A model generated the notes under the pieces. That model was not told the origin of the DNA, ran no database searches, and saw only the letters and a list, made by a program, of their open reading frames with translations. A stretch of DNA of 64,000 nucleotides from Christiangramia gaetbulicola (GTDB lineage: Bacteria; Bacteroidota; Bacteroidia; Flavobacteriales; Flavobacteriaceae): assembly GCF_003054225.1 (NCBI RefSeq), contig NZ_QBKQ01000001.1, positions 1 to 64,000 on the forward strand, in the 5' to 3' direction. The translations under genes were made by a program, and so were the position numbers. Positions 1 through 64,000 of this stretch are shown here, piece by piece; position 1 is the stretch's first letter; the number at the start of each line of letters is the position of its first letter.

Positions 1-24
1 CATCGCTTACTCTCAAAGCGGGTG

Positions 25-57
25 CAAATATAAAACGACTTTTCTTCTCCAACCAAA
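25..57 (-). promoter_or_regulatory. Leftward promoter P1 (Bacteroidota type)
   Basis: On the minus strand this reads TTTGG at 57-53 and TATATTTG at 32-25, matching the Bacteroidota -33 (TTTG) and -7 (TAnnTTTG) elements with about 20-21 bp between them. The bases just downstream, CACCCGC, are GC-rich, a discriminator type linked to stringently controlled stable-RNA promoters in other bacteria. Transcription would leave the window on the left. Confidence 0.7.
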
Positions 58-160
58 TAAAAATGAACTTTTTTTTATCCGGTTTTTAAAGGAGCCTCTT
101 CTGCCTATCCCTTATACCACGTACCCTTAATGAACGATCGCTTCGTTTTTAAAGCGGGTG

Positions 161-193
161 CAAATATAGAACGACTTTTCTTCTCCAACCAAA
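161..193 (-). promoter_or_regulatory. Leftward promoter P2 (Bacteroidota type)
   Basis: The same arrangement as P1, 136 bp upstream: minus-strand TTTGG at 193-189 and TATATTTG at 168-161, followed by the same CACCCGC discriminator. The sequence between the two boxes is nearly identical to P1 (one difference). Confidence 0.7.
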
Positions 194-296
194 TAAAAAA
201 CAATCTTTTTTTATTTAATTTTTGAAGGCCGATCTCATCGCTATCCCCCATCATCAGTACTTTCAGTGAACGTACGCCTTGCTCTCAAAGCGGCTG

Positions 297-329
297 CAAA
301 TATACACCAACTTCTTTCTTCTAACCAAA
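297..329 (-). promoter_or_regulatory. Leftward promoter P3 (Bacteroidota type)
   Basis: Third copy: minus-strand TTTGG at 329-325 and TATATTTG at 304-297, with discriminator CAGCCGC. The spacer has diverged from P1 and P2 but both boxes are kept, which argues for selection on promoter function. Confidence 0.65.
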
Positions 330-462
330 CATTATTTTAAGTTTTTTTAAGAAAAAACAACAGTTAACCTCTAACCCACTGCCCATCAATTATTTCAAGT
401 AGAATAAAAGTAAAAACCCTATTCAGTAAGCCACATGGCTTCAAAAAATGAACTACTATATA

Positions 463-478
463 ATAAGGTATACCTTAT
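463..478. other. 16-bp perfect palindrome upstream of thrS
   Basis: ATAAGGTATACCTTAT is a perfect 16-bp palindrome about 34 bp upstream of the -33 element of the thrS promoter. It has no T-tract and little G+C, so it does not look like a terminator. It could be a dimeric-regulator operator or could be chance in AT-rich DNA. Confidence 0.4.
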
Positions 479-511
479 ATAATAATAAAGTCACCTATAT
501 ACATATATGTA

Positions 512-542
512 TTGTGCAACCAAATCCAACACCTTATCTTTG
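512..542 (+). promoter_or_regulatory. thrS operon promoter
   Basis: TTG at 512-514 and TATCTTTG at 535-542 are separated by 20 bp and match the Bacteroidota -33 and -7 consensus. Transcription should start about 5-8 bp after 542, leaving a very short leader before the thrS start. The ATG at 512 lies inside the promoter and so cannot be the start codon. Confidence 0.75.
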
Positions 543-565
543 TGGCTTCGCAAAAAATGAATATA

Positions 566-2518
566 ATGATCAAGATTACTCTGCCAGACGGAAGTATTAA
601 AGAGTTTGAAAAAGGCACCACTCCAATGGAGGTAGCCAAAAGTATTAGTGAAGGCTTAGCCAGAAACGTCATTTCAGCTAAATTTAATGATGAAACGGTG
701 GAAGTTTCCACACCATTAAATACCGATGGCAATCTTGTTTTATTCACCTGGAGCAACGAAGAAGGGAAGAAAGCTTTCTGGCATTCTACTTCTCACGTTA
801 TGGCCCAGGCGATCCAGGATCTTTATCCCGGTGCTAAACTTACTATAGGACCAGCCATCGAAAGAGGCTTTTATTATGATATAGATTTCGGTGATCAAAA
901 GATCTCTGAAAACGACTTCAAAAAGATCGAAGAAAGAATGCTGGAGATCGCTCGTGGGAAACATGATTTCCAGATGAGAGAAGTTAGCAAGCAGGAAGCT
1001 CTTGATTTTTATAAAAATGAGAACAATCAGTTCAAGGTGGAACTTATTGAAAACCTTGAAGACGGAGATATCACTTTCTGTGATCACGATACCTTTACCG
1101 ACCTATGTCGTGGAGGCCATATTCCTAATACCGGGATCATTAAGGCAGTTAAATTAATGAGCGTTGCCGGAGCATACTGGAGAGGTGACGAGAAGAATCC
1201 GCAGCTAACAAGAGTCTATGGAATTTCTTTTCCGAAGCAAAAAGAATTAAAAGAATATTTAGAGCTTCTAGAAGAAGCAAAAAAACGCGACCATAGAAAA
1301 CTGGGAAAAGAGCTTGAATTATTCACCTTTTCACAAAAAGTTGGTCAGGGATTACCTTTATGGCTACCTAAAGGAGCTGCTTTAAGAGAAAGACTGGAGA
1401 ACTTCCTGAAGAAGGCACAGAAGAAAGCCGGATACGAAATGGTGGTGAGCCCACATATTGGTAGTAAAGAACTATATGTGACTTCTGGCCATTATGCAAA
1501 ATATGGTGAAGACAGTTTTCAGCCTATTACCACTCCTAACGAAGGAGAGGAATTTATGCTGAAACCGATGAACTGCCCGCACCATTGCGAAATGTACAAT
1601 GCATCTTCATGGAGTTACCGTGATCTTCCGAAGAGATTTGCAGAATTCGGCACTGTTTATAGATATGAGCAAAGTGGAGAATTACACGGATTAACAAGGG
1701 TGAGAGGTTTTACCCAGGATGATGCGCATATCTTCTGTATGCCGGAACAACTGGATGAGGAGTTCAAAAAAGTAATTGACCTTACCTTATACGTATTCTC
1801 TTCTTTAGGATTTGAAGATTTTACTGCACAGGTATCTTTGAGAGATCCTGAAAACAAGGAAAAATATATTGGCTCTGATGATGTTTGGGAAAAAGCAGAA
1901 AGCGCCATTATTAATGCCGCTAAAGAAAAAGGACTTAACTACGTAGTTGAAACCGGGGAGGCAGCTTTCTACGGACCAAAATTAGACTTTATGGTCAAAG
2001 ATGCCTTGGGTAGAAGCTGGCAACTTGGAACCATACAGGTAGATTATAATTTACCGGAGCGCTTTGACCTGACATATAAAGGAAGTGACAATGAGTCACA
2101 CCGCCCTGTTATGATCCACAGAGCTCCTTTTGGAAGTATGGAACGCTTTATTGCCATCTTACTTGAGCATACTGGTGGAAACTTCCCGCTTTGGTTAATG
2201 CCGGAACAGGCTATTATTCTCTCGCTCAGTGAGAAATATGAAAAATACTCACAAAAAGTTTTAACTTTGCTTGAAAATAACGAAATTCGCGCCCTTGTTG
2301 ACAACAGAAGCGAGACAATAGGTAAGAAAATCAGGGAAGCAGAAGTTAACAAATTCCCTTATATGCTTATTGTTGGGGAGCAGGAAGCCAATGATGGTAC
2401 GATTTCTGTACGTAAACATAGCGAAGGTGATTTGGGCACGATGAAGATTGAAGACTTTGCAAATTTGATTAATTCAGAAATCAATAGTACCTTAAAGCCT
2501 TTTAAAACTGAAGTTTAA
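566..2518 (+). CDS. thrS: Threonyl-tRNA synthetase
   Basis: Charges tRNA-Thr with threonine in the cytoplasm (class II synthetase). The 650-residue product has an N-terminal TGS domain (about 1-62), an editing domain with HSTSH at 73-77 and CRGGH further on, then the catalytic core with zinc-ligand cysteine in MNCPHHC, motif 2 around [12 protein letters not shown], and motif 3 in [10 protein letters not shown], followed by an anticodon-binding domain. The ATG at 566 fits the usual MIKITLPDG start; an ATG at 557 is also possible, but the earlier ATG at 512 is upstream of the transcription start. It is the first gene of a thrS-infC-rpmI-rplT operon, the arrangement also seen in E. coli. Length and motifs are complete. 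Confidence 0.97.
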
Positions 2519-2533
2519 TTAAAATTACAAGCC

Positions 2534-3091
2534 ATAGCTATACGTAGAAAAAAACCGAACAGATTCGGAAGACAAAAAGAAGAACAACACCGAATCAACG
2601 AGAAAATTAAAGCAGACGAGGTACGCCTTGTTGGTGATAATGTGGAAATGGATGTATATCCAATCAGGAAAGCCCTTGCTATTGCACAAGAACAGGAGCT
2701 TGACCTGGTAGAAATTTCTCCAAATGCCAAACCACCTGTGGTTAAGGTCATGGACTATAAAAAGTTTCTTTACGAACAAAAGAAACGTGAAAAAGCCATG
2801 AAAGCCAAAGCCAGTAAAGTGGTTGTTAAAGAAATTCGATTTGGTCCTAATACAGACGATCATGATTACGAATTCAAAAAACGAAATGCTGAAAAGTTTT
2901 TGAAAGACGGTGCAAAGCTTAAGGCTTTTGTATTCTTTAAAGGTCGTTCTATAGTTTTTAAAGATAAAGGAGAGATCCTTCTTTTAAGACTTGCACAGGA
3001 TCTTGAAGAATACGGTAAAGTTGAACAAATGCCGAAGTTGGAAGGAAAACGTATGACCATGTTTTTATCTCCAACTAAGAAATCGAAATAA
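2534..3091 (+). CDS. infC: Translation initiation factor IF-3, ATA start codon
   Basis: IF-3 binds the 30S subunit and proofreads initiator tRNA and start codon. The product has the IF3 N domain ([14 protein letters not shown]) and C domain ([30 protein letters not shown]). The first ATG, at 2642, would remove about 36 residues of the conserved N domain. The reading frame is open from 2519, and reading from ATA at 2534 gives [10 protein letters not shown] and then [17 protein letters not shown], which matches the family's MAIRR start and gives the expected length of about 185 residues. Non-canonical AUU or AUC starts in infC are known from other bacteria and allow IF-3 to repress its own synthesis; the ATA call here is an inference from reading frame and family N-terminus. 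It begins 15 bp after thrS. Confidence 0.9.
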
Positions 3092-3127
3092 ATAGAATAA
3101 GAGAGTTAATTATAAAAAAGGACAGCA

Positions 3128-3325
3128 ATGCCTAAAATGAAAACTAAATCCAGTGCCAAGAAGCGTTTCAAGCTAACAGGTACAGGTAAGATTAAAAGAA
3201 AGCACGCGTTTAAGAGTCACATCTTAACAAAGAAGTCTAAGAAACGTAAGCTAGCCTTAACTCACAGTACTTTGGTGCATGATGCAGATAAGGACAATGT
3301 CAAACTTCAATTACGTTTAAAGTAA
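3128..3325 (+). CDS. rpmI: 50S ribosomal protein L35
   Basis: A 65-residue, very basic protein with the L35 pattern [20 protein letters not shown] followed by a [20 protein letters not shown] segment. It is a component of the large ribosomal subunit. It sits between infC and rplT, the standard position, 36 bp downstream of infC. The length is normal for the family. Confidence 0.97.
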
Positions 3326-3433
3326 TTTGAAGCTCTTGAGGTTTAATTAATTTATTTAACCATGGAGTTGGGCAAAATTTAAAAATTTTAAAAGTGTCGA
3401 TTTTCGACCGCCTGCTACAAAAAAATGTAAAAT
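3326..3433 (+). promoter_or_regulatory. rpmI-rplT intergenic leader with a small hairpin
   Basis: This 108-bp gap is long for a ribosomal-protein operon. It contains GTCGA (3396-3400), a TTT loop, and TCGAC (3404-3408), a perfect 5-bp stem 25 bp before the rplT start. L20 represses its own operon in E. coli and B. subtilis through RNA structure, so an L20-binding element is possible here, but no recognised L20-leader sequence was identified. Confidence 0.3.
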
Positions 3434-3778
3434 ATGCCAAGATCAGTAAACTCAGTTGCCAAAAGGGCACGTAGAAAAAAAGTTTTAAAGCAAGCAAAAG
3501 GTTATTTCGGACGTCGTAAAAACGTTTGGACTGTTGCTAAAAATGCGGTTGACAAAGCTATGCTTTATGCATACAGAGACCGTAAAGCTAAGAAACGTAA
3601 CTTCCGTTCTTTATGGATTATGCGTATTAACGCTGCTGCCAGACAAGAAGGATTATCTTATTCTCAATTTATGGGGAAACTTAAAGCCAGTGAAATTGGA
3701 TTGAACCGTAAGGTTCTTGCCGATTTGGCGATGAACAACCCAGAGGCTTTTAAAGCAATTGTAGAAAAAGTAAAATAA
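3434..3778 (+). CDS. rplT: 50S ribosomal protein L20
   Basis: A 114-residue basic protein that binds 23S rRNA early in large-subunit assembly. It shows the family pattern throughout: [48 protein letters not shown] and the C-terminal [16 protein letters not shown]. It closes the thrS-infC-rpmI-rplT operon and is followed at once by a strong terminator. Confidence 0.97.
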
Positions 3779-3802
3779 AACGATTACACTCTCTTATAAA
3801 AA

Positions 3803-3828
3803 AATCCCGCTTTTTGCGGGATTTTTTA
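3803..3828. terminator. Bidirectional rho-independent terminator
   Basis: AATCCCGC (3803-3810), loop TTTTT, GCGGGATT (3816-3823), followed by a T-run on the plus strand and preceded by an A-run that gives a T-run on the minus strand. It ends the rplT operon and also the leftward antiporter gene, whose stop codon overlaps its edge. Confidence 0.9.
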
Positions 3829-5979
3829 TTTTCCGGTCTTCCTGAACAAGCCTGATATTTGCCGGAATAAATCATCAAGCTTTTCAACTGGGCCAATAAC
3901 CGACGCATCCATAAGATTACTGCTGCTTTTCTCCAGGGAACTATCGTTATAGATATAAGCAAGAATAAAACTCTTCGTATTCAAAGTCTCTATAAGCTGT
4001 TCTTTAATATTCCGCGGAAAAAAGTCCCGGGAAGAAACTTTCTTACTTCTGAAAACCATAACTACATTATCATCCTCTTTCGATGTTTCCAGAGTTTTCA
4101 GAATATCATTTTGACTCCCCGCAGGGAAAAACTCAGATTCGAGAGTATAATCCTTTCGAACTTTTTCCAAAATCTCCAGACATCTCTCTGTACCATAAAT
4201 ATTAATCTTTGCTCCGGAATTTCTCCCTAACTGCCAGATCTTATTCAATAAAGTAGGGAAACCAGTATCATTCTCTACTCCTTCCGGTAGAAATACCAGA
4301 TGTCTTTTAATTGTATTTATAGGGAAGTAGGATTTATATATAAAGGTGTTGGCCTGAATATTAGCAAGCACTTCTTCAGTTAAGTCCCCAAGAAAGGAAT
4401 CAGACAATTTTTCCTTGACATGCAGGCCCAGTAAAATATCTGTGATTCTATTTTCACGTACGGCACTAAGAATACCATTCTTGAAATTTGAATCATATCT
4501 TAGAACAGGAAACAAATAATCATTGCTTGCGATCGCAATTTCAGAAGCCCTGCTTAAAAGTTGCTGGGCCATCTTTTCGTCCTGAAGGTCATTTTTCTTA
4601 TTATCCAGAACATTTAAAGCAAATAATTCGGTGTTAGAGCCAGACTTCAAGAGGATCGCCAGATTGATCAATTCTTCCACATTATTAATGTTCTTTACCG
4701 AAATCAATATTCGCTCGGCCATGGCCGGTTCGTCTGACCTATCCTTCCCCGCTTCAGAAATTAAAATTCCCTTACCTCCTTTTGCAGCAGATATAGTAGC
4801 CAAGGTACAAGTAAAGAGGATCATTAAAATAGTTCCGTTTAATACACTTTCATTAAGCAGTCTAATGGGCTCACCATTTTCCTGCTGACCCAATATTACA
4901 TTGTAACCTATTAAAACGGCCGCCAAAGTAGCAGCGGCCTGGGCATTACTTAATCCAAAGATCACCAGCCTTTCATTGTTAGAAAATTTAAATGTTCTCT
5001 GGGTAAAGTATGCCGCCAGATATTTCGAAGAAGTCGCAATAAGGATCATTACCCCGCCCACAATCAGGGTATCCTCATCTTCAAAAAACAACTTATAGTT
5101 TATAAGCATCCCTATTCCTATCAGGAAGAATGGGATAAAAATGGCGTTCCCTACAAATTCTACCCGGTTCATAAGGGCCGAATTTCTAGGAATAAGTCTG
5201 TTCAGAGATAACCCGGCTAAGAAAGCACCAATAATTCCTTCAACCCCGGCCAACTCTGCCAGGAATGCCGCAAGGAAAACCATGACCAGGACAAAAATAT
5301 ACTGAGCTACGTTGTCTTCAATTTTTCTAAAGAACCACCTTCCAACAATAGGAAATACAAAAAGTACGGTGAATCCAAATACCAGAACAGAAAAGGTCAA
5401 TTTGAGCCAGAATAAGGAACCAACTTCACCTTTGGTCATTCCTACAATGACAGCCAATACTAAAAGTGCCAGGGTATCTGTTATGATAGTACCACCCACG
5501 GTGATATTTACTGCAATGTTGCGGGCAATTCCAAGTTTTCTGATGATAGGATAGGCAATGAGAGTGTGAGAGGCGAACATACTAGCAAGAAGTACGGAGC
5601 TTAGAATCGAAAAATTCAGAATATAATATCCACCAAGTATTCCGAAGAGCATAGGAATACTGAAAGTGTAGAGTCCGAATACGATACTTTTTCCCTTATT
5701 TTTCTTGAAGTCACCCATATCAACCTCAAGCCCGGCCAGGAACATGATATAGAGCAATCCTGCAGTACCGGAAAGAATGATACCACTATCCCTTTCGATA
5801 AGATTTAAGCCAAAAGGACCAATAACAGCTCCCGCCAGGATCAAACCAAGTATAGATGGCGCTCTTAATCTATTAAAGAGTACGGGAATTACGAGTATTA
5901 TAAGAAGAATGATAAGGAACTTTAATACCGGGTTGGTAAGAGGCAGTGAAAAATCTATACTATAAAACACTCCCATCAT
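3826..5979 (-). CDS. CPA2-family cation:proton antiporter with C-terminal Usp-like region
   Basis: An inner-membrane Na+ or K+/H+ exchanger of the Kef/CPA2 type. The 717-residue protein has about twelve hydrophobic segments in residues 1-410, including LRAPSILGLILAGAVIGPFG and a LAELAGVEGIIGAFLAGL segment typical of the family. This is followed by about 300 soluble residues (AERILISVKNINNVEELINLAILLK and beyond) resembling one or two universal-stress-protein domains that may sense nucleotides. The first two codons are both ATG; either could be the start. No KTN/RCK domain is seen, so it is closer to the NhaP/CPA2-Usp group common in Bacteroidota. Ion specificity cannot be told from sequence. 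The gene lies 22 bp after yjbQ. Confidence 0.85.
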   Translation of the reverse strand: MMGVFYSIDFSLPLTNPVLKFLIILLIILVIPVLFNRLRAPSILGLILAGAVIGPFGLNLIERDSGIILSGTAGLLYIMFLAGLEVDMGDFKKNKGKSIVFGLYTFSIPMLFGILGGYYILNFSILSSVLLASMFASHTLIAYPIIRKLGIARNIAVNITVGGTIITDTLALLVLAVIVGMTKGEVGSLFWLKLTFSVLVFGFTVLFVFPIVGRWFFRKIEDNVAQYIFVLVMVFLAAFLAELAGVEGIIGAFLAGLSLNRLIPRNSALMNRVEFVGNAIFIPFFLIGIGMLINYKLFFEDEDTLIVGGVMILIATSSKYLAAYFTQRTFKFSNNERLVIFGLSNAQAAATLAAVLIGYNVILGQQENGEPIRLLNESVLNGTILMILFTCTLATISAAKGGKGILISEAGKDRSDEPAMAERILISVKNINNVEELINLAILLKSGSNTELFALNVLDNKKNDLQDEKMAQQLLSRASEIAIASNDYLFPVLRYDSNFKNGILSAVRENRITDILLGLHVKEKLSDSFLGDLTEEVLANIQANTFIYKSYFPINTIKRHLVFLPEGVENDTGFPTLLNKIWQLGRNSGAKINIYGTERCLEILEKVRKDYTLESEFFPAGSQNDILKTLETSKEDDNVVMVFRSKKVSSRDFFPRNIKEQLIETLNTKSFILAYIYNDSSLEKSSSNLMDASVIGPVEKLDDLFRQISGLFRKTGK

Positions 5980-6001
5980 TCTTGATAATTAAGATAATTT
6001 T

Positions 6002-6433
6002 TCAGGCAAACTCCTCGCCCATCGCGGTAAGCACCAGTTTCCTTGAGCCTCCATTATTTCTATGTTCACAAAGGTAAATTCCCTGCCATGTCCCCAGGTT
6101 AAGTTTGCCATTAGATATCGGAATCTGTAGAGAGACACCGGTTAAAGCGCTTTTAATATGAGCGGGCATGTCATCAGATCCCTCCAGGGTATGTCTATAA
6201 TATGGTTGATCCTCGGGCACCATTTTATTGAAATGACTTTCAAAATCTTCTCGTACCGTCGCATCTGCATTTTCATTAATCGCCAGACCCGCCGAGGTAT
6301 GTTTTATAAATACATTCAGGATCCCAAATTCTATTTCTTCAATTTCGGAAAAGTGATCCACTATTTCATCAGTGATCAAATGAAAACCGCGGCTACGCGG
6401 TTTCAATCTCAATTCTGTCTGATAAATTTCCAT
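6002..6433 (-). CDS. YjbQ-family protein
   Basis: A 143-residue protein of the YjbQ/UPF0047 family, whose E. coli member has weak thiamine-phosphate synthase activity; the true role is not settled. The conserved signatures are present: HTSAGLAINENAD, then DDMPAHIKSALTG, then LGTWQGIYLCEHR and the C-terminal LTAMGE. The start MEIYQTELRL at 6433 fits the family; an upstream in-frame start would add 18 residues that overlap the preceding gene and have no family counterpart. It starts 10 bp after the secreted-protein gene, so the two are probably co-transcribed. Confidence 0.85.
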   Translation of the reverse strand: MEIYQTELRLKPRSRGFHLITDEIVDHFSEIEEIEFGILNVFIKHTSAGLAINENADATVREDFESHFNKMVPEDQPYYRHTLEGSDDMPAHIKSALTGVSLQIPISNGKLNLGTWQGIYLCEHRNNGGSRKLVLTAMGEEFA

Positions 6434-6443
6434 AAAATTAAAT

Positions 6444-7730
6444 TTAGGTCTTTTGCTCCTTCTTCTTGGCTGCCGGGAACAGAACATTGTTTAGTATCAA
6501 TCTGTAGCCCGGGGAATTTGGATGAAGCTCCAGTTCTGTCTTTGGATCTCCTACCCGATGCTGATAATCTTCAGGGTCATGACCACCATAAAAGGTAAAG
6601 AAGCCTTTTCCTTTTACTCCATGGATATACCTTGCTTCGCCATTAAGCTTACTTTCGCCCATGATCAAAACACCAGGTTTTACGGTATCTGGATCATAAC
6701 TCGTGGTTTGTCCCATAAAACCCTTGACCAGCCTGGTATGATTTTGAGTAAGCATTGTAGGAACAACGTCCCATTTTGCTGAATAATCCATCAGGCTAAA
6801 ATAATCTGTCTCTTTCTGGATCTGCCTTTTAGCGGTCATATCTATACTGGAGAATTCATAAACCATAGGATTTCTCTCCAGTTCGAAATTGGTAAAAGCG
6901 AAGGTATTATTGAAATCTATTTTGGCCTGGTAACCGGGTTCACTTGGATCACCATCAAACATCGCTTCCACAATATCAACCCCTTCTGCAGCTAGAGCTA
7001 TATCAAAACTATCTGTTGCGCTGCACATGGCGAACATAAAACCACCGCCAATCACATAGTCCCTTATCTTTAAAGCGACAGCAAGTTTTTCATCAGAAAC
7101 CTTAGAATATCCTAGCTCTGATGCTAATTCTTCTGCCTCTTTCTTCTCCTGAATGTACCAGGGAGCTGTCCTGAAAGCTCGGTAAAACTTACCGTATTGC
7201 CCGGTAAAATCTTCGTGATGGAGATGCAACCAGTCATATAAGAGCAAAGCATCGTTTAAAACTTCCTTGTCATATATAGTTTTATACGGGATCTCCGCAT
7301 AAGTAAGCGCCATGGTTACAGCATCATCCCAAGGCTTGTTACCCGTTGGACTGTAAACTGCGATCTTGGGCGCCTTTTCTAAAGCCACAGATTCCATATT
7401 TTTAGTAGGGCTGCTGATCTCTTCAAGGATAGACACCGCCATATTATCACTGATCAGTTCAAAATCTACTCCGCGAATCTGGCATTCTTTCCTTAATTTT
7501 TCTGAATCGGCTATAAGAAAAGAACCACCCCGGTAATTCAAAAGCCAATTGACGCTCAGCTGATTTTCCAGTGAATAATATACAATTCCATAAGCCTTAA
7601 GGTGGTTACTCTGGGTATCTGCGTCCATAGGAATAAGAATTTTAGAGGCAGACATTTGAAAACTAAAGAGTATAAAAAAAGAAAGCAGCAAAGTAACTTT
7701 CGATACTTTACTGCTTAATATTTTAATCAT
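6444..7730 (-). CDS. Secreted protein, commonly mislabelled asparagine synthetase B
   Basis: A 428-residue protein that begins with a signal peptide (MIKILSSKVSKVTLLLSFFI..., likely cleaved near SA-SKILIPMDA) and so acts outside the cytoplasm. Close relatives in Bacteroidota are often annotated as asparagine synthetase B, but I see no PP-loop (SGGxDS) and no N-terminal catalytic cysteine, and a secreted ATP-dependent synthetase makes little sense. Recognisable segments are HLKAYGIVYYSLE, WLHLHHEDFTGQYGKF and FTFYGGHDPEDYQHRVGD; HLHHEDF and GGHDPED are histidine/acid-rich and could be metal or active sites. The start at 7730 follows AGGAA at a normal Shine-Dalgarno distance and lies 34 bp after dnaB. 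Function unknown. Confidence 0.75.
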   Translation of the reverse strand: MIKILSSKVSKVTLLLSFFILFSFQMSASKILIPMDADTQSNHLKAYGIVYYSLENQLSVNWLLNYRGGSFLIADSEKLRKECQIRGVDFELISDNMAVSILEEISSPTKNMESVALEKAPKIAVYSPTGNKPWDDAVTMALTYAEIPYKTIYDKEVLNDALLLYDWLHLHHEDFTGQYGKFYRAFRTAPWYIQEKKEAEELASELGYSKVSDEKLAVALKIRDYVIGGGFMFAMCSATDSFDIALAAEGVDIVEAMFDGDPSEPGYQAKIDFNNTFAFTNFELERNPMVYEFSSIDMTAKRQIQKETDYFSLMDYSAKWDVVPTMLTQNHTRLVKGFMGQTTSYDPDTVKPGVLIMGESKLNGEARYIHGVKGKGFFTFYGGHDPEDYQHRVGDPKTELELHPNSPGYRLILNNVLFPAAKKKEQKT

Positions 7731-7764
7731 AGAAGTTCCTTTAGCTGAACTCAGCTTATTCTTT

Positions 7765-9324
7765 TTAGAACGGAACGTCATTATCATCATCATCAAAATT
7801 GCTGTTCATTGAACTTCCAAAGGCCTCATCGGCACTTGGGTTTGGTAAATTGAAGTTTCCAAAATCACTATCTCCATCGCCACTGTTCATGCTCGAAGGA
7901 ATTTCAGATGGAAAACTAAAGTCTTCTAAATTATCAAATTTACCGAGTTCTCCAATGAATTTCAGCCTAATATTTTCCAAACCACCGTTACGGTGCTTCG
8001 CTACAATAAATTCCCCCTGTCCCGCAGTTGGAGTTCTTTCCTCATCATCCCACTCCTCTATCTTATAATATTCCGGTCTGTAAATAAAAGATACAATATC
8101 GGCATCCTGCTCGATCGCTCCAGATTCCCTAAGGTCAGAAAGAAGCGGTCTTTTACTTCCTCCACGAGTTTCTACCGCACGCGATAACTGTGAAAGAGCG
8201 ATTACTGGTACATTCAATTCTTTTGCAAGAGCTTTCAGGTTTCTGGAAATCGTAGAAATTTCCTGTTCCCTGTTTCCTCCACCTTTTTGGCTTCCTCCCG
8301 CGGTCATTAACTGAAGGTAATCTATAACGATCATTCGTATCCCATGTTGTGAGGCCAGTCGACGGGCTTTCGCACGAAGGTCGAAAATTGAAAGTGATGG
8401 CGTATCATCAATAAACAATGGCGCTTTTTCAAGGTCTTTCACCTTTACGTTCAATTGCTCCCATTCATGTTGCTCCAGTTTACCTGTTCTCAATTTTTCA
8501 GAAGACAGGCCTGTTTCAGAAGAGATCAAACGAGTGATCAACTGCACCGAGGACATCTCCAGTGAGAAAAAGGCAACCGGTATACCCTGGTCTACTGCTA
8601 TATTTCGAGCCATAGAAAGGGTAAGGGCGGTTTTACCCATACCTGGACGTGCAGCCACAATAATTAAATCTGAAGGCTGCCAACCTGAAGTAAGTTCATC
8701 CAGCTTGTCAAATCCTGAAGGCACCCCGCTTAAACCTTCTTTATTAGAAATTTCCTGGATCTTCTTCTTTGCCTGGATAACCAAACTCTGGGCAGTTTCA
8801 GTAGAACGTTTAATGTTCCCCTGGGTTACCTCATAGAGTTTTGCTTCCGCATTATCCAATAGATCAAAAACATCGGCTCCTTCGTCGAACGCTTCTTCAA
8901 TGATCTCATTTGAAATTTTGATCAGACTTCGTTGAATATATTTTTGAAGAATGATACGAGCATGAAATTCAATGTGCGCCGAACTCGAAACCTTCTGTGT
9001 AAGTTGAATCAAGTAATAATCCCCGCCTGCTTTATCAAAAACACCGTCCTTTTTTAATTGATTTGAAACGGTTAATAAGTCAATTGCCTCTGAGCTATCG
9101 AAAAGCTTTTTAATTGCTCCGTATATTAACTTATGCGAATTTTTATAAAAAGCCTCTGGATGTAAAATATCGATAATTTCATCTACACCTTTTTTATCGA
9201 TCATCATAGCTCCAAGCACTACCTCTTCTAAATCAACGGCTTGCGGCGGAACTTTTCCTTTTTCCAGACTAACAACATTAGTTTTTTTATATGTAATATT
9301 TTGGGGGGAGGTGGTTTTTTCCAT
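7765..9324 (-). CDS. dnaB: Replicative DNA helicase
   Basis: The hexameric helicase that unwinds DNA at the replication fork. The 519-residue protein has an N-terminal DnaB domain (PPQAVDLEEVVLGAMMIDKKG), then a RecA-type helicase domain with Walker A AARPGMGKTAL near residue 228, Walker B VIDYLQLM, and the DnaB motif LLSDLRESGAIEQDADIV with the R-finger region nearby. The C-terminal roughly 50 residues are acidic and low complexity (DGDSDFGNF ... NFDDDDNDVPF), as in other flavobacterial DnaB proteins. No intein is present. Upstream lies 168 bp of intergenic DNA that also holds the accA terminator. Confidence 0.96.
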   Translation of the reverse strand: MEKTTSPQNITYKKTNVVSLEKGKVPPQAVDLEEVVLGAMMIDKKGVDEIIDILHPEAFYKNSHKLIYGAIKKLFDSSEAIDLLTVSNQLKKDGVFDKAGGDYYLIQLTQKVSSSAHIEFHARIILQKYIQRSLIKISNEIIEEAFDEGADVFDLLDNAEAKLYEVTQGNIKRSTETAQSLVIQAKKKIQEISNKEGLSGVPSGFDKLDELTSGWQPSDLIIVAARPGMGKTALTLSMARNIAVDQGIPVAFFSLEMSSVQLITRLISSETGLSSEKLRTGKLEQHEWEQLNVKVKDLEKAPLFIDDTPSLSIFDLRAKARRLASQHGIRMIVIDYLQLMTAGGSQKGGGNREQEISTISRNLKALAKELNVPVIALSQLSRAVETRGGSKRPLLSDLRESGAIEQDADIVSFIYRPEYYKIEEWDDEERTPTAGQGEFIVAKHRNGGLENIRLKFIGELGKFDNLEDFSFPSEIPSSMNSGDGDSDFGNFNLPNPSADEAFGSSMNSNFDDDDNDVPF

Positions 9325-9440
9325 AGAACTAAAGTAATTAATTTGTTAAGACAATCTTAAAGAAATTGCCCCTAGTTACTTAACAGGTAATGAACAATTT
9401 GCATGTTGAAAAGTAAATTTTTCTGTTAATAAGATAAAAA

Positions 9441-9470
9441 AATCCGGAAGCAATTCCCCGGATTTTTTAA
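9441..9470 (-). terminator. Terminator after accA
   Basis: AATCCGG (9441-9447) pairs with CCGGATT (9458-9464) around a ten-base loop. A-rich sequence on the left and T-rich on the right give T-tracts in both orientations. It lies between the accA stop and dnaB, so it most likely ends accA transcription. Confidence 0.75.
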
Positions 9471-9492
9471 TGATGTTATATAAACAAAGAAC

Positions 9493-10446
9493 TTATCCTT
9501 TAAACACTCCCATGTCTAAATATTTATCCATCCTCTTTTCTACCAGATCTTCTGGTGATAAGTTTTTGAACTCAGAATAAGCTTGGGTAATTGAAGTTTT
9601 TACCGTATTAAAAATCTCCTCCCTATTGCTATGAGCTCCTCCTAAAGGTTCTTTGACAATCTCATCTATGAGTTTCTGCTTTTTCATATCTATAGAAGTA
9701 AGTTTTAAAGCTTCCGCAGCAATTTCCTTATACTCCCAGCTTCTCCAAAGGATCGATGAACACGACTCTGGAGAGATCACAGAATACCAGGTATTTTCCA
9801 GCATCAATACTTTATCTCCCACTCCTATTCCTAAAGCTCCACCACTGGCTCCTTCTCCAATGATCACTACGATGATTGGCACTTTGAGCCTGGTCATTTC
9901 AAGAATATTCCGGGCAATCGCCTCACCCTGTCCTCTTTCCTCTGCTTCAAGACCTGGATATGCTCCCGGAGTATCAACAAAACAAACTACCGGTACACCA
10001 AACTTTTCCGCAGACTTCATAAGTCTCAAGGCTTTTCTATAGCCTTCAGGATTTGCCATCCCGAAATTTCGGTACTGCCTGGTCTTGGTATTATATCCCT
10101 TTTGCTGACCCACAAACATAAAACTCTGATCGTCGATCTTTCCAAGTCCACCAATCATCGCCTTATCATCCTTTACATTGCGATCTCCATGAAGCTCCAG
10201 AAAGGTATCTCCACAAATGGCATTAATGTAATCTAAAGTATAAGGTCTGTTAGGATGTCTTGATAATTGAACGCGCTGCCATGGCGTTAAATTCTTATAG
10301 ATCTCTTTCTTCTTCTCTACAAGTTTTTTCTCAATCTGCTTACAGGTAGCGGTAACATCAACTTCACTTTCTGCTCCAATATTGCAAGCTTTTGCATATT
10401 GCTCTTCAAGTTCTTTGATGGGTTGTTCGAATTCTAAATATTCCAT
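9493..10446 (-). CDS. accA: Acetyl-CoA carboxylase carboxyltransferase subunit alpha
   Basis: Together with AccD it transfers the carboxyl group from biotin to acetyl-CoA, giving malonyl-CoA, the first step of fatty-acid synthesis. The 317-residue product matches family length and shows [50 protein letters not shown], the oxyanion-hole regions [19 protein letters not shown] and [12 protein letters not shown], and a C-terminal region [11 protein letters not shown]-like. It stands alone, with its own promoter-like element upstream and a terminator downstream. Confidence 0.96.
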
Positions 10447-10477
10447 ATTGGTTATGGTAATTATTTTTTATAACATA

Positions 10478-10485
10478 CAAATATA
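10478..10485 (-). promoter_or_regulatory. -7 element for accA
   Basis: CAAATATA on the plus strand is TATATTTG on the minus strand, a perfect Bacteroidota -7 element 32 bp upstream of the accA start. No convincing -33 TTTG was found at the right distance, so the promoter call is moderate. Confidence 0.5.
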
Positions 10486-10544
10486 ACAACTTTGAAAGGA
10501 TAGAAATCCCCGTTGAAGCTTAAATTTTGAATAGAATTTCTTAG

Positions 10545-11621
10545 CTAGCGTTTGGCGCGGAATAGCAAAATAACCGCCAGTACTCCAAAAACGATATTAG
10601 GAAACCAAACAGCAATTAGAGGTGAAAAAGTAGATTGTTCTGCCATGGTCCCGAAAACCTTATCAAAGAAAATAAAGATAAAAGCTAGAGAAATACCTAC
10701 AGCCAGATTCACTCCCATCCCTCCTCTTCTTTTAAAAGAAGCTACGGCTACTGCGATAATGGTTAAAATAAATGCGGAGATCGGGATACTCCACCTTTTA
10801 TAGGCCACCACCAGGTATCTGTTGATATTTCCAGATCCTCTCCGGCTTTCCTTTTCTATAAAATCATTAAGCTCGGTATAGTTCAGAGTTTCGGCTATAT
10901 AAGATTCAGGAGTAAGCTCATCGAATTCAAAGGGAAGAATGGTGTCAAGGGTTCTCATATACATAATACTGTCTTCTTCTTTCCCAATGATCCTTTTATC
11001 AACACGGGTCAATTTATAAAGACTGTCTTCCTCACTATATCTTAAATTTGAAGCGCTTAATTTAAACTTTAGCTCATTTCCTTCAAAATGCTCCAAAGTA
11101 AAATTCCTGGCAGACCTTGTTTTTGGTTGAAAGTGACTTGCGTAGATATACTCATTATCGTTGATCTGTCTGTAAACATCACTGGTTTCCTGGGTTTGTT
11201 CGCCTCTTTTGAGATACTGATATTTAAATTCATTGAAGCCCTTGCTCGCCTTTGGAGCCAAATACATAGCCAGGATCAGTGCACCAATACATACTATGGT
11301 TGCACCAATCAGATATGGCCTTAAAAATCTATAAAATGAAACTCCACTACTTAAAATAGCAACGATCTCTGTATTCATCGCCAGCTTAGACGTAAACCAG
11401 ATCACTGATAAAAAAAGGAAAATGGGGAAAAGAAGGTTTGCAAAATAGATTGTAAAATCCAGATAATAATTAGCTACTTCAATGAAGGGAACTTCATTAT
11501 CCAGGATCTTATCGATCTTTTCAGCAAGGTTCACGGTAATACCAATCGGTATAAAGAGAACCAGCATCATTGTAAAGGTTCCTAAATACCTTTTAAGTAT
11601 GTACCAGTCGAGGATTTTCAA
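10545..11621 (-). CDS. LptF/LptG-family permease (YjgP/YjgQ)
   Basis: A transmembrane subunit of the Lpt system that extracts LPS from the inner membrane. The 358-residue protein has three predicted N-terminal membrane helices (ILDWYILKRYLGTFTMMLVLF region and on), a soluble periplasmic jellyroll part of about 170 residues (ASNLRYSEEDSLYKL, ILPFEFDELTPESYIAETLNY-like), and three C-terminal helices (SIPISAFILTIIAVAVASF, GVNLAVGISLAFIFIFFD). Bacteroidota often encode two such proteins at separate loci; which one this is (F or G) cannot be assigned. It starts 9 bp after tgt, so the two are co-transcribed. LptB lies at 20105. Confidence 0.88.
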   Translation of the reverse strand: MKILDWYILKRYLGTFTMMLVLFIPIGITVNLAEKIDKILDNEVPFIEVANYYLDFTIYFANLLFPIFLFLSVIWFTSKLAMNTEIVAILSSGVSFYRFLRPYLIGATIVCIGALILAMYLAPKASKGFNEFKYQYLKRGEQTQETSDVYRQINDNEYIYASHFQPKTRSARNFTLEHFEGNELKFKLSASNLRYSEEDSLYKLTRVDKRIIGKEEDSIMYMRTLDTILPFEFDELTPESYIAETLNYTELNDFIEKESRRGSGNINRYLVVAYKRWSIPISAFILTIIAVAVASFKRRGGMGVNLAVGISLAFIFIFFDKVFGTMAEQSTFSPLIAVWFPNIVFGVLAVILLFRAKR

Positions 11622-11630
11622 ATTACAGGA

Positions 11631-12761
11631 TTAAAGGCGTTTATCCATTTGTTTTACCATTTTGTCTTTCCATTGCGGGAAATCTCCGGCTAAGATATGT
11701 TTTCTTGCTTCTCTTACCAACCAAAGATAAAAGCTCAGGTTATGAATACTAGCAATTTGCCTGCCAAGCATTTCATTTACCGAGAATAAATGTCGCACAT
11801 AAGCCTTTGAATACATAGAGTCAACAAAACTTACACCTTCCGGATCTATAGGCGAAAAGTCTGCTTCCCACTTTTTATTCTTGATATTAATCGTTCCATG
11901 GGAGGTAAATAGCATTCCATTTCTACCATTCCTGGTGGGCATTACACAATCGAACATATCCACTCCTAAAGCGATATTCTCCAATATATTTATAGGAGTA
12001 CCAACGCCCATTAAATACCTTGGCTTGTCTTCCGGAAGGATTTCCGTAACCACTTCGGTCATAGCATACATTTCTTCTGCAGGCTCTCCTACAGAAAGTC
12101 CACCAATGGCATTTCCTTCAGCCCCGGCATTAGCGATATATTCTGCAGATTGTCTACGTAAGTCCTTATAGGTACTTCCCTGTACGATTGGAAAAAGAGT
12201 TTGTTTATAATCATAGATCTCTGGTGTCTTTTCAAGGTGATTTATACACCTGTCCAGCCAGCGATGCGTCATGTGCATCGATCTTTTCGCATAATTATAA
12301 TCGCAGGGATATGGGGTACATTCATCGAAAGCCATGATGATATCTGCGCCAATAGCTCTCTGAATTTCCATAACATTTTCCGGAGTAAATGTATGGTAAG
12401 AACCATCTATATGTGATTTGAATTTTACTCCTTCTTCCTTGATCTTTCTTCTGGCAGAAAGTGAATACACCTGGTAACCTCCACTATCGGTAAGGATATT
12501 CCTATCCCAGTTCATGAATTTATGCAGCCCCCCCGCTTTTTTCAAAATTTCGGTTTGAGGTCTTAAATAAAGGTGGTAGGTATTACCTAAAATAATATCA
12601 GGATTTATATCTTCTTTAAGTTCACTTTGATGTACTCCCTTAACAGATGCTACCGTACCAACCGGCATAAAAATCGGGGTTTCAATTACCCCGTGATCTG
12701 TAGTTATTTTTCCCGCACGTGCTTTACTACCAGCATCGGTAGTTAAAAGTTCAAATTTCAT
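11631..12761 (-). CDS. tgt: tRNA-guanine transglycosylase (queuine tRNA-ribosyltransferase) lacking zinc cysteines
   Basis: Exchanges guanine-34 of GUN-anticodon tRNAs for preQ1 in queuosine synthesis. The 376-residue protein has the catalytic aspartate in TDSGGYQVYS (Asp92), GGLSVGEP in the substrate pocket, and the nucleophile in DMFDCVMPTRNGRNG (Asp271). The conserved C-terminal zinc motif CxCxxC is replaced: in DPEGVSFVDSMYSKAYVRHL the three positions are Gly309, Ser311 and Asp314, while the following histidine is kept. I believe the same loss occurs in other Bacteroidota Tgt proteins, so it is probably a functional zinc-less form and not decay. It leads a tgt-lptF/G pair. Confidence 0.93.
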   Translation of the reverse strand: MKFELLTTDAGSKARAGKITTDHGVIETPIFMPVGTVASVKGVHQSELKEDINPDIILGNTYHLYLRPQTEILKKAGGLHKFMNWDRNILTDSGGYQVYSLSARRKIKEEGVKFKSHIDGSYHTFTPENVMEIQRAIGADIIMAFDECTPYPCDYNYAKRSMHMTHRWLDRCINHLEKTPEIYDYKQTLFPIVQGSTYKDLRRQSAEYIANAGAEGNAIGGLSVGEPAEEMYAMTEVVTEILPEDKPRYLMGVGTPINILENIALGVDMFDCVMPTRNGRNGMLFTSHGTINIKNKKWEADFSPIDPEGVSFVDSMYSKAYVRHLFSVNEMLGRQIASIHNLSFYLWLVREARKHILAGDFPQWKDKMVKQMDKRL

Positions 12762-12870
12762 CTGGTATTCAATATATGTTGTTTAACGGTCAGATGTAAT
12801 TCGCCAAAAACAACTTGAGTTGAATTGGAGTTTTTGATTTGGCTCATTTCATAGTTCCGTTTAATCGGTG

Positions 12871-12878
12871 CAAAGATA
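12871..12878 (-). promoter_or_regulatory. -7 element for tgt
   Basis: CAAAGATA on the plus strand reads TATCTTTG on the minus strand, a perfect -7 element about 110 bp upstream of the tgt start. The nearest -33-like CAAA (12892-12895) is only about 13 bp away, which is short, so this is a tentative promoter. Confidence 0.4.
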
Positions 12879-12963
12879 CTCAACTAAATATCAAATGGAA
12901 TAGCGAATCGCCGGCAGCTTGTTAGTATTTTCAAGAAAAAGTTAATAACTGGGCATTAGTTGC

Positions 12964-12994
12964 TTTGCCAAAGCTTTATAAAAAGTTATTTTTG
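12964..12994 (+). promoter_or_regulatory. Promoter of the split transketolase operon
   Basis: TTTG at 12964-12967 and TATTTTTG at 12987-12994 are 19 bp apart and match the Bacteroidota consensus. It places the transcription start near 13000 and excludes an in-frame upstream start at 12960 for the downstream gene. Confidence 0.75.
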
Positions 12995-13019
12995 CCGCAT
13001 TAAAACAACACAATTTAAA

Positions 13020-13865
13020 ATGCCAGACATCAACGAATTACAAGATTTTGCTACCCAGGTACGCAGAGATATTTTAAGGCAGGTTCATAAGGTTAATTCC
13101 GGTCACCCGGGAGGTTCCTTAGGCTGTACTGAATTTTTCACTGCGCTATACCAGGAGGTTATGGACTACAGCACCGATTTTAATATGGACGGAAAAGGTG
13201 AAGATCTTTTCTTTCTTTCTAACGGCCATATTTCTCCGGTTTACTATAGTGTACTTGCTCGTAGCGGATTTTTTCCGGTAGATGAACTAAACACTTTCAG
13301 ACTAATTGATTCCCGTCTTCAGGGACACCCTACTACTCACGAAGGGCTTCCAGGAGTAAGAATAGCTTCTGGATCATTAGGACAGGGAATGAGCGTTGCT
13401 CTTGGAGCCGCTCAAACCAAAAAGCTTAATAATGATAACCACCTAATCTATTCTCTTCACGGTGATGGTGAATTACAGGAAGGTCAGAACTGGGAAGCAA
13501 TTATGTATGCTGCAGGTAATAATGTAGACAACCTCATCGCAACTATAGATCTTAACGGTCAGCAGATCGATGGTAGTACAGAAACCGTATTACCAATGGG
13601 TAATCTAAAGGCTAAATTCGAAGCTTTTGGCTGGGACGTTATGGAGATCGAAGATGGAAATGACCTGCAACAGGTTATAGATGGTCTTAAGGAAGCAAAG
13701 ACCAGAACCGGAAAAGGCAAACCGGTTTGCGTATTAATGAATACAGTAATGGGTAACGGAGTAGACTTTATGATGCACACACACGCGTGGCACGGTAAAG
13801 CTCCAAACGATGAGCAACTTGAGGAAGGACTTTCTCAAAACCCTGAAACCCTGGGAGATTACTAA
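13020..13865 (+). CDS. Transketolase, N-terminal subunit
   Basis: The thiamine-diphosphate-binding half of a split transketolase of the pentose phosphate pathway. The 281-residue product has the conserved HKVNSGHPGGSLGCTEF start, then SNGHISPVYYSVLA, GSLGQGMSVALGAA, and the ThDP/metal motif GDGELQEGQNWEA with ATIDLNGQQIDG. The ATG at 13020 is chosen because the promoter lies just upstream. The C-terminal subunit follows 39 bp downstream, and the two should form a heterotetramer. Split transketolases are common in Bacteroidota and archaea. Confidence 0.93.
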   Translation: MPDINELQDFATQVRRDILRQVHKVNSGHPGGSLGCTEFFTALYQEVMDYSTDFNMDGKGEDLFFLSNGHISPVYYSVLARSGFFPVDELNTFRLIDSRLQGHPTTHEGLPGVRIASGSLGQGMSVALGAAQTKKLNNDNHLIYSLHGDGELQEGQNWEAIMYAAGNNVDNLIATIDLNGQQIDGSTETVLPMGNLKAKFEAFGWDVMEIEDGNDLQQVIDGLKEAKTRTGKGKPVCVLMNTVMGNGVDFMMHTHAWHGKAPNDEQLEEGLSQNPETLGDY

Positions 13866-13904
13866 TCGCCCCACAAATTCATTAATATCAAAATTTTAAA
13901 GACC

Positions 13905-14858
13905 ATGAAAGAATATAAAAATACAGGAAGTAAAGATACGCGTTCAGGCTTTGGAGCAGGTTTAACCGAACTTGGTAAGACCAACGAAAATGTGGTTGCC
14001 CTTTGTGCAGACCTTACCGGCTCTCTAAAAATGGACGAATTCAAGGCGAATCACCCGGAGCGTTTTTTCCAGGTGGGAATTGCTGAAGCAAACATGATAG
14101 GAATGGCTGCCGGAATGACCATTGGAGGAAAAATTCCTTTCACCGGAACTTTCGCTAACTTTTCTACCGGAAGGGTTTACGACCAGATACGCCAGAGCGT
14201 AGCTTATTCTGGAAAGAATGTGAAGATTTGTGCTTCTCACGCTGGGGTTACCCTGGGAGAGGACGGAGCTACTCACCAGATCCTCGAAGATCTTGGTTTG
14301 ATGAAAATGCTACCGGGAATGACGGTTATCAACACTTGTGATTATAACCAAACAAAGGCGGCAACTCTTGCCATCGCAGAGCATGACGGACCGGTTTACC
14401 TTAGATTCGGAAGACCAAAAGTTGCTAATTTCACTCCAGAAGACCAGAAATTCGAGATCGGAAAAGCGGTAAAACTATATGAAGGTACAGATGTTACTAT
14501 CATTGCAACCGGTCATTTGGTTTGGGAAGCTATACAGGCAGCTGTAGAATTGAATGAAAAAGGGATCAGTGCTGAAGTGATCAATATTCATACGATCAAG
14601 CCACTTGATGAAGAAGCTATCATCAATTCAGTAAAAAAGACAGGTTGTGTGGTAACTGCTGAAGAACACAACTTCCTTGGAGGATTGGGAGAAAGCGTTG
14701 CTAGAACTTTGGCAGAGCATCATCCTGCACCTCAGGAATTTGTCGCTACCAAAGATACCTTTGGAGAAAGCGGTACTCCTGCTCAACTTATGGATAAATA
14801 CGGTTTAAATGCAGCGGCGATAATTAAAGCTTCTGAAAAAGTTTTAAAACGTAAATAA
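13905..14858 (+). CDS. Transketolase, C-terminal subunit
   Basis: The pyrimidine-binding and C-terminal half of the split transketolase. The 317 residues include the ThDP-activating glutamate region FFQVGIAEANMIGMAAGM, then GKIPFTGTFANFSTGRVYDQ and CASHAGVTLGEDGATHQ, and a C-terminal transketolase domain (DVTIIATGHLVWEAIQAA, VTAEEHNFLGGLGESVA). It pairs with the gene 39 bp upstream. A terminator lies just after it. Confidence 0.93.
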   Translation: MKEYKNTGSKDTRSGFGAGLTELGKTNENVVALCADLTGSLKMDEFKANHPERFFQVGIAEANMIGMAAGMTIGGKIPFTGTFANFSTGRVYDQIRQSVAYSGKNVKICASHAGVTLGEDGATHQILEDLGLMKMLPGMTVINTCDYNQTKAATLAIAEHDGPVYLRFGRPKVANFTPEDQKFEIGKAVKLYEGTDVTIIATGHLVWEAIQAAVELNEKGISAEVINIHTIKPLDEEAIINSVKKTGCVVTAEEHNFLGGLGESVARTLAEHHPAPQEFVATKDTFGESGTPAQLMDKYGLNAAAIIKASEKVLKRK

Positions 14859-14883
14859 TATTCTAAATATCAGTAATATAAAG

Positions 14884-14914
14884 GCCTTTCAGAGATTATT
14901 CTGAAAGGCTTTTT
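14884..14914 (+). terminator. Terminator after transketolase genes
   Basis: GCCTTTCAG (14884-14892) and CTGAAAGGC (14901-14909) form a perfect 9-bp stem around an eight-base loop, followed by six T residues. Confidence 0.92.
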
Positions 14915-14978
14915 TAATTCTATAGAAATAAACATTCGTTAAACAGCGTTATATTAGCTGAACATAAATAGGAAATAA

Positions 14979-15581
14979 ATGAAAAAGTTAATGTTGCTGG
15001 CCTTTATTTTTGCAGGTTTAAACCTATCTGCCCAAAATGCCAGTTTTGGAATTAAAGGTGGTTTGAATTATGGAGCTACGGGAGAATATGAATCTGTTGG
15101 CGACGCCTCAGGAGATTTTATGGCTTCATTCGAGGATGGTGAATCTAAGACGGGTTTCCATGCAGGTCTTTTTGCACAATTTGAGCTATTGGGAATTTTT
15201 ATTCAGCCTGAATTATTATATACTCAATTAAACACTGAATATTCGACCTTCGATTATAAATTGAGTAAGATCGATGCCCCTGTATTAGTAGGATTGAATA
15301 TCCTGGGACCGCTTAATATTAAGGCTGGACCTTCTTTCCAATATATCCTGGATAATAAAGCCGAAGGTGGCGGTATTCAGATCGAGGATGTTGAAAATGA
15401 TATTACGGTGGGTTATCAGCTTGGAGCAGGACTAAATCTAGGAAGACTTGGTTTTGACCTACGATATGAAGGTGCTTTTTCTGAAAACACAGCATTTGGA
15501 TTAAACGAAACTGCTGCTGAAGAATTCACCCTGGATTCGCGACCATCACAATGGATACTTAGCGTTTCTTACGCTCTTTAA
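14979..15581 (+). CDS. Outer-membrane beta-barrel protein (PorT-like)
   Basis: A 200-residue protein with a clear signal peptide (MKKLMLLAFIFAGLNLSAQNA) followed by alternating hydrophobic and polar strands rich in Gly and aromatic residues (SFGIKGGLNYGATG, FHAGLFAQFELLG, YQLGAGLNLGRLGFDLRYEG). It ends in an aromatic-containing strand (WILSVSYAL). This pattern fits the small outer-membrane beta-barrel/PorT-like family abundant in Bacteroidota. The specific role is unknown. It is a single gene between two terminators. Confidence 0.82.
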   Translation: MKKLMLLAFIFAGLNLSAQNASFGIKGGLNYGATGEYESVGDASGDFMASFEDGESKTGFHAGLFAQFELLGIFIQPELLYTQLNTEYSTFDYKLSKIDAPVLVGLNILGPLNIKAGPSFQYILDNKAEGGGIQIEDVENDITVGYQLGAGLNLGRLGFDLRYEGAFSENTAFGLNETAAEEFTLDSRPSQWILSVSYAL

Positions 15582-15600
15582 AAGAAGATATAAATAGAAA

Positions 15601-15624
15601 AACCCGGAATTTCCGGGTTTTTTT
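15601..15624. terminator. Bidirectional terminator between barrel protein and recQ
   Basis: AACCCGGAA (15601-15609) pairs with TTCCGGGTT (15611-15619), with T residues on the right and A residues on the left. It serves the rightward barrel-protein gene and the leftward recQ. Confidence 0.9.
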
Positions 15625-15629
15625 ATGTC

Positions 15630-17825
15630 TTAATTTGCGACCTGACTTATAAACTTTATCCTGTATAATCGAAGTTCTTCATCGTCATAATCTCCATCAA
15701 ACTCCTCCATCGCTTCATCTATCTTATCAGATTCAGCTTCCAGAAAATATTCGTGGATCTCTTCCTGCTGATCTTCATCCAGGATATCATCCAGCCAGTA
15801 ATCTATATTCAGTTTTGTTCCGCTATAAACAATAGCTTCCATTTCTTTAATGAATTCGGGCATCGCCATACCTTTTGCCGATGCAATATCTGTTAATGGT
15901 AACTTCCGGTCTACGCTCTGAATGATATATAATTTGAGAGAACTATTAGCACCCGTAGATTTCACTACAAAATCATCTGGCCTTACTATATCGTTATCTT
16001 CAACATATCTGGCAATAAGCTCCACGAACTCCTTCCCGTACTTCTTGGCCTTCCCTTCGCCTACCCCATGAATATTGCTTAATTCCTCTATGTTTATAGG
16101 ATATTTAAGCGCCATATCTTCCAGAGATGGATCCTGAAATATTACAAACGGTGGAAGGTCTTTTTTCTTGGCGACTTTCTTCCGAAGTTCTTTCAGTATT
16201 TTCACCAGTTGTTCATCAACTGCCGCTCCACCTTTATCAGCTTTGATCACATCCTCGGTAGCATCATTGAAAATATGATCTTCGGTCATCATGAAAGAAA
16301 CAGGATTCTTGAGATACTCCCTACCTTTTTCGGTGATCTTAACCACGCCGTAGGTTTCTATATCTTTTTTAAGATAACCGCCAACCAGGGCCTGCCTGGT
16401 AAGAGCCATCCAGTAATTACTATCCTGGTGCTTCCCTTTTCCGAATAAAGGATGTTCATCGGTTTTATGAGAAAGTATAAGAGCGTTAGACTTTCCTATC
16501 AGGGTTTTTACAACCTCTTTAGACTTATATAGTTCGTTGGTTTCCTTAACTGTTCTCAGCAGTAATTCAAGGTCTTCTTTCGCTTCATGCTGTTTCTTTG
16601 GATTGCGAACATTATCGTCCATACTTGCACCTTCTCCGGTTTCAGAATCAAATTCTTCTCCGAAATAATGCAGGATGAATTTTCTCCTGGAAACAGAAGT
16701 CTCGGCATAAGCAACCACTTCCTGTAAAAGCGCATGACCAATTTCCTGTTCTGCAACAGGCTTACCGCTCATGAATTTTTCTAGTTTCTCTATATCCTTG
16801 TATGAATAAAAAGCGAGACAATGCCCCTCACCACCATCACGACCGGCACGACCGGTTTCCTGGTAGTAACTCTCAATACTTTTCGGGATATCATGGTGGA
16901 TCACAAAACGAACGTCGGGTTTATCTATACCCATACCAAAAGCGATGGTCGCCACTACCACATCTATATCCTCCATAAGGAACATATCCTGGTGTTTAGA
17001 CCTGGTCTTGGCATCCAGTCCCGCATGATAGGGAACCGCTTTAATTCCGTTTACCTGAAGCGTCTGGGCCAACTCCTCAACCTTTTTACGGCTAAGGCAA
17101 TAAATAATACCAGATTTACCATCGTTCTGTTTTACGAACCTGGTAATATCAGCTTCAATATTCTTCGTTTTCGGTCTTACCTCGTAGTAAAGATTAGGCC
17201 TGTTAAAACTGGCCTTAAAGGTCTTTGCCCCGGTAATTCCAAGATTCTTCAGGATATCTTCCTGAACCTTTGGAGTCGCCGTCGCCGTTAACCCGATAAC
17301 GGGAATATTATCGCCTATCCTTTTCAGAATATGACGAAGGTTTCGGTATTCCGGTCTAAAGTCGTGTCCCCATTCACTAATACAGTGAGCTTCATCTACG
17401 GCAAGAAAAGAAATAGTCTGATTTTTAAGAAAATCTACATAATCTTCTTTGGTAAGCGATTCCGGCGCCACATAAAGTAATTTACAGATACCATTTCTAA
17501 TATCGTCCTTTACTCTAGCAACTTCGGTTTTATTTAAAGAGGAGTTGAGAACATGGGCTACGCCATGCTCAGAGGAGATGCTACGAATTGCATCTACCTG
17601 ATTCTTCATTAATGCTATAAGGGGCGATACCACTATTGCAGTACCGTCTGATATAAGTGCCGGGAGTTGGTAACATAGTGATTTCCCTCCGCCAGTTGGC
17701 ATAACTACGAAAGTATCATTTCCTTTAACTATGCTGGTAATTACTTCTTCCTGAAGCCCCTTAAACTGACTAAATCCAAAGTACCTCTTAAGTTCTTTGT
17801 GTAAATCAATTTCGGTCAAAGCCAT
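15630..17825 (-). CDS. recQ: ATP-dependent DNA helicase RecQ
   Basis: A 3'-5' DNA helicase for recombination and repair. The 731-residue protein has Walker [15 protein letters not shown] near residue 43, the DEAH box ([17 protein letters not shown], including the aromatic-rich loop), the SAT-like [11 protein letters not shown], and motif [12 protein letters not shown]. These are followed by an RQC region and an HRDC domain ([24 protein letters not shown]). The C-terminus extends beyond the HRDC domain with a further acidic region. In the RQC zinc-binding subdomain I see few cysteines after [16 protein letters not shown], so the zinc site may be degenerate. More than one recQ is common in this group. 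Confidence 0.93.
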
Positions 17826-17829
17826 TCAA

Positions 17830-17855
17830 TTGTGTTACAATTTTACATACATTTG
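17830..17855 (+). promoter_or_regulatory. Candidate kdsD promoter
   Basis: TACATTTG at 17848-17855 is a perfect -7 element 55 bp before the kdsD start. The nearest TTG (17830-17832) is only 15 bp upstream, shorter than usual, so the -33 assignment is weak. Confidence 0.45.
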
Positions 17856-17909
17856 CATTACTAAATATACATATTTCTTTAGTACCTGCAATTCTTAATT
17901 TAATCTAAT

Positions 17910-18875
17910 TTGAAACTTAGCGATCAAATCATTTCTACTGCAAAAGAAACCATTTCCAATGAAGCAGAAGCAATTGCGAACCTCATAAATTTTATAGACG
18001 AAGAATTTACCCAGGCGGTGGAAATCATCTATCGTTCTGAAGGTCGTGTTGTGGTTACGGGAATTGGTAAAAGCGCGATCATAGCTAATAAGATCGTGGC
18101 GACTTTAAACTCTACAGGAACTCCGTCTATTTTCATGCATGCCGCAGATGCTATTCACGGTGATCTTGGTATTGTTCAGGATAACGATGTGGTTATCTGT
18201 ATTTCTAAAAGTGGTAATAGTCCGGAAATTAAAGTTTTGGTTCCGCTAATAAAAAATTTCAATAATACCTTAATAGGCCTTACCGCCAACAAGGAATCTT
18301 TCTTGGGAAAGGAAGCAGATTTTGTTCTGAATTGTTACGTGGAAAAGGAAGCCTGTCCTAATAACCTGGCTCCTACTACCAGTACTACCGCGCAAATGGT
18401 GATTGGTGATGCTCTGGCCGTTTGTCTTTTAAATTTAAAAGGCTTCAGTAGTAAGGATTTTGCCAAATATCATCCTGGAGGTTCTCTCGGAAAGAAGCTT
18501 TATTTGAGAGTAAGTGATATTACCTCTCAGAATATGGTTCCGCAGGTATCCCCGGAAACCGATGTCGCGAATACCCTGATCGAGATCTCTGAAAAAATGC
18601 TGGGAGTAACCGCAGTTTTGGAAAATGACAAGATCATTGGTATTATTACCGATGGAGATATTCGTAGGATGCTGAAAGATCATTCAGATATCAAGGGGTT
18701 GAAGGCTAGAGACATCATGAGCAAAAATCCAAAAACCATAGACCAGGATACTTTAGCGGTGGAAGCTTTAGAAGTTTTGGAAAAGAATAAAATATCTCAA
18801 TTACTTGCTACTGAAAATGGCAAATATGCAGGAGTTGTACATCTGCATAACTTAATAAGAGAAGGAATTTTATAA
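17910..18875 (+). CDS. kdsD: Arabinose-5-phosphate isomerase (TTG start)
   Basis: Converts ribulose-5-phosphate to arabinose-5-phosphate, the first step of the Kdo pathway for LPS. The 321-residue protein has an N-terminal SIS domain (GRVVVTGIGKSAIIANKI, HAADAIHGDLG, SKSGNSPEIKVLVP, EACPNNLAPTTSTTAQ) and two CBS domains at the C-terminus (GVTAVLENDKIIGIITDGDIRR and ISQLLATENGKYAGVVHLHNL). An in-frame stop lies at 17901-17903 and the full family length is reached only from TTG at 17910. The stop overlaps the tatC ATG by one base (TAATG). Confidence 0.92.
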   Translation: MKLSDQIISTAKETISNEAEAIANLINFIDEEFTQAVEIIYRSEGRVVVTGIGKSAIIANKIVATLNSTGTPSIFMHAADAIHGDLGIVQDNDVVICISKSGNSPEIKVLVPLIKNFNNTLIGLTANKESFLGKEADFVLNCYVEKEACPNNLAPTTSTTAQMVIGDALAVCLLNLKGFSSKDFAKYHPGGSLGKKLYLRVSDITSQNMVPQVSPETDVANTLIEISEKMLGVTAVLENDKIIGIITDGDIRRMLKDHSDIKGLKARDIMSKNPKTIDQDTLAVEALEVLEKNKISQLLATENGKYAGVVHLHNLIREGIL

Positions 18876-19708
18876 TGGAAAGAATTGCCCCCCAGGAAGA
18901 TCCTGAAAATGAAATGTCTTTTTTAGACCATCTTGAGGAATTAAGGTGGCATTTAATAAGAGCAGTACTGGCAGTGGTCATCGCTGGGTCGATAGCTTTT
19001 GTTCTTAAAAGTTTCATTTTTGATGTTCTATTATTCGGGCCGGCAAAAGGCGACTTCTTTTCCTATAGGGTCTTATGTAAATTATCTGGAATATTTGGAA
19101 TAGATGGAGGCTTTTGCGACCAGGAAATGCCCTTCAGGATACAGAGTAGAACTATGGGTGGCCAGTTCTCTGCCCACGTCTGGACCTCTATTACGGCTGG
19201 TTTTATCATCGCTTTCCCTTATGTGATCTACGAATTCTGGAAATTCGTGGCACCCGCAATGCACAGCAATGAAAGGAAATACGCCAAAGGATTTATCTTC
19301 CTTAGCTCGGTATTATTCTTTTTAGGAGTATTGTTTGGATATTATGTAGTGACTCCGTTATCAATTAATTTCCTCGGAAAATACCAGGTAAGTGATACCG
19401 TATTCAATGATTTTGATCTGAGTAGTTATATAAGCCTTGTACGAGCTTCGGTTCTGGCCAGTGGATTGGTATTCGAATTACCCATTGTTATATACTTTTT
19501 AACTAAGGTTGGCCTTGTAACTCCAGACTTTTTAAAGACTTACAGAAAATATGCCCTGGTAATCGTTTTAATACTGTCAGCAATAATTACTCCGCCCGAC
19601 ATAGTGAGTCAGATTATCGTTGCTATACCTATATTGATCTTATATGAAGTAAGTATTATTATTTCCAAGATCATGTATAAAAAAGAAGAAGAAAAATTAA
19701 AAAAATAA
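18875..19708 (+). CDS. tatC: Sec-independent protein translocase TatC
   Basis: The multispanning receptor of the twin-arginine translocase, which exports folded proteins. The 277-residue protein has the conserved N-terminus EMSFLDHLEELRWHLIRAV, the PFRIQSRTMGGQFSAHVWTS loop and FPYVIYEFWKFVAPAMHSNERK. Six predicted membrane helices follow the usual spacing, including GLVFELPIVIYFLTKVGLV. It carries a larger first periplasmic loop (residues about 50-90) than E. coli TatC. It is translationally coupled to kdsD and lies 4 bp from the next gene. Confidence 0.95.
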   Translation: MERIAPQEDPENEMSFLDHLEELRWHLIRAVLAVVIAGSIAFVLKSFIFDVLLFGPAKGDFFSYRVLCKLSGIFGIDGGFCDQEMPFRIQSRTMGGQFSAHVWTSITAGFIIAFPYVIYEFWKFVAPAMHSNERKYAKGFIFLSSVLFFLGVLFGYYVVTPLSINFLGKYQVSDTVFNDFDLSSYISLVRASVLASGLVFELPIVIYFLTKVGLVTPDFLKTYRKYALVIVLILSAIITPPDIVSQIIVAIPILILYEVSIIISKIMYKKEEEKLKK

Positions 19709-19712
19709 AGCT

Positions 19713-20060
19713 ATGATCGATAAGGTAGACGAATTCAATTCGTACCGCGCAAAAATGAACGACAAGATATTGTCTGAAAATAATAAGGTTCTTAAAAGGA
19801 TCTTCAACCTGGATACTAACGCTTTTACCGAAGGCGCTTTGGACAAAAAGACCAAGGAACTTTTAGGCCTGGTAGCATCTACGGTTTTAAGATGTGACGA
19901 TTGTGTAAAGTATCATTTGGAATCCAGCCATAAAGAAGGAATTACCCGTGAGGAGATCATGGAAACATTAAGTATAGGTACACTTATAGGTGGAACTATT
20001 GTAATCCCTCATTTAAGAAGAGCCTTCGAATATTGGGAAGCTCTGGAAGAAAATAAATAA
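19713..20060 (+). CDS. Carboxymuconolactone decarboxylase-family protein (AhpD-like)
   Basis: A 115-residue all-helical protein with the AhpD-type redox motif CDDCVKYHLESSHKEG (two cysteines as CxxC plus a downstream histidine), followed by TREEIMETLSIGTLIGGTIV. Such proteins act as thiol peroxidase-like or thiol-transfer proteins in the cytoplasm. The specific partner is unknown. It is placed between tatC (4 bp) and lptB (44 bp) and is likely co-transcribed. Confidence 0.85.
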   Translation: MIDKVDEFNSYRAKMNDKILSENNKVLKRIFNLDTNAFTEGALDKKTKELLGLVASTVLRCDDCVKYHLESSHKEGITREEIMETLSIGTLIGGTIVIPHLRRAFEYWEALEENK

Positions 20061-20104
20061 ATTGCGGTATAATTTCTGCAATTTCAGATATATAAAAAGA
20101 GGAT

Positions 20105-20845
20105 ATGAAATTACGTGCTGATAAACTTGTAAAGACCTATAAGGGAAGAGATGTGGTAAAAGGCATTTCTGTAGAAGTGAACCAGGGAGAGATCGTTGGT
20201 TTATTAGGTCCCAACGGTGCGGGAAAAACAACCTCTTTTTATATGATCGTGGGTTTAATTAAGCCCAATAGCGGAAATATTATCCTGGATAAGACCAATA
20301 TCACCAAATATCCCATGTATAAAAGAGCTCAGCACGGGATTGGTTACCTGGCCCAGGAAGCTTCGGTTTTCAGGAAACTGAGCATTGAAGATAATATCAT
20401 GAGTGTTCTGGAACTCACCAGTCTTTCTAAGAAAGAAAGGCTCATGAAAATGGAATCGCTTATTGAGGAATTCGGTTTAAACCATATCAGAAAGAACCGT
20501 GGAGACCTTTTGAGTGGTGGTGAGCGACGAAGAACCGAGATCGCCAGAGCTTTGGCTACTGATCCAAGTTTTATTCTCCTGGATGAACCTTTTGCAGGCG
20601 TAGACCCGGTTGCGGTGGAAGACATTCAGCGTATCGTTGCTCAATTGAAGGATAAGAATATTGGTATCCTTATCACCGACCACAACGTGCAGGAAACCCT
20701 GGCTATTACAGACAGGACTTACCTAATGTTCGAGGGTAGTATTCTTAAGCATGGAATCCCTGAAGAACTTGCCGAAGATGAAATGGTTCGTAAAGTTTAC
20801 CTAGGACAGAACTTTGAATTGAGAAAGAAGAAGCTTTTTAATTAA
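20105..20845 (+). CDS. lptB: LPS export ABC transporter ATP-binding protein LptB
   Basis: The ATPase that drives LPS transport from the inner membrane with LptF/LptG. The 246-residue protein has Walker A GPNGAGKTTSF, the LptB-type segment RAQHGIGYLAQEASVFRKLS, signature LLSGGERRRTEIARAL, Walker B FILLDEPFAGVDP and H-loop TDHNVQETL. Its stop codon overlaps the stop of the convergent pssA by four bases. Co-localisation with kdsD points to an LPS-assembly gene group. Confidence 0.95.
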   Translation: MKLRADKLVKTYKGRDVVKGISVEVNQGEIVGLLGPNGAGKTTSFYMIVGLIKPNSGNIILDKTNITKYPMYKRAQHGIGYLAQEASVFRKLSIEDNIMSVLELTSLSKKERLMKMESLIEEFGLNHIRKNRGDLLSGGERRRTEIARALATDPSFILLDEPFAGVDPVAVEDIQRIVAQLKDKNIGILITDHNVQETLAITDRTYLMFEGSILKHGIPEELAEDEMVRKVYLGQNFELRKKKLFN

Positions 20846-21594
20846 ACTACAGATTCTTTTTGATTAGAAATGATCGATAAGATCACATAAAGCAAAAGGA
20901 TCACTGGAATAGCGATAAACTTAAGAAAGATTATCAGCACTATACAGCTTAAGATAAAAAAGTACCTCAACTTATTTTCCTTAAAGCTCCAGTCTGAAAA
21001 TTTTAACGCGAACAGCGGCAATTCCGCATTTAGCAGGTAGCAACTTACCAGGGTAAGCCCAACCAGAAACCACTCATTCAGCAATAGGTCTGAAATAAAA
21101 GGTCCTGGCTGATACGTCAGGATCAAAGGCAGACTTAAAATAAGCAAGGCATTAGCCGGTGTAGGCAATCCTATGAAAGAATCTGTTTGGCGTTCATCTA
21201 CGTTAAATTTTGCAAGTCTGTATGCTGAAGCCAGGATTATGAGCAAACCTATGATTGCGAAAGGTTTTATCTGAATATCAAAAACCGATGAATTCCAGTC
21301 TGCTCCTAAGCCGCCTTTAGCTGGTAAAGCTTTGGTCATAAGCTGGTACATCACAATACCAGGCACTACTCCACTGGTAACAACATCTGCCAGTGAATCC
21401 AGTTGTAAACCCACTTCACTTTTTACATTAAGAGCTCTTGCAGCCAATCCATCGAAAAAGTCAAAAAATATTCCTGCTGCTACGAAAATAGCTGCCAGAA
21501 CCAGATTGCCTTTTACGGCAAATATCACCGCCAGACTTCCGCTTAAAAGATTCAAAAGAGTTATAATATTGGGGATGTGCCTTTTAATTCCCAT
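20842..21594 (-). CDS. pssA: CDP-diacylglycerol-serine O-phosphatidyltransferase
   Basis: Makes phosphatidylserine, precursor of phosphatidylethanolamine, at the inner membrane. The 250-residue protein has the CDP-alcohol phosphotransferase motif as DGLAARALNVKSEVGLQLDSLAD (with the expected DGxxAR, G, D and D spacing), flanked by about seven predicted membrane helices. The N-terminus KRHIPNIITLLNLLSGS is typical of PssA. Convergent with lptB with a 4-bp overlap and no terminator between them. Confidence 0.93.
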   Translation of the reverse strand: MGIKRHIPNIITLLNLLSGSLAVIFAVKGNLVLAAIFVAAGIFFDFFDGLAARALNVKSEVGLQLDSLADVVTSGVVPGIVMYQLMTKALPAKGGLGADWNSSVFDIQIKPFAIIGLLIILASAYRLAKFNVDERQTDSFIGLPTPANALLILSLPLILTYQPGPFISDLLLNEWFLVGLTLVSCYLLNAELPLFALKFSDWSFKENKLRYFFILSCIVLIIFLKFIAIPVILLLYVILSIISNQKESVV

Positions 21595-21694
21595 GTATAG
21601 ATTTTAGTTAGAATTTACTAATCTACTATTTTGAATTGAAAAAGCTCCAAAAATAATGTTATTGTCAGTTCGATTAGGAGCTGATTCCTTTTTC

Positions 21695-21728
21695 TTGACA
21701 GAGTTCACAAAGAAGTTTCCTATTTTTG
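21695..21728 (+). promoter_or_regulatory. lnt promoter
   Basis: TATTTTTG at 21721-21728 is a perfect -7 element; TTG at 21695-21697 is 23 bp upstream, at the long end of the accepted range. The -7 element ends 16 bp before the lnt ATG, giving a short leader. Confidence 0.6.
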
Positions 21729-21744
21729 GGCAGACCAGATTTCT

Positions 21745-23346
21745 ATGAAGAATATTTTATTAGCTATCCTAAGCGGAATCCTGTTTGCTATTTCATGGCC
21801 TACTTACGGTTTTCCACTATTTATTTTTTTCGCATTCGTACCACTTCTTTTCAGTGAATTCCAAATAAGAAATAGTTCGGCGAAATGGATCAAGTTGAAA
21901 GTTTTCGGCCACGCTTACTTAAGCTTTTTTATCTGGAATTTGATCACCACTTATTGGATCTACTTCTCTACTCCATTCGGAGGTATTTTTGCGATCCTGG
22001 CGAATTCGCTTTTGATGTCGACAGTATTCCTATTATATCACATCGTCGCTAAAAGAACTGGATTTAGTGCTGCTTCGGCATTTTTTATAAGTATTTGGAT
22101 GGTATTTGAAAAGATCCATCTCAACTGGGATTTTTCCTGGCCCTGGCTCAATTTAGGCAATGTGTTTTCTGAATATATAAGCTGGGTGCAATGGTATGAG
22201 TATACCGGAACTTTTGGGGGAACACTTTGGATCCTCCTAGTTAATATCGCGATTTTCAAAACAGTTCTACTTTTCAGAGAATTTAAGGATAAGGGAATTA
22301 TTTACAGAGGCATCTTAAAAGCGGGGCTATTCATCCTTATTCCTATCTCTATTTCCCTACTGCTATATTACAGTTACGAAGAGCCAAGGGATAGCATTGA
22401 TGTGGTAATACTTCAGCCAAATATTAATCCATATACTGAAAAGTATAATACGACCGATAAACGGATTGGAGAACTCCTTCTTGAGCTTAGCCAGAACTCA
22501 GTAACCGACTCTACCGATCTGGTACTAGCTCCTGAAACCGTCTTTGCTGATGGTACACAACTACCAAATTTTGAAAGGTCTGAGGCAGTTTTCTATGGTC
22601 AACAAATAAGCAGTATGAAACCTGATCTTAGTTTTCTTGGTGGGGTAAGTATGTTCGAAAGGTTTCAGAACCCAGATAAAGTTAGGAAACAGAGCAACCA
22701 AATAAGACCCAATGTAAATGACTGGTATGATGATTATAATTCTGCCTTTCTGGTTAGAAATACCTTAGATAGCACGCAGCTATACCATAAATCCAAACTC
22801 GTTGTGGGAGTGGAGAATTTCCCTTACCAAAGTCTGCTCAAACCTATTTTAGGGGATATCATGATAGATCTGGGTGGTACGGTAGCTATGAAAACAACCC
22901 AGGAAAACCGTGAAGTTTTACGATTGAATGATAGTCTGGGTACAGCACCAATTATTTGTTATGAATCGGTTTACGGGGAGTACGTTACAGGTTATGTAAA
23001 TAACGGGGCTAATTTTCTCAGCATTATAACCAATGACGCCTGGTGGGGCAACACTCAGGGACACAAACAACATTTAAGCTATGCAAGGTTAAGAGCGGTG
23101 GAAACCAGGAGATATGTCGCCAGAAGTGCTAATACGGGCATCTCGGCAATCATTAACTCCAGAGGAGATATTATAAAAAGTTTAGGCTACGAAAAACAAG
23201 GGACTATAAAAGGCAAGGTTGGTTTGAGCGATGAAAAAACTTTCTATGTTAAATATGGCAATTACATTCCGCGTATCGCCCAGTTTCTTGCTTTGTTCAT
23301 ATTCCTGTTTTCGGTAGTGAAATTCAAAAGAAAAAGACCGGCTTAG
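21745..23346 (+). CDS. lnt: Apolipoprotein N-acyltransferase
   Basis: Adds the third acyl chain to the N-terminal cysteine of lipoproteins in the inner membrane. The 533-residue protein has an N-terminal block of about six membrane helices, a nitrilase-like domain with the catalytic triad visible as Glu in LAPETVFADG, Lys in YHKSKLVVGVENFP and Cys in IICYESVYGEYV, and one C-terminal helix. The motif ITNDAWWGNTQGHKQH and the ARLRAVETRR region are typical. It stands alone with its own promoter. Confidence 0.94.
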   Translation: MKNILLAILSGILFAISWPTYGFPLFIFFAFVPLLFSEFQIRNSSAKWIKLKVFGHAYLSFFIWNLITTYWIYFSTPFGGIFAILANSLLMSTVFLLYHIVAKRTGFSAASAFFISIWMVFEKIHLNWDFSWPWLNLGNVFSEYISWVQWYEYTGTFGGTLWILLVNIAIFKTVLLFREFKDKGIIYRGILKAGLFILIPISISLLLYYSYEEPRDSIDVVILQPNINPYTEKYNTTDKRIGELLLELSQNSVTDSTDLVLAPETVFADGTQLPNFERSEAVFYGQQISSMKPDLSFLGGVSMFERFQNPDKVRKQSNQIRPNVNDWYDDYNSAFLVRNTLDSTQLYHKSKLVVGVENFPYQSLLKPILGDIMIDLGGTVAMKTTQENREVLRLNDSLGTAPIICYESVYGEYVTGYVNNGANFLSIITNDAWWGNTQGHKQHLSYARLRAVETRRYVARSANTGISAIINSRGDIIKSLGYEKQGTIKGKVGLSDEKTFYVKYGNYIPRIAQFLALFIFLFSVVKFKRKRPA

Positions 23347-23350
23347 GTAA

Positions 23351-23373
23351 TTGAGAATTGAGAATTGAGAATT
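23351..23373. repeat. Short tandem repeat TTGAGAA x3
   Basis: Three perfect copies of the heptamer TTGAGAA in a row, followed by TT, in the 138-bp gap between lnt and the convergent priming transferase. The rest of this gap contains no recognisable gene or strong hairpin. Confidence 0.8.
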
Positions 23374-23484
23374 TTAAACTATATTTTTTACTATAACCTC
23401 AGAAAATTAATTCTGAAGTCTAAGTTATTTCTAAAAAAGTATAACTCTCAACTGATTCCTGTTAACTGGCTGCTGAAAACTGAA

Positions 23485-24879
23485 TCATTGTCCTCTGAAG
23501 AATAAAACAGTACTCAGGGTTTTTAAAAGAATACTTAGATCGAGAAAAATTCCGCGGTGTTTAATATAATAGAGATCATATTGTAGTTTTTCCAGACTGT
23601 CGTCATGACAATCACCGTAATTGGCCATTACCTGCGCCCAGCCTGTTAGTCCAGGTTTTATGATATGCCTGGTCTCATAAAAGGGTATAAGTTTAGAAAG
23701 CTCCTTTACAAAAACAGGTCTTTCTGGCCTTGGGCCAATCATACTCATATCTCCCTTTAATACATTATAAAATTGTGGAATCTCGTCCAGTCTTGATCTT
23801 CTTAAGAATCGCCCGAATTTCGTGATACGATAATCGTTCTTCTGAGCATATTGTGGACCTGATGCCTCCGCATCTTTCGTCATAGTTCTCAATTTTACGA
23901 TTTTGAAAACCTCCCCGTTTTTCCCCACTCTTTCCTGCGTGTAAAATAATTTACCCCGGTTTCCTAAAAGATTTCCGATAAGAATGAATGGTGAAATTAA
24001 TATTCCGAAAAGAATACCAATAATGGAGACTAGTATATCAAAAACACGAAAAACCAACATATAGAATTTATTCTGATTACTCCGGCTGAATGGAAAATAT
24101 CTGTAAAAATCCTTATCTACATTCTGAACCGGAATTCTTCGGGTAACTTCTTCATAAACATGAGTATAATCCCGAATAGGGAAACCTTTCTTCAGAAGTT
24201 CACTCAACTGGTTATACAGAGTCAGCATCAAGCCTTTTTGATAAGCACTGGCAACGACAACCTCATTGATATGGTGTTCTTTAATCGCTTCCTGAAGTTC
24301 CTCTACTTCAAATCGAAGAAGATCAGCTCTTTCGAATTCGGTTCGAATCTTTTGATCTGTATTGATATAACCTACTACAAAATAATTGGGATCTGATTTC
24401 TGAAGGGATTCAGCGATCAACTTAATATCGAAGGAATCTCCAACTACAAGCACCCTCTTATAGAACCTGGGTGATGAGATCAAACTGATGTATAATGATC
24501 TCCAAACCAAAAGCGCTCCGGCTACCGAAAGAAAAAAGAAAAGGATCTGCAATCTGTTCTCAGGAAGACTTGGAGTAAAAAACGGGGTTAACATATAGAA
24601 CAGTACCGTAAGACTCGTGGTAAGCAGTACATTCTTGACCACACTATCAAATCGATCTGCTTTTTGAAGATCATAAAGTTCGAAGATATTTCCAAAAAGG
24701 TTGAGATAGATTAGAAACACCAGGGTCCAACTCCAGTTATTAGTATCTATCCTGAAATAATCAAATTCGAATATGATCCCGACTATTGAAAGGGTAAGTA
24801 AAACCGTCACCATATCGAAAAGTCGCAGCAGTACTTTACGCTCTGAAATTTCAAAATGGAACAGGGGTTTTTGAGACAT
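23485..24879 (-). CDS. Polyprenyl-phosphate sugar-1-phosphate transferase (WcaJ-like)
   Basis: Starts repeat-unit synthesis by moving a sugar-1-phosphate from a nucleotide sugar to undecaprenyl phosphate. The 464-residue protein has four N-terminal membrane helices, a Rossmann-like central region (YKRVLVVGDSFDIKLI), one further helix near residue 275, and the C-terminal bacterial sugar transferase domain with FYTQERVGKNGEVFKIVKLRTM split around two conserved blocks, SRLDEIPQFYNVLKGDMS, IGPRPERP and KPGLTGWAQV. Which sugar is transferred cannot be told. It is the last gene of the leftward polysaccharide locus. Confidence 0.92.
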   Translation of the reverse strand: MSQKPLFHFEISERKVLLRLFDMVTVLLTLSIVGIIFEFDYFRIDTNNWSWTLVFLIYLNLFGNIFELYDLQKADRFDSVVKNVLLTTSLTVLFYMLTPFFTPSLPENRLQILFFFLSVAGALLVWRSLYISLISSPRFYKRVLVVGDSFDIKLIAESLQKSDPNYFVVGYINTDQKIRTEFERADLLRFEVEELQEAIKEHHINEVVVASAYQKGLMLTLYNQLSELLKKGFPIRDYTHVYEEVTRRIPVQNVDKDFYRYFPFSRSNQNKFYMLVFRVFDILVSIIGILFGILISPFILIGNLLGNRGKLFYTQERVGKNGEVFKIVKLRTMTKDAEASGPQYAQKNDYRITKFGRFLRRSRLDEIPQFYNVLKGDMSMIGPRPERPVFVKELSKLIPFYETRHIIKPGLTGWAQVMANYGDCHDDSLEKLQYDLYYIKHRGIFLDLSILLKTLSTVLFFRGQ

Positions 24880-24916
24880 TACTGGTTAAGTTTCCTCTCG
24901 GGTAAATATATAATTT

Positions 24917-25927
24917 TTAAGCAAGCAAATCTAGCCAAAGTGACTTAACCCTTTCCCAATCGAAGGATTCCACCTTCTCTCTTCCCTTACGGCTTAATTT
25001 ATTCGCCAATTCCGGATCTTCTATCAGAGATTCAATGGCTTTGGCCATAGATTCAGGATCATTCGATCCAACCAGAAGTCCGTTCTCTCCGTCTTCGATC
25101 AGGTAAGGAATTCCCCCAACATTGGTAGAAACTACGGGTAATCCTAAGGCCATTGCTTCAATGACGCTAACTGGAGTATTGTCTATAGTGGTAGTATTAA
25201 TAAAAACATCATACTCTCGAGATAAACGTATCCACTCCTCTTTAGAAAGCTTACCCGGCAATTTTACCGGTAACTTTTTTTCTTCTACTATTTTTTTGAT
25301 CTTCTTCCGGCTACCATCCTTTTCAGGTCCTACCATGCATAATTCCGTCTTAGGATAATTCTCTAATAAATGCTCTAAAACTTTAATAGCAAGCAAAGGA
25401 TTATAAACTTCATCTAATGCTCGCACCCATAAAATTTTAGGAGCTAAATCTTTCCTTGTCTTAAAATCGTAAAACGAAAGATCTATGGAATTTGGAATAA
25501 ACCTGAGGTTCTTAAAAGAGTATTCTGAAAGTTGATCCATAAGAAAACTAGATGGAACCACGCAATGGTCAGCTTTGCGGAAAACATTTAATATAGAATT
25601 AGATGATTCGTCGAATCTTTTTTTCAGGTTGCCGCCATGAAGAATAAAAATATAGGGAACATTTAATTGAAGACAGACTTTTCCACACAACACAGCATAC
25701 CAGAAATTTGTGGTACTATAAGTGTCTATAAGTACAAGTTCCTTCATATTAAGGTTCTTAAGAACACTCCAAAGCATATGGATTAATCTTAAAGGCTTAT
25801 TCCTGAAGGAAGAAACAGTTTTAAAATTTAACCCTTCTTTTTCCAGTAAATCAGGAAGGGTATCAACGCTAGTTGGAGCTGCTCCATGTTTTTCAAGTTT
25901 ATTACCTATATAGAGAATTCGCTTCAT
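24917..25927 (-). CDS. Glycosyltransferase family 4 (tandem paralogue A)
   Basis: A 336-residue retaining GT-B enzyme that adds a sugar from a nucleotide donor in the cytoplasm. The donor-binding EX7E region is visible in SVIEAMALGLPVVSTNVGG with the following PYLIEDGENGLLV. The N-terminus MKRILYIGNKLEKHG and the MCMVGPEKDGS-like segment are shared with the gene directly upstream, so the two arose by tandem duplication. ATG overlaps the upstream TAA by one base. Acceptor and linkage unknown. Confidence 0.88.
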   Translation of the reverse strand: MKRILYIGNKLEKHGAAPTSVDTLPDLLEKEGLNFKTVSSFRNKPLRLIHMLWSVLKNLNMKELVLIDTYSTTNFWYAVLCGKVCLQLNVPYIFILHGGNLKKRFDESSNSILNVFRKADHCVVPSSFLMDQLSEYSFKNLRFIPNSIDLSFYDFKTRKDLAPKILWVRALDEVYNPLLAIKVLEHLLENYPKTELCMVGPEKDGSRKKIKKIVEEKKLPVKLPGKLSKEEWIRLSREYDVFINTTTIDNTPVSVIEAMALGLPVVSTNVGGIPYLIEDGENGLLVGSNDPESMAKAIESLIEDPELANKLSRKGREKVESFDWERVKSLWLDLLA

Positions 25928-26940
25928 TAATTAAGAACTCTATTCCATTGTTCTTTGACCAGATCCCAATCGAATTGATCCACCTTATCTCTGGCATTCA
26001 AACATATTTTTTCTCCTTTTTCAGGATCCTCAATAATTTTAATGATCTCATTGGCCATGATTTTCTCATCATCTTCAGGAACTAGAATGCCGTCATGGCC
26101 ATTCTCGATTAACATTGGCATACCACCAACATCGGTACTAACAATAGCAAGGCCAAGACTCATCGCTTCGATCACGCTTATCGGGGTGTTATCTACCGAG
26201 GTTGTATTAATGAAGAAATCATAATTACGGGATAATTCCGCCCAGTGTTTTTTTCTCAATTTCCCGGTAAAGCGAACCTCCAAATCATATTTTTCAGCTA
26301 ATTTTTTACAGCTTGCCATGGTGCCATCTTTTTCCGGCCCAACCATACATAAACTGGCATCAGGATAGGATTGCTTTAAAATTCGTAAAACCTTTAAAGC
26401 CATGAAGGGATTATATCTTTTCTGAAAACGTCTAACCCACAAAAGTTTCGGTCTGAAAGATGAACGCTTTTTAAAAGGGTAGTTATCAGATTTTATTGCA
26501 TTTGGAATGATCTCAGTATTATTGAATCCGTGTTTTTGAAAAATATCATGTAAGAAATGTGATGGTGCTATATTGACTTTTGCATTCCCGAATAGACTTT
26601 TACTTAATTTTCGCGAATTTTCAAGTCTTTCCGGAAGATTTCCTCCATGAAGGATCGGAATATATTCAAGATCGAACAATTTACAGGTCTTCCCAACCAG
26701 GTAGGCATAATAAAAATTCATAGCTCCGTAGGTATCTATAAGAACAACGTCAGTAGAATCTTTAAATCTGGCTATAAGACCAATCATCTCGGCAAGACGT
26801 AGAGCCTTGTTATTTCGGGTGGAGGCTGTTTTGACTTTATAGCCCTCTTTCCGCAACATTTTACTGAAGAAAGAAATATAGGTAACCGTAAAACTATTGA
26901 CCTGCAAGTCGTTTCCTATGTATAGGATTCTTTTTTTCAT
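25927..26940 (-). CDS. Glycosyltransferase family 4 (tandem paralogue B)
   Basis: A 337-residue GT-B glycosyltransferase, paralogue of the next gene. Shared segments include KRILYIGNDLQVN, LIDTYGAMNFYYA, HGGNLPERLENS, CMVGPEKDGT and SVIEAMSLGLAIVSTDVGGMP (EX7E). The ATG at 26940 is preferred to an in-frame TTG one codon earlier because it matches the paralogue's start. The first 47 bases overlap the end of the upstream polymerase gene, so translation is probably coupled. Confidence 0.88.
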   Translation of the reverse strand: MKKRILYIGNDLQVNSFTVTYISFFSKMLRKEGYKVKTASTRNNKALRLAEMIGLIARFKDSTDVVLIDTYGAMNFYYAYLVGKTCKLFDLEYIPILHGGNLPERLENSRKLSKSLFGNAKVNIAPSHFLHDIFQKHGFNNTEIIPNAIKSDNYPFKKRSSFRPKLLWVRRFQKRYNPFMALKVLRILKQSYPDASLCMVGPEKDGTMASCKKLAEKYDLEVRFTGKLRKKHWAELSRNYDFFINTTSVDNTPISVIEAMSLGLAIVSTDVGGMPMLIENGHDGILVPEDDEKIMANEIIKIIEDPEKGEKICLNARDKVDQFDWDLVKEQWNRVLN

Positions 26941-28261
26941 CAACTATATATAATAATGCAAGTCCGTATACAAATGCTGGTAGAGCTATCCTCATCGCTG
27001 AGTGATTAATCGTCAAAAACCAAAAAGCTACGAAGGCGAGGAAATAATAATTATTCTGAAATTTAAACCAAAATATAACGGGTACGAATATAAGAATACA
27101 TAAAGCAAAAATACCTAAAACTCCATGTTCCGCTAAAAGCCTACTAATTTCATTATGGCTAGCTATTCTTATACCTAGGTTTTCTTCCCGATACTCTATA
27201 CCTTTTCCTACGCCTATTCCCAATAAAGGGTGCTTGTAGAATGCGGTTAATTCGGTTTCAATAAGTTCCGCCCTTCCTGTTGTAATATCTTCTTTTAATT
27301 GACCTGCTGCATTTTTATTAGTATATCGATTCACTATTAATCCGCCAGTTTCGATTGATGAAATAAACCAAACTGTTACTGCCGCCAGTGAGACTAGAAA
27401 AATGCGTAGGTTAGTGCCTTCTTGTTTATTTGCATCTTGTTTATAATAGAAAAATATCAAAAAACAAATGATACAAATCAAAGCAGTAAATATCCCACCC
27501 CTTGAAAAAGTAATTATCGCTCTATAGCCAACAAAGAGTAATAAAATTAGATCAATAACATTAATAAATTTATTTCTGATAGTAAATAATCTAGTTGCTA
27601 GTAAAAAACACCCCATTCCAAATACAGTTGATATCTGATTGGGACCATATCCTCCTGTGGCAGCATAATTTCCAGATAAACCTATTCTCACTTGATCCAT
27701 ACTTGGTGTATAAAAATATAAATATACTGCTTGAGCTATTAGTGGCATTAGAAGCATTAACAATACTCTTTGGAAATCCTCTTTTTTAATTTTTTTGTAA
27801 TAACAATAAAGCGCTGAAATACCTAAGCACACTGGACCAGCAAGATTAAAAGCTATTAATTTCCTTACTTCTGCGTCGTAACCGAAATTCATTGATGCAA
27901 TTAGCACCCCAGGAAATAGAATTAAAAGGTAAAGCCAATATGGTACAGTTTTAGAACTAGCACCTTTAAAAAACATACCTATAACCAAAAAAATAATCAC
28001 TGCATACTTACCTGTTTCGTAAAAAACCAATGCACCTGTTTGTCTAAAAAAAACCTCAGCCCCAGCAATATATGCGGCTGCCATTAATGCCTCATTACCT
28101 CTATTCTTACGATCTATAATTACAAAGATAAAAGACCCTATAATCAAAATCGATATTAACTTTGATAGAAAAGGTAACAAATAGATTACCAATCCATAAA
28201 TTAAATGAAGTAATAAGAGTCTTATATAAAACTTATGATTAATGTAATTGAAATCTTTCAA
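26894..28261 (-). CDS. O-antigen polymerase/ligase (Wzy/WaaL family)
   Basis: A 455-residue membrane protein with about ten to twelve hydrophobic segments and a Wzy_C-type domain: TFSRGGIFTALICIICF and, in the large periplasmic loop, PLLGIGVGKGIEYREE followed by IASHNEISRLLAEHGVLG. Such proteins either polymerise lipid-linked repeat units or ligate them to lipid A core; sequence alone does not separate these. The start is TTG at 28261, giving a TTGA overlap with the upstream glycosyltransferase stop. The 3' end overlaps the next gene by 47 bases. It is the only such protein in the visible locus. Confidence 0.85.
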   Translation of the reverse strand: MKDFNYINHKFYIRLLLLHLIYGLVIYLLPFLSKLISILIIGSFIFVIIDRKNRGNEALMAAAYIAGAEVFFRQTGALVFYETGKYAVIIFLVIGMFFKGASSKTVPYWLYLLILFPGVLIASMNFGYDAEVRKLIAFNLAGPVCLGISALYCYYKKIKKEDFQRVLLMLLMPLIAQAVYLYFYTPSMDQVRIGLSGNYAATGGYGPNQISTVFGMGCFLLATRLFTIRNKFINVIDLILLLFVGYRAIITFSRGGIFTALICIICFLIFFYYKQDANKQEGTNLRIFLVSLAAVTVWFISSIETGGLIVNRYTNKNAAGQLKEDITTGRAELIETELTAFYKHPLLGIGVGKGIEYREENLGIRIASHNEISRLLAEHGVLGIFALCILIFVPVIFWFKFQNNYYFLAFVAFWFLTINHSAMRIALPAFVYGLALLYIVDEKKNPIHRKRLAGQ

Positions 28262-29310
28262 ACCTTTTTCAGAAAACTTAAATATTCATCAACTATAGTT
28301 TTTTCGGAATATAATTCTTTAATCCTTAGATGTAATTTCTTTGCTTCAGTTTTTCTTAATCCATCATCATTAAGATATTCTTCAATACTATCAGCTAAAA
28401 GTGAAGGTTGATTAGGTGAAACTAACTTTGCATAATCTCCTACGATTTCTTTACAATGTCCAACATCTGTGCAAACTACTGCTAATTTCTCTGATGCATA
28501 TTCTAATAAAGCCAGGGGTAGACCTTCAGAGTTGGAGAAAAGAATTCCTATATCGGCTGAACGTAAAAATCGTGAAATATTATTAACTTGACCATAATAA
28601 TAAACACCTTCCATCGCTTCTATTTCCTTAATTATTGCATTAGAATAATCATCCTGAAAATTCACTCCAAATAAATGTAAAGCAACAGAAAATTTACTAT
28701 TTAACATACTAAATGCCTTCAGAAGTAGCAAATGATTTTTTTGTGGTCTAAAATTGGAGGTGCAGACTAAATTAAATTCGAAGTCCCCTTTTAATTTTTC
28801 AATTGGACCACTACCTGTAATAATGAAATTAGGAAGAAATATAATCCTTTTATTAAATTCTAATTTCTGTACAGACCACTTTTCTAGATTTCTATTAACC
28901 GTAATGATTCCATCAAAATGTCGGGAAAAAAATTTAAGAGGCTGCTTATTTCTTTTATTTACAAACTCACTATTACCATAATGATCATGCCAGATTAACT
29001 TAAATTTACATCCGCTTAACTTACATAATACAGCAAAGAACCAAGAACTGCCATGTGCATGTACGACATCTACTCTTTCCTTTTTTATTATATTTCTCAA
29101 GGAGTTTAAGGCTTTGAAATCAAACCTGCTTCTTTTATTTAAAAAATGAAAATCCGAATCATCCTCTAACTGTTCTGAAAGAATACCTTTTTTTCTGGTT
29201 ACGACCAAAAATGAAGTAATTTTATAATTTTTAAGACTTAAAAAATAATTCAATGCCATTCTTTCCGCTCCGCCCGGATTTAAAGTATCGATAAGTTGAA
29301 GTATTTTCAT
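28258..29310 (-). CDS. Glycosyltransferase family 4
   Basis: A 350-residue GT-B enzyme. The N-terminus MKILQLIDTLNPGGAERMAL is characteristic of family 4 (glycine-rich GGAE loop), HAHGSSWFFAVL holds the acceptor-side histidine, and SEGLPLALLEYASEKLAVVCTDVG is the donor-binding EX7E region. ATGA overlap with the upstream gene (4 nt) and TTGA overlap with the polymerase downstream show tight coupling. Donor and acceptor unknown. Confidence 0.88.
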   Translation of the reverse strand: MKILQLIDTLNPGGAERMALNYFLSLKNYKITSFLVVTRKKGILSEQLEDDSDFHFLNKRSRFDFKALNSLRNIIKKERVDVVHAHGSSWFFAVLCKLSGCKFKLIWHDHYGNSEFVNKRNKQPLKFFSRHFDGIITVNRNLEKWSVQKLEFNKRIIFLPNFIITGSGPIEKLKGDFEFNLVCTSNFRPQKNHLLLLKAFSMLNSKFSVALHLFGVNFQDDYSNAIIKEIEAMEGVYYYGQVNNISRFLRSADIGILFSNSEGLPLALLEYASEKLAVVCTDVGHCKEIVGDYAKLVSPNQPSLLADSIEEYLNDDGLRKTEAKKLHLRIKELYSEKTIVDEYLSFLKKV

Positions 29311-30419
29311 AGAAACTTTTTTATTTCAGCTTCAAATTTATCTATAGTATACTTATGCGACCAGGTTTGAGCTTCCCTACTTATTTTTTCGTATTTGGTT
29401 TTATTTTCAACTAGTGCTGTAATTTTATCTAAATTATTTTTAATTGGTTCATCTAAAATAATGCCCCGTGTTCCCATTCCTAACATCCAAGGAATACAAG
29501 AAACCGGAGATACAATAGGTATACAACCATAAAACATAGCCTCGGCAACGACCTTTGGCCAACCCTCTGATTTTGAAAGCAAAACTAAAAAATGCGCCTT
29601 CTTGAATTCTACTACTAATTCTTTTAAGGGAATAAAGCTATTCACACTTATAAAATCTGATAATTCACTAACTTTTTTATATTCTATAATTTCCTTAAAA
29701 CAATCTCCTTCTCCAAACATTCTTAAATTCAGGGCCAAACCATTTTTATTTAACATTTCACAAATTTTAATGGCCTCTATTGGCTGTTTACCCTTCGAAA
29801 ATGTTCCTACGAATAAAAATCGTATAGGTTCTTCAATTGATTTCTGAATTGATTGAATCTCCTTTTTATTAAAACTAGCCGTAAAAAAAGGAATTATATT
29901 TTTAGACTGGCCTGGCCAATTTCCATAAACCAGAACTTTAATATTTTTAGTCAGTAATGTATTACTTAGAATCTTCTTTTGAAGGTTGTAGGTCCAAGGC
30001 TGCTTTGACTTAGGATCCCAGTTCCCGGCGTATTTAACAGTTTTACTTTTATCCGGAAAAAATAATTGAATAAATACTGCAATTAAACCAATATTTCCGG
30101 GACACCGGATATGGATATGATCTGCTTTCCTCATCGTTAAGAAGATTTTCCAAATAATTAATGGTAAATAAATTATACTTCTAAGTATTGAAGAAATTGT
30201 ATTAAATTTTATGGAAGGAATATTGTTTAATCGGACATTTGAAGTATCATATGCAATATTACTGGATTTGTTTTGTGCTGCCAATGGAGCAACAATACTA
30301 ACCCTCTTGGTATATTTTATCCACAAGTTCATTTCCCTTACATAAGGTTCATAAGCAAAATATTTGTTGTTATGGCAATAATGTTCAACATGGGTAAAAA
30401 TGGCAAAGTTATTAGTCAT
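29307..30419 (-). CDS. Glycosyltransferase (GT-B, family 4-like)
   Basis: A 370-residue protein. The C-terminal half is a typical GT4 donor domain: IRFLFVGTFSKGKQP, LNLRMFGEGDC and LSKSEGWPKVVAEAMFYGCIPIV (EX7E). The N-terminal half starts unusually (FAIFTHVEHYCHNNKYFAYE) and includes HIRCPGNIGLIAVFIQ, similar to other flavobacterial capsule glycosyltransferases. A 93-bp gap separates it from the upstream methyltransferase gene; a TATTTTTG -7-like sequence is there but without a matching -33. Confidence 0.8.
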   Translation of the reverse strand: MTNNFAIFTHVEHYCHNNKYFAYEPYVREMNLWIKYTKRVSIVAPLAAQNKSSNIAYDTSNVRLNNIPSIKFNTISSILRSIIYLPLIIWKIFLTMRKADHIHIRCPGNIGLIAVFIQLFFPDKSKTVKYAGNWDPKSKQPWTYNLQKKILSNTLLTKNIKVLVYGNWPGQSKNIIPFFTASFNKKEIQSIQKSIEEPIRFLFVGTFSKGKQPIEAIKICEMLNKNGLALNLRMFGEGDCFKEIIEYKKVSELSDFISVNSFIPLKELVVEFKKAHFLVLLSKSEGWPKVVAEAMFYGCIPIVSPVSCIPWMLGMGTRGIILDEPIKNNLDKITALVENKTKYEKISREAQTWSHKYTIDKFEAEIKKFL

Positions 30420-30512
30420 TTTTTTTCAATTCTATTAATGAAGAAAGATTTTGATATACTTTATTTAAACAAAAACCAAAAATACTTAGGCTTTATAATA
30501 AACCTATGATTA

Positions 30513-31319
30513 TCAAATCTTTTGCATAAATAAAGTTAAATGCATACAATCAAACATTTTTTTGTCCTCTACTTTAGATCTTTGCCAATCTAAAATATGC
30601 CATTTTTTAAGAATATTACTTCGCCTTTTAGCCGATAAAGGAAGTAGATTTAAAAAAAAGAAATACTTAGTTCTTCCTAACATCGCTCTTCTATCAAGAA
30701 TCTGAAATTCTCTTTCATAGATACGATATGTTTTTTTTGAAAATGGCCACTCCCAATCCTTATCAGTCTGGAATGGCCTGTAAAGGTACCGGGCCAATTT
30801 CACAGGAAAGCTAGTCTTTAAAGGATCATAAGATATAATTTCACCGTTTTGATTTAGTTTTTGTTTTAACCGGTTGATAAGTAATTCAGTATCTTGAAAA
30901 TGGTGCAGAACCCCAAAAGCATAAATAAGATCAAATCCGTCCTCTTTAAAATCATCAGAAAAGAAATCCATTACATAAGCCCTCGCATTCGGAATATCAT
31001 CCAATTTTTTACTTAATTTAGAAATACCCAATTCGCTAAGATCTATAGCTATATATTCCTTTGAGTTCATTGCTAAATGAACAGAAAGGGAATTTCCAGC
31101 GTAGCACCCCAAATCAAGGACTTTTTTATTTGATAAATCTCCAAACCATGTAATATGCAATTCTTTAATTTGCTTTTCTAAGCTAAGTCTCTTTTTGGCA
31201 TCCTGTAAAATTCCGTTTCGAAGACCATACCATAGTTTGGTGACTCGATTTTTCTTCTTGGAATTATAGAATTCCTTTTGCCTTTCATTAATCTTTATTA
31301 AGTCCTGAGCGTCTTTCAC
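30513..31319 (-). CDS. Class I SAM-dependent methyltransferase
   Basis: A 268-residue protein with SAM motif I VLDLGCYAGNSLSVHLA near residue 68, an acidic loop YIAIDLSELGI, and the post-I segment FDLIYAFGVLHHFQDTELLI of the Methyltransf_11/25 group. It probably methylates a sugar or lipid-linked glycan of the locus; the substrate is unknown. The start codon is GTG at 31319. Roughly 90-bp gaps on both sides set it off from its neighbours. Confidence 0.83.
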   Translation of the reverse strand: MKDAQDLIKINERQKEFYNSKKKNRVTKLWYGLRNGILQDAKKRLSLEKQIKELHITWFGDLSNKKVLDLGCYAGNSLSVHLAMNSKEYIAIDLSELGISKLSKKLDDIPNARAYVMDFFSDDFKEDGFDLIYAFGVLHHFQDTELLINRLKQKLNQNGEIISYDPLKTSFPVKLARYLYRPFQTDKDWEWPFSKKTYRIYEREFQILDRRAMLGRTKYFFFLNLLPLSAKRRSNILKKWHILDWQRSKVEDKKMFDCMHLTLFMQKI

Positions 31320-31417
31320 GTTAAATTTTGAAAATTAATTCTTAAGATATTAGTCCTTTCTGGATTACTATATCCAATAAACACAAATTAATCTAATTAA
31401 TATTTGAAAATTTCAAA

Positions 31418-33274
31418 CTAATTGGGAAAACGATATTTTTCTATTGTTTCAATTTCCAAATTTAAACTTGCGTTTGCTATAATTTCTGTATTACCAAAAG
31501 GCCACTGAACCAATTCTTTCCTTTGCATTGTTCTTTCTTTTATATGTTCAAACTGCCCTTTTCCAAGATGATTTGGATGAAAATAGGAATTTAAATAATT
31601 TTCCAGCTCAGGATGTTGATAAATTAAAGGCCAGTTCAAAGATTTGAATAATCGATACCTCTTATTTAGATCTTTACTTCTAACCAGCCGCTTAATTAGA
31701 TAATGGTCAATCTTTGAACGAATACCCCAGACCGGCATTTTTAAAAGTCGCGGAAAGTTTTGAGGTATAATTGGCGCCTGACTGGTTGGAATAGTATTTA
31801 GATTTTTCAGGCCCTTTAACTTAAATAATTTATTTAAAAATCTATTCCCTAACCTGAGATTTGGATGAATGTTACTTGTTCGTCTAAGGAGCTGTATAGA
31901 CATTGGAGGACAATAGGAAAAGAAATCTGAATTACATAATAAAATTTGTTTTCCCATGGGGATTCTAGAATGTGTATACCACATAAAAAGCTCATCATAT
32001 AATTCTGTATAAGGAAGGTTATGAGACTCTATCCTTGAAAAAATTTCATTTAGATCATGATGAATCCCATTAATAAATTGTTCTTTTTTAAGACTTAACT
32101 GAAATTTACCTGTTCTTTTATCAGTATACCATCTGTCATAATGGGCTGTAGTTCTTCTTTTCCAATCCTGGAAATTAACCTTATTGGCATTTTCAAATAA
32201 ATAATCACTTCCAAAAAAATGATATTTAAAAAAATTCTTCTGTCTGAAATTTCTTCCAGAGTAGGCTTTAATATTTCTTCCAGAAAGTGCTTCGGTCATA
32301 TCGCCTAAAAGAATAGGTTTCCTCGTTTTTATTTGGATGTTTTCAAGTATTTCCAACCAAGAACAGACTAGAACAGCCTCTGTTTTTAGATGATAATTTT
32401 TCAATATTTCTGGAGGAGGAAAATAAAGATCTATTTGTGAGTGATTTTCAAAGCTAGATTTTGCTTTCCCTGCTAATTTCTTAGCCACTTTTGTTTCATA
32501 ATAGTCGTCTTCACCGTAGGTAAGGCATTTAGTCTTTTTAAAGTTTGGAATAGCACCTAGTAGCAGTCGGCTATCCAATCCTCCACTTAAGGCTATATTC
32601 ACTTCATCAAAATCAATTAATGCATATTCCACTTCCTTCTGATATTGTATCCAATAATCATGATGCAAGTCTTGAGATTTATTTGATGTTGAAATATTCT
32701 GGTAAAGTGAATTATCGAATTTCCTGGCAACAATCTTTTTGTCTTTAATCTTTATATATTCACCCGGTAACAGCCTTTTGCAGCCCTTTAATATGGTTCT
32801 AGAACCAAAATTAGAATATTCAGGACCAATACCTCTTTGGATAATTCCCACATCATCAAAATCACAATTGGAAATTATCGCCATTAAGATCAGGCTGTTA
32901 GAAATATAAACTTCATCATCTATAAACAAATAATAAACAGGATAGACACCAATTAAGTCATTGCAAATAATAACTTCATTTTTTTCACTTTGACCAATTA
33001 TAGCCGAAAAAGATCCAGTTATACAATTTGGTAATGGCCAGTCTTTTATTATTTGATTTGCACAGCTAAAAATATGTTTAGAAATGTTTTCTGGAGGCAA
33101 ATTGAAATCCCGCATATATCCTTCAGTAAAGCAAAAAAAATCGTCATGATTTATTATTTCTGAAGAATTCTCAATTAAACATTGAAATTTACCAAAAGTT
33201 TTATTTTCTAAATCAAATGGTAAATTTGCCAAATGAGATCGATATAGTTTTTTAGTGGTCATCAAAAATTTCAT
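31418..33274 (-). CDS. Asparagine-synthase-like amidotransferase without glutaminase cysteine
   Basis: A 618-residue protein related to AsnB. Residues 85-135 resemble the later part of a glutaminase (Ntn) domain (FSAIIGQSEKNEVIICNDLIG, VYISNSLILM), but there is no Cys directly after the initiator Met, so glutamine hydrolysis by the normal route is unlikely. The synthetase domain carries the PP-loop SGGLDS at 230-235, so ATP-dependent activation of a carboxylate is expected. Such proteins occur in polysaccharide loci, where some amidate uronic or other sugar acids. ATGA-type coupling to the upstream GT2 (4 nt overlap). The substrate is a guess; free ammonia or a partner would have to supply nitrogen. 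Confidence 0.8.
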   Translation of the reverse strand: MKFLMTTKKLYRSHLANLPFDLENKTFGKFQCLIENSSEIINHDDFFCFTEGYMRDFNLPPENISKHIFSCANQIIKDWPLPNCITGSFSAIIGQSEKNEVIICNDLIGVYPVYYLFIDDEVYISNSLILMAIISNCDFDDVGIIQRGIGPEYSNFGSRTILKGCKRLLPGEYIKIKDKKIVARKFDNSLYQNISTSNKSQDLHHDYWIQYQKEVEYALIDFDEVNIALSGGLDSRLLLGAIPNFKKTKCLTYGEDDYYETKVAKKLAGKAKSSFENHSQIDLYFPPPEILKNYHLKTEAVLVCSWLEILENIQIKTRKPILLGDMTEALSGRNIKAYSGRNFRQKNFFKYHFFGSDYLFENANKVNFQDWKRRTTAHYDRWYTDKRTGKFQLSLKKEQFINGIHHDLNEIFSRIESHNLPYTELYDELFMWYTHSRIPMGKQILLCNSDFFSYCPPMSIQLLRRTSNIHPNLRLGNRFLNKLFKLKGLKNLNTIPTSQAPIIPQNFPRLLKMPVWGIRSKIDHYLIKRLVRSKDLNKRYRLFKSLNWPLIYQHPELENYLNSYFHPNHLGKGQFEHIKERTMQRKELVQWPFGNTEIIANASLNLEIETIEKYRFPN

Positions 33275-34302
33275 GATGGTAAAGTAACTTCAGATTTTCG
33301 TTTTTGATAGAAATAATCTGGTTTTTTGAAAGGTAACTTTATCCAGGCAAAGAAACGTCCAAAAGCATCCCTTAAAGCCCCTTTTTCTCGGTTAATTATG
33401 CCATTTTTAATCCTGATTAAGCTTAATAGTATAACAATAGCATTCCATTTTAAAATAGATTTTATATCCGGATTAGGATATTTTAATTTCCAAACGATCC
33501 AGCCGTTCTCTACAACCATCTTTCCGTATTTAAAATAATCTGGTCTACCTGCTTTATCATGTAGGTGAAAACATTGTGCCCCCGTATTCAATAACAATTT
33601 ACCAATCCGAGATGCGCGAAGACAGAACTCCATATCTTCATATAAACCATAACCATCAAAATATTCAGAGAAACTTATCTTTTCAAAAAGACTTCTTTTA
33701 TAACCTGAAACACCACCCATAAAATACTCTACTTGATGAGTTTTCCCATTTGGCGGATAAAAACCAATTGAAAAACCATTTGAATATTTAGGCATAATCC
33801 CTGGAGGTTTACAACTCAACAAACCAAATATTTTTCTTAAAACATTTCTGGCTCCAAGATCTCTATAATAACCGTCCCGGTAATAATATTTAAAATCTTT
33901 GCTTTTATTTTCATCCAGTTCTTTCCAAACAGCCTCATTTATAATTGCTCCTCCTACTCCAATTGCATCTGGAAACTGATTAAATGTTGAAATTATTTGT
34001 TTAAAATAATTTGGCTTCAAAACAATATCATCATCCAAAAAACAAATAATTTCATTTTGTTTATTAACTAATTCTACACCAATATTTCGTTGTTTAGTTA
34101 GACCTCGCTGTTCATTTTCAACTTTATAATACTTTAGATTTAAAATTTTTCTCGCTTTTAATAAGTTTTCAGTATTGTTATCTATTGAACCGTCTATTAC
34201 CAAAATTTCATTTGGATAAACATCTTGGGATTTCACAGAATTTAAAAGTCTAAGTATAGACCCAGGTCTCATATAGGTGCAAATAATCAAACTAAATTTC
34301 AT
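33271..34302 (-). CDS. Glycosyltransferase family 2
   Basis: A 343-residue GT-A inverting enzyme. MKFSLIICTYMRPGSILRLL is the standard family start, so I place the start at 34302 and not at an in-frame ATG eight codons earlier. EILVIDGSIDNN and the metal-binding FLDDDIVLKPNYF (DDD) follow, then GGVSGYKRSLFEKI and the acceptor-side YGLYEDMEFCLRAS (ED base). The C-terminus has hydrophobic segments (WNAIVILLSLIRI). Its 5' end overlaps the upstream gene by 11 bases. Confidence 0.88.
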   Translation of the reverse strand: MKFSLIICTYMRPGSILRLLNSVKSQDVYPNEILVIDGSIDNNTENLLKARKILNLKYYKVENEQRGLTKQRNIGVELVNKQNEIICFLDDDIVLKPNYFKQIISTFNQFPDAIGVGGAIINEAVWKELDENKSKDFKYYYRDGYYRDLGARNVLRKIFGLLSCKPPGIMPKYSNGFSIGFYPPNGKTHQVEYFMGGVSGYKRSLFEKISFSEYFDGYGLYEDMEFCLRASRIGKLLLNTGAQCFHLHDKAGRPDYFKYGKMVVENGWIVWKLKYPNPDIKSILKWNAIVILLSLIRIKNGIINREKGALRDAFGRFFAWIKLPFKKPDYFYQKRKSEVTLPS

Positions 34303-35857
34303 CGAATAAACTTGTTTGTGAATCAATCTGTCTAGACCAGATCTCGCTTATCTGCCACCTTTTCTTCATAACATGAATATATACAAAAGGGTTTTTAATT
34401 GTTTGTCTGCGGTAATATTTTATAAAAAGCGCAATTTTATATCCTTTCTTCATAAATTCACTAAAATGAGAATTCACTAATAGCATCATAGTGGGAGATG
34501 GTTTAGGTAAAATATTCCCAACCTCCCATGGCTTTTTAATTGGCTCTCGAAATCCGCCACGTGGAGCTTTTAAATGCGTTATATAGACCTTGGGATGATA
34601 AATAATATCTAGACCATTATTTCTTAATTGCAAACCATAATCAGTATCCTCTCCAAATCCAAATTCAAACTCAGTACGAAAAACACATTTTTTCGCATAC
34701 TCCGCAGCGACTATAGAACTACCAGAAGCAAATGCCCCCCATTGCTTGATCTTAGGAAAAACGGTAGAGCATCCTTCTTCAAGGCAATTCACATTAAGTG
34801 ATTTTATCGCCAATCTATGGATTTCGCACATAGCAAATTTTAGAAAGTTTTCAGAAAGTCGAATATCGTCATCAGCAAAAAAAATCCATTTAGCACTAAC
34901 AAGTTCTAATGCCATATTTCTTGCTCTACATGCTCCTACCTTATGGATAAACCTATGCTCTATTAGAAAAGGCCATTTTTGCTGAGTAACCTTTAATAAT
35001 TGAGAAACACCATAAGGGTCTGGATCTTGCTCAATCACTATCACTTTTTTAGGCAAAAAACTTTGGGACGCGAGATCTTTTAGCGTTTGTTCTATATAAT
35101 CAGGTCGTTTTAATGTAGGTATGATGACATCCAATGAAGCCTCTTGATCCAGCTCACTTATTTTATTATTTAATAAATCACTTAAATCTACTCCCTCAGT
35201 TTTCTCAAAATACTTTGTATTAAAAAACGCCTTCAAAAAAGAAATTAAAGGAAACCTTCTTTCGTATTTCATATAACAAAATAAAAGGACAAACAGCCAT
35301 TCTGTTTTGTAAAATTGAAAAACGAACTTAAAAAAGTCAGAAATCGAGGCATCAAAAGTTCGAAAATTCAAACTTGCCCTTTTATGTAAAAGATTTGGTT
35401 GAGAATAACAAAATATAGAATTCTGTTGACCAATTTTAGCAATTGAATTAAGAAGATAACCAAAATCATTGATTCTTTTAAAAATTGGAAAAAATTTTTG
35501 GGCTGTTTCACCTTTAATTCCACCAACATCAGTACTCATTCGCCAGCTAGGATATTTAATATTGTAATTTGGGTTAACAAATGGCATTTGATCTATGTAA
35601 CCAATAGAGTCTGGTAAAAATTGACTCTCAATTGCGTATGATAGCATGAGATTATTTTGAGAAAAAATACTACCTAAATCCTTTATATTAAGGTAATTCT
35701 CATATTTTTTTTCAACCCATATAATGGTATGAAGCGCGTATTTTTTTGTCAAATACCAGAATTGATCCACCAAATTGGCAGATTCAACATCTATCCTTTG
35801 ACCATCTAAAAGAATTTTTTCAACCGTCCTCCCCTTTTCATGAATCAAGATCAACAT
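34292..35857 (-). CDS. GT2 glycosyltransferase with long N-terminal extension
   Basis: A 521-residue protein. Residues about 240-480 form a GT2 catalytic domain: SLDVIIPTLKRPDYIEQTL, KKVIVIEQDPDPYG, WIFFADDDIRLSENFL (DDD metal site) and FEFGFGEDTDYGLQLRNNG (ED). Residues 1-230 have no recognised domain; they begin LILIHEKGRTVEKILLDGQ and contain a hydrophobic stretch WLFVLLFCYMKYERRF near residue 195. The extension could bring the enzyme to the membrane or handle a second substrate. Donor unknown. Confidence 0.82.
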   Translation of the reverse strand: MLILIHEKGRTVEKILLDGQRIDVESANLVDQFWYLTKKYALHTIIWVEKKYENYLNIKDLGSIFSQNNLMLSYAIESQFLPDSIGYIDQMPFVNPNYNIKYPSWRMSTDVGGIKGETAQKFFPIFKRINDFGYLLNSIAKIGQQNSIFCYSQPNLLHKRASLNFRTFDASISDFFKFVFQFYKTEWLFVLLFCYMKYERRFPLISFLKAFFNTKYFEKTEGVDLSDLLNNKISELDQEASLDVIIPTLKRPDYIEQTLKDLASQSFLPKKVIVIEQDPDPYGVSQLLKVTQQKWPFLIEHRFIHKVGACRARNMALELVSAKWIFFADDDIRLSENFLKFAMCEIHRLAIKSLNVNCLEEGCSTVFPKIKQWGAFASGSSIVAAEYAKKCVFRTEFEFGFGEDTDYGLQLRNNGLDIIYHPKVYITHLKAPRGGFREPIKKPWEVGNILPKPSPTMMLLVNSHFSEFMKKGYKIALFIKYYRRQTIKNPFVYIHVMKKRWQISEIWSRQIDSQTSLFDEI

Positions 35858-35861
35858 AATC

Positions 35862-36896
35862 TTAGCAGTTTATAGAATTTTCTATCAAAGCAAAAATATG
35901 TTTCATTTTTTTGCCCGGTTGGAGATATTGATGGTAATATTTAAAATTATTATTCTGAATATTTTTCCTAAAATTATCGTCTTTATGAAGATGCTTTACA
36001 ATCTCGATACATTGTTCTACACTACTATAACTCAAATAGTTTTGATTTTCCCTAAAATCACCATGTAACTGAAATTTATGAATAGGTGAGGTAATCACTG
36101 CGAGACCATTCGCCAGGTATTCTCCAAGCTTAGCTCCAATACTATCCTCTAAACCCTGATTAACAATTCCAATCGAAGATTTTTTCAATGCTTTGATGTA
36201 AGATTTACGATGATATTCTATTTGCGGGAGAATCAGATCAGGACAATTTTCTTCAGAAAATTTATCTTTCAAAATTCCTCCTATAAAATCGGAATTAAAT
36301 TCGGTTTTTAAAATTCTATTGACCTCTATTCGCTCACTATTCAAAACCATTCTCTCCCTTTTCTTCCATTCTTCATTATTATTTTCAGGATTCCATAACC
36401 TGGCCCTAAAAATTATTGTTCTTGAATCTGAAGGTTTAGATTCTAATTCCGAAATCTCATTGACGGCTATGCTGTCTTTAATATTAAGAATTTCAGACAT
36501 TAATTTCCAATATTTAACTGAGTATCTGGCAAATTTTTTATTTTTTAAAAAGAGCCATTTTAAGTAGGAATTATGATAATAAACAGGATAATAAAATCCA
36601 TATGGAATAAGCTTCCTCCTTTCCTGATAATCAGATTTTAGCAACATTCTTTTTATATAAAAATCAGATTCGTTATACAGAGACTCATAAATCCTACTAT
36701 TATCGGCCATGTCCACAAATACCCTAAGACCATTATATTCAATTCTAAATATATCAAATGGATAACAGCCTAAATCTAAAAAGTACTCCAGATCAATTTC
36801 TTTGATTTGACTCAAATATTCCAGACCAGCAATTAATTGACTAAAATGGTGCAGTGTTGAATTAAAATACACCTTAATTCGTGGATTTCTCGGCAT
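35862..36896 (-). CDS. Putative glycosyltransferase (GT-B-like)
   Basis: A 344-residue protein beginning MPRNPRIKVYFNSTLHHFS. The C-terminal part resembles a GT-B donor domain (KALKKSSIGIVNQGLEDSIG, then AKLGEYLANGLAVITSPI, with a Glu in place of the EX7E pair). A glycosyltransferase role fits the neighbours, but the N-terminal half is not recognised. It sits 2 bp after neuB and 4 bp before the GT2 gene, so it is in the same transcript. Confidence 0.6.
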   Translation of the reverse strand: MPRNPRIKVYFNSTLHHFSQLIAGLEYLSQIKEIDLEYFLDLGCYPFDIFRIEYNGLRVFVDMADNSRIYESLYNESDFYIKRMLLKSDYQERRKLIPYGFYYPVYYHNSYLKWLFLKNKKFARYSVKYWKLMSEILNIKDSIAVNEISELESKPSDSRTIIFRARLWNPENNNEEWKKRERMVLNSERIEVNRILKTEFNSDFIGGILKDKFSEENCPDLILPQIEYHRKSYIKALKKSSIGIVNQGLEDSIGAKLGEYLANGLAVITSPIHKFQLHGDFRENQNYLSYSSVEQCIEIVKHLHKDDNFRKNIQNNNFKYYHQYLQPGKKMKHIFALIENSINC

Positions 36897-36898
36897 AT

Positions 36899-37900
36899 TT
36901 ATTTTGGCTCTAGATCAGATTCGTTCAAAAACCCCCATTTTTCAATATCTCTTTTCAATTTTTTCCCAATAACTTTTTCAAACTTCGAAGCATCTATCCC
37001 GTAACCTTTAGGTTTCTTTGCTTCCAAATCTTCAAAATAAAGCTGATCTCCTTTTTTAAGATCTTTATTTACTGAAAGAGATTTCTCGAAGATATTCTTG
37101 AGTTCTTTAAATTTTGCTATGTCATTCTTATTAACCGGATTTTTTAAGGCAAGTTCAATATTTTTTGAGGCAACTACTAATTGCTCTACTTCTGAGATTT
37201 CCAAAGAGGAACTGGCATCTGGTCCTTTGGAATTTCTATCGAAGACAACATGAAATTCCAATATTTCAGCACCCAGACTAGCAGCAGCGATGCAGGTTTC
37301 TATTTTTGCAGAATGGTCTGAAAATCCAACCTTTACATCATATCTTCTTTTCAGTTCCTGAATAACATTTAATCCATAATTTACGGGTTGAGTTGGATAA
37401 GCCGTCGTACACTGTAAAATAGAAAAATTAGCATTGTGCTTTTTTAAATATTTTACAGTCTTATCAAGTTCTTCAAAACTGCTCATACCAGATGATAGAA
37501 TTATTGGTTTTTGGGTTTCCATTATTCTTTTCAGCATTAAAAAATTACTGACCTCTCCAGAACCAATCTTATATCTTTTAACTCCAATTTTTTCTAGCAG
37601 ATCGACTGCAGCATTACTAAAGGGTGAGGCCATAAATTCCAGGTTCAATTCATCACAATGTTGCTTTAATCCTCTCCATTCGTCGATGGAAAATTCCATT
37701 CTCTTCCAATAGTCATATCGTGTTTTATCATCAGTATCCACACTAATCCTAAAAGGCTCATGAATACTACTTTCTGCTTCTGCCAAATGTACTTGAAACT
37801 TTACTGCGTCTACGCCAGTCTTACTCAACGCTTCGATATAATCATGAGCTACTTTAATTTTTCCATCATGAGCCTGAGCTATTTCAGAGATTATAAACAT
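36899..37900 (-). CDS. neuB: N-acetylneuraminate synthase-type enzyme (NeuB family)
   Basis: Condenses phosphoenolpyruvate with an N-acylated hexosamine to make a nonulosonic acid (sialic, legionaminic or pseudaminic acid). The 333-residue protein has the TIM-barrel motifs DAVKFQVHLAE, FMASPFSNAAVDLLEKIG, YKIGSGEVSN, ILSSGMSS, QCTTAYPTQP and GFSDHSA, then a C-terminal SAF (antifreeze-like) domain (SVNKDLKKGDQLYFEDLEAKKP). The exact sugar cannot be decided. No CMP-sugar synthetase (neuA) or second-step genes are in the window, so they should lie beyond the right edge or elsewhere. Confidence 0.9.
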   Translation of the reverse strand: MFIISEIAQAHDGKIKVAHDYIEALSKTGVDAVKFQVHLAEAESSIHEPFRISVDTDDKTRYDYWKRMEFSIDEWRGLKQHCDELNLEFMASPFSNAAVDLLEKIGVKRYKIGSGEVSNFLMLKRIMETQKPIILSSGMSSFEELDKTVKYLKKHNANFSILQCTTAYPTQPVNYGLNVIQELKRRYDVKVGFSDHSAKIETCIAAASLGAEILEFHVVFDRNSKGPDASSSLEISEVEQLVVASKNIELALKNPVNKNDIAKFKELKNIFEKSLSVNKDLKKGDQLYFEDLEAKKPKGYGIDASKFEKVIGKKLKRDIEKWGFLNESDLEPK

Positions 37901-37908
37901 TTTTTCCC

Positions 37909-39003
37909 TTACGATTTATTCATTAGTTTAATGGCTACTTCAATACAATTTGTTTTTTTTTTAATTTTATAATTGTAGGGGTTTTCCCTGTAAAAAGAAA
38001 TTAGGTGAAGTAACAATTTATCATTAACCTCTTTTAAAGTATAAAATTCTGCTTTTAGCCCTCCCCTTTTTAGAACTTGTTTTAATTTAATCCCAGAAAA
38101 AACCTTTTGCCGTTGTTCAATTACTTGAAATTTGAGAATTTTGTCAAGTGCTACTGGTAATATTCCATATAATAAATGATCAACATCCTCTTTTTTTGTG
38201 GTTAATTTTAAGTCCACTTCAGATTTCTCCAGTTGCTCGAATTCTTCTTCGGTGATACACTTCCCCCAATTCTTTCCGTTCACCTTGGTCTTTTTCTCCC
38301 TTTTTGCGTACCGATAATGCATCAAGTTGATCCTTACAATACCTGAAATTTGTAAAAGATTGTCCAGATGACATACATTTTGAGATCTGTAACTCTCATG
38401 CCATTGATGTAACATCAAAATTTCCTGATCATAAAATTCCACCTCATATCCTGCATTTCTAATCCTTACATGCATATCACTATCTTCGGCTCCCCAAAAA
38501 TGATAGAACTCATCAAATCCATTCAATTCTTTCAAAACCGAAACAGGAAACATAGATAGACCGGTTGCCTCCTGTGTACTTTTTCGATATTTCTTAAAGT
38601 CTTGAAAATTAAAACCATCAAAAGATTGTTTAGGATTTAGAAATCCTACCTGAAAATAAACGGTTTTGTTTAAGTATTGCAGTTTTTTTGCAGATTCAAT
38701 AAATCTAGGGTGAAAGATCATATCAATATCTGCTACGAAACAAAATTCTGAATTTAAGTCCTTTACTACTGAATTAATCGCTCTGCTTTTATTCCACGGT
38801 TGTAAAAAGCAGGGATGGTATTTATAGGTTAGGAACTTATAGCTTTTACTAAAGTCTTTTACCTTTTCTGCAATTTCCCTTTCAGAACCATAATCAATAA
38901 GATAAGCTTCAAAATCTGAATCAGTTTGAATACAGAGGGAGTCTAAAGATCTTTTTAATCTTTCTAAATCTCTGTTTCTGTATGTAAAAATAAGTGTAAG
39001 CAA
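37909..39003 (-). CDS. Glycosyltransferase family 2 with galactosyltransferase-type C-terminus
   Basis: A 364-residue GT-A enzyme: LTLIFTYRNRDLERLKRSL, the DxD site in FCFVADIDMIFHPRFI, and the GT7-type motif FYHFWGAEDSDMHVRIRNAG. This pairing is found in bacterial chondroitin-polymerase-like transferases and many capsule enzymes. The start codon is TTG at 39003, 5 bp after the QueC-like gene. Donor unknown. Confidence 0.85.
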   Translation of the reverse strand: MLTLIFTYRNRDLERLKRSLDSLCIQTDSDFEAYLIDYGSEREIAEKVKDFSKSYKFLTYKYHPCFLQPWNKSRAINSVVKDLNSEFCFVADIDMIFHPRFIESAKKLQYLNKTVYFQVGFLNPKQSFDGFNFQDFKKYRKSTQEATGLSMFPVSVLKELNGFDEFYHFWGAEDSDMHVRIRNAGYEVEFYDQEILMLHQWHESYRSQNVCHLDNLLQISGIVRINLMHYRYAKREKKTKVNGKNWGKCITEEEFEQLEKSEVDLKLTTKKEDVDHLLYGILPVALDKILKFQVIEQRQKVFSGIKLKQVLKRGGLKAEFYTLKEVNDKLLLHLISFYRENPYNYKIKKKTNCIEVAIKLMNKS

Positions 39004-39008
39004 TTAGG

Positions 39009-40175
39009 TCACTTTGATTTAAGCATTTTTTTCAGGCCTTTTTTGTATTTATCAATTTTTTCGTCTAGCAACGCAATCCTAAACAAGGGCGACCAATATT
39101 TAGAATTTTTCAATAAAATTGCTAATTCTCTTGAGAAAACATTGTCCTTTTCATTTAAGATCTTACCAATAAATCTAACTTTTTCCGATTTATAAACATC
39201 CAGGTCGAACACCTCCTTATATAAGTTTAACTTCCCTAAAATTTCAAGAGTTAAAGCTGTCCGCATACATTTATCACATTTCGAACAATTAATGAATTTA
39301 CCGGAATTTCTCGAATTAGTACAGATATCAAGATTTTTATAGGTTGCTGGATAATTCGAAATAAATTCGGTACGCTCAATCCTATTCAGATGAACTGCTG
39401 AAGAGAAAAAAGTAATGGATTGTGTGGAGAGATATTGAGTATTCAGCAGATCATAATCTCCTGAATCCTTAGAACTAATGTCAAACTGATCGAAACGATG
39501 AGGTGAGGCATAGTAATAATTTCTGAAAAGTTTTTGAAGGTTAAGAATGCATGATAAGTTTCTGAAGGTATGCGTACGCTGAAAATTCATACGTAGGATT
39601 TCACTGATATTTGAATCTATCGGGATGAGCTCAATTTTTTGACTATTTGCAAATTTACTTACCTGCTTAAATTTCTGCTTGAATAATTTACGGGTATTTT
39701 CTCCTCCATAGTCTCCTAAGGAGCCTGCGTTTACGAATGTAAAATATTCGATCTTAAATGGTGGATTATCCTTTATATGATCATAATAGGTTGCAAACGA
39801 ATCTACCCCACAGGAAAGTCCCATTCCAGCTGAATTCCCAGTATTCACATTCTCATCATAAAGTTTATCCGGATTTATATTAATGGTTTTGAATTTAGAG
39901 TCTGCAAATTTTAAGGCTGGCATTAGGTAATGATTGATAGTATAGTAAAGTCTGGAAGAAATTTTAGATTTTATACTTATATCATACCCCATTTCCATGG
40001 CTTTAGGCAATATACCAACTAAAAAAGAGTCACAATTTTCTAAAGAAATATATTTTTCAAACTCCCTGGGAAGTTGAAACCAGAGATTCTCGGTTTGATT
40101 AGCAATTTCAATTTCCGAGGAAAGCTTTATGGTTTCGCCTTCATAACTCAAGACAGGCTGATTTATGATGATCAT
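39009..40175 (-). CDS. QueC-like PP-loop ATPase in a polysaccharide locus
   Basis: A 388-residue protein I do not recognise as a named family. It has a PP-loop ATP-pyrophosphatase motif SCGVDS at 121-126 (SGGxDS with one Gly to Cys change), as in QueC, TilS and asparagine synthetase. A cysteine cluster C285-X11-C297-X2-C300-X2-C303 (ICTN ... CSKCDKC) resembles the zinc site of QueC (7-cyano-7-deazaguanine synthase). QueC turns a carboxylate into an amide and then a nitrile by adenylation, so this enzyme may adenylate and amidate or otherwise convert a sugar carboxylate. It is much longer than QueC (about 220-230 residues), with an extra N-terminal 110 residues. It lies between a GT4 and a GT2, three genes from neuB. 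Function inferred, not known. Confidence 0.65.
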   Translation of the reverse strand: MIIINQPVLSYEGETIKLSSEIEIANQTENLWFQLPREFEKYISLENCDSFLVGILPKAMEMGYDISIKSKISSRLYYTINHYLMPALKFADSKFKTININPDKLYDENVNTGNSAGMGLSCGVDSFATYYDHIKDNPPFKIEYFTFVNAGSLGDYGGENTRKLFKQKFKQVSKFANSQKIELIPIDSNISEILRMNFQRTHTFRNLSCILNLQKLFRNYYYASPHRFDQFDISSKDSGDYDLLNTQYLSTQSITFFSSAVHLNRIERTEFISNYPATYKNLDICTNSRNSGKFINCSKCDKCMRTALTLEILGKLNLYKEVFDLDVYKSEKVRFIGKILNEKDNVFSRELAILLKNSKYWSPLFRIALLDEKIDKYKKGLKKMLKSK

Positions 40176-40176
40176 A

Positions 40177-41331
40177 TCAATTCTCTAAATTATCCTGAAT
40201 AAATTTATATTTATTTACTACCTGGTTTACTACTAGATTTCTATTAAGAGTAGGTCGTATAAACTTATCATTGTAAGCTATGGCTTGCTGTCTAAGTTCG
40301 GGTAATTCAATCGCTCTTTTAATCAAACGTGCAATTCTATTGGAATCTTCTGGATCGTCTATCAAGAAACCATTTTGTTCAGGATTAATAATCTCTCTGG
40401 TAGCATCTCCTGGATTAGACTGGATGGGGAAAGCCCCCATAACGATTGCCTCTAGCAAAGTATTGGGCATCCCGTCTGAAATACTATTACCAATATATAT
40501 TAAGGAGCGCCCCATATATTTCAAAACTTCAATATTTGGAATCTTACCAAAAAAATTAAAATTCTCCCAATTATCCAATTGTTTCTGTTTAATGAACTCT
40601 TCTACTCGTTTATTCCCACCAAATACAATTAGTTCATAATTTTGAAGCTCCTTCTTCAAATAACAAACTGCTTCCAAAATTTTATTGCATCTACCCAAAT
40701 GGCTCTCATAGCCTTTAATCAAAATAATATTTCTATTTTTAAAAGGAACTCTAAATTGAGCGTAATATTCCAGATCATAGCCACCGCCGCCCGGAAAAAC
40801 GCCTAGTTCTTTTCCCTTAAATCCTAAACTGCGAGCTACAAGCATATCTCTTTTACAATCAGTAAATAAAAAATCTATTTCAGGAAGTGTTTGTTTAATA
40901 TTTAAAATATCGTCAATCCCTGTTTGCTGCCTGTAGTACAAATCATTTCCCCAGGCTGAAAGAATCCATTTAATCTTCGGATATTTTTTCATCACATCTA
41001 AGATGGGGTATGCAGCCGGTTGCAAGGCAAAACTCTGAACTACATCCGGGGCTATCCTTTTTAATTCCTTTTCGAAAATGTGGGATAATTTTCTTTCATT
41101 GAAAATTTTCACACCTTTATGCAGACGTGGTAATTTGCTTTTTAAAAAATGTCTTCCAGGATAATCGTACTTATACCTCCAACCGGTGATCTGATGTACA
41201 AAATCCAGTTTTTCAACTTTTGTATTTGAGTCATATACATCAAGCCAGTAGATTTCATGATCTGTATCCTTCAACTGTTCGGTCCAGTTAAAAAAATGAT
41301 TGGAAAACATGGAAAGCATTAAAATTTTCAC
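40177..41331 (-). CDS. Glycosyltransferase family 4 (tandem paralogue C)
   Basis: A 384-residue GT-B enzyme, paralogue of the gene directly upstream. Shared elements include the N-terminus KILMLSMFSNHFFNW, AWGNDLYYRQQTG, GVFPGGGGYDLEY and the donor region YIGNSISDGMPNTLLEAIVMG. The catalytic EX7E pair is partly altered (D/E region SDGMPNTLLEA). Start codon GTG at 41331. Its stop is 1 bp before the QueC-like gene. Confidence 0.85.
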   Translation of the reverse strand: MKILMLSMFSNHFFNWTEQLKDTDHEIYWLDVYDSNTKVEKLDFVHQITGWRYKYDYPGRHFLKSKLPRLHKGVKIFNERKLSHIFEKELKRIAPDVVQSFALQPAAYPILDVMKKYPKIKWILSAWGNDLYYRQQTGIDDILNIKQTLPEIDFLFTDCKRDMLVARSLGFKGKELGVFPGGGGYDLEYYAQFRVPFKNRNIILIKGYESHLGRCNKILEAVCYLKKELQNYELIVFGGNKRVEEFIKQKQLDNWENFNFFGKIPNIEVLKYMGRSLIYIGNSISDGMPNTLLEAIVMGAFPIQSNPGDATREIINPEQNGFLIDDPEDSNRIARLIKRAIELPELRQQAIAYNDKFIRPTLNRNLVVNQVVNKYKFIQDNLEN

Positions 41332-41335
41332 GTGC

Positions 41336-42484
41336 TTATCTTAAATTATCTTCAACTTTTTGATATTTTTCCAAAACTTTAACTTTTAGATATTGCCTAT
41401 CTAATTTTGGCTTTATGTGTTTAGAATTATATGTAATACCGGTTTTTACCATTTCCGGTTTCTCTAGTGCCTGCCTAAGGTGATTGGCTATTTCAGATAC
41501 ATCCATAGGATCTTTGATTAAAAAACCATTCTTCCCATTTTGTATGGTTTCTGCAGTTGCACCACCTGGATCGCTCTGTATAGGAAAGCATTCCATAATA
41601 ATCGCTTCAAGTAAGGTATTAGGTGTTCCATCAGAAATGCTATTACCTACATAGATTAAGGATTTACCCATTAACTTCAGAACTTCATCCCTACCTATCT
41701 TGCCATGAATTTTAAGATTCATCATATTTTTGAACTTCGGCTTTTTAAGAAAGTCCCGTAGTTTATCTGTGGCGGCAAAAACCACAATTTCATAATTACC
41801 AAGAAGTTCCTGAATTTCAAATATAGCCTGCATAATGTTCTCTGCTCTTCCAAATTTATGCTCATAGCCTTTTACGAGAATTATCTTACGTTCATTGAAA
41901 TTTTGCAAAAATTTATCTGAATATTCTAGGTCATAACCGCCTCCACCGGGAAATGTACCTAAATACTCTGCATTAAAGCCATATTTTTCAGCAAGAAGAA
42001 GATCACGGGTACAATCAGCAAACATATAATCCAATCTCGCATATACTTTACGAATATCTTCTATTTTTTTTGGATCCTTCTGATAATAAAAAACGTCATT
42101 CCCCCATGCAGAATAGATCCAACTGATTTTTGGATGCTTTTTCATGATTTCCACAACTGGAACGCAGGCAGAATGCATTTCAAAACTTTGAACTACATCA
42201 GGCTTAAAATCCTTCAGTTTCTTTTCGAATATTTTCAGGAAATTTCTGGAGTTATATTTTTCTATAATCTTATCAGTTTCAGGAAAGTGATTTTTGATCC
42301 AATAACGCCCGGGATATTCCACTCGTCTCTTCCACTTAACCGTTTGCCCCACAAAATCAATTCGATTTACGTAGGTATTTGCATCATTTACATCGATCCA
42401 ATGCAATTGATGATGGGAACCTTTTAACTGTAAGATCCAGTTAAACATATGGTTAGAGAAAACAGATACTACCAAAATTTTCAT
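41336..42484 (-). CDS. Glycosyltransferase family 4 (tandem paralogue D)
   Basis: A 382-residue GT-B enzyme, paralogue of the following gene: KILVVSVFSNHMFNW, SAWGNDVFYYQKD, GTFPGGGGYDLEYSDKF and YVGNSISDGTPNTLLEAIIM. The two clearly derive from a tandem duplication and may add successive, chemically similar residues. Its ATG overlaps the upstream stop by 4 nt (ATGA). Confidence 0.85.
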   Translation of the reverse strand: MKILVVSVFSNHMFNWILQLKGSHHQLHWIDVNDANTYVNRIDFVGQTVKWKRRVEYPGRYWIKNHFPETDKIIEKYNSRNFLKIFEKKLKDFKPDVVQSFEMHSACVPVVEIMKKHPKISWIYSAWGNDVFYYQKDPKKIEDIRKVYARLDYMFADCTRDLLLAEKYGFNAEYLGTFPGGGGYDLEYSDKFLQNFNERKIILVKGYEHKFGRAENIMQAIFEIQELLGNYEIVVFAATDKLRDFLKKPKFKNMMNLKIHGKIGRDEVLKLMGKSLIYVGNSISDGTPNTLLEAIIMECFPIQSDPGGATAETIQNGKNGFLIKDPMDVSEIANHLRQALEKPEMVKTGITYNSKHIKPKLDRQYLKVKVLEKYQKVEDNLR

Positions 42485-43749
42485 TTATCACTTAAAATTT
42501 GATTCATGGTATTTTCCAAATAACTTAAGGATAAGTATTCATGTAAGTCTGGACGAGAAAGTTGCAATCCTTTTGAGCTATTTTTCCATTGATGATATAG
42601 ACTTACAATAGAATCCAAGATTTTATCTTCCTGGTCAATCTCTGCCCAATATGGATAACTTTGCCCCACCAACCTTCTACATTCACTATAATATGGTCCA
42701 AGCAACAATATTGGTTTATTTGCTTTTACGCAATGAGGAAATTTTCCAGGCAAAAAAGGACTTATCTCCGATTTTGCTTCCAGAATAACGTTTACAGAAG
42801 TTAATTGCTGGAGTTTTTGAGTTTGACTAAACGACAAGGAATTTTTACTTACATAAATTTCAGAATTCTTATCACATATATCTTTTAAATATTCAGAATA
42901 ATGATTTTCAGGACCAATGAATAATAATTTACTTTCCCTTTTGGCATTAGGATAGAGATTTAAAAATTTACAAAAAGCGTTTATTAAGCCTTTAGGATCT
43001 CTACCCCAAAGCAAATTTCCAGCATGTAAAATATTGAAATGGTTCTTATCTATGAATGTTGGCAATTCATTTTCAGGCTCAACAGCTGATTCAATGATCT
43101 GGTGTGGTATAACTCTACCTTTTAATTGAAATTCTTCAAAATAACTTCCCATCCATTCCATTAAAAGTTTACTTGGAAAAATTGAAACAGCTGCAGCACT
43201 GGACATATTTTTCATAAACTTCCATTTCTTATAATATCCTGGCTCTACCCATGCATATGGCCTGGGATATAAATGCATAGGATATGGATCATGAATATAA
43301 GCAGCCCATTTATTGTGAAATTCAGGCATATTCAGCAAAGCGTGATGCGGTCTGAAACTTCCCCCTTTGCTCAGAGTTAAAACTAAATCCGGTTCAAACC
43401 CTTTAATACTCTTAAGTGCAGAAATTATACTGTTTCGATCATTAAAGAGGGTAAAGGAAAAGCCAAAGATCTTTTCGAGCGACTTATTTAAGTAGATTTT
43501 GAAGAACTTTCTGAAGTATCTTTCGATACGGCTAAATAAAAATAAAGCGCTTCTCCTCTTTTCTTTAATGGAAAAACACTCTACCCCTTTAATTTGAATT
43601 TCTTTCCGGGTATAATGGTAAACCTTTATATTGTAACCAATCTTAGCAAGGTTTTTGATAAGAGCGACCCTACCTTTGGTACCACTGCTATCTTCAATAT
43701 CAATCGATTCTGCTACAATTAAAATTTTTTTTGAATTTGGAAAACTCAA
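42481..43749 (-). CDS. Glycosyltransferase (GT-B type)
   Basis: A 422-residue protein starting SFPNSKKILIVAESIDIED. It has a glycosyltransferase-like Rossmann start, a long middle (LTLSKGGSFRPHHALL, AAYIHDPYPMHLYPRPYAW) and a donor-domain-like part (FNILHAGNLLWGRDP, LLFIGPENHYSEYL). The usual EX7E pair is not obvious, so family assignment is uncertain. The start is TTG at 43749; no in-frame ATG lies upstream before a stop. It is the first gene of the left block, facing the divergent wecB across 110 bp. Confidence 0.7.
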   Translation of the reverse strand: MSFPNSKKILIVAESIDIEDSSGTKGRVALIKNLAKIGYNIKVYHYTRKEIQIKGVECFSIKEKRRSALFLFSRIERYFRKFFKIYLNKSLEKIFGFSFTLFNDRNSIISALKSIKGFEPDLVLTLSKGGSFRPHHALLNMPEFHNKWAAYIHDPYPMHLYPRPYAWVEPGYYKKWKFMKNMSSAAAVSIFPSKLLMEWMGSYFEEFQLKGRVIPHQIIESAVEPENELPTFIDKNHFNILHAGNLLWGRDPKGLINAFCKFLNLYPNAKRESKLLFIGPENHYSEYLKDICDKNSEIYVSKNSLSFSQTQKLQQLTSVNVILEAKSEISPFLPGKFPHCVKANKPILLLGPYYSECRRLVGQSYPYWAEIDQEDKILDSIVSLYHQWKNSSKGLQLSRPDLHEYLSLSYLENTMNQILSDK

Positions 43750-43859
43750 ATTAAGATGGATTTGGGTAGTGTTGATACTTGCTGACTAAAATACTAATTA
43801 AAACAGAACCATTACTTTTCTTATTTTAAATTTCAATTAGTTTTACATAAAAACCATTT

Positions 43860-44936
43860 ATGAAAATAGATTTAATTGCCGGTGCCAGACCCAATTTTGT
43901 TAAAATAGCAGCAATCCTACATGCAATTAAAAACTCTGATAAAAAATTTGATTATCGATTAATACATACCGGTCAACATTATGATCACAATATGAGTGGG
44001 AGTTTTTTTTCAGATCTCAACATTCCATTACCAGATATCACTCTAGAAAGCGGTAGTGGTACCCAGGCGCGGCAAACCGCTTCTATCATGACGGGATATG
44101 AAGACCTGGTATCTAAAAAAAGACCCGATTTATGTTTGGTTGTTGGAGATGTCAATTCCAGTATGGCTTGCGCAATTACCGCTAAAAAATCAAATATTAA
44201 GGTTGCTCATGTAGAAGCTGGTATACGCTCTGGAGATTTATCAATGCCAGAAGAAATCAATCGAATATTAATAGACAGCATTAGCGACTATTTCTTTACA
44301 ACTTCCAGAAAAGCAACCGATTTTTTATTAAATACAGGTAAAAGTAAAGAACAGGTTTTTTTTGTTGGTAATACTATGATTGATACACTTCGCAGGTTTG
44401 AAGCAGATTTCAAAAAACCTGAAGTTTGGGACACATTGAACTTGAAAAATACGCAATATTTAGTTCTTACCCTTCACAGGCCAAATAATGTGGATGAAGT
44501 TTCAAATTTAGTCAAGATCTTACATATTATAGGAGATAATTCAAGAGGCTTACCAATTATTTTTCCCGTTCATCCTCGAACCGCTAAAATTCTAAATTCT
44601 CAAAAGTTATCTCTCAAAAACGTCTTTTTCACTGCGCCACTTAGCTACCTGGAATTTAACTATCTGGTTAAGAATTCAAAAATGGTGATTACAGATTCTG
44701 GCGGTATCACCGAGGAAACAACGGTTCTCGGTATACCCTGTATAACCTTACGTAATAGTACAGAAAGACCTGAAACTGTTTCTATTGGCACTAATGAGTT
44801 AATTGGTACAGATTCAGAAAACATCCCGGAATATTTAGATAAATTATTTGAGGCTAGATGGAAGACGGGAGGAATTCCTGAACTTTGGGATGGAAAGTCT
44901 GGTATACGTATTTTGGAAGAGTTAAGTCGACTTTAA
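43860..44936 (+). CDS. wecB: UDP-N-acetylglucosamine 2-epimerase (non-hydrolysing)
   Basis: Interconverts UDP-GlcNAc and UDP-ManNAc in the cytoplasm. The 358-residue protein has the family motifs GARPNFVKIAAIL, THTGQHYDHNM-like IHTGQHYDHNMSG, VGDVNSSMACAI, HVEAGIRSGDLSMPEEINR, LTLHRPNNVD, and the UDP-binding ITDSGGITEETTVLGIPC and LRNSTERPETV. It is the only rightward gene in the 40-kb locus. Its end overlaps the convergent GT2 by 15 bases. ManNAc from this reaction could feed the neuB pathway if a hydrolysing step exists, or be used directly in a polysaccharide. Confidence 0.93.
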   Translation: MKIDLIAGARPNFVKIAAILHAIKNSDKKFDYRLIHTGQHYDHNMSGSFFSDLNIPLPDITLESGSGTQARQTASIMTGYEDLVSKKRPDLCLVVGDVNSSMACAITAKKSNIKVAHVEAGIRSGDLSMPEEINRILIDSISDYFFTTSRKATDFLLNTGKSKEQVFFVGNTMIDTLRRFEADFKKPEVWDTLNLKNTQYLVLTLHRPNNVDEVSNLVKILHIIGDNSRGLPIIFPVHPRTAKILNSQKLSLKNVFFTAPLSYLEFNYLVKNSKMVITDSGGITEETTVLGIPCITLRNSTERPETVSIGTNELIGTDSENIPEYLDKLFEARWKTGGIPELWDGKSGIRILEELSRL

Positions 44937-45863
44937 TCTACCTTTAATTTTTAATAAAGGACGTAACAATGGATAAAACTGAAATCCCATTTTGTATTTA
45001 GCGTTTTCAATTAAACCCGTATTTGTTAATTTTAATATTTCCTCCAAAACACAGGCTGATCGCAAATCGAAGGCCATTCTAATAAAAAATTTTCTTAGTT
45101 GGTTGTTGATTTTTTGGCCTTTTTCAAGATGATTCATAACTAAAATTGTCGCTTCTATTTTTGAGGCAATCCTAATAATATTTTTTTTCTGAAATTCCCC
45201 TGTATTTGAATTGGAATGTTTGCGCCCATAATACAGCACTTTATCAAGATTAATTCCGTGATAACTCTTCAGGAGTATCCTGCTATAGCATTCCCATTCT
45301 TCAGCAAATAAGAGTTTTTCATTAAATCTTATTTCGTCAAAACAAGATTTTTTCCATAATACCTGACAGGAATTAAATGGAATCTTACCTGTCACCATTA
45401 ATTCAGGTAAATTTTCCGGGAAATTTTTTATTTCATATTTGTTAGAATGATCAAAGTCGGGTTGAAATATCCCTGAAAATACTTTGCGACCATACCTACA
45501 AAAGTCAGCTCCTGATTCTTCTAGATTTTTAATCGTAAGCTCTAATAACCTTGGATGTGGAATATCGTCATCATCGAAAAAAACAACATAATTACCCTTG
45601 GCCAGGTTTAAACCGAAATTTCGACAGCCAGGTAAGCCTTTGTTATGAGCTGCAGTCCGCACAAAGTACTGAAATCTCTTATCTTCGGAAAGATATTTTA
45701 AGAGTATTTCCTGTGTATTATCGGTACTACCATCATCAATAATAAGACATTCCCAATTTGAAAATGTCTGCTGTTGAATTGCTTCTAAAGTTTCAGTAAT
45801 CAAATGGCTTCTGTTATAAGTCGCCATAACGATAGAAACAAGTACATTCTTTCTTTTATTCAT
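44922..45863 (-). CDS. Glycosyltransferase family 2
   Basis: A 313-residue GT-A enzyme: VSIVMATYNRSHLITETLEA, CLIIDDGSTDNTQEIL, and the metal site YVVFFDDDDIPHPRLL, with FNEKLLFAEEWECYSRILLK as the acceptor-side block. Similar in layout to the GT2 pair at 54823-56687, so probably part of the same expansion. The last 15 bases overlap the end of wecB. Confidence 0.87.
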   Translation of the reverse strand: MNKRKNVLVSIVMATYNRSHLITETLEAIQQQTFSNWECLIIDDGSTDNTQEILLKYLSEDKRFQYFVRTAAHNKGLPGCRNFGLNLAKGNYVVFFDDDDIPHPRLLELTIKNLEESGADFCRYGRKVFSGIFQPDFDHSNKYEIKNFPENLPELMVTGKIPFNSCQVLWKKSCFDEIRFNEKLLFAEEWECYSRILLKSYHGINLDKVLYYGRKHSNSNTGEFQKKNIIRIASKIEATILVMNHLEKGQKINNQLRKFFIRMAFDLRSACVLEEILKLTNTGLIENAKYKMGFQFYPLLRPLLKIKGRLKST

Positions 45864-45881
45864 AACTAATATCTACCATTC

Positions 45882-47378
45882 TTATTCTTTAATTTTATAG
45901 ATAGTATATCCTCCTACTCTATGATACAAATCAATTTTATTCTCTGCCAGTAATTTGTAAATAATAGGCTCAGGACGCGAAAGCTTTTCTGTATGACCAT
46001 ATTTTTCACTTTGAACAGCGATTAATAGATTTTCAGATGTGTTGGTAATAAGATCAAATGTACCAGAATTAAGTAATTTGGCAGAATCTTCCTGCTCATA
46101 ACAGGTAAATTCCAGCCACTTTGAAGTACGCTGTCTAGCTTTGGCAGTGAGCAATACGGCGTGCTCTGTTGAATTAACAAACCTTAAGAGTGTAGCAACA
46201 TCGTTTGCTTTTCCCGGCAGATAATTAAAATAAAGAAGGATAGTACAAAGAAGTAATAAAAAAATACTGTAAAATGCCATTTTCATTTGTTTTTTTTTCC
46301 TGAAAATCTTCAGAGACTCTTGAATTCCATATCCAAGTATTAAATAAATGCCTGGAGCCAGATACAGAAAAAGACGGTCAGAAAAAGGATACATTTTCAA
46401 CGCACTTAATAAAATGTGAACCAGAGAAGTGAAAATATAGATCATTATTATTTTTAACAATGGACTCATAAAAACTTTATGCCTGTTTTTATAAAGAGAA
46501 AATACACCCAGAAGAAAAAGCATAAGTAAAGGTACTCCTACCATCCAGTATGTTGAGAAGAAAAAAATGGTAATTACTTTAGCCTGAATTGCCCACCATT
46601 TGAATATTGAAATATCAATGGGCATAAAAGCACCAGACCAATATCCTACCATATAATTTTTCATGGTTTCTGCTCCTGGTTGCTGTATGAACCAAATAAA
46701 AAATAACAGGTAAGGTAACGGGGCAAATAAAACCGGAAGAATTCTCTTTATTCCATTCCATGAGAATTTTTTTTTGTCCTCATGAAAAAATTGGAGTAAA
46801 AAGAATATGGACATAGCGGCACAAAAGAAAAGACCAATATTACTAAGTAAACAAAAAATGCTAAAAAACAAGAAAGTTTTATAGCTACTCCTGTGCTCGA
46901 CAAAGTAATTAACGGTAACAAGACCTAATGTAAGGTCAAGAGAGTATTGTTTGAGAGTTAGGGAATTTGAAATTATAAAGGGGCTGAAACAAAATACTGC
47001 CAGCAGCAAAATTTGAAGAAAAGGAGGAAAGGTTTTTAATAATCGTTTAAACAAAAAGAGAGACGCACAGGATGCTATAAAGTTTAAGATTTTAAGTGAA
47101 ATAAAAGGTTTTGCGATTACTGAAATAGCTTTTTGCAACAGTAAAAATAATGGAGGAGCACTTTGCCTGCTTTGGAACGGATACAAAATATCCTTAAAGT
47201 TTTTGTTGAGAATATCCAAACCTAAATTTACTTCATCACCATTAAATGACCACATTATAAATTGAGTGTGGAATCTAATATATAATCCAAATAAGATAAT
47301 AAAATTAATGAGTACAGGGACTTCCTCTTTAGGATCAGACCAAAGATTTCCTATAGATTTCCTAAAGATTTTTCTCAC
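45882..47378 (-). CDS. Membrane glycosyltransferase (GT39/ArnT-like)
   Basis: A 498-residue integral membrane protein with about ten to twelve hydrophobic segments. The first periplasmic loop has the GT-C catalytic acid pair (WSFNGDEVNLGLDI) followed by SRQSAPPLFLLLQKA, the PMT_2/ArnT-like pattern. Such enzymes use polyprenyl-phosphate sugars as donors on the outer face of the inner membrane. That matches the polyprenyl-phosphate sugar synthase two genes upstream. Start codon GTG at 47378, overlapping the end of the methyltransferase by 17 bases. Confidence 0.8.
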   Translation of the reverse strand: MRKIFRKSIGNLWSDPKEEVPVLINFIILFGLYIRFHTQFIMWSFNGDEVNLGLDILNKNFKDILYPFQSRQSAPPLFLLLQKAISVIAKPFISLKILNFIASCASLFLFKRLLKTFPPFLQILLLAVFCFSPFIISNSLTLKQYSLDLTLGLVTVNYFVEHRSSYKTFLFFSIFCLLSNIGLFFCAAMSIFFLLQFFHEDKKKFSWNGIKRILPVLFAPLPYLLFFIWFIQQPGAETMKNYMVGYWSGAFMPIDISIFKWWAIQAKVITIFFFSTYWMVGVPLLMLFLLGVFSLYKNRHKVFMSPLLKIIMIYIFTSLVHILLSALKMYPFSDRLFLYLAPGIYLILGYGIQESLKIFRKKKQMKMAFYSIFLLLLCTILLYFNYLPGKANDVATLLRFVNSTEHAVLLTAKARQRTSKWLEFTCYEQEDSAKLLNSGTFDLITNTSENLLIAVQSEKYGHTEKLSRPEPIIYKLLAENKIDLYHRVGGYTIYKIKE

Positions 47379-48081
47379 CTACAATTATTGTTGATAAACC
47401 TATTTTATTTCCTAAAATCTTGTCTATAACCTTAAAAAATGGCACAAGTTTATTATACAAGGACATTTGTCCTTCTGGGATAATTTTCCTTTTCAAAATA
47501 TTTCCATTGATATACCATCCCAGGGTTCCAACCAAATTGAAATATTGAGTATGTAATATTTCCAATTCATTAACGTTAAAAACTTTTGCCAATTTCGAAA
47601 TATTATACCTCCTAAAATGCCCTAACTCTATATCAAAACTATTAAACAACTGCTTATATGAAGGCACCAAGATTATCAAAACACCTCCTGCCTTCAATAA
47701 TTTTCGACAATTAGCGATCGCTAGTATATCATCTTCTATATGCTCGATAACATTCAACGCAAAAACAGTATCAAAGCTTCCCAATAGTTCACCATGTTTT
47801 GCCTTAAAATGGGGATCTACAAGATCAATTCTTGTGACCCCCCTAAAACCTAGATAACCTGAAAATTTTTTTTCCAAATCTTCGCAATAGTCGGTTCTTA
47901 AATCAGAAGTCATGAGAGAATAACCATTTTGTAAAAATTGTTGAGAGATATTGCCAATCCCACTGCCAATCTCAAGCACTTCTCCCTTTATAAAAGGTTT
48001 TATAATCTGAAACATCCATTTATTAAATTGGTCGGCAGAACTTATGACTTCAAGAGTTTCTTTTCCTATTTTTTCTGTCAT
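47362..48081 (-). CDS. Class I SAM-dependent methyltransferase
   Basis: A 239-residue protein with motif I EVLEIGSGIGNISQQFL, LMTSDLRTDYCEDL, the post-I acidic FDTVFALNVIEHIEDDILAI and GGVLIILVPSYKQLFNSFD. The start MTEKIGKETLEV at 48081 is preferred; an upstream start would add a membrane-like run with no family match and would overlap the previous gene. It lies between a Pol-P-sugar synthase and a GT39-like transferase, a recurring three-gene group. Confidence 0.82.
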   Translation of the reverse strand: MTEKIGKETLEVISSADQFNKWMFQIIKPFIKGEVLEIGSGIGNISQQFLQNGYSLMTSDLRTDYCEDLEKKFSGYLGFRGVTRIDLVDPHFKAKHGELLGSFDTVFALNVIEHIEDDILAIANCRKLLKAGGVLIILVPSYKQLFNSFDIELGHFRRYNISKLAKVFNVNELEILHTQYFNLVGTLGWYINGNILKRKIIPEGQMSLYNKLVPFFKVIDKILGNKIGLSTIIVGEKNL

Positions 48082-48091
48082 TGTGGTTAGG

Positions 48092-48814
48092 TTAATTAGG
48101 AAAGAGGTTATAGCGAAATATACAATAGATAGCCTTAATACCATCTTTCCAATTGATCTTTTTTCCTTCAAGATAAGTTCTTCCATAATAGGAAATCCCT
48201 ACTTCATAGATTCTGACCGAAGTAATTCTACTTATTTTGGCAGTTACCTCGGGTTCAAAACCAAACCTTTTTTCCTTGAGAACCAGGGACTTTATCATAT
48301 CGCTTCTAAACAACTTATACCCTGTTTCCATATCGCTAAGATTAAGGTTAGTAAACATGTTAGAAAGAATGGTAAGGAAGTTGTTACCAAGCGTATGCCA
48401 AAAAAAGAGAATTCGGTGAGCATTTCCACTTTTAAACCGGGAGCCATAAACCACATCTGCATGGCCATCAAGTACAGGTTTTAAAAGAATTTTATATTCT
48501 TGAGGATCATATTCAAGATCGGCATCCTGAATAATTAAAAATTCCCCCCTTGCTTCAGCAATCCCAGTATGCAAGGCAGCACCCTTACCCAAATTCTTGG
48601 AATGTCTATAATATTTTATATCTAACGCAGGATGGTTGGAAATATAGGTTTCAACTGCCAACCGGGTATTATCTGTAGAACAATCATCCACAATAATAAC
48701 TTCTTTTGAAATACCGGCCGGAAGCAATACCTGACTTATTTTCTGTAGTACTAAATGAATTGTCGCACTTTCATTATATGCTGGTATGATAATGGAAAAT
48801 GTTTTAATTACCAT
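48092..48814 (-). CDS. Polyprenyl-phosphate sugar synthase (DPM1-like GT2)
   Basis: A 240-residue GT2 enzyme of the dolichyl-phosphate mannose synthase type: [52 protein letters not shown], and the metal site [14 protein letters not shown], followed by [14 protein letters not shown]. No C-terminal membrane domain is present. It should make polyprenyl-phosphate-linked sugar at the inner leaflet for use by a GT-C enzyme, most likely the one at 45882. Confidence 0.88.
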
Positions 48815-48875
48815 GAATTGAAGTTTAGGCTTAATAGGTATTAGTGAATATGATTTTTGAAGTTATCTTCTAGCT

Positions 48876-49365
48876 TTATTTCAGTTTTCCTTTAGATTGC
48901 AATTTCCAGTAAGAACTCAGCAAATCTTCAATATATCCCTCCATTTTTTAGCTTTGTAAAGATATTCAAAAGATTTAGGTCGGTCTGACTAGCTTTAAAT
49001 GTTTTAATTCTTTTTTCCTCAATTCCCGATTTATCAAAGATATCGAGGCCATAAATTTTTCCCTTTTTAAAATATTGCTTCCACATTTTAAGAGAAGCTC
49101 CGCCTAAAGAAGGATCATTGTAGCCACCAACTCCAATTTCCAGTAAGTTTACTTTCTCATTTTTGAATTGCTGAAAGTGCTTTTGATAATGTGGTGTATA
49201 GTAATGCGTTCCCCATTTATCACATGAGTATATGTAGGCAAGTTTGTCCAGATCATTATGGCTTAATTCTGCCCAGTATTTCTTTTTACTCTTCTGAAGA
49301 AAATTTACTACAAATGAGGGGAAATATTGTTTTACATATTTTTTCACTTCAATCTTTTTAAACAA
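48876..49365 (-). pseudogene. Decayed class I methyltransferase remnant
   Basis: The readable part (145 codons, TTG start, stop at 48928) matches the N-terminal half of a sugar methyltransferase family: YIYSCDKWGTHYYTPHYQ, LLEIGVGGYNDPSLGGAS and GKIYGLDIFDKSG. The following catalytic segment (the expected DDGSH region) is missing, joined to a KNGGIY. Just past the stop, a different frame continues IEDLLSSYWKLQSKGKLK and stops at 48876, which resembles the family's GGIYxxEDxxTSYW. So an internal deletion and a frameshift appear to have inactivated the gene. It lies between two GT2 genes. Confidence 0.75.
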
Positions 49366-49390
49366 ATATGGTTTTTGTAATTAAATACTT

Positions 49391-50221
49391 TTATTCCAGG
49401 ATACCGAGTAACCTAAATGGTTTTAAAATAAATCTGCCAATTTTATATTCTGAACTTTTGGAAATTTGATGCTTATATTTTTCTTTTTTCCTTTGTTCGC
49501 TTAGACAATTTTTAACAAACTGGGGAAAATTCTCCTTGTATAGATCGGCATGCTTTAAATAGATATAATCCAGAATATCATATTTTCGCAGATTGGCTTT
49601 ATCATTTCGTGAGTCCGGAGTATTCCGGTAATTAAAGAGAACTTCTGGAATTACACTAACGTGCCCCCCATCTTTAAGTAACCTGATATAGAATTCCCAG
49701 TCTTCAAAACCCAAAATCATATTCTCATCATAACCATTTACCTTTTCCCAGGATTTCTTTTTGAACAAAGCTGACCCCATAGCAACATTATGAAAAAGCG
49801 CATCATATAAATCTCCCCCACGCGGTTTAAATATTTTTTCGTTTTTTAAATGAGATGCAAACCACCTGCTGTAGCAGGTAACTATTTCTGTTTTTTTGTT
49901 ATCAATTTTTTTTAAGGCTTTGGAAATAAAATCTCTTTCAAAATAATCATCACAATCCCAAACTAAAATATAAGTTCCGCTAGCTTTTTCGATACCCCTA
50001 TTTCTTGCCGCACTAACTCCTAAATTTTCCTGAGTGATCAAAATATCGATCTTTGATATGTGTTTCTCTATTAGTTTTTTTGTTATAGTGTTCGAACCAT
50101 CGTCTACCAGAATAATTTCCTTTTCATCCCAATTCTGTGCATTGGCATTATCTAATGCAGTTGTAAGATATTTATGGTCGTTATAACAAGTTATAACTAT
50201 AGATACTTTATTTGATGACAT
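49391..50221 (-). CDS. Glycosyltransferase family 2
   Basis: A 276-residue GT-A enzyme: KVSIVITCYNDHKYLTTAL, EIILVDDGSNTITKKL, AARNRGIEKASGTYILVWDCDDYFE (DxD-type metal site) and MILGFEDWEFYIRLLKDGG with the ED base. Shorter than the neighbouring GT2 proteins and lacking a C-terminal membrane segment. It precedes the methyltransferase remnant by 25 bp. Confidence 0.87.
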   Translation of the reverse strand: MSSNKVSIVITCYNDHKYLTTALDNANAQNWDEKEIILVDDGSNTITKKLIEKHISKIDILITQENLGVSAARNRGIEKASGTYILVWDCDDYFERDFISKALKKIDNKKTEIVTCYSRWFASHLKNEKIFKPRGGDLYDALFHNVAMGSALFKKKSWEKVNGYDENMILGFEDWEFYIRLLKDGGHVSVIPEVLFNYRNTPDSRNDKANLRKYDILDYIYLKHADLYKENFPQFVKNCLSEQRKKEKYKHQISKSSEYKIGRFILKPFRLLGILE

Positions 50222-50266
50222 CCTGAATTAAATAAATAATACAATTAGGTTTCCTTGAGTTTGCTT

Positions 50267-51055
50267 TCATGAATGTTTATCATATAACTTTAAAGCCTTA
50301 AATTCTTTGAAGTCTATTAAATTCAAACTATTTATACGTGTTTCATCAAAAATTTGAAATTCAAAAAAAGGATTTGAGTTTTTAGTGCAATTACCAATTG
50401 GTTGATTTTTGGATAGAATACCTACGCCCCAATCAGAATCAATACAGCATGAATTGACTCCAGGTTCACAACGCCATTTGTAAAAGGCCTTCCAGGTAGT
50501 ACCATTCCAATAATGTTTTGCCGGAGTATGCCAATATTTATGTATTTCTCGAGCATGCCATTCCGACGGAGGATTGCAATCATGAAGTACTATAAAGCCA
50601 TTGTCTTTTATGTGATTTAGGGAGTTTTTTATATCACGGTCAACCTGGTCCGCCAGATGTAATCCATCAATAAAAATCACATCAAATTTTATATCTGGAG
50701 CTAAGATCTTTCCCGAAGAAAGCTTTTTGAAAAAATAATCGCTGGTCATTTTAAAATCTACCGGGTTGGATTTAAATTCCAATCCTGGATCCACACTATA
50801 CTTTTTGTCTGCTTTGATAAGATTGAAGTTATGATCTGGATTTCTAACCCCGATCTCAAGGTAATTTGTTTGATTGTGGAATAAAGATAAAAGATGATTA
50901 ATAATACCAGTCCTAAATGGTCTTTTTCGATTTTCTAAAAAAGATTTATGGTTTACTTCCAAATAGTGATCATCATGTAGAAATTTTCTTCCTTTCAGAT
51001 AATAACCTTTTTCAATATTTAATTTTGAAGTAATTTTAGTAAAGATTCGTTTCAT
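50267..51055 (-). CDS. SAM-dependent methyltransferase (class I, MTase_24-like)
   Basis: A 262-residue protein with motif I NYLEIGVRNPDHNFNLI near residue 64, YSVDPGLEF, and FDVIFIDGLHLADQVDRDI followed by FIVLHDCNPPSEWHARE. This pattern (IDGLH, HDCNP) is typical of class I methyltransferases of the Methyltransf_24 group in glycan loci. Substrate unknown. It keeps the motifs that the nearby remnant at 48876 has lost. Confidence 0.8.
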   Translation of the reverse strand: MKRIFTKITSKLNIEKGYYLKGRKFLHDDHYLEVNHKSFLENRKRPFRTGIINHLLSLFHNQTNYLEIGVRNPDHNFNLIKADKKYSVDPGLEFKSNPVDFKMTSDYFFKKLSSGKILAPDIKFDVIFIDGLHLADQVDRDIKNSLNHIKDNGFIVLHDCNPPSEWHAREIHKYWHTPAKHYWNGTTWKAFYKWRCEPGVNSCCIDSDWGVGILSKNQPIGNCTKNSNPFFEFQIFDETRINSLNLIDFKEFKALKLYDKHS

Positions 51056-51069
51056 TCTTAAATATAATA

Positions 51070-51837
51070 TTAAGAGTTCCTTTTCGTAATAGATTTTTCG
51101 AGATTTTTTGAATTAAAAAAACCTTCTGTAATCTTACGAATATAGCGAGCGTAATGAACAAAGAGATTATGATCATATTCATTACCAAAACTACCACTAA
51201 CCCCCTGAATTCTTAGTGGTACTTTGATTGCTTTAAATTTATGCTGATCTTTTTCAATATAATTAGAAATAGCATCCCATAAGGTCAACTCAAAATTGTG
51301 ATGCACATTAATATTTACCCCTGCATCCTTCAGGAATGTCCAAAAATCCAGGGTGAAAACAAAACATCTGGCATCCATATTTCCAAAAGCAAAAGGATCT
51401 GCATAGACTAAATTTTTACTTTTAGACCTCAATCTTAAAAACTGAATGATGATCTGGTTAATGTTTAAAACCTTTAACCTTCCAGTAATTTTAATAATCG
51501 CGTCTGCATTTTTTATGAATTCAGAATTATTTAAGGCATACTCGATGATTTGGAGTTCCTTAAATCCTTTTCCTCTCTCAATCTTTTCGGGAGGGGACTT
51601 AAATGACAGGTATTCAATTCTATCCGTTATTTTTGGAAATACATTAAAATCAGTACCTGAATTCTCAACAAAAACAATTCTACTCTTAGTTTTTTCAATA
51701 TAGAATTGTAAAGCTTCCATGTATTGAGTAAGCCTTATTTTAGGATCCTTAACACTTAGCGTAGTTTTTGAGTTGGGAGTGATTGTTCCGGTAAGTAAAA
51801 TAACTAAGGAATCATAATATGTGCTAGATCTTTTCAA
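51070..51837 (-). CDS. Uncharacterised protein, possible glycosyltransferase
   Basis: A 255-residue protein I do not recognise. It starts at TTG 51837 (no ATG in the frame upstream). Visible features: YDSLVILLTGTITPN at the start, SRIVFVENSGTDFNVF, DAIIKITGRLKVLN, and VYADPFAFGNMDARCFVF. The ENSG and KITGR segments recall GT-A-like sugar transferases found in capsule loci, and no membrane segment or signal peptide is seen. Its position among transferases supports, but does not prove, a glycan role. Confidence 0.5.
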   Translation of the reverse strand: MKRSSTYYDSLVILLTGTITPNSKTTLSVKDPKIRLTQYMEALQFYIEKTKSRIVFVENSGTDFNVFPKITDRIEYLSFKSPPEKIERGKGFKELQIIEYALNNSEFIKNADAIIKITGRLKVLNINQIIIQFLRLRSKSKNLVYADPFAFGNMDARCFVFTLDFWTFLKDAGVNINVHHNFELTLWDAISNYIEKDQHKFKAIKVPLRIQGVSGSFGNEYDHNLFVHYARYIRKITEGFFNSKNLEKSITKRNS

Positions 51838-51944
51838 TAAATATATTTCTAAGTATTATAAAACCAAAATTAAGAGCAGAACCTCTAGCTAAAACTTTTT
51901 TTAAAACCAAATTCTATCCTTTTTCAACTTAAAATTTAAAATTC

Positions 51945-52556
51945 TCACCAGTATTTCCTCCAGTCGATTTCCTTCTTCACTATCCTGGCGGGATTCCCGA
52001 TAACAATATTTTTTTCAGTATCGATAGAATTCACTAATACACTTCCCAGCCCAATAAGGTTTATACTGTGGATTTTGACGCCTGGAGCAATAAGACAAGA
52101 TGATGCTATGTAAACATCATCACCAATGCTAACTGAAAGGTCTTTTAAATTTGATTTAGTGTGGATAGAACCATGAGTCCAGATCTCCGTTCTTTTTCCT
52201 GCCAGCCATGTATTTCTACCTATTATAACTTCATTCCAAACATCAATATAATGATCATTAATTAACCTGCTATTTCGACCAATGGTAAAGGAAGATTTCC
52301 CGATAATAGTATTACCACTATGAATAGCAGTTCCATCGCCAATTTTTAAATTCTTACAGTTAAACAGACATTTATTTCTGATGATAACTCTATTTCCTAT
52401 TTCAACATTTTCAGAATTGATAATACTTTTTCCAATATAAACATCCTTGCCAATAGAATATTTAAAAAAATGGCGATAGATGTACAGCCGCATATTATTG
52501 AAAGGACAATATTTAATTATCTTAAATAGGAATTTCCTGGAAAATCTTTTAATCAT
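51945..52556 (-). CDS. Hexapeptide-repeat acyltransferase
   Basis: A 203-residue left-handed beta-helix protein with repeated [LIV]-G-x4 hexapeptides (IGKDVYIGKSIINSENVEIG, VIIRNKCLFNCKNLKIGDG and IGDDVYIASSCLIAPGVKIH) and the C-terminal IVIGNPARIVKK of O- and N-acetyltransferases. It probably acetylates a sugar in the polysaccharide. Gaps of about 50 and 107 bp flank it. Confidence 0.83.
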   Translation of the reverse strand: MIKRFSRKFLFKIIKYCPFNNMRLYIYRHFFKYSIGKDVYIGKSIINSENVEIGNRVIIRNKCLFNCKNLKIGDGTAIHSGNTIIGKSSFTIGRNSRLINDHYIDVWNEVIIGRNTWLAGKRTEIWTHGSIHTKSNLKDLSVSIGDDVYIASSCLIAPGVKIHSINLIGLGSVLVNSIDTEKNIVIGNPARIVKKEIDWRKYW

Positions 52557-52605
52557 TAAATCAAATAGATTTTGAATTAGCTAATTCAAGAATTGCTCTT
52601 TCAAA

Positions 52606-53562
52606 TTAAACTAATAATGTCTTATTTGTTATGCTCAATTCACCCTTATATTGAATTCCCATATCTTTTCTTTTTTGAATTTTATTCCCAAAATTATATA
52701 TAAAGGATCTGTCTTTATTTAAGATCGCGGCTCTCTTAAGACAAATCATATTTGAATAACTACTCCGAGATAATCCTATGAATTTATTTGCCCTGGAACA
52801 AATTTCAAAGTTTATGGCTGCATTTACTTCATATTCCCATTTCGAATTATAAAAATAATTCGTTTCCAAACCTGAATCTTCAAACTGCTTTTTAATTTCT
52901 TCCTGGTTTTCACCTGAAGTAAAGAAAATACTTCCATCTGTTTCAAAATTTCTTACCATTTCTATAATATCTTCGACTGGCACATAGATCCTTTCATTAT
53001 TTAAGCCGTTAAAGTCTTTAGTATACTTTTTCCAGTCAGATTCGGTTCTAACCTGTACTGCAGAATAAGTGCTGCCATTAGTATAAGAATCAACCATCTT
53101 AGCAAGGTAATCATTTAACCTCAAAGCTCTTAATACCTTCAATTTCATGTGATCTCTTTCAATCAAACATAACTGTCTTTGCCTATTTAATTCCTTCTCA
53201 GAATGTTCCCAAAGCGGAACCACATTTTCAATAGATTTCTTTTTCAAATTGGCACTATCATAGTCGACCCTGGAAATGATCATGTCTTTAACACCAGTCG
53301 AATCATGCATTTGAGAATTAAAATATTCAAGATCATATATGTCTGAAAATAGAATTTTCTCATTCCAACCAAAATAAGGTTCGATCAACCTGCAATTTTC
53401 CTGGACTGCAATATCGCAGGCACTCATTAATCCATGCAATTTGTTGCATAGACCTCCCTGTAGATGAATTCCAAGATATTTATCTTTGTATAAATCAAAA
53501 TGTTTATAAAGGATCTTTTTTATACCAATCTTAACTTCTTTTACAAATGAATCTCGCCTCAT
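52606..53562 (-). CDS. Putative fucosyltransferase-like GT-B enzyme
   Basis: A 318-residue protein. GIHLQGGLCNKLHGLMSACD, the SAVQVRTESDWKKYTKDF segment (an HxRxxD-like motif) and KFIGLSRSSYSNMICLKR near the C-terminus resemble the GDP-fucose-type GT-B fold (O-fucosyltransferase and GT11/NodZ superfamily), where GxGN, HxR and SSxS bind the donor. The match is by pattern only. No GDP-fucose synthesis genes are in the window. Confidence 0.5.
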   Translation of the reverse strand: MRRDSFVKEVKIGIKKILYKHFDLYKDKYLGIHLQGGLCNKLHGLMSACDIAVQENCRLIEPYFGWNEKILFSDIYDLEYFNSQMHDSTGVKDMIISRVDYDSANLKKKSIENVVPLWEHSEKELNRQRQLCLIERDHMKLKVLRALRLNDYLAKMVDSYTNGSTYSAVQVRTESDWKKYTKDFNGLNNERIYVPVEDIIEMVRNFETDGSIFFTSGENQEEIKKQFEDSGLETNYFYNSKWEYEVNAAINFEICSRANKFIGLSRSSYSNMICLKRAAILNKDRSFIYNFGNKIQKRKDMGIQYKGELSITNKTLLV

Positions 53563-53597
53563 CTAATTTAATAAGTGATAACCGTAATTTTTAACTC

Positions 53598-54818
53598 CTA
53601 TCCGTAAACCTTATTCCATCTAGCGATCACAGATTTCTCAGAAAAATTTTTCTCGACGAATTCTCGTCCATTTTCTCCCATCGTCTTTCTTAATTCTTTA
53701 TCTAAAATCAGGGTTTCTATTTTTGAAACGAAACAGGTAATATCTTTTTCCTCACATAAGAAACCTGATCGATCTTCCTCCAATGTATGGGGAACACCAC
53801 CAGATCTAAAGGCCACAACCGGCAAGCCACATGCCTGCGCTTCTGCAGTGACTAAACCCTGACTTTCCACTTCTCCTCTAGAATTTCTTACTGAGGTCAT
53901 TAAAAAAATATCTGAATATTTTAATAATTTAACTACTTCCGATGGATTTACCATTCCTTTAAAAACTATATGTTTTTCGAGTTTAAGTTCAATGACTTTT
54001 TGTCTGAGATTAGATATATTATTTCCCGATCCAGCAATAATATACCTAACATCATACCCTTTTTTGACTAAATCATAAACAGCATGGATACCATACTTTT
54101 GACCTTTTAATTCATCTAACCGTCCTATAGTGATCAGTTTAATTTCCTCTCCAGGTCCTTTTAATTTTTTATTGCAGAATAAATCTAAGTCTATTGCTAC
54201 AGGAATTATTTTAATTTTACTTTCCGGTGCACCCAGCTCCAGTAATTTTTGTTTTAAAAACGGAGTATTCGCAATCAGATAACTGGAGCAAGCGAAAAGA
54301 TCATTATAATAGCCATTATTAGGTATACGGTTATTAATAGGAAAAAATAAATCATGTCCATGAAAACTTACCACGATATTACTCTTTAAAAATCCGCACT
54401 TTTTTAGTAAATCCACCGGATTCTTATTATTCCCAAACTGAATATGAAAAATATCTATATTCCTGAATTTTCGATAAAAATCGAACTGGTAAATTAGCTG
54501 AATATTTTTTTTCTTGGTAAATCTAAAAGCCTTATAAATGCCAGGCCAGTATACAATATTTTTAAATAGAAGAAAAGCACCTTTTATCCATCTCCAAATT
54601 CTATTTTTTGGAATATCATAATCTTCTAATATAATACTATCAGCAATTTTAAATTGTTTAAAAATATCCAGGTTAGCATTTTCTTTAATTTCAAGGACTT
54701 CTTCTACCAGCACCTTTACCTGATATCCCAGCTTTTTTGCAAGTACGATTTGATTAACGACAAAGGTTTCAGAAAGCTTTGGAAATTTCCACACTTTGAA
54801 AATTATAGTTTTGCTCAT
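53598..54818 (-). CDS. Glycosyltransferase family 4 (WcaL-like)
   Basis: A 406-residue GT-B enzyme with N-terminus TIIFKVWKFPKLSETFVVNQI, the WcaL/AmsK-type start, then SFHGHDLFFPIN, IKLITIGRLDELKGQKYGI and EVESQGLVTAEAQACGLPVVAFRSGG (EX7E). These proteins often add galactose or other hexoses in exopolysaccharide repeats. It overlaps neither neighbour and lies 4 bp after the upstream GT2. Confidence 0.87.
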   Translation of the reverse strand: MSKTIIFKVWKFPKLSETFVVNQIVLAKKLGYQVKVLVEEVLEIKENANLDIFKQFKIADSIILEDYDIPKNRIWRWIKGAFLLFKNIVYWPGIYKAFRFTKKKNIQLIYQFDFYRKFRNIDIFHIQFGNNKNPVDLLKKCGFLKSNIVVSFHGHDLFFPINNRIPNNGYYNDLFACSSYLIANTPFLKQKLLELGAPESKIKIIPVAIDLDLFCNKKLKGPGEEIKLITIGRLDELKGQKYGIHAVYDLVKKGYDVRYIIAGSGNNISNLRQKVIELKLEKHIVFKGMVNPSEVVKLLKYSDIFLMTSVRNSRGEVESQGLVTAEAQACGLPVVAFRSGGVPHTLEEDRSGFLCEEKDITCFVSKIETLILDKELRKTMGENGREFVEKNFSEKSVIARWNKVYG

Positions 54819-54822
54819 GCCA

Positions 54823-55731
54823 TCACTTTAAAACTTTAGTCTTTAACCATTTAAAAATCGAAGGTAATTTACTTTTACCCTTCCGCTTATCACTGAAAAA
54901 TTCTCTTTCGCGCAATAAAAATTCGGAGAATTTCTGTTTTAAATATTCATAAAGATAATATTTCGCGTTTTGAACATAAATTTTATTACAATTACTATTT
55001 TTTAAATGATTCTCTATCTTTTTCCAGCTTAGGATTGTACTTTCAACCTTTTCGATTGAATCTATAGAACTTAAATTTCCTGGTACATCATATCGATAGT
55101 AAGCGACCGATTGCGGAACGAATTTTATTTTATCTGCCTCTAGAATAACTCGTGTAAAAAACTCGGCATCATCATTGTTAGTAAGTTCCTCATCCCATTT
55201 CCCGGCTTTATTTATAAGTTCTCTAGGTGTAAGGTAAACATGAAGAGGAAAGAACTCCTGGTTTCGACCAAATGAATTCAACAAAGCTTTTCCGCTTTTG
55301 AAATTTTTGTAGGAGTGGTATTTATATTTAAAGCGGGATTTTAAATCTTTTGCACTCGTAAAACCTCCCCATTTTGCGGTAAGTATGGTATCATTCCCTG
55401 GGTAAGATTTAACCTGCTTATTCAACTTCTCTTTGTGCAGCAGATCATCTGAATCAAGGAACTGAATAAGATTCCCATTGGAGATACTAATCCCAAAATT
55501 TCTGCAGGAACCCGCTCCTTTTTTAAGATCCCCCGGTCTCCTGAAAAATTTAAAACGTTCATCTGTGCTAACAAATTCTTGAACTTGCTCTACACTAGAA
55601 TCTGTTGAGCCATCATCTATGACAATACATTCCCAATTAGTAAAGGTTTGAGCCTTTAACGACTCGAGAGTTTTAATAATATAATTTTCTCGATTATATA
55701 CCGGGATGATGATAGATACGAAATCTTGCAT
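54823..55731 (-). CDS. Glycosyltransferase family 2 (tandem paralogue E)
   Basis: A 302-residue GT-A enzyme: FVSIIIPVYNRENYIIKTLE, CIVIDDGSTDSSVEQV, GNLIQFLDSDDLLHKEKL (DSDD metal site) and DEELTNNDDAEFFTRVILE. The layout and many segments match the upstream neighbour, indicating duplication. ATG overlaps the upstream TGA-type stop by one base. Donor unknown. Confidence 0.88.
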   Translation of the reverse strand: MQDFVSIIIPVYNRENYIIKTLESLKAQTFTNWECIVIDDGSTDSSVEQVQEFVSTDERFKFFRRPGDLKKGAGSCRNFGISISNGNLIQFLDSDDLLHKEKLNKQVKSYPGNDTILTAKWGGFTSAKDLKSRFKYKYHSYKNFKSGKALLNSFGRNQEFFPLHVYLTPRELINKAGKWDEELTNNDDAEFFTRVILEADKIKFVPQSVAYYRYDVPGNLSSIDSIEKVESTILSWKKIENHLKNSNCNKIYVQNAKYYLYEYLKQKFSEFLLREREFFSDKRKGKSKLPSIFKWLKTKVLK

Positions 55732-56687
55732 CAGTTATACTTTATCTTCTGAAGTATAAAATTACCTCTATTAAAGGTACGATAAGAAACTATAGACAAT
55801 ATAGCCGCACATTTAGAAGAAATATTCATGTTTCTTTCTAAAAGAATAAATTTTTTGAATGCCTTGAAGGCATTAACATTTCTATCTAAAATCAACTTTT
55901 TAAAAGAATTAAGAAGGTAATTGCGTAAAAACTGATATTCCTTATTTTTGAGTTCCAATTCCTTATTTTGAAAAATCTTTAATCTAGCAAAATAATATCC
56001 CCATCTTCGGTCGCTTTCATTATCACTATAAGTAATTCCCTCTTCATGCTTTCTTAAGTAGACAAGAACTTCCTTGGTAATACTATATTCTTCGATCTGT
56101 TTTAACATTCTTAGATGAAACTCCCATTCCTGGGCTGCAGCCAATTCTTCATCGAATAGTTTTTCCTGTTCCGCTAAAAATTCTCTCTTCCATAGTGGAG
56201 TCTGGGTAAGCCAACCAATTTTCATTGTTAAATAGTCGTAAAAAAAATCTTCTGACCAGATATTTTTAAATCTTAATCGTATTACCTCATTTTGATTTTT
56301 TTCAAAAACCATGGATTGACAGATACAGAATTTAGTTTCGGAATTCTGAAGAATCCTTAGCTGATTCTCTAACTTTTGGGGATGCATTAAGTCATCACTA
56401 TCAAACCAGTTAATATATTCTCCCTTGCACAATTCAAACCCAAAATTACGACAGGCGTTTGCTCCTTTTGAATAATTTTGGGGTCTACGATAAAAGAAAA
56501 AGCGAGGATCCTTTTCAGTATAAAATTCTAATAATTTATCGGTATGATCCTCAGAACCATCATCTATGACAAGACATTCCCAATTTAAAAAAGTCTGAGC
56601 TAAAATGGAATCCAAAGTTTCTCCAAGAAAAGCTACCCTATTGAAGGTAGGAATAATTATGGAAACTGTTGGAATAGTGCTTTTCAT
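55731..56687 (-). CDS. Glycosyltransferase family 2 (tandem paralogue F)
   Basis: A 318-residue GT-A enzyme, sister of the following gene: VSIIIPTFNRVAFLGETLD, CLVIDDGSEDHTDKLL, GEYINWFDSDDLMHPQKL and DEELAAAQEWEFHLRMLKQ. Both also resemble the GT2 at 44922. The repeated NWECxVIDDGS segment in all three marks one subfamily expanded within this locus. Confidence 0.88.
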   Translation of the reverse strand: MKSTIPTVSIIIPTFNRVAFLGETLDSILAQTFLNWECLVIDDGSEDHTDKLLEFYTEKDPRFFFYRRPQNYSKGANACRNFGFELCKGEYINWFDSDDLMHPQKLENQLRILQNSETKFCICQSMVFEKNQNEVIRLRFKNIWSEDFFYDYLTMKIGWLTQTPLWKREFLAEQEKLFDEELAAAQEWEFHLRMLKQIEEYSITKEVLVYLRKHEEGITYSDNESDRRWGYYFARLKIFQNKELELKNKEYQFLRNYLLNSFKKLILDRNVNAFKAFKKFILLERNMNISSKCAAILSIVSYRTFNRGNFILQKIKYN

Positions 56688-56699
56688 TTAGATTGATTG

Positions 56700-57533
56700 T
56701 TAAAACCTTATTTTAGATAAATGCCTGAAATATAATCTATAAGCTTTGATCTCCTGATATTTTCGATTTACTAGTCTGTCAAAATAAAAAAAGATGATCT
56801 CTTTTGTATTCATTAACCAGGGGCGATCTTTAATAGCAAAATGAAGGACGGAAATAGTTTTTTCTTCGGGATCGTCAAGATTTAGATTATATCCATTTTC
56901 CTTAATTATTTTATCCAGTAGAAATACAAATGCATTAAAAATAGCCGGAACTCTCCAATCCAGTTGATTTTTAAATTCCTGCTTGAAATAATAGTGTATA
57001 AGATCCTGATCAGAAAAATCTGTTTTTTTTGATTGTACTACTTGCCAGTTTTCGAAAATTTTTTCCGGAGTTCCAGCCTTCGGTTCTATGACCATCATCC
57101 CGGTATTGGGCATATCCCAGTCTTCGAAACCACTTACTTGTTCTGAAGCAGCAGCAAAAGTAAGGTGGGGCTTATTAAAGAGTTCATCAACATTTTTTAT
57201 GACCAGCATATCACTATCCAGGAATACTATCTTCTTAAATTCCGTAAGACCAAAAACCTGTAATTTATCAAAAGTATGCACCCATCTTCTAGAATGCATA
57301 TATCTGCTATTTTTATCGGGTATGACAAAACTCTTTTTCAGAACTTTGAATTCAACATGGTATTTCTTCAGCGTTTCAATAATCTTCTTGTTCTTTTTTA
57401 TAAAGTCGGAAGTCATTAAAACTATTAGTGGGTATTTGCTTTCAACAATTTTGAGAGAATTGGCTAACACCAGTACTCCTTTTAAATAATCAGGACTGGA
57501 TAATAATGTAACAAAAGTCTTATTCTTATCCAT
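56700..57533 (-). CDS. Glycosyltransferase family 8-like (glycogenin type)
   Basis: A 277-residue GT-A retaining enzyme: TFVTLLSSPDYLKGVLVLAN, the DxD site FLDSDMLVIKNVDELF near residue 105, and PNTGMMVIEPKAGT with FSDQDLIHYYF. The C-terminal HFAIKDRPWLMN fits the family's HxxGxxKPW ending in altered form. It starts one base inside the stop of the upstream fusion gene. Confidence 0.83.
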   Translation of the reverse strand: MDKNKTFVTLLSSPDYLKGVLVLANSLKIVESKYPLIVLMTSDFIKKNKKIIETLKKYHVEFKVLKKSFVIPDKNSRYMHSRRWVHTFDKLQVFGLTEFKKIVFLDSDMLVIKNVDELFNKPHLTFAAASEQVSGFEDWDMPNTGMMVIEPKAGTPEKIFENWQVVQSKKTDFSDQDLIHYYFKQEFKNQLDWRVPAIFNAFVFLLDKIIKENGYNLNLDDPEEKTISVLHFAIKDRPWLMNTKEIIFFYFDRLVNRKYQEIKAYRLYFRHLSKIRF

Positions 57534-59059
57534 CAGATCCTTTTCCCTTTTAATGCGCGTATTCTTTTCAGGTTTTTGCTATTCTTACGTATAGCTATAT
57601 AATCTGATCCCAACTGATAAATCATAAAGCTATGTTTTTTTAGAAAAGTAACAGAAGCTGTTTTATCTGGATGGTTTAGATGTTTATGTTCATAAAGAAT
57701 TATTTCTGGGGAAAATTTATCCAGTTCCAACTGAGACAGAACAGCCCAGTCGTATCCCTCGACATCAATATGTAAAAGATCTATAAAATTTACCCTGTTT
57801 CTCTTTAAAAGTTCGGTAAGGGTAATTCCCAAAACCTTTTTTTCCTTGATATAAGGCGCTAACACACCATTTAAATGATCTGTTATATTACTTTTCTTAA
57901 AGGATCCTAATTGCTCTATCCAGGCAGGAAGATCAGGCCTCTCTTTTTTTGCATTTTCACTTACAAAATAAAAAGTTTGCCATGAACCATTATTGATCGC
58001 AACATTTTCAAAATTAAACCTGTTTTCATTCCCGTAATTTTCCTTAAGTTGCTTAAAAAGATATGGGACCGGTTCTACGAAAAGTATTTTCCACCTTAAA
58101 TTTTTCAAAATGAGGTTATAAAGCGGATCTCCACTTTTCCCGTCATTCGAGCCGATCTGAACAATACTAGCGTTAGGCTTAGTCAAAATTTTTTCAATCC
58201 ATTTTGAAGGATTATCAAATTTTTCTTCTTTTAGACTTTTTTTCGTAGGTCGAAAATTTGCAATTAATTTTTCCTTTCTTCTTCTTATACCCTCCTTAAA
58301 TAATCTTAAATTATAGCCAGGTTTAAAATTTACTTTCTTTGTTCGAAATTTTTTTAAACGGCTTGAATACACTGGTACTCCCTGGAATGTATTCAACATA
58401 TTTTTATCATGGACTACCTGCAGCCAGGCATCCTCTTCCTTAAGCTCCATAACCTGATGATCATTCCAATCATCATGCGCCCTGGATAGAACTGTTTTGA
58501 CCTTAGAATTCGAGAGAACCTTTTCATATAAACTTAGAAACTGATTGTATGGGTATTTGAATGCAGCCAACCTGCAATTATTCCCATATTCCAGAAAAAG
58601 TCCCTGGGGGAAGTATAAAAGAGTATCCTTTTTTAAGTTGATCACTGCATTCTGAACATTTTCAATAAACCTGTAACTTAAGGCATCATCATTATCCAGC
58701 CTTGTAGTAAGCATATATTTTGTTTCAGATTTAATTCTTTTCTTGATAATAGCTGATAAATTAACCTGAAAATCTTCAAAACTGTTTACAAATACTGGTT
58801 CAATAATTGGAATCTGCTGAAGATCTTCTACAAGGTTCTTAATTTCCCTACTTGGATTAGACTGAAAAAATATGATCCATTGAAATTTTTTAACAGACTG
58901 TCCAATTATAGAAGGCAGGCAGAATTTTTTAAACAACCTGATCCTGTCTTTTTCCCAGGTTTCACCTAAAACTTCCATGTGATTCTTATCCTGCTTCCAA
59001 TCACGTTTTTTTAAGTTGAACCTGGTGATAATAATATGTTGAAAATCTAATCCCGGCAT
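57533..59059 (-). CDS. Fusion: rhamnosyltransferase-like domain plus FkbM methyltransferase
   Basis: A 508-residue two-domain protein. Residues about 8-270 match the putative rhamnosyltransferase (Glyco_trf_rhamno-type) pattern: HIIITRFNLKKRD, PSIIGQSVKKFQWIIFFQS, TTRLDNDDALSYRFIENV and HDDWNDHQVMELK. Residues about 300-480 are an FkbM-type methyltransferase: ASIVQIGSNDGKSGDPLYN (motif I), ILFVEPVPYLFKQL, FENVAINNGSW and IDLLHIDVEGYDWAVL. One protein may add and O-methylate a sugar. It overlaps the GT8 gene by one base and starts 1 bp after the upstream GT4. Confidence 0.85.
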   Translation of the reverse strand: MPGLDFQHIIITRFNLKKRDWKQDKNHMEVLGETWEKDRIRLFKKFCLPSIIGQSVKKFQWIIFFQSNPSREIKNLVEDLQQIPIIEPVFVNSFEDFQVNLSAIIKKRIKSETKYMLTTRLDNDDALSYRFIENVQNAVINLKKDTLLYFPQGLFLEYGNNCRLAAFKYPYNQFLSLYEKVLSNSKVKTVLSRAHDDWNDHQVMELKEEDAWLQVVHDKNMLNTFQGVPVYSSRLKKFRTKKVNFKPGYNLRLFKEGIRRRKEKLIANFRPTKKSLKEEKFDNPSKWIEKILTKPNASIVQIGSNDGKSGDPLYNLILKNLRWKILFVEPVPYLFKQLKENYGNENRFNFENVAINNGSWQTFYFVSENAKKERPDLPAWIEQLGSFKKSNITDHLNGVLAPYIKEKKVLGITLTELLKRNRVNFIDLLHIDVEGYDWAVLSQLELDKFSPEIILYEHKHLNHPDKTASVTFLKKHSFMIYQLGSDYIAIRKNSKNLKRIRALKGKRI

Positions 59060-59060
59060 C

Positions 59061-60158
59061 TCAACTTAATGCTTTTGAAATAGCAGAATTTAATATCGCG
59101 ATATGTTTATCCATAGTATAATCTCTCAATACTATTTCCCTTGCATTTTCCCCCATTTTTTTAGCAAGATCGGCATCGCTTGCCAGGAGTATAATATTAG
59201 CTGCCATTTCATCAATATTATGCTCCTCACTTAGCAAACCTGTTTGGTTATGTCTAATAACATCTGCAATTCCTGCATGGGCGGTCGCGATAACAGGTAA
59301 ACCGGCTGCTCCTGCCTCGGTGATCACCACCGGAGTGCCTTCAGAATTTCCCTCGGGGGTAGTTAAAGAATGTTGAATAAATGCTCTGGAGCTTGCCATA
59401 ATTTTTCTAAGTTCATCTGGAGAGATCGATCCAACCAGTTTGATATTTTTTTCAAGCCTTAAATATCTTATTAAATTATTACAAGTATTAAAAAGTTCAC
59501 CTTCACCTGCCATGATCAATTTCGCATGAGGTAGCTTCTTTAAAACCCTGGCAAATGCGAGGATAACATAGTAAGGAGCTTTTTTATCTGTAAATCTTCC
59601 TGCTGAAAGAAAATTTGGCTTGGAAAAATCTGGTGTGATGTCAAAAAATTCTTTTCGTGGCCCGCAAACGGTATAAACTATTTTTTCCACAGGACAACCC
59701 AGGTTGATCAAATCGGTTTTCATTTTTTTAGAAACCACTATCACATAGCTGGCATACCTAAATAATTTTTTATAGGACTGGTAAGCGATTAATTGATTTT
59801 GATGATGCGCATCGAAACCATGAAAATGCACGATCAACGGAATCTTTAAATGTTCGCAAAGTTCAGCAACAGTTTCCCCAGTACTACCATATTCTGCAAA
59901 TACAAGATCTATTTTATTCACCTGGAAAGATTCAAGCAATGCTTCCTGTTCTAAAGTAAAATCATTGAGACGATAATACCCCTTGAGGATATGTTTAATT
60001 CTTTTCTGTCTTCCATAAATAATAGGCTTTCCCTGCAACATTGTGGGTAATTCGCCATTATGATAAAAAAAGATTTTCCCCTTCAAAAACTCTTTGTGGG
60101 CATTTATGAAAGTTTCTGAATATTGGTCTAAAGATGGGGAAATAAGGGCAATATTCAT
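59061..60158 (-). CDS. Glycosyltransferase family 4
   Basis: A 365-residue GT-B enzyme: ALISPSLDQYSETFINAHKE, LIVHFHGFDAHHQNQL, NFLSAGRFTDKKAPYYVIL, KLIMAGEGEL and EGTPVVITEAGAAGLPVIATAHAGI (EX7E). The start SPSxDQYSETFI group is related to the WcaL-like enzyme at 53598. Donor and acceptor unknown. Confidence 0.88.
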   Translation of the reverse strand: MNIALISPSLDQYSETFINAHKEFLKGKIFFYHNGELPTMLQGKPIIYGRQKRIKHILKGYYRLNDFTLEQEALLESFQVNKIDLVFAEYGSTGETVAELCEHLKIPLIVHFHGFDAHHQNQLIAYQSYKKLFRYASYVIVVSKKMKTDLINLGCPVEKIVYTVCGPRKEFFDITPDFSKPNFLSAGRFTDKKAPYYVILAFARVLKKLPHAKLIMAGEGELFNTCNNLIRYLRLEKNIKLVGSISPDELRKIMASSRAFIQHSLTTPEGNSEGTPVVITEAGAAGLPVIATAHAGIADVIRHNQTGLLSEEHNIDEMAANIILLASDADLAKKMGENAREIVLRDYTMDKHIAILNSAISKALS

Positions 60159-60167
60159 AAGTTCAAT

Positions 60168-61028
60168 TTAATATCCAAAATCATTCCTTCTCTTTTTTAT
60201 GGCTTTTTCAATGTGATGCTTATCTTCTTTCTCCTTAAAAATTTTCCTGAATTGCTTGAGAATTTTCACTCCACGCTTACACATTTCCTTTGCCGATAAT
60301 TGATTCCATCTACCTCCCTGGTGCACACGATAAACTGCCATATCATCCTCTAAAAAAAATCCATCTGACTTTTTTAAAGCCCATAGTTGTATCCCCCAAT
60401 CAATCGCATCGCCTAATTGAAGAATTTTTGGCATATTCGATATACAATCTTTTCTAAAGATTAAGGTGCAAGTATTGATATAATTGGAATAAATATGATT
60501 ATTAAAAGTAATTGTATGGGACTTTAAGGGATTAGCAATAAGTTCACCATCCTTTAAACGTTTGGAGTTATGGGCACAATAGCTGTATTTGGTGTATTTT
60601 TCCAAGAAATCAACCTGCTTTTGCAACTTTAAAGGATCGGTCCAGTAATCATCACCCTCACAAATAGCAATATATTTTCCTCTTGCAGCATTTAGATTAT
60701 ATAAAAAATTGAAGCGTCCTGTTGTACTACCATTAATTTTAATATTATTCTTTCTATTGTGTAAAAAAAGCCTAATCTTTTCAGGATATTTTTCAGCATA
60801 CCAGATACAAATATCTCTCGTCCCATCTGAACTATGATCCTCTCCTAAAAGAATTTCGTAAAGGAAATTTGTTTTTTGATTTAATATTCCATTCAGACAT
60901 TTCTCTATAAATTTTTTATGTTGATAGGTTACAACGCTTACAGAAACTATGGGGTCTCCATCCATAATTTGATTGTACACAATTACTTCTTCTTTTTTAT
61001 ATTTTGAGAAAAATTTAGTGTAACTCAT
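60168..61028 (-). CDS. Glycosyltransferase family 2
   Basis: A 286-residue GT-A enzyme: VSVSVVTYQHKKFIEKCLNG, EILLGEDHSSDGTRDI, and the metal site YIAICEGDDYWTDPLKLQKQ (EGDDYW), a subgroup common in Bacteroidota capsule loci. The C-terminal half (DAIDWGIQLWALKKS, VYRVHQGGRWNQLS) is typical too. It overlaps the upstream acyltransferase by 4 nt (ATGA). Confidence 0.87.
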   Translation of the reverse strand: MSYTKFFSKYKKEEVIVYNQIMDGDPIVSVSVVTYQHKKFIEKCLNGILNQKTNFLYEILLGEDHSSDGTRDICIWYAEKYPEKIRLFLHNRKNNIKINGSTTGRFNFLYNLNAARGKYIAICEGDDYWTDPLKLQKQVDFLEKYTKYSYCAHNSKRLKDGELIANPLKSHTITFNNHIYSNYINTCTLIFRKDCISNMPKILQLGDAIDWGIQLWALKKSDGFFLEDDMAVYRVHQGGRWNQLSAKEMCKRGVKILKQFRKIFKEKEDKHHIEKAIKKRRNDFGY

Positions 61029-61564
61029 TTATCCTTAACCATAGTTTTTGCAGGTATACCAACATATACTTTGCCCTTTTCACAGTTTTTGTTTACAAAA
61101 GCCAAGGATCCTATTGTTACATTATCTTCTATAATTACTCCATGTTGAATTACTGCATTAGTGCCTATGAAAACATTACTTCCAATAGTGGCACCTCCAA
61201 TCGCATTCCCTCCATCATCTAAATTGTTTGTCATCACTCTCGGACTCAAATAGCAATTGTCGCCTATGCTTAATCCTCTCGCTAAAATACTTTCGTATCT
61301 CATTGTAACATTATTACCAATTTTACAACTTCCAGAACTAGACACTTTTGAGTCTAGATAACAATTTTCACCAATTATGGTATTTTCTCGTAATTCTACA
61401 TAACTTTTGACAACTGAATTTTTACCTATTCGAACTCCATTTTTCAAAATACAATAATGTTCGATAATTACTTCATCACCTATTATAACATCATCTTCGA
61501 TAAAACAATATTTACCAATTTTGACATTTTTTCCTATTTGTGCTTTTTTAGATATAAAACTCAT
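61025..61564 (-). CDS. Hexapeptide-repeat N- or O-acyltransferase
   Basis: A 179-residue beta-helix protein built almost wholly of hexapeptide repeats (IGKNVKIGKYCFIEDDVIIG, VRIGKNSVVKSYVELRENTI) with the catalytic-type ANNxxxGNAI-like segment MTNNLDDGGNAIGGATIG and the C-terminal VYVGIPAKTMVK. It fits an acetyltransferase acting on an amino sugar, for instance a 3-amino-3,6-dideoxyhexose made by the aminotransferase at 62510. The exact sugar is not decided. Confidence 0.85.
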   Translation of the reverse strand: MSFISKKAQIGKNVKIGKYCFIEDDVIIGDEVIIEHYCILKNGVRIGKNSVVKSYVELRENTIIGENCYLDSKVSSSGSCKIGNNVTMRYESILARGLSIGDNCYLSPRVMTNNLDDGGNAIGGATIGSNVFIGTNAVIQHGVIIEDNVTIGSLAFVNKNCEKGKVYVGIPAKTMVKDK

Positions 61565-61583
61565 ATTTCATAATATTAAAATA

Positions 61584-62513
61584 CTATTCAGAGAACTTTG
61601 GAATACCTTTTAAGTTGCCATTAAACTCTCGTTCTTCAGCTGGAAGTCCAATTAATAGCTGTTTGGACCTTTTTGTGTTTTTTACAATAACCGCACCTGC
61701 CGCCACTACCGTAAATTGATGAATTTTAACCTTTGGTCTAAATGTCACAGAGGACCCAATAAAGCAAAAGTCTGCAATTTTGGTATTTCCACCGGTTACT
61801 ACATTATTTGCAAAATGTACATTCTGACCAATTTTTGTACCGTGGCCTATCCTTGCTCCTGGAGCAATAACCGTATTAATACCTACTCTCGTATCTTCAT
61901 TCAAAGAACCTCTTACAATAACAGAGTTTGCCCCAATAAAACAATTATCTTCAATAAAAACCCCTCCTAATTGGGGTTGCCTAATTTTTTCGTTGTTATT
62001 TTTCCAGACCCAAGCAGTTCCAGTGGCACCTATCGTACAATTAGGCTCAATAATGACATTCTTCCCAATTGAAGAATTATCGTTAATAATACAATGAGAT
62101 TTTATAATTGTATTATCTCCAATTCTCGATTTTCCTATAACGACGAATGGATCTATCTGAACATTCTTTCCTAAGTTTGCCTTCTTATGAATAATTGCTG
62201 ATTTACTTATATGACCATTTGATTTTTCCTGAAACATTGAATTTAAAAGTTGATAATAAATTAATTGTGGGTTTTCTTCCACATGAAGAAAACCATTTTC
62301 AGAACGAATATCTAAATTGACTGAAGTAATTATAAGAGATCTTTCTAGATTATAGGTCCAATTATCACCCACAAAAAAATAAAATCCATTAGATTCAGGT
62401 TCAAACAATGAGCAAATCTTATAGGATGTATGCTTAGTACCTGAAAAAGAATACTTAATCTTATTAATTTTCAAATAATCAATTATTTCCTCAAATGATA
62501 ACTCCACATTCAA
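61584..62513 (-). CDS. LpxD-like hexapeptide acyltransferase
   Basis: A 309-residue protein. Residues 1-90 form an N-terminal domain (LSFEEIIDYLKINKIKYSFSG) that is not a typical LpxD uridine-binding domain; residues 105-290 are a left-handed beta-helix (KANLGKNVQIDPFVVIGKSR, ARIGHGTKIGQNVHFANNVV, ADFCFIGSSVTFRPKVKIH) ending QLLIGLPAEE. The ARIGHGTKIGQNVHFANN portion resembles LpxD, but the context is amino-sugar modification. Start TTG at 62513, giving a TTGA overlap with the upstream aminotransferase stop. Confidence 0.8.
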   Translation of the reverse strand: MNVELSFEEIIDYLKINKIKYSFSGTKHTSYKICSLFEPESNGFYFFVGDNWTYNLERSLIITSVNLDIRSENGFLHVEENPQLIYYQLLNSMFQEKSNGHISKSAIIHKKANLGKNVQIDPFVVIGKSRIGDNTIIKSHCIINDNSSIGKNVIIEPNCTIGATGTAWVWKNNNEKIRQPQLGGVFIEDNCFIGANSVIVRGSLNEDTRVGINTVIAPGARIGHGTKIGQNVHFANNVVTGGNTKIADFCFIGSSVTFRPKVKIHQFTVVAAGAVIVKNTKRSKQLLIGLPAEEREFNGNLKGIPKFSE

Positions 62514-63601
62514 ATATTATAAATGGTAACATTTTTTTTAATTGTATCACAAATCTGATCTAAAACATTTTCATGAAGCCCTTCGAATAAGGGCAAGCAA
62601 AGAATATTTTTAGAAATCTTATCTGCTACCTCCATTTCACATTCTTCCAAATAATTTAATGAATTTAGACATGGGTAAAAATATCTTCTTGGAAAAACAC
62701 CAAGGTTTTCCAAATTAAATTTAATATCAAGAAGCATTTTTTCTGTTTTAAAAATAACCGGATAATAACTGTAATTCCAATTAGATCCTTCCCTTATTTT
62801 TAATTTCTTGATCTCGAAGCAATCTAAATTCTGATTATAAAAATTTACTTGCTTCTTCCTATTTTCTATAATTTGATCAATATAAGGCAATACGGATAGC
62901 CCCATTGCAGCCTGCAATTCACTCATTTTTGCATTGATCCCTAGTCCATGAAAATCTTCCTGCCCTTTATGCCCAAAATTATGATGGTAAAATAATTTTT
63001 GAAATACCGTATCATCACTTGCAAATAGAGCTCCTCCCTCCCCGGTATGAAAAATCTTGGTTGCATGAAAACTACAGGTACTCACATCGCCATATTCAAA
63101 AATAGACTTTCCTTTATATTTTGCACCAAAACAATGTGCCGCGTCATAGATCACTTTTAAATTATAATTTTTCGCCAACTTCTCAATAGCTTCCACGTTA
63201 CAGGGATTACCAAAAACATGGGTTGCCAGGATTGCAGATGTCTCTTCAGTTATCGCCGCTTCGATTTTGGTTTCATCTATGGTTAGATATTCCGGATGAA
63301 TATCTACGAAAACGGGCTTGCACCCCTCCCAAACAATACTAGAAGTCGTGGCGACGTAAGAAAAGGGAGTAGTAATGATCTCTCCTTTCAATCCGAGAGC
63401 TTTTATAGCTATTTGCAAAGGCAATGTTCCATTTGTGGTTGCGAGGATATTAGGGACTTGCAGGTAGGAGCTTAGCTTTTCCTCAAGTTCCTTAACCAGC
63501 ACCCCCCTATTAGTGATCCAGCCTGCTTCCCAAGCCCGGGACAGAACAGCCTGGTATTCTTCCTGAGGCGGTAAAAATGTTTTTGTAACCGGAATCATCA
63601 T
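62510..63601 (-). CDS. DegT/DnrJ/EryC1/StrS-family sugar aminotransferase
   Basis: A 363-residue PLP enzyme that adds an amino group to a nucleotide-linked keto sugar. It has the N-terminal TNRGVLVKELEEKLSSYL and ATTNGTLPLQIAIKALGL patterns, PFSYVATTSSIVWEGCKPVFVDI, the PLP aspartate in YDAAHCFGAKYKG and the catalytic lysine in STCSFHATKIFHTGEGGAL (SFHATK). Together with the two downstream acyltransferases it forms an N-acyl amino-sugar module. Its ATG overlaps the stop of the upstream Wzt gene by one base. Confidence 0.92.
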   Translation of the reverse strand: MMIPVTKTFLPPQEEYQAVLSRAWEAGWITNRGVLVKELEEKLSSYLQVPNILATTNGTLPLQIAIKALGLKGEIITTPFSYVATTSSIVWEGCKPVFVDIHPEYLTIDETKIEAAITEETSAILATHVFGNPCNVEAIEKLAKNYNLKVIYDAAHCFGAKYKGKSIFEYGDVSTCSFHATKIFHTGEGGALFASDDTVFQKLFYHHNFGHKGQEDFHGLGINAKMSELQAAMGLSVLPYIDQIIENRKKQVNFYNQNLDCFEIKKLKIREGSNWNYSYYPVIFKTEKMLLDIKFNLENLGVFPRRYFYPCLNSLNYLEECEMEVADKISKNILCLPLFEGLHENVLDQICDTIKKNVTIYNI

Positions 63602-64000
63602 TATCCTTTATTTAAAGGGTTGTTATATGAACATACCTCATAGGTCGATTTTAGTAAAAATGGTTCCCAAGTTTCATTTTCATGAATTACCTGAAAATTA
63701 ATAATGGAATTTTTTCTATAAATTGGTTCCTTATTTACTGAAGACCTCACTGCAATATTAATAGAGTAAATACCTTTTGACAACTGCAGTTCATTATGGG
63801 ATACGGCAAACATAATATGACCATCTTTTTCAATAATAACTCCGCTTAAATTTTTTTCTAGTAAAGCAACCGGCCTCTGTTCCTTATCAACAATAATGGT
63901 AAAAAATTCAGGAACCGGAATATCCTTTAAAAGTTTAAAATGATAGTAAACCTTTAGATTATCGTTCCAATTAATCTGCCCTTTTGGGGATTCGATTTTA
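63601..64000 (-). CDS. wzt: Partial: C-terminal domain of a Wzt-type polysaccharide ABC exporter subunit
   Basis: The gene runs off the right edge; the visible 3' part is open from 64000 to the stop at 63601 (about 132 residues) with no in-frame stop. The sequence (QINWNDNLKVYYHFKLLKDI, then FFTIIVDKEQRPVALLEKN, and GIYSINIAVRSSVNKEPIYR) has the beta-sandwich pattern of the Wzt C-terminal carbohydrate-binding domain that recognises the finished O-antigen chain. This would make the locus an ABC-dependent export type. The ATPase domain is not in the window, so the call rests on the C-terminal domain only. Confidence 0.65.
   Translation of the reverse strand, partial: KIESPKGQINWNDNLKVYYHFKLLKDIPVPEFFTIIVDKEQRPVALLEKNLSGVIIEKDGHIMFAVSHNELQLSKGIYSINIAVRSSVNKEPIYRKNSIINFQVIHENETWEPFLLKSTYEVCSYNNPLNKG

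Follow-up and report, generated by a model that had tools for sequence, protein, structure and literature searches.

What does a QueC-fold enzyme do in a bacterial locus whose other genes point to a surface glycan? This question is raised by a gene at positions 39,009-40,175 (minus strand) of the window, that is, the whole stretch of 64,000 nucleotides of Christiangramia gaetbulicola DNA analyzed here. From an ATG start, the gene encodes a PP-loop enzyme of 388 amino acids (P0001), which, according to the secondary structure of its predicted model, consists of an N-terminal alpha/beta extension (approximately residues 1-107), a PP-loop core (approximately residues 110-312) and C-terminal helices. 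An initial annotation of this DNA had placed the PP-loop at SCGVDS (121-126) and a cysteine cluster at C285-X11-C297-X2-C300-X2-C303. Both positions are exact in the translation, from which the X11 spacing was recomputed, and correspond to codons at 39,798-39,815 for S121-C-G-V-D-S126 and at 39,267-39,323 for C285 to C303 (both minus strand). Our preferred reading, to which we assign a probability of roughly 40%, is that enzymes of this family tailor surface glycans by amidating a glycan carboxylate.

The P0001 gene belongs to a same-strand gene run and is flanked by 2 glycosyltransferase genes that form the boundaries of the cassette described below: a Glyco_transf_7C/GT2 gene at 37,909-39,003 (minus strand, gap of 5 bp) and a GT4-type gene at 40,177-41,331 (minus strand, gap of 1 bp), both assigned with Pfam. 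One gene away from P0001 is neuB (36,899-37,900, minus strand), which encodes a nonulosonic acid synthase with a SAF domain (PF03102, E 6.7e-70; SAF, E 3.6e-4) and scores 300.9 bits against TIGR03569, under the cut-off of 399.65. Further on are a possible GT4-like glycosyltransferase gene (42,481-43,749, minus strand), which has only a weak Pfam match (E 0.038) and homologs in most related loci, and a gene for a UDP-GlcNAc 2-epimerase family protein (43,860-44,936, plus strand; PF02350, E 2.6e-98). The surface-glycan setting near neuB that had been described for P0001 is thus borne out by the genes around it.

Collection of homologs

Motifs, conservation, predicted fold, gene partners and the presence or absence of the single gene were computed directly. 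A contig scan gave 2 loci, one from an uncultured Clostridia bacterium and one from Dokdonia, which we take to be a member of the Flavobacteriaceae. In a whole-genome search of relatives, the gene was found in 18 of 198 genomes, including 10 of the 24 of the same genus. It was also present in at least 2 of 395 genomes of a phylum sample and in at least 21 of 397 genomes of a family sample, 15 of the latter having a subfamily of 430 aa; in these two samples the four best candidates per genome were scored, so that weak members may be missed. The window genome is included in each of these counts. Plasmid records with a match came from Azospirillum (7), Paracoccus (2), Gloeothece (2) and Nostoc (1), and in those looked at the homologs are annotated as hypothetical proteins. 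Three scans of IMG/VR produced 5 contigs with a homolog, and no P0001 homolog was found in the INPHARED phage records.

After removal of duplicates the set comprised 45 members, 30 of them from Flavobacteriaceae (Dokdonia counted in), and L181 (G268), which came from the phylum sample, brought it to 46. L181 was included in the motif counts (46) and is outside the tree (45) and the AlphaFold alignment. Three further entries, L135, L137 and L138, duplicate the contigs of L042, L043 and L044 and were left uncounted, and L034 (G184), a C-terminal fragment at the end of its contig, was kept out of alignments and counts. The A4 alignment (28 rows) was made without L025, L027, L028, L029 and L144 (redundant), L169-L180 and L181. 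Genes were called as the longest ORF; annotated genes were used for L140-L147 because longest-ORF calling misreads high-GC loci. The scan for neighbor families covered 121 of 147 neighbor proteins and gave 80 families, of which the 25 commonest were considered. Azospirillum neighborhoods were obtained for 3 loci of the 7 matching records.

Family assignment and predicted fold

P0001 had no match in four family collections, searched with E limits of 1 (Pfam), 0.1 (NCBIfam), 10 (PADLOC) and 0.1 (PHROGs), and its single match among the PDB sequences was to an unrelated protein (E 1.1). When 28 members were searched singly, Pfam detected DUF6395 in 9 (best E 0.045), QueC in 6 (best E 0.013) and every other family in one, and NCBIfam detected QatC (NF041925) in 2 (best E 0.054) and LarE in one (E 0.11). 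Judged by sequence, the DUF6395, QueC and QatC matches are too weak for family membership. The non-significant DUF6395 (PF19932) matches fall over the cysteine region in L042 and L043. We found no paper on DUF6395 in the open-access literature, and no member of our family in 148 genomes with DUF6395, a search in which the controls were silent too.

A profile from 16 rows (A1) gave 7 PDB matches, all unrelated and with 0 PP-loop chains. Of the 16 PDB sequences that the profile of the 28 members of A4 detected with an E limit of 1, 10 are PP-loop chains, all weak matches (E 0.019-0.42). The AlphaFold2 model of P0001, built from a seven-row alignment, had a pLDDT of 86.9 and a pTM of 0.85. Its five best matches among viral models (BFVD) are all annotated as 7-cyano-7-deazaguanine synthase, with E-values of 4.4e-4 to 2.4e-3 and TM-scores of 0.29-0.42 by query and 0.26-0.62 by target. 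Foldseek against the PDB ranked TilS, TrmU, NcsA and GMP synthase at the top, with nothing at E 0.001 or below. Cap9 (9nto) was at rank 26 (E 0.11, target TM 0.60).

The initial annotation had called for an HMM comparison with QueC, TilS and NAD synthetase. With hhalign, the main family reached 65% with TilS, 49% with QueC, 33% with GuaA, 28% with MnmA, 25% with AsnB, 17% with WbuX, 14% with NadE and 3% with ArgG, in alignments that span 8 to 60 columns (eight for WbuX) and with reference sets of 2-3 rows each for NadE, MnmA and TilS. QueC itself reached 89-97% with other PP-loop families, and the 430-aa subfamily 12.5% with QueC and 98% with the main family. The family is linked loosely to each PP-loop family and is no closer to QueC than to TilS. 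A fair statement is that it forms a separate, deep and uncurated branch of the PP-loop (N-type ATP pyrophosphatase) enzymes, one whose core and cysteine site are QueC-like. The presence of TrmU/MnmA and NcsA among the closest PDB folds, and the LarE match, would agree with a different PP-loop reaction, such as sulfur transfer, that acts on a glycan or a nucleotide. We consider this the least probable of the explanations weighed here. Against it, the four cysteines that follow the core are arranged as in QueC, and sulfur-carrier and cysteine-desulfurase families are absent from the 25 commonest of the 80 neighbor families.

Conserved motifs and the relation to QueC

The PP-loop and the cysteine cluster, on which the initial annotation had based its proposal, are both conserved among the homologs. 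The pattern C..N-C-x2-C-x-K-C is kept in all 46, and a strict S-x-G-x-D-[S/A] loop is present in 43, with near variants in L139, L142 and one of the two copies of L044 (TLGVDS). The invariant columns of A1 (16 rows) include S121, G123, D125, S126, C285, N296, C297, C300, K302, C303, R305 and T306, and in A4 (28 rows) G123, D125, N189, R265, C285, N296, C297, C300, K302, C303 and F323 are invariant. The SxGxDS loop follows the first core strand and is placed by the AlphaFold model between E115-119 and H124-133. The cysteines have the same order as in QueC, with a first gap of x8 in 5 of 45 homologs and of x7 to x39 in the others; the strict C(x)8CxxCxxC pattern was found in 0 of 21 QueC references too and is hence a poor discriminator. 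The four-cysteine C-terminal site is QueC-like and probably binds zinc. A cysteine followed by N-C-x2-C-x-K-C, downstream of a PP-loop, provides a signature for proteins that are now annotated as hypothetical.

P0001 resembles QueC in its PP-loop core, its C-terminal C-x(n)-C-x2-C-x2-C site and its best BFVD fold matches. It differs in length, its 388 aa exceeding by the approximately 160 residues initially noted a QueC median of approximately 222 aa (PMC13329287); in having no match over a model cut-off; and in having no queuosine genes seen nearby. It also differs in its motifs: VPxRN and YPDC, described as canonical for QueC (PMC13329287), occur in 21 of 21 QueC references and in 0 of 46 homologs, so a carboxy-deazaguanine substrate is not expected. 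YxQxHxxE was found in 0 of 45 homologs, yet in only 3 of 21 QueC references as well. Given the lack of both canonical motifs and of any Pfam or NCBIfam match, we rejected membership of P0001 in QueC (PF06508, TIGR00364), and with it the QueC identity that had been suggested. A role as the QueC replacement in queuosine synthesis was rejected as well: the gene occurs in just 10 of the 24 same-genus genomes, and a TIGR00364 search of the window genome at E 1e-20 came up empty, its two PF06508 matches looking GuaA- and ArgG-like by sequence. A 7-deazaguanine role may still exist, as PTPS-family genes were found in 56 of 59 genomes, including that of the window; none (queD-type) was found among the 30 window proteins scanned with Pfam or in the 25 commonest of the 80 neighbor families.

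A QueC-like conversion of a sugar acid to a nitrile, in two ATP-dependent steps, would make direct use of the core and the cysteine site, and QueC does proceed via an amide to the nitrile (PMC13329287). However, with both QueC motifs gone from every homolog, and with Cap9 illustrating that the scaffold can work without an obligatory nitrile product, we regard this conversion as very improbable.

A single-gene cassette beside neuB

In 13 loci (the window, L021-L031 and L033) the gene lies at most 2 genes from neuB, and in L002 a neuB start was read by eye after the gene at the contig end. In 8 fetched loci and the window, the gene stands alone between 2 glycosyltransferase genes that are 1,167-1,215 bp apart. 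The same pair abuts, with gaps of -4 to 13 bp, in 6 of 18 neuB loci that lack the gene (L117, L118, L119, L121, L122 and L124). These 18 loci were hand-picked: 12 represent the genus, one neuB locus per genome from the 14 genomes in which the gene gave no match, and 6 come from other genomes. In the six relatives, homologs of neuB, neuC, neuA and asnB then follow, as in many loci that have the gene. Since the glycosyltransferase pair closes up without the gene and the neu genes are kept, synthesis of the glycan in the window clade probably does not depend on it, as would suit a tailoring step. Other arrangements occur: in L002 and L033 the gene lies beside an abutting glycosyltransferase pair, and one side of it is occupied by a different neighbor in L024, L026 and L029.

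The partnership with neuB proposed in the initial annotation holds in part: neuB is a neighbor in the clade of the window, but other clades have a PF04230 gene instead. Moreover, 23 of the 24 same-genus genomes have neuB, whether the QueC-fold gene is present or absent, so the bare presence of neuB is uninformative, was rejected as evidence, and only adjacency counts.

A second PP-loop enzyme, the AsnB-like synthetase encoded at 31,418-33,274 (minus strand), had been suggested to form a two-enzyme system with P0001. Homologs of this synthetase were found in 3 of the 14 neuB-clade loci that carry the QueC-fold gene and in 1 of the 18 hand-picked neuB loci that lack it (Fisher p 0.30; the short L002 contig could have cut a homolog off), and the pairing was abandoned. 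Glutamine-dependent AsnB proteins have an N-terminal cysteine. The synthetase starts with MKFLMTT and therefore has none. Further genes of the AsnB type are found whether or not a locus has the QueC-fold gene, and MCGI starts were read in loci with it.

A candidate pyruvyl transferase gene in the other clades

Outside the window clade, the recurrent partner is a PF04230-type gene, for a candidate pyruvyl transferase. It was detected with a pyruvyl-transferase HMM made from 10 proteins, all over the PF04230 cut-off. In the 430-aa subfamily, all 15 loci have such a gene immediately adjacent and in the same orientation; 4 of the 15 were put to Pfam, all with a positive result. These loci share a conserved block of a sugar dehydrogenase, a flippase, the QueC-fold gene and the PF04230 gene (all but the last named by eye); they are therefore not independent and count as one lineage. 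More telling are the distant cases, namely Azospirillum, Gloeothece, L032 and the phages. The PF04230 gene is directly upstream in the 3 Azospirillum loci fetched (3/3), in stretches whose incomplete gene tables list no other glycosyltransferase, and is adjacent on the same strand in Gloeothece (2/2), L032 and phage L044. In other phages it is one gene off (L136) or two genes off (L043), or is represented by a partial domain fused to the enzyme (L042; E 7e-4, 20.1 bits, under the 25.3-bit cut-off). Paracoccus protein L140 has an N-terminal part that shares 45% identity with this fused stretch of L042 and itself matches no Pfam family. In neuB loci, a PF04230-type protein was found in 0 of the 18 without the QueC-fold gene. 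Of the neuB-clade loci that have the gene, the window and 11 of 13 others show no such protein, and L031 and L033 do.

When 45 members were placed on a tree rooted at its midpoint, the PF04230 context occurred on either side of the root and required 4 changes (14.9 after shuffling of the labels), and 2 changes sufficed for the neuB context (12.2 after shuffling); the context labels were set by hand, and L031 and L033, which also hold a PF04230 gene, were labeled neuB. With this rooting and these labels, the occurrence of PF04230 on both root sides and the few changes of neuB favor PF04230 as the older partner and neuB as the later one. L142 forms a long branch, several inner branches are weak, and support for the window clade is partly below the starred level.

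Proposed amidation of a glycan carboxylate

PEP is consumed by pyruvyl transferases as well as by NeuB, and either reaction leaves a carboxylate on a future ketal carbon. In QueC and Cap9, ATP activates a carboxylate, which is then taken by an amine (PMC13279940 and PMC13329287). It is the combination of the two, a PEP-ketal carboxylate expected from either partner and the carboxylate activation known from QueC and Cap9, that leads us to propose amidation of that carboxylate. By analogy with the superfamily, ATP would adenylate the carboxylate of a sugar acid, and an amine, ammonia first of all, would displace AMP to leave a neutral amide. Going by the gene partners only, the target would be a carboxylate on a PEP-derived ketal carbon: C1 of a nonulosonic acid in the neuB clade of the window, and, in the other clades, the 1-carboxyethylidene (pyruvyl ketal) group added by the candidate PF04230 enzyme. 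The fuller scenario is that a family spread over four phyla and phages neutralizes PEP-derived ketal carboxylates by adenylation and amidation, that its gene forms a unit with that of a pyruvyl transferase, and that a single clade of the Flavobacteriaceae later turned it to nonulosonic acids; that all of this applies is rather unlikely.

If amidation does take place, a single optional gene would switch off the negative charge of a glycan, the charge predicted from pyruvyl transferase or neuB genes would be wrong wherever the gene occurs, and phages that carry it could change the surface charge of their hosts. The family would also bring the QueC scaffold into surface glycans, together with a partner enzyme that can be tested. 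The initial annotation knew of no described glycan pathway with its two-enzyme pair. In the open-access literature, with subscription journals and preprints largely outside, we found no paper on the family, on the pairing with a pyruvyl transferase or on amidated ketal acids.

Members outside glycan loci

A link to sugar-acid genes, also proposed initially, was seen for most members: by hand-set labels, neuB or PF04230 is near or fused in 42 of 46, and neither is in L001, L139, L142 or L181. L001, from the Clostridia bacterium, has neither gene within approximately 10 kb; the phage protein L139 is fused to an Asp/Asn hydroxylase-type domain and is preceded on the other strand by genes for an alanine racemase and a TupA-like ATP-grasp protein; L142, from Nostoc, is surrounded by transposases; the neighbors of L181, which comes from a different family within the window's class, seem unrelated to glycans; and the fusion proteins of Paracoccus are encoded among catabolic genes. 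Because of these deviating members, the surface-glycan setting is common and not universal.

Facultative presence, carriage by phages, the altered loop in one L044 copy, and L181 and Paracoccus outside glycan loci could also mean that the protein serves in defense or regulation, is inactive, or belongs to another pathway that is often, but not always, encoded in glycan loci. The ATP loop and the cysteine cluster are kept over great divergence, though, and glycan genes surround most members whose neighbors were looked at, which makes such a role improbable, slightly more so than the amidine reaction considered below.

Comparison with Cap9, QatC and sugar-modifying PP-loop enzymes

QueC-type enzymes have lately been found beyond queuosine synthesis in two anti-phage systems (PMC13279940 and PMC13329287), qatABCD with QatC and type IV CBASS with Cap9, and P0001 shares with these proteins a QueC core used outside queuosine synthesis. 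The least unlikely of the alternatives, although still a doubtful one, is that P0001 is a conjugating ligase of this kind, which would join the activated carboxylate to an amine supplied by an amino acid, by an amino sugar or by the N-terminus of a protein. The layout of a core plus extensions and the widened spacing of the cysteines recall QatC, which has N- and C-terminal extensions and a C(x)19CxxCxxC spacing (PMC13279940); Cap9 is among the structure matches, and QatC among the weak profile matches; the hydroxylase-type fusion of L139, with the racemase and ATP-grasp genes before it, and the position of L181 and the Paracoccus members outside glycan loci would also suit a ligase. On the other hand, the extension of P0001 is predicted to open with three successive strands, whereas that of QatC is described as a four-stranded parallel sheet with three helices (PMC13279940); P0001 itself matches neither NF041925 nor any PADLOC model, and the QueC substrate motifs are absent. 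In addition, Pfam detected no KAP NTPase or TatD among the 30 window proteins; the check for qatABCD partners relied on these two families, as qatB has no Pfam model.

PseA provides a precedent for PP-loop tailoring beside NeuB-type genes. Like P0001, the WbpG/PseA/WbuX enzymes (TIGR03573) are PP-loop enzymes of surface-glycan loci, theirs acting on sugars (in part from PMC13329287). An enzyme of this type would convert an N-acyl group of a sugar to an acetamidino group, and nonulosonic acids with acetamidino groups have been reported (PMC7371886); WbpG is also placed in cluster 5 of PF06508 (PMC13329287). We nevertheless consider amidine formation improbable. TIGR03573 matched neither P0001 (E up to 0.1) nor the 28 members (E up to 1), and the hhalign value of 17% noted above covers just eight columns. 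The order of the cysteine motif is reversed in the WbpG cluster (PMC13329287). The neighbors differ, too, with HisH/HisF-type families absent from the 25 commonest of the 80 neighbor families (121 proteins), and the pairing with PF04230 would be left unexplained.

Amidation of a PEP-derived carboxylate, which we prefer, has a chemical parallel in another group of enzymes. AsnB-type amidotransferases form amides on sugar acids in an ATP-dependent manner and are encoded in O-antigen loci. P0001 has no glutaminase domain and no PF00733 match, and the chemistry proposed for it is alike.

neuB surroundings and the AsnB-like protein

The neuB gene of the window (36899-37900, reverse strand) and its homologues in L021 and L022, two loci of the neuB clade, had no neuC or neuA homologue in the stretch compared around them, in contrast to loci L023-L031, in which the locus comparison showed homologues of neuB, neuC, neuA and asnB clustered closely. 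CTP_transf_3 (PF02348) was not listed for any of the 30 window proteins scanned. The GT2 glycosyltransferase encoded at 34292-35857 (reverse strand) has an N-terminal part of approximately 240 residues without a Pfam family match. The N-terminal cysteine is absent from the AsnB-like protein (31418-33274, reverse strand), and comparison of sequence starts revealed that the MC start is also absent from its homologues in L021, L022 and L127. Since this residue is missing, the protein is presumably an amide synthetase unable by itself to draw nitrogen from glutamine.

Loci L107-L111, from the window's family, contain frames of 1374-1417 aa that match WbuX (N-acetyl sugar amidotransferase type) below its cut-off. 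These are reminiscent of the giant flavobacterial subcluster that PMC13329287 includes in cluster 5. Judged by eye, the start of L046, in the same place as L107, resembles a non-ribosomal peptide synthetase.

Family members in other bacterial and phage settings

Homologues of the QueC-fold PP-loop enzyme were also present in other bacterial and phage loci. The member in L181 (9296-10474, reverse strand) has both the PP-loop and the four-cysteine cluster; in the approximately 9 kb to each side of it, neither neuB nor a PF04230 gene nor any other glycan gene was recognised. On two Paracoccus yeei plasmids (L140 and L144), a 558-aa fusion (9461-11137 in each, forward strand) is isolated amid unrelated catabolic genes. 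The Clostridia locus L001, which carries a homologue, also encodes a nucleotidyltransferase/PEP mutase fusion and a TPP enzyme, probably a phosphonopyruvate decarboxylase; these genes (13927-18208, forward strand) are likely a phosphonate branch.

The viral contig L044 carries 2 tandem copies (3848-5011 and 4977-6134, forward strand), preceded by 6-deoxysugar-type genes and followed by a PF04230 (polysaccharide pyruvyl transferase) gene; in one copy, TLGVDS replaces SxGxDS and a long stretch lies ahead of the cysteine cluster. In phage locus L139, a family member and a domain of the Asp/Asn beta-hydroxylase type (PF05118, E 1.2e-10) are fused in an 848-aa protein (5931-10454). Alanine racemase is encoded beside it on the opposite strand, as is a TupA-like ATP-grasp protein.
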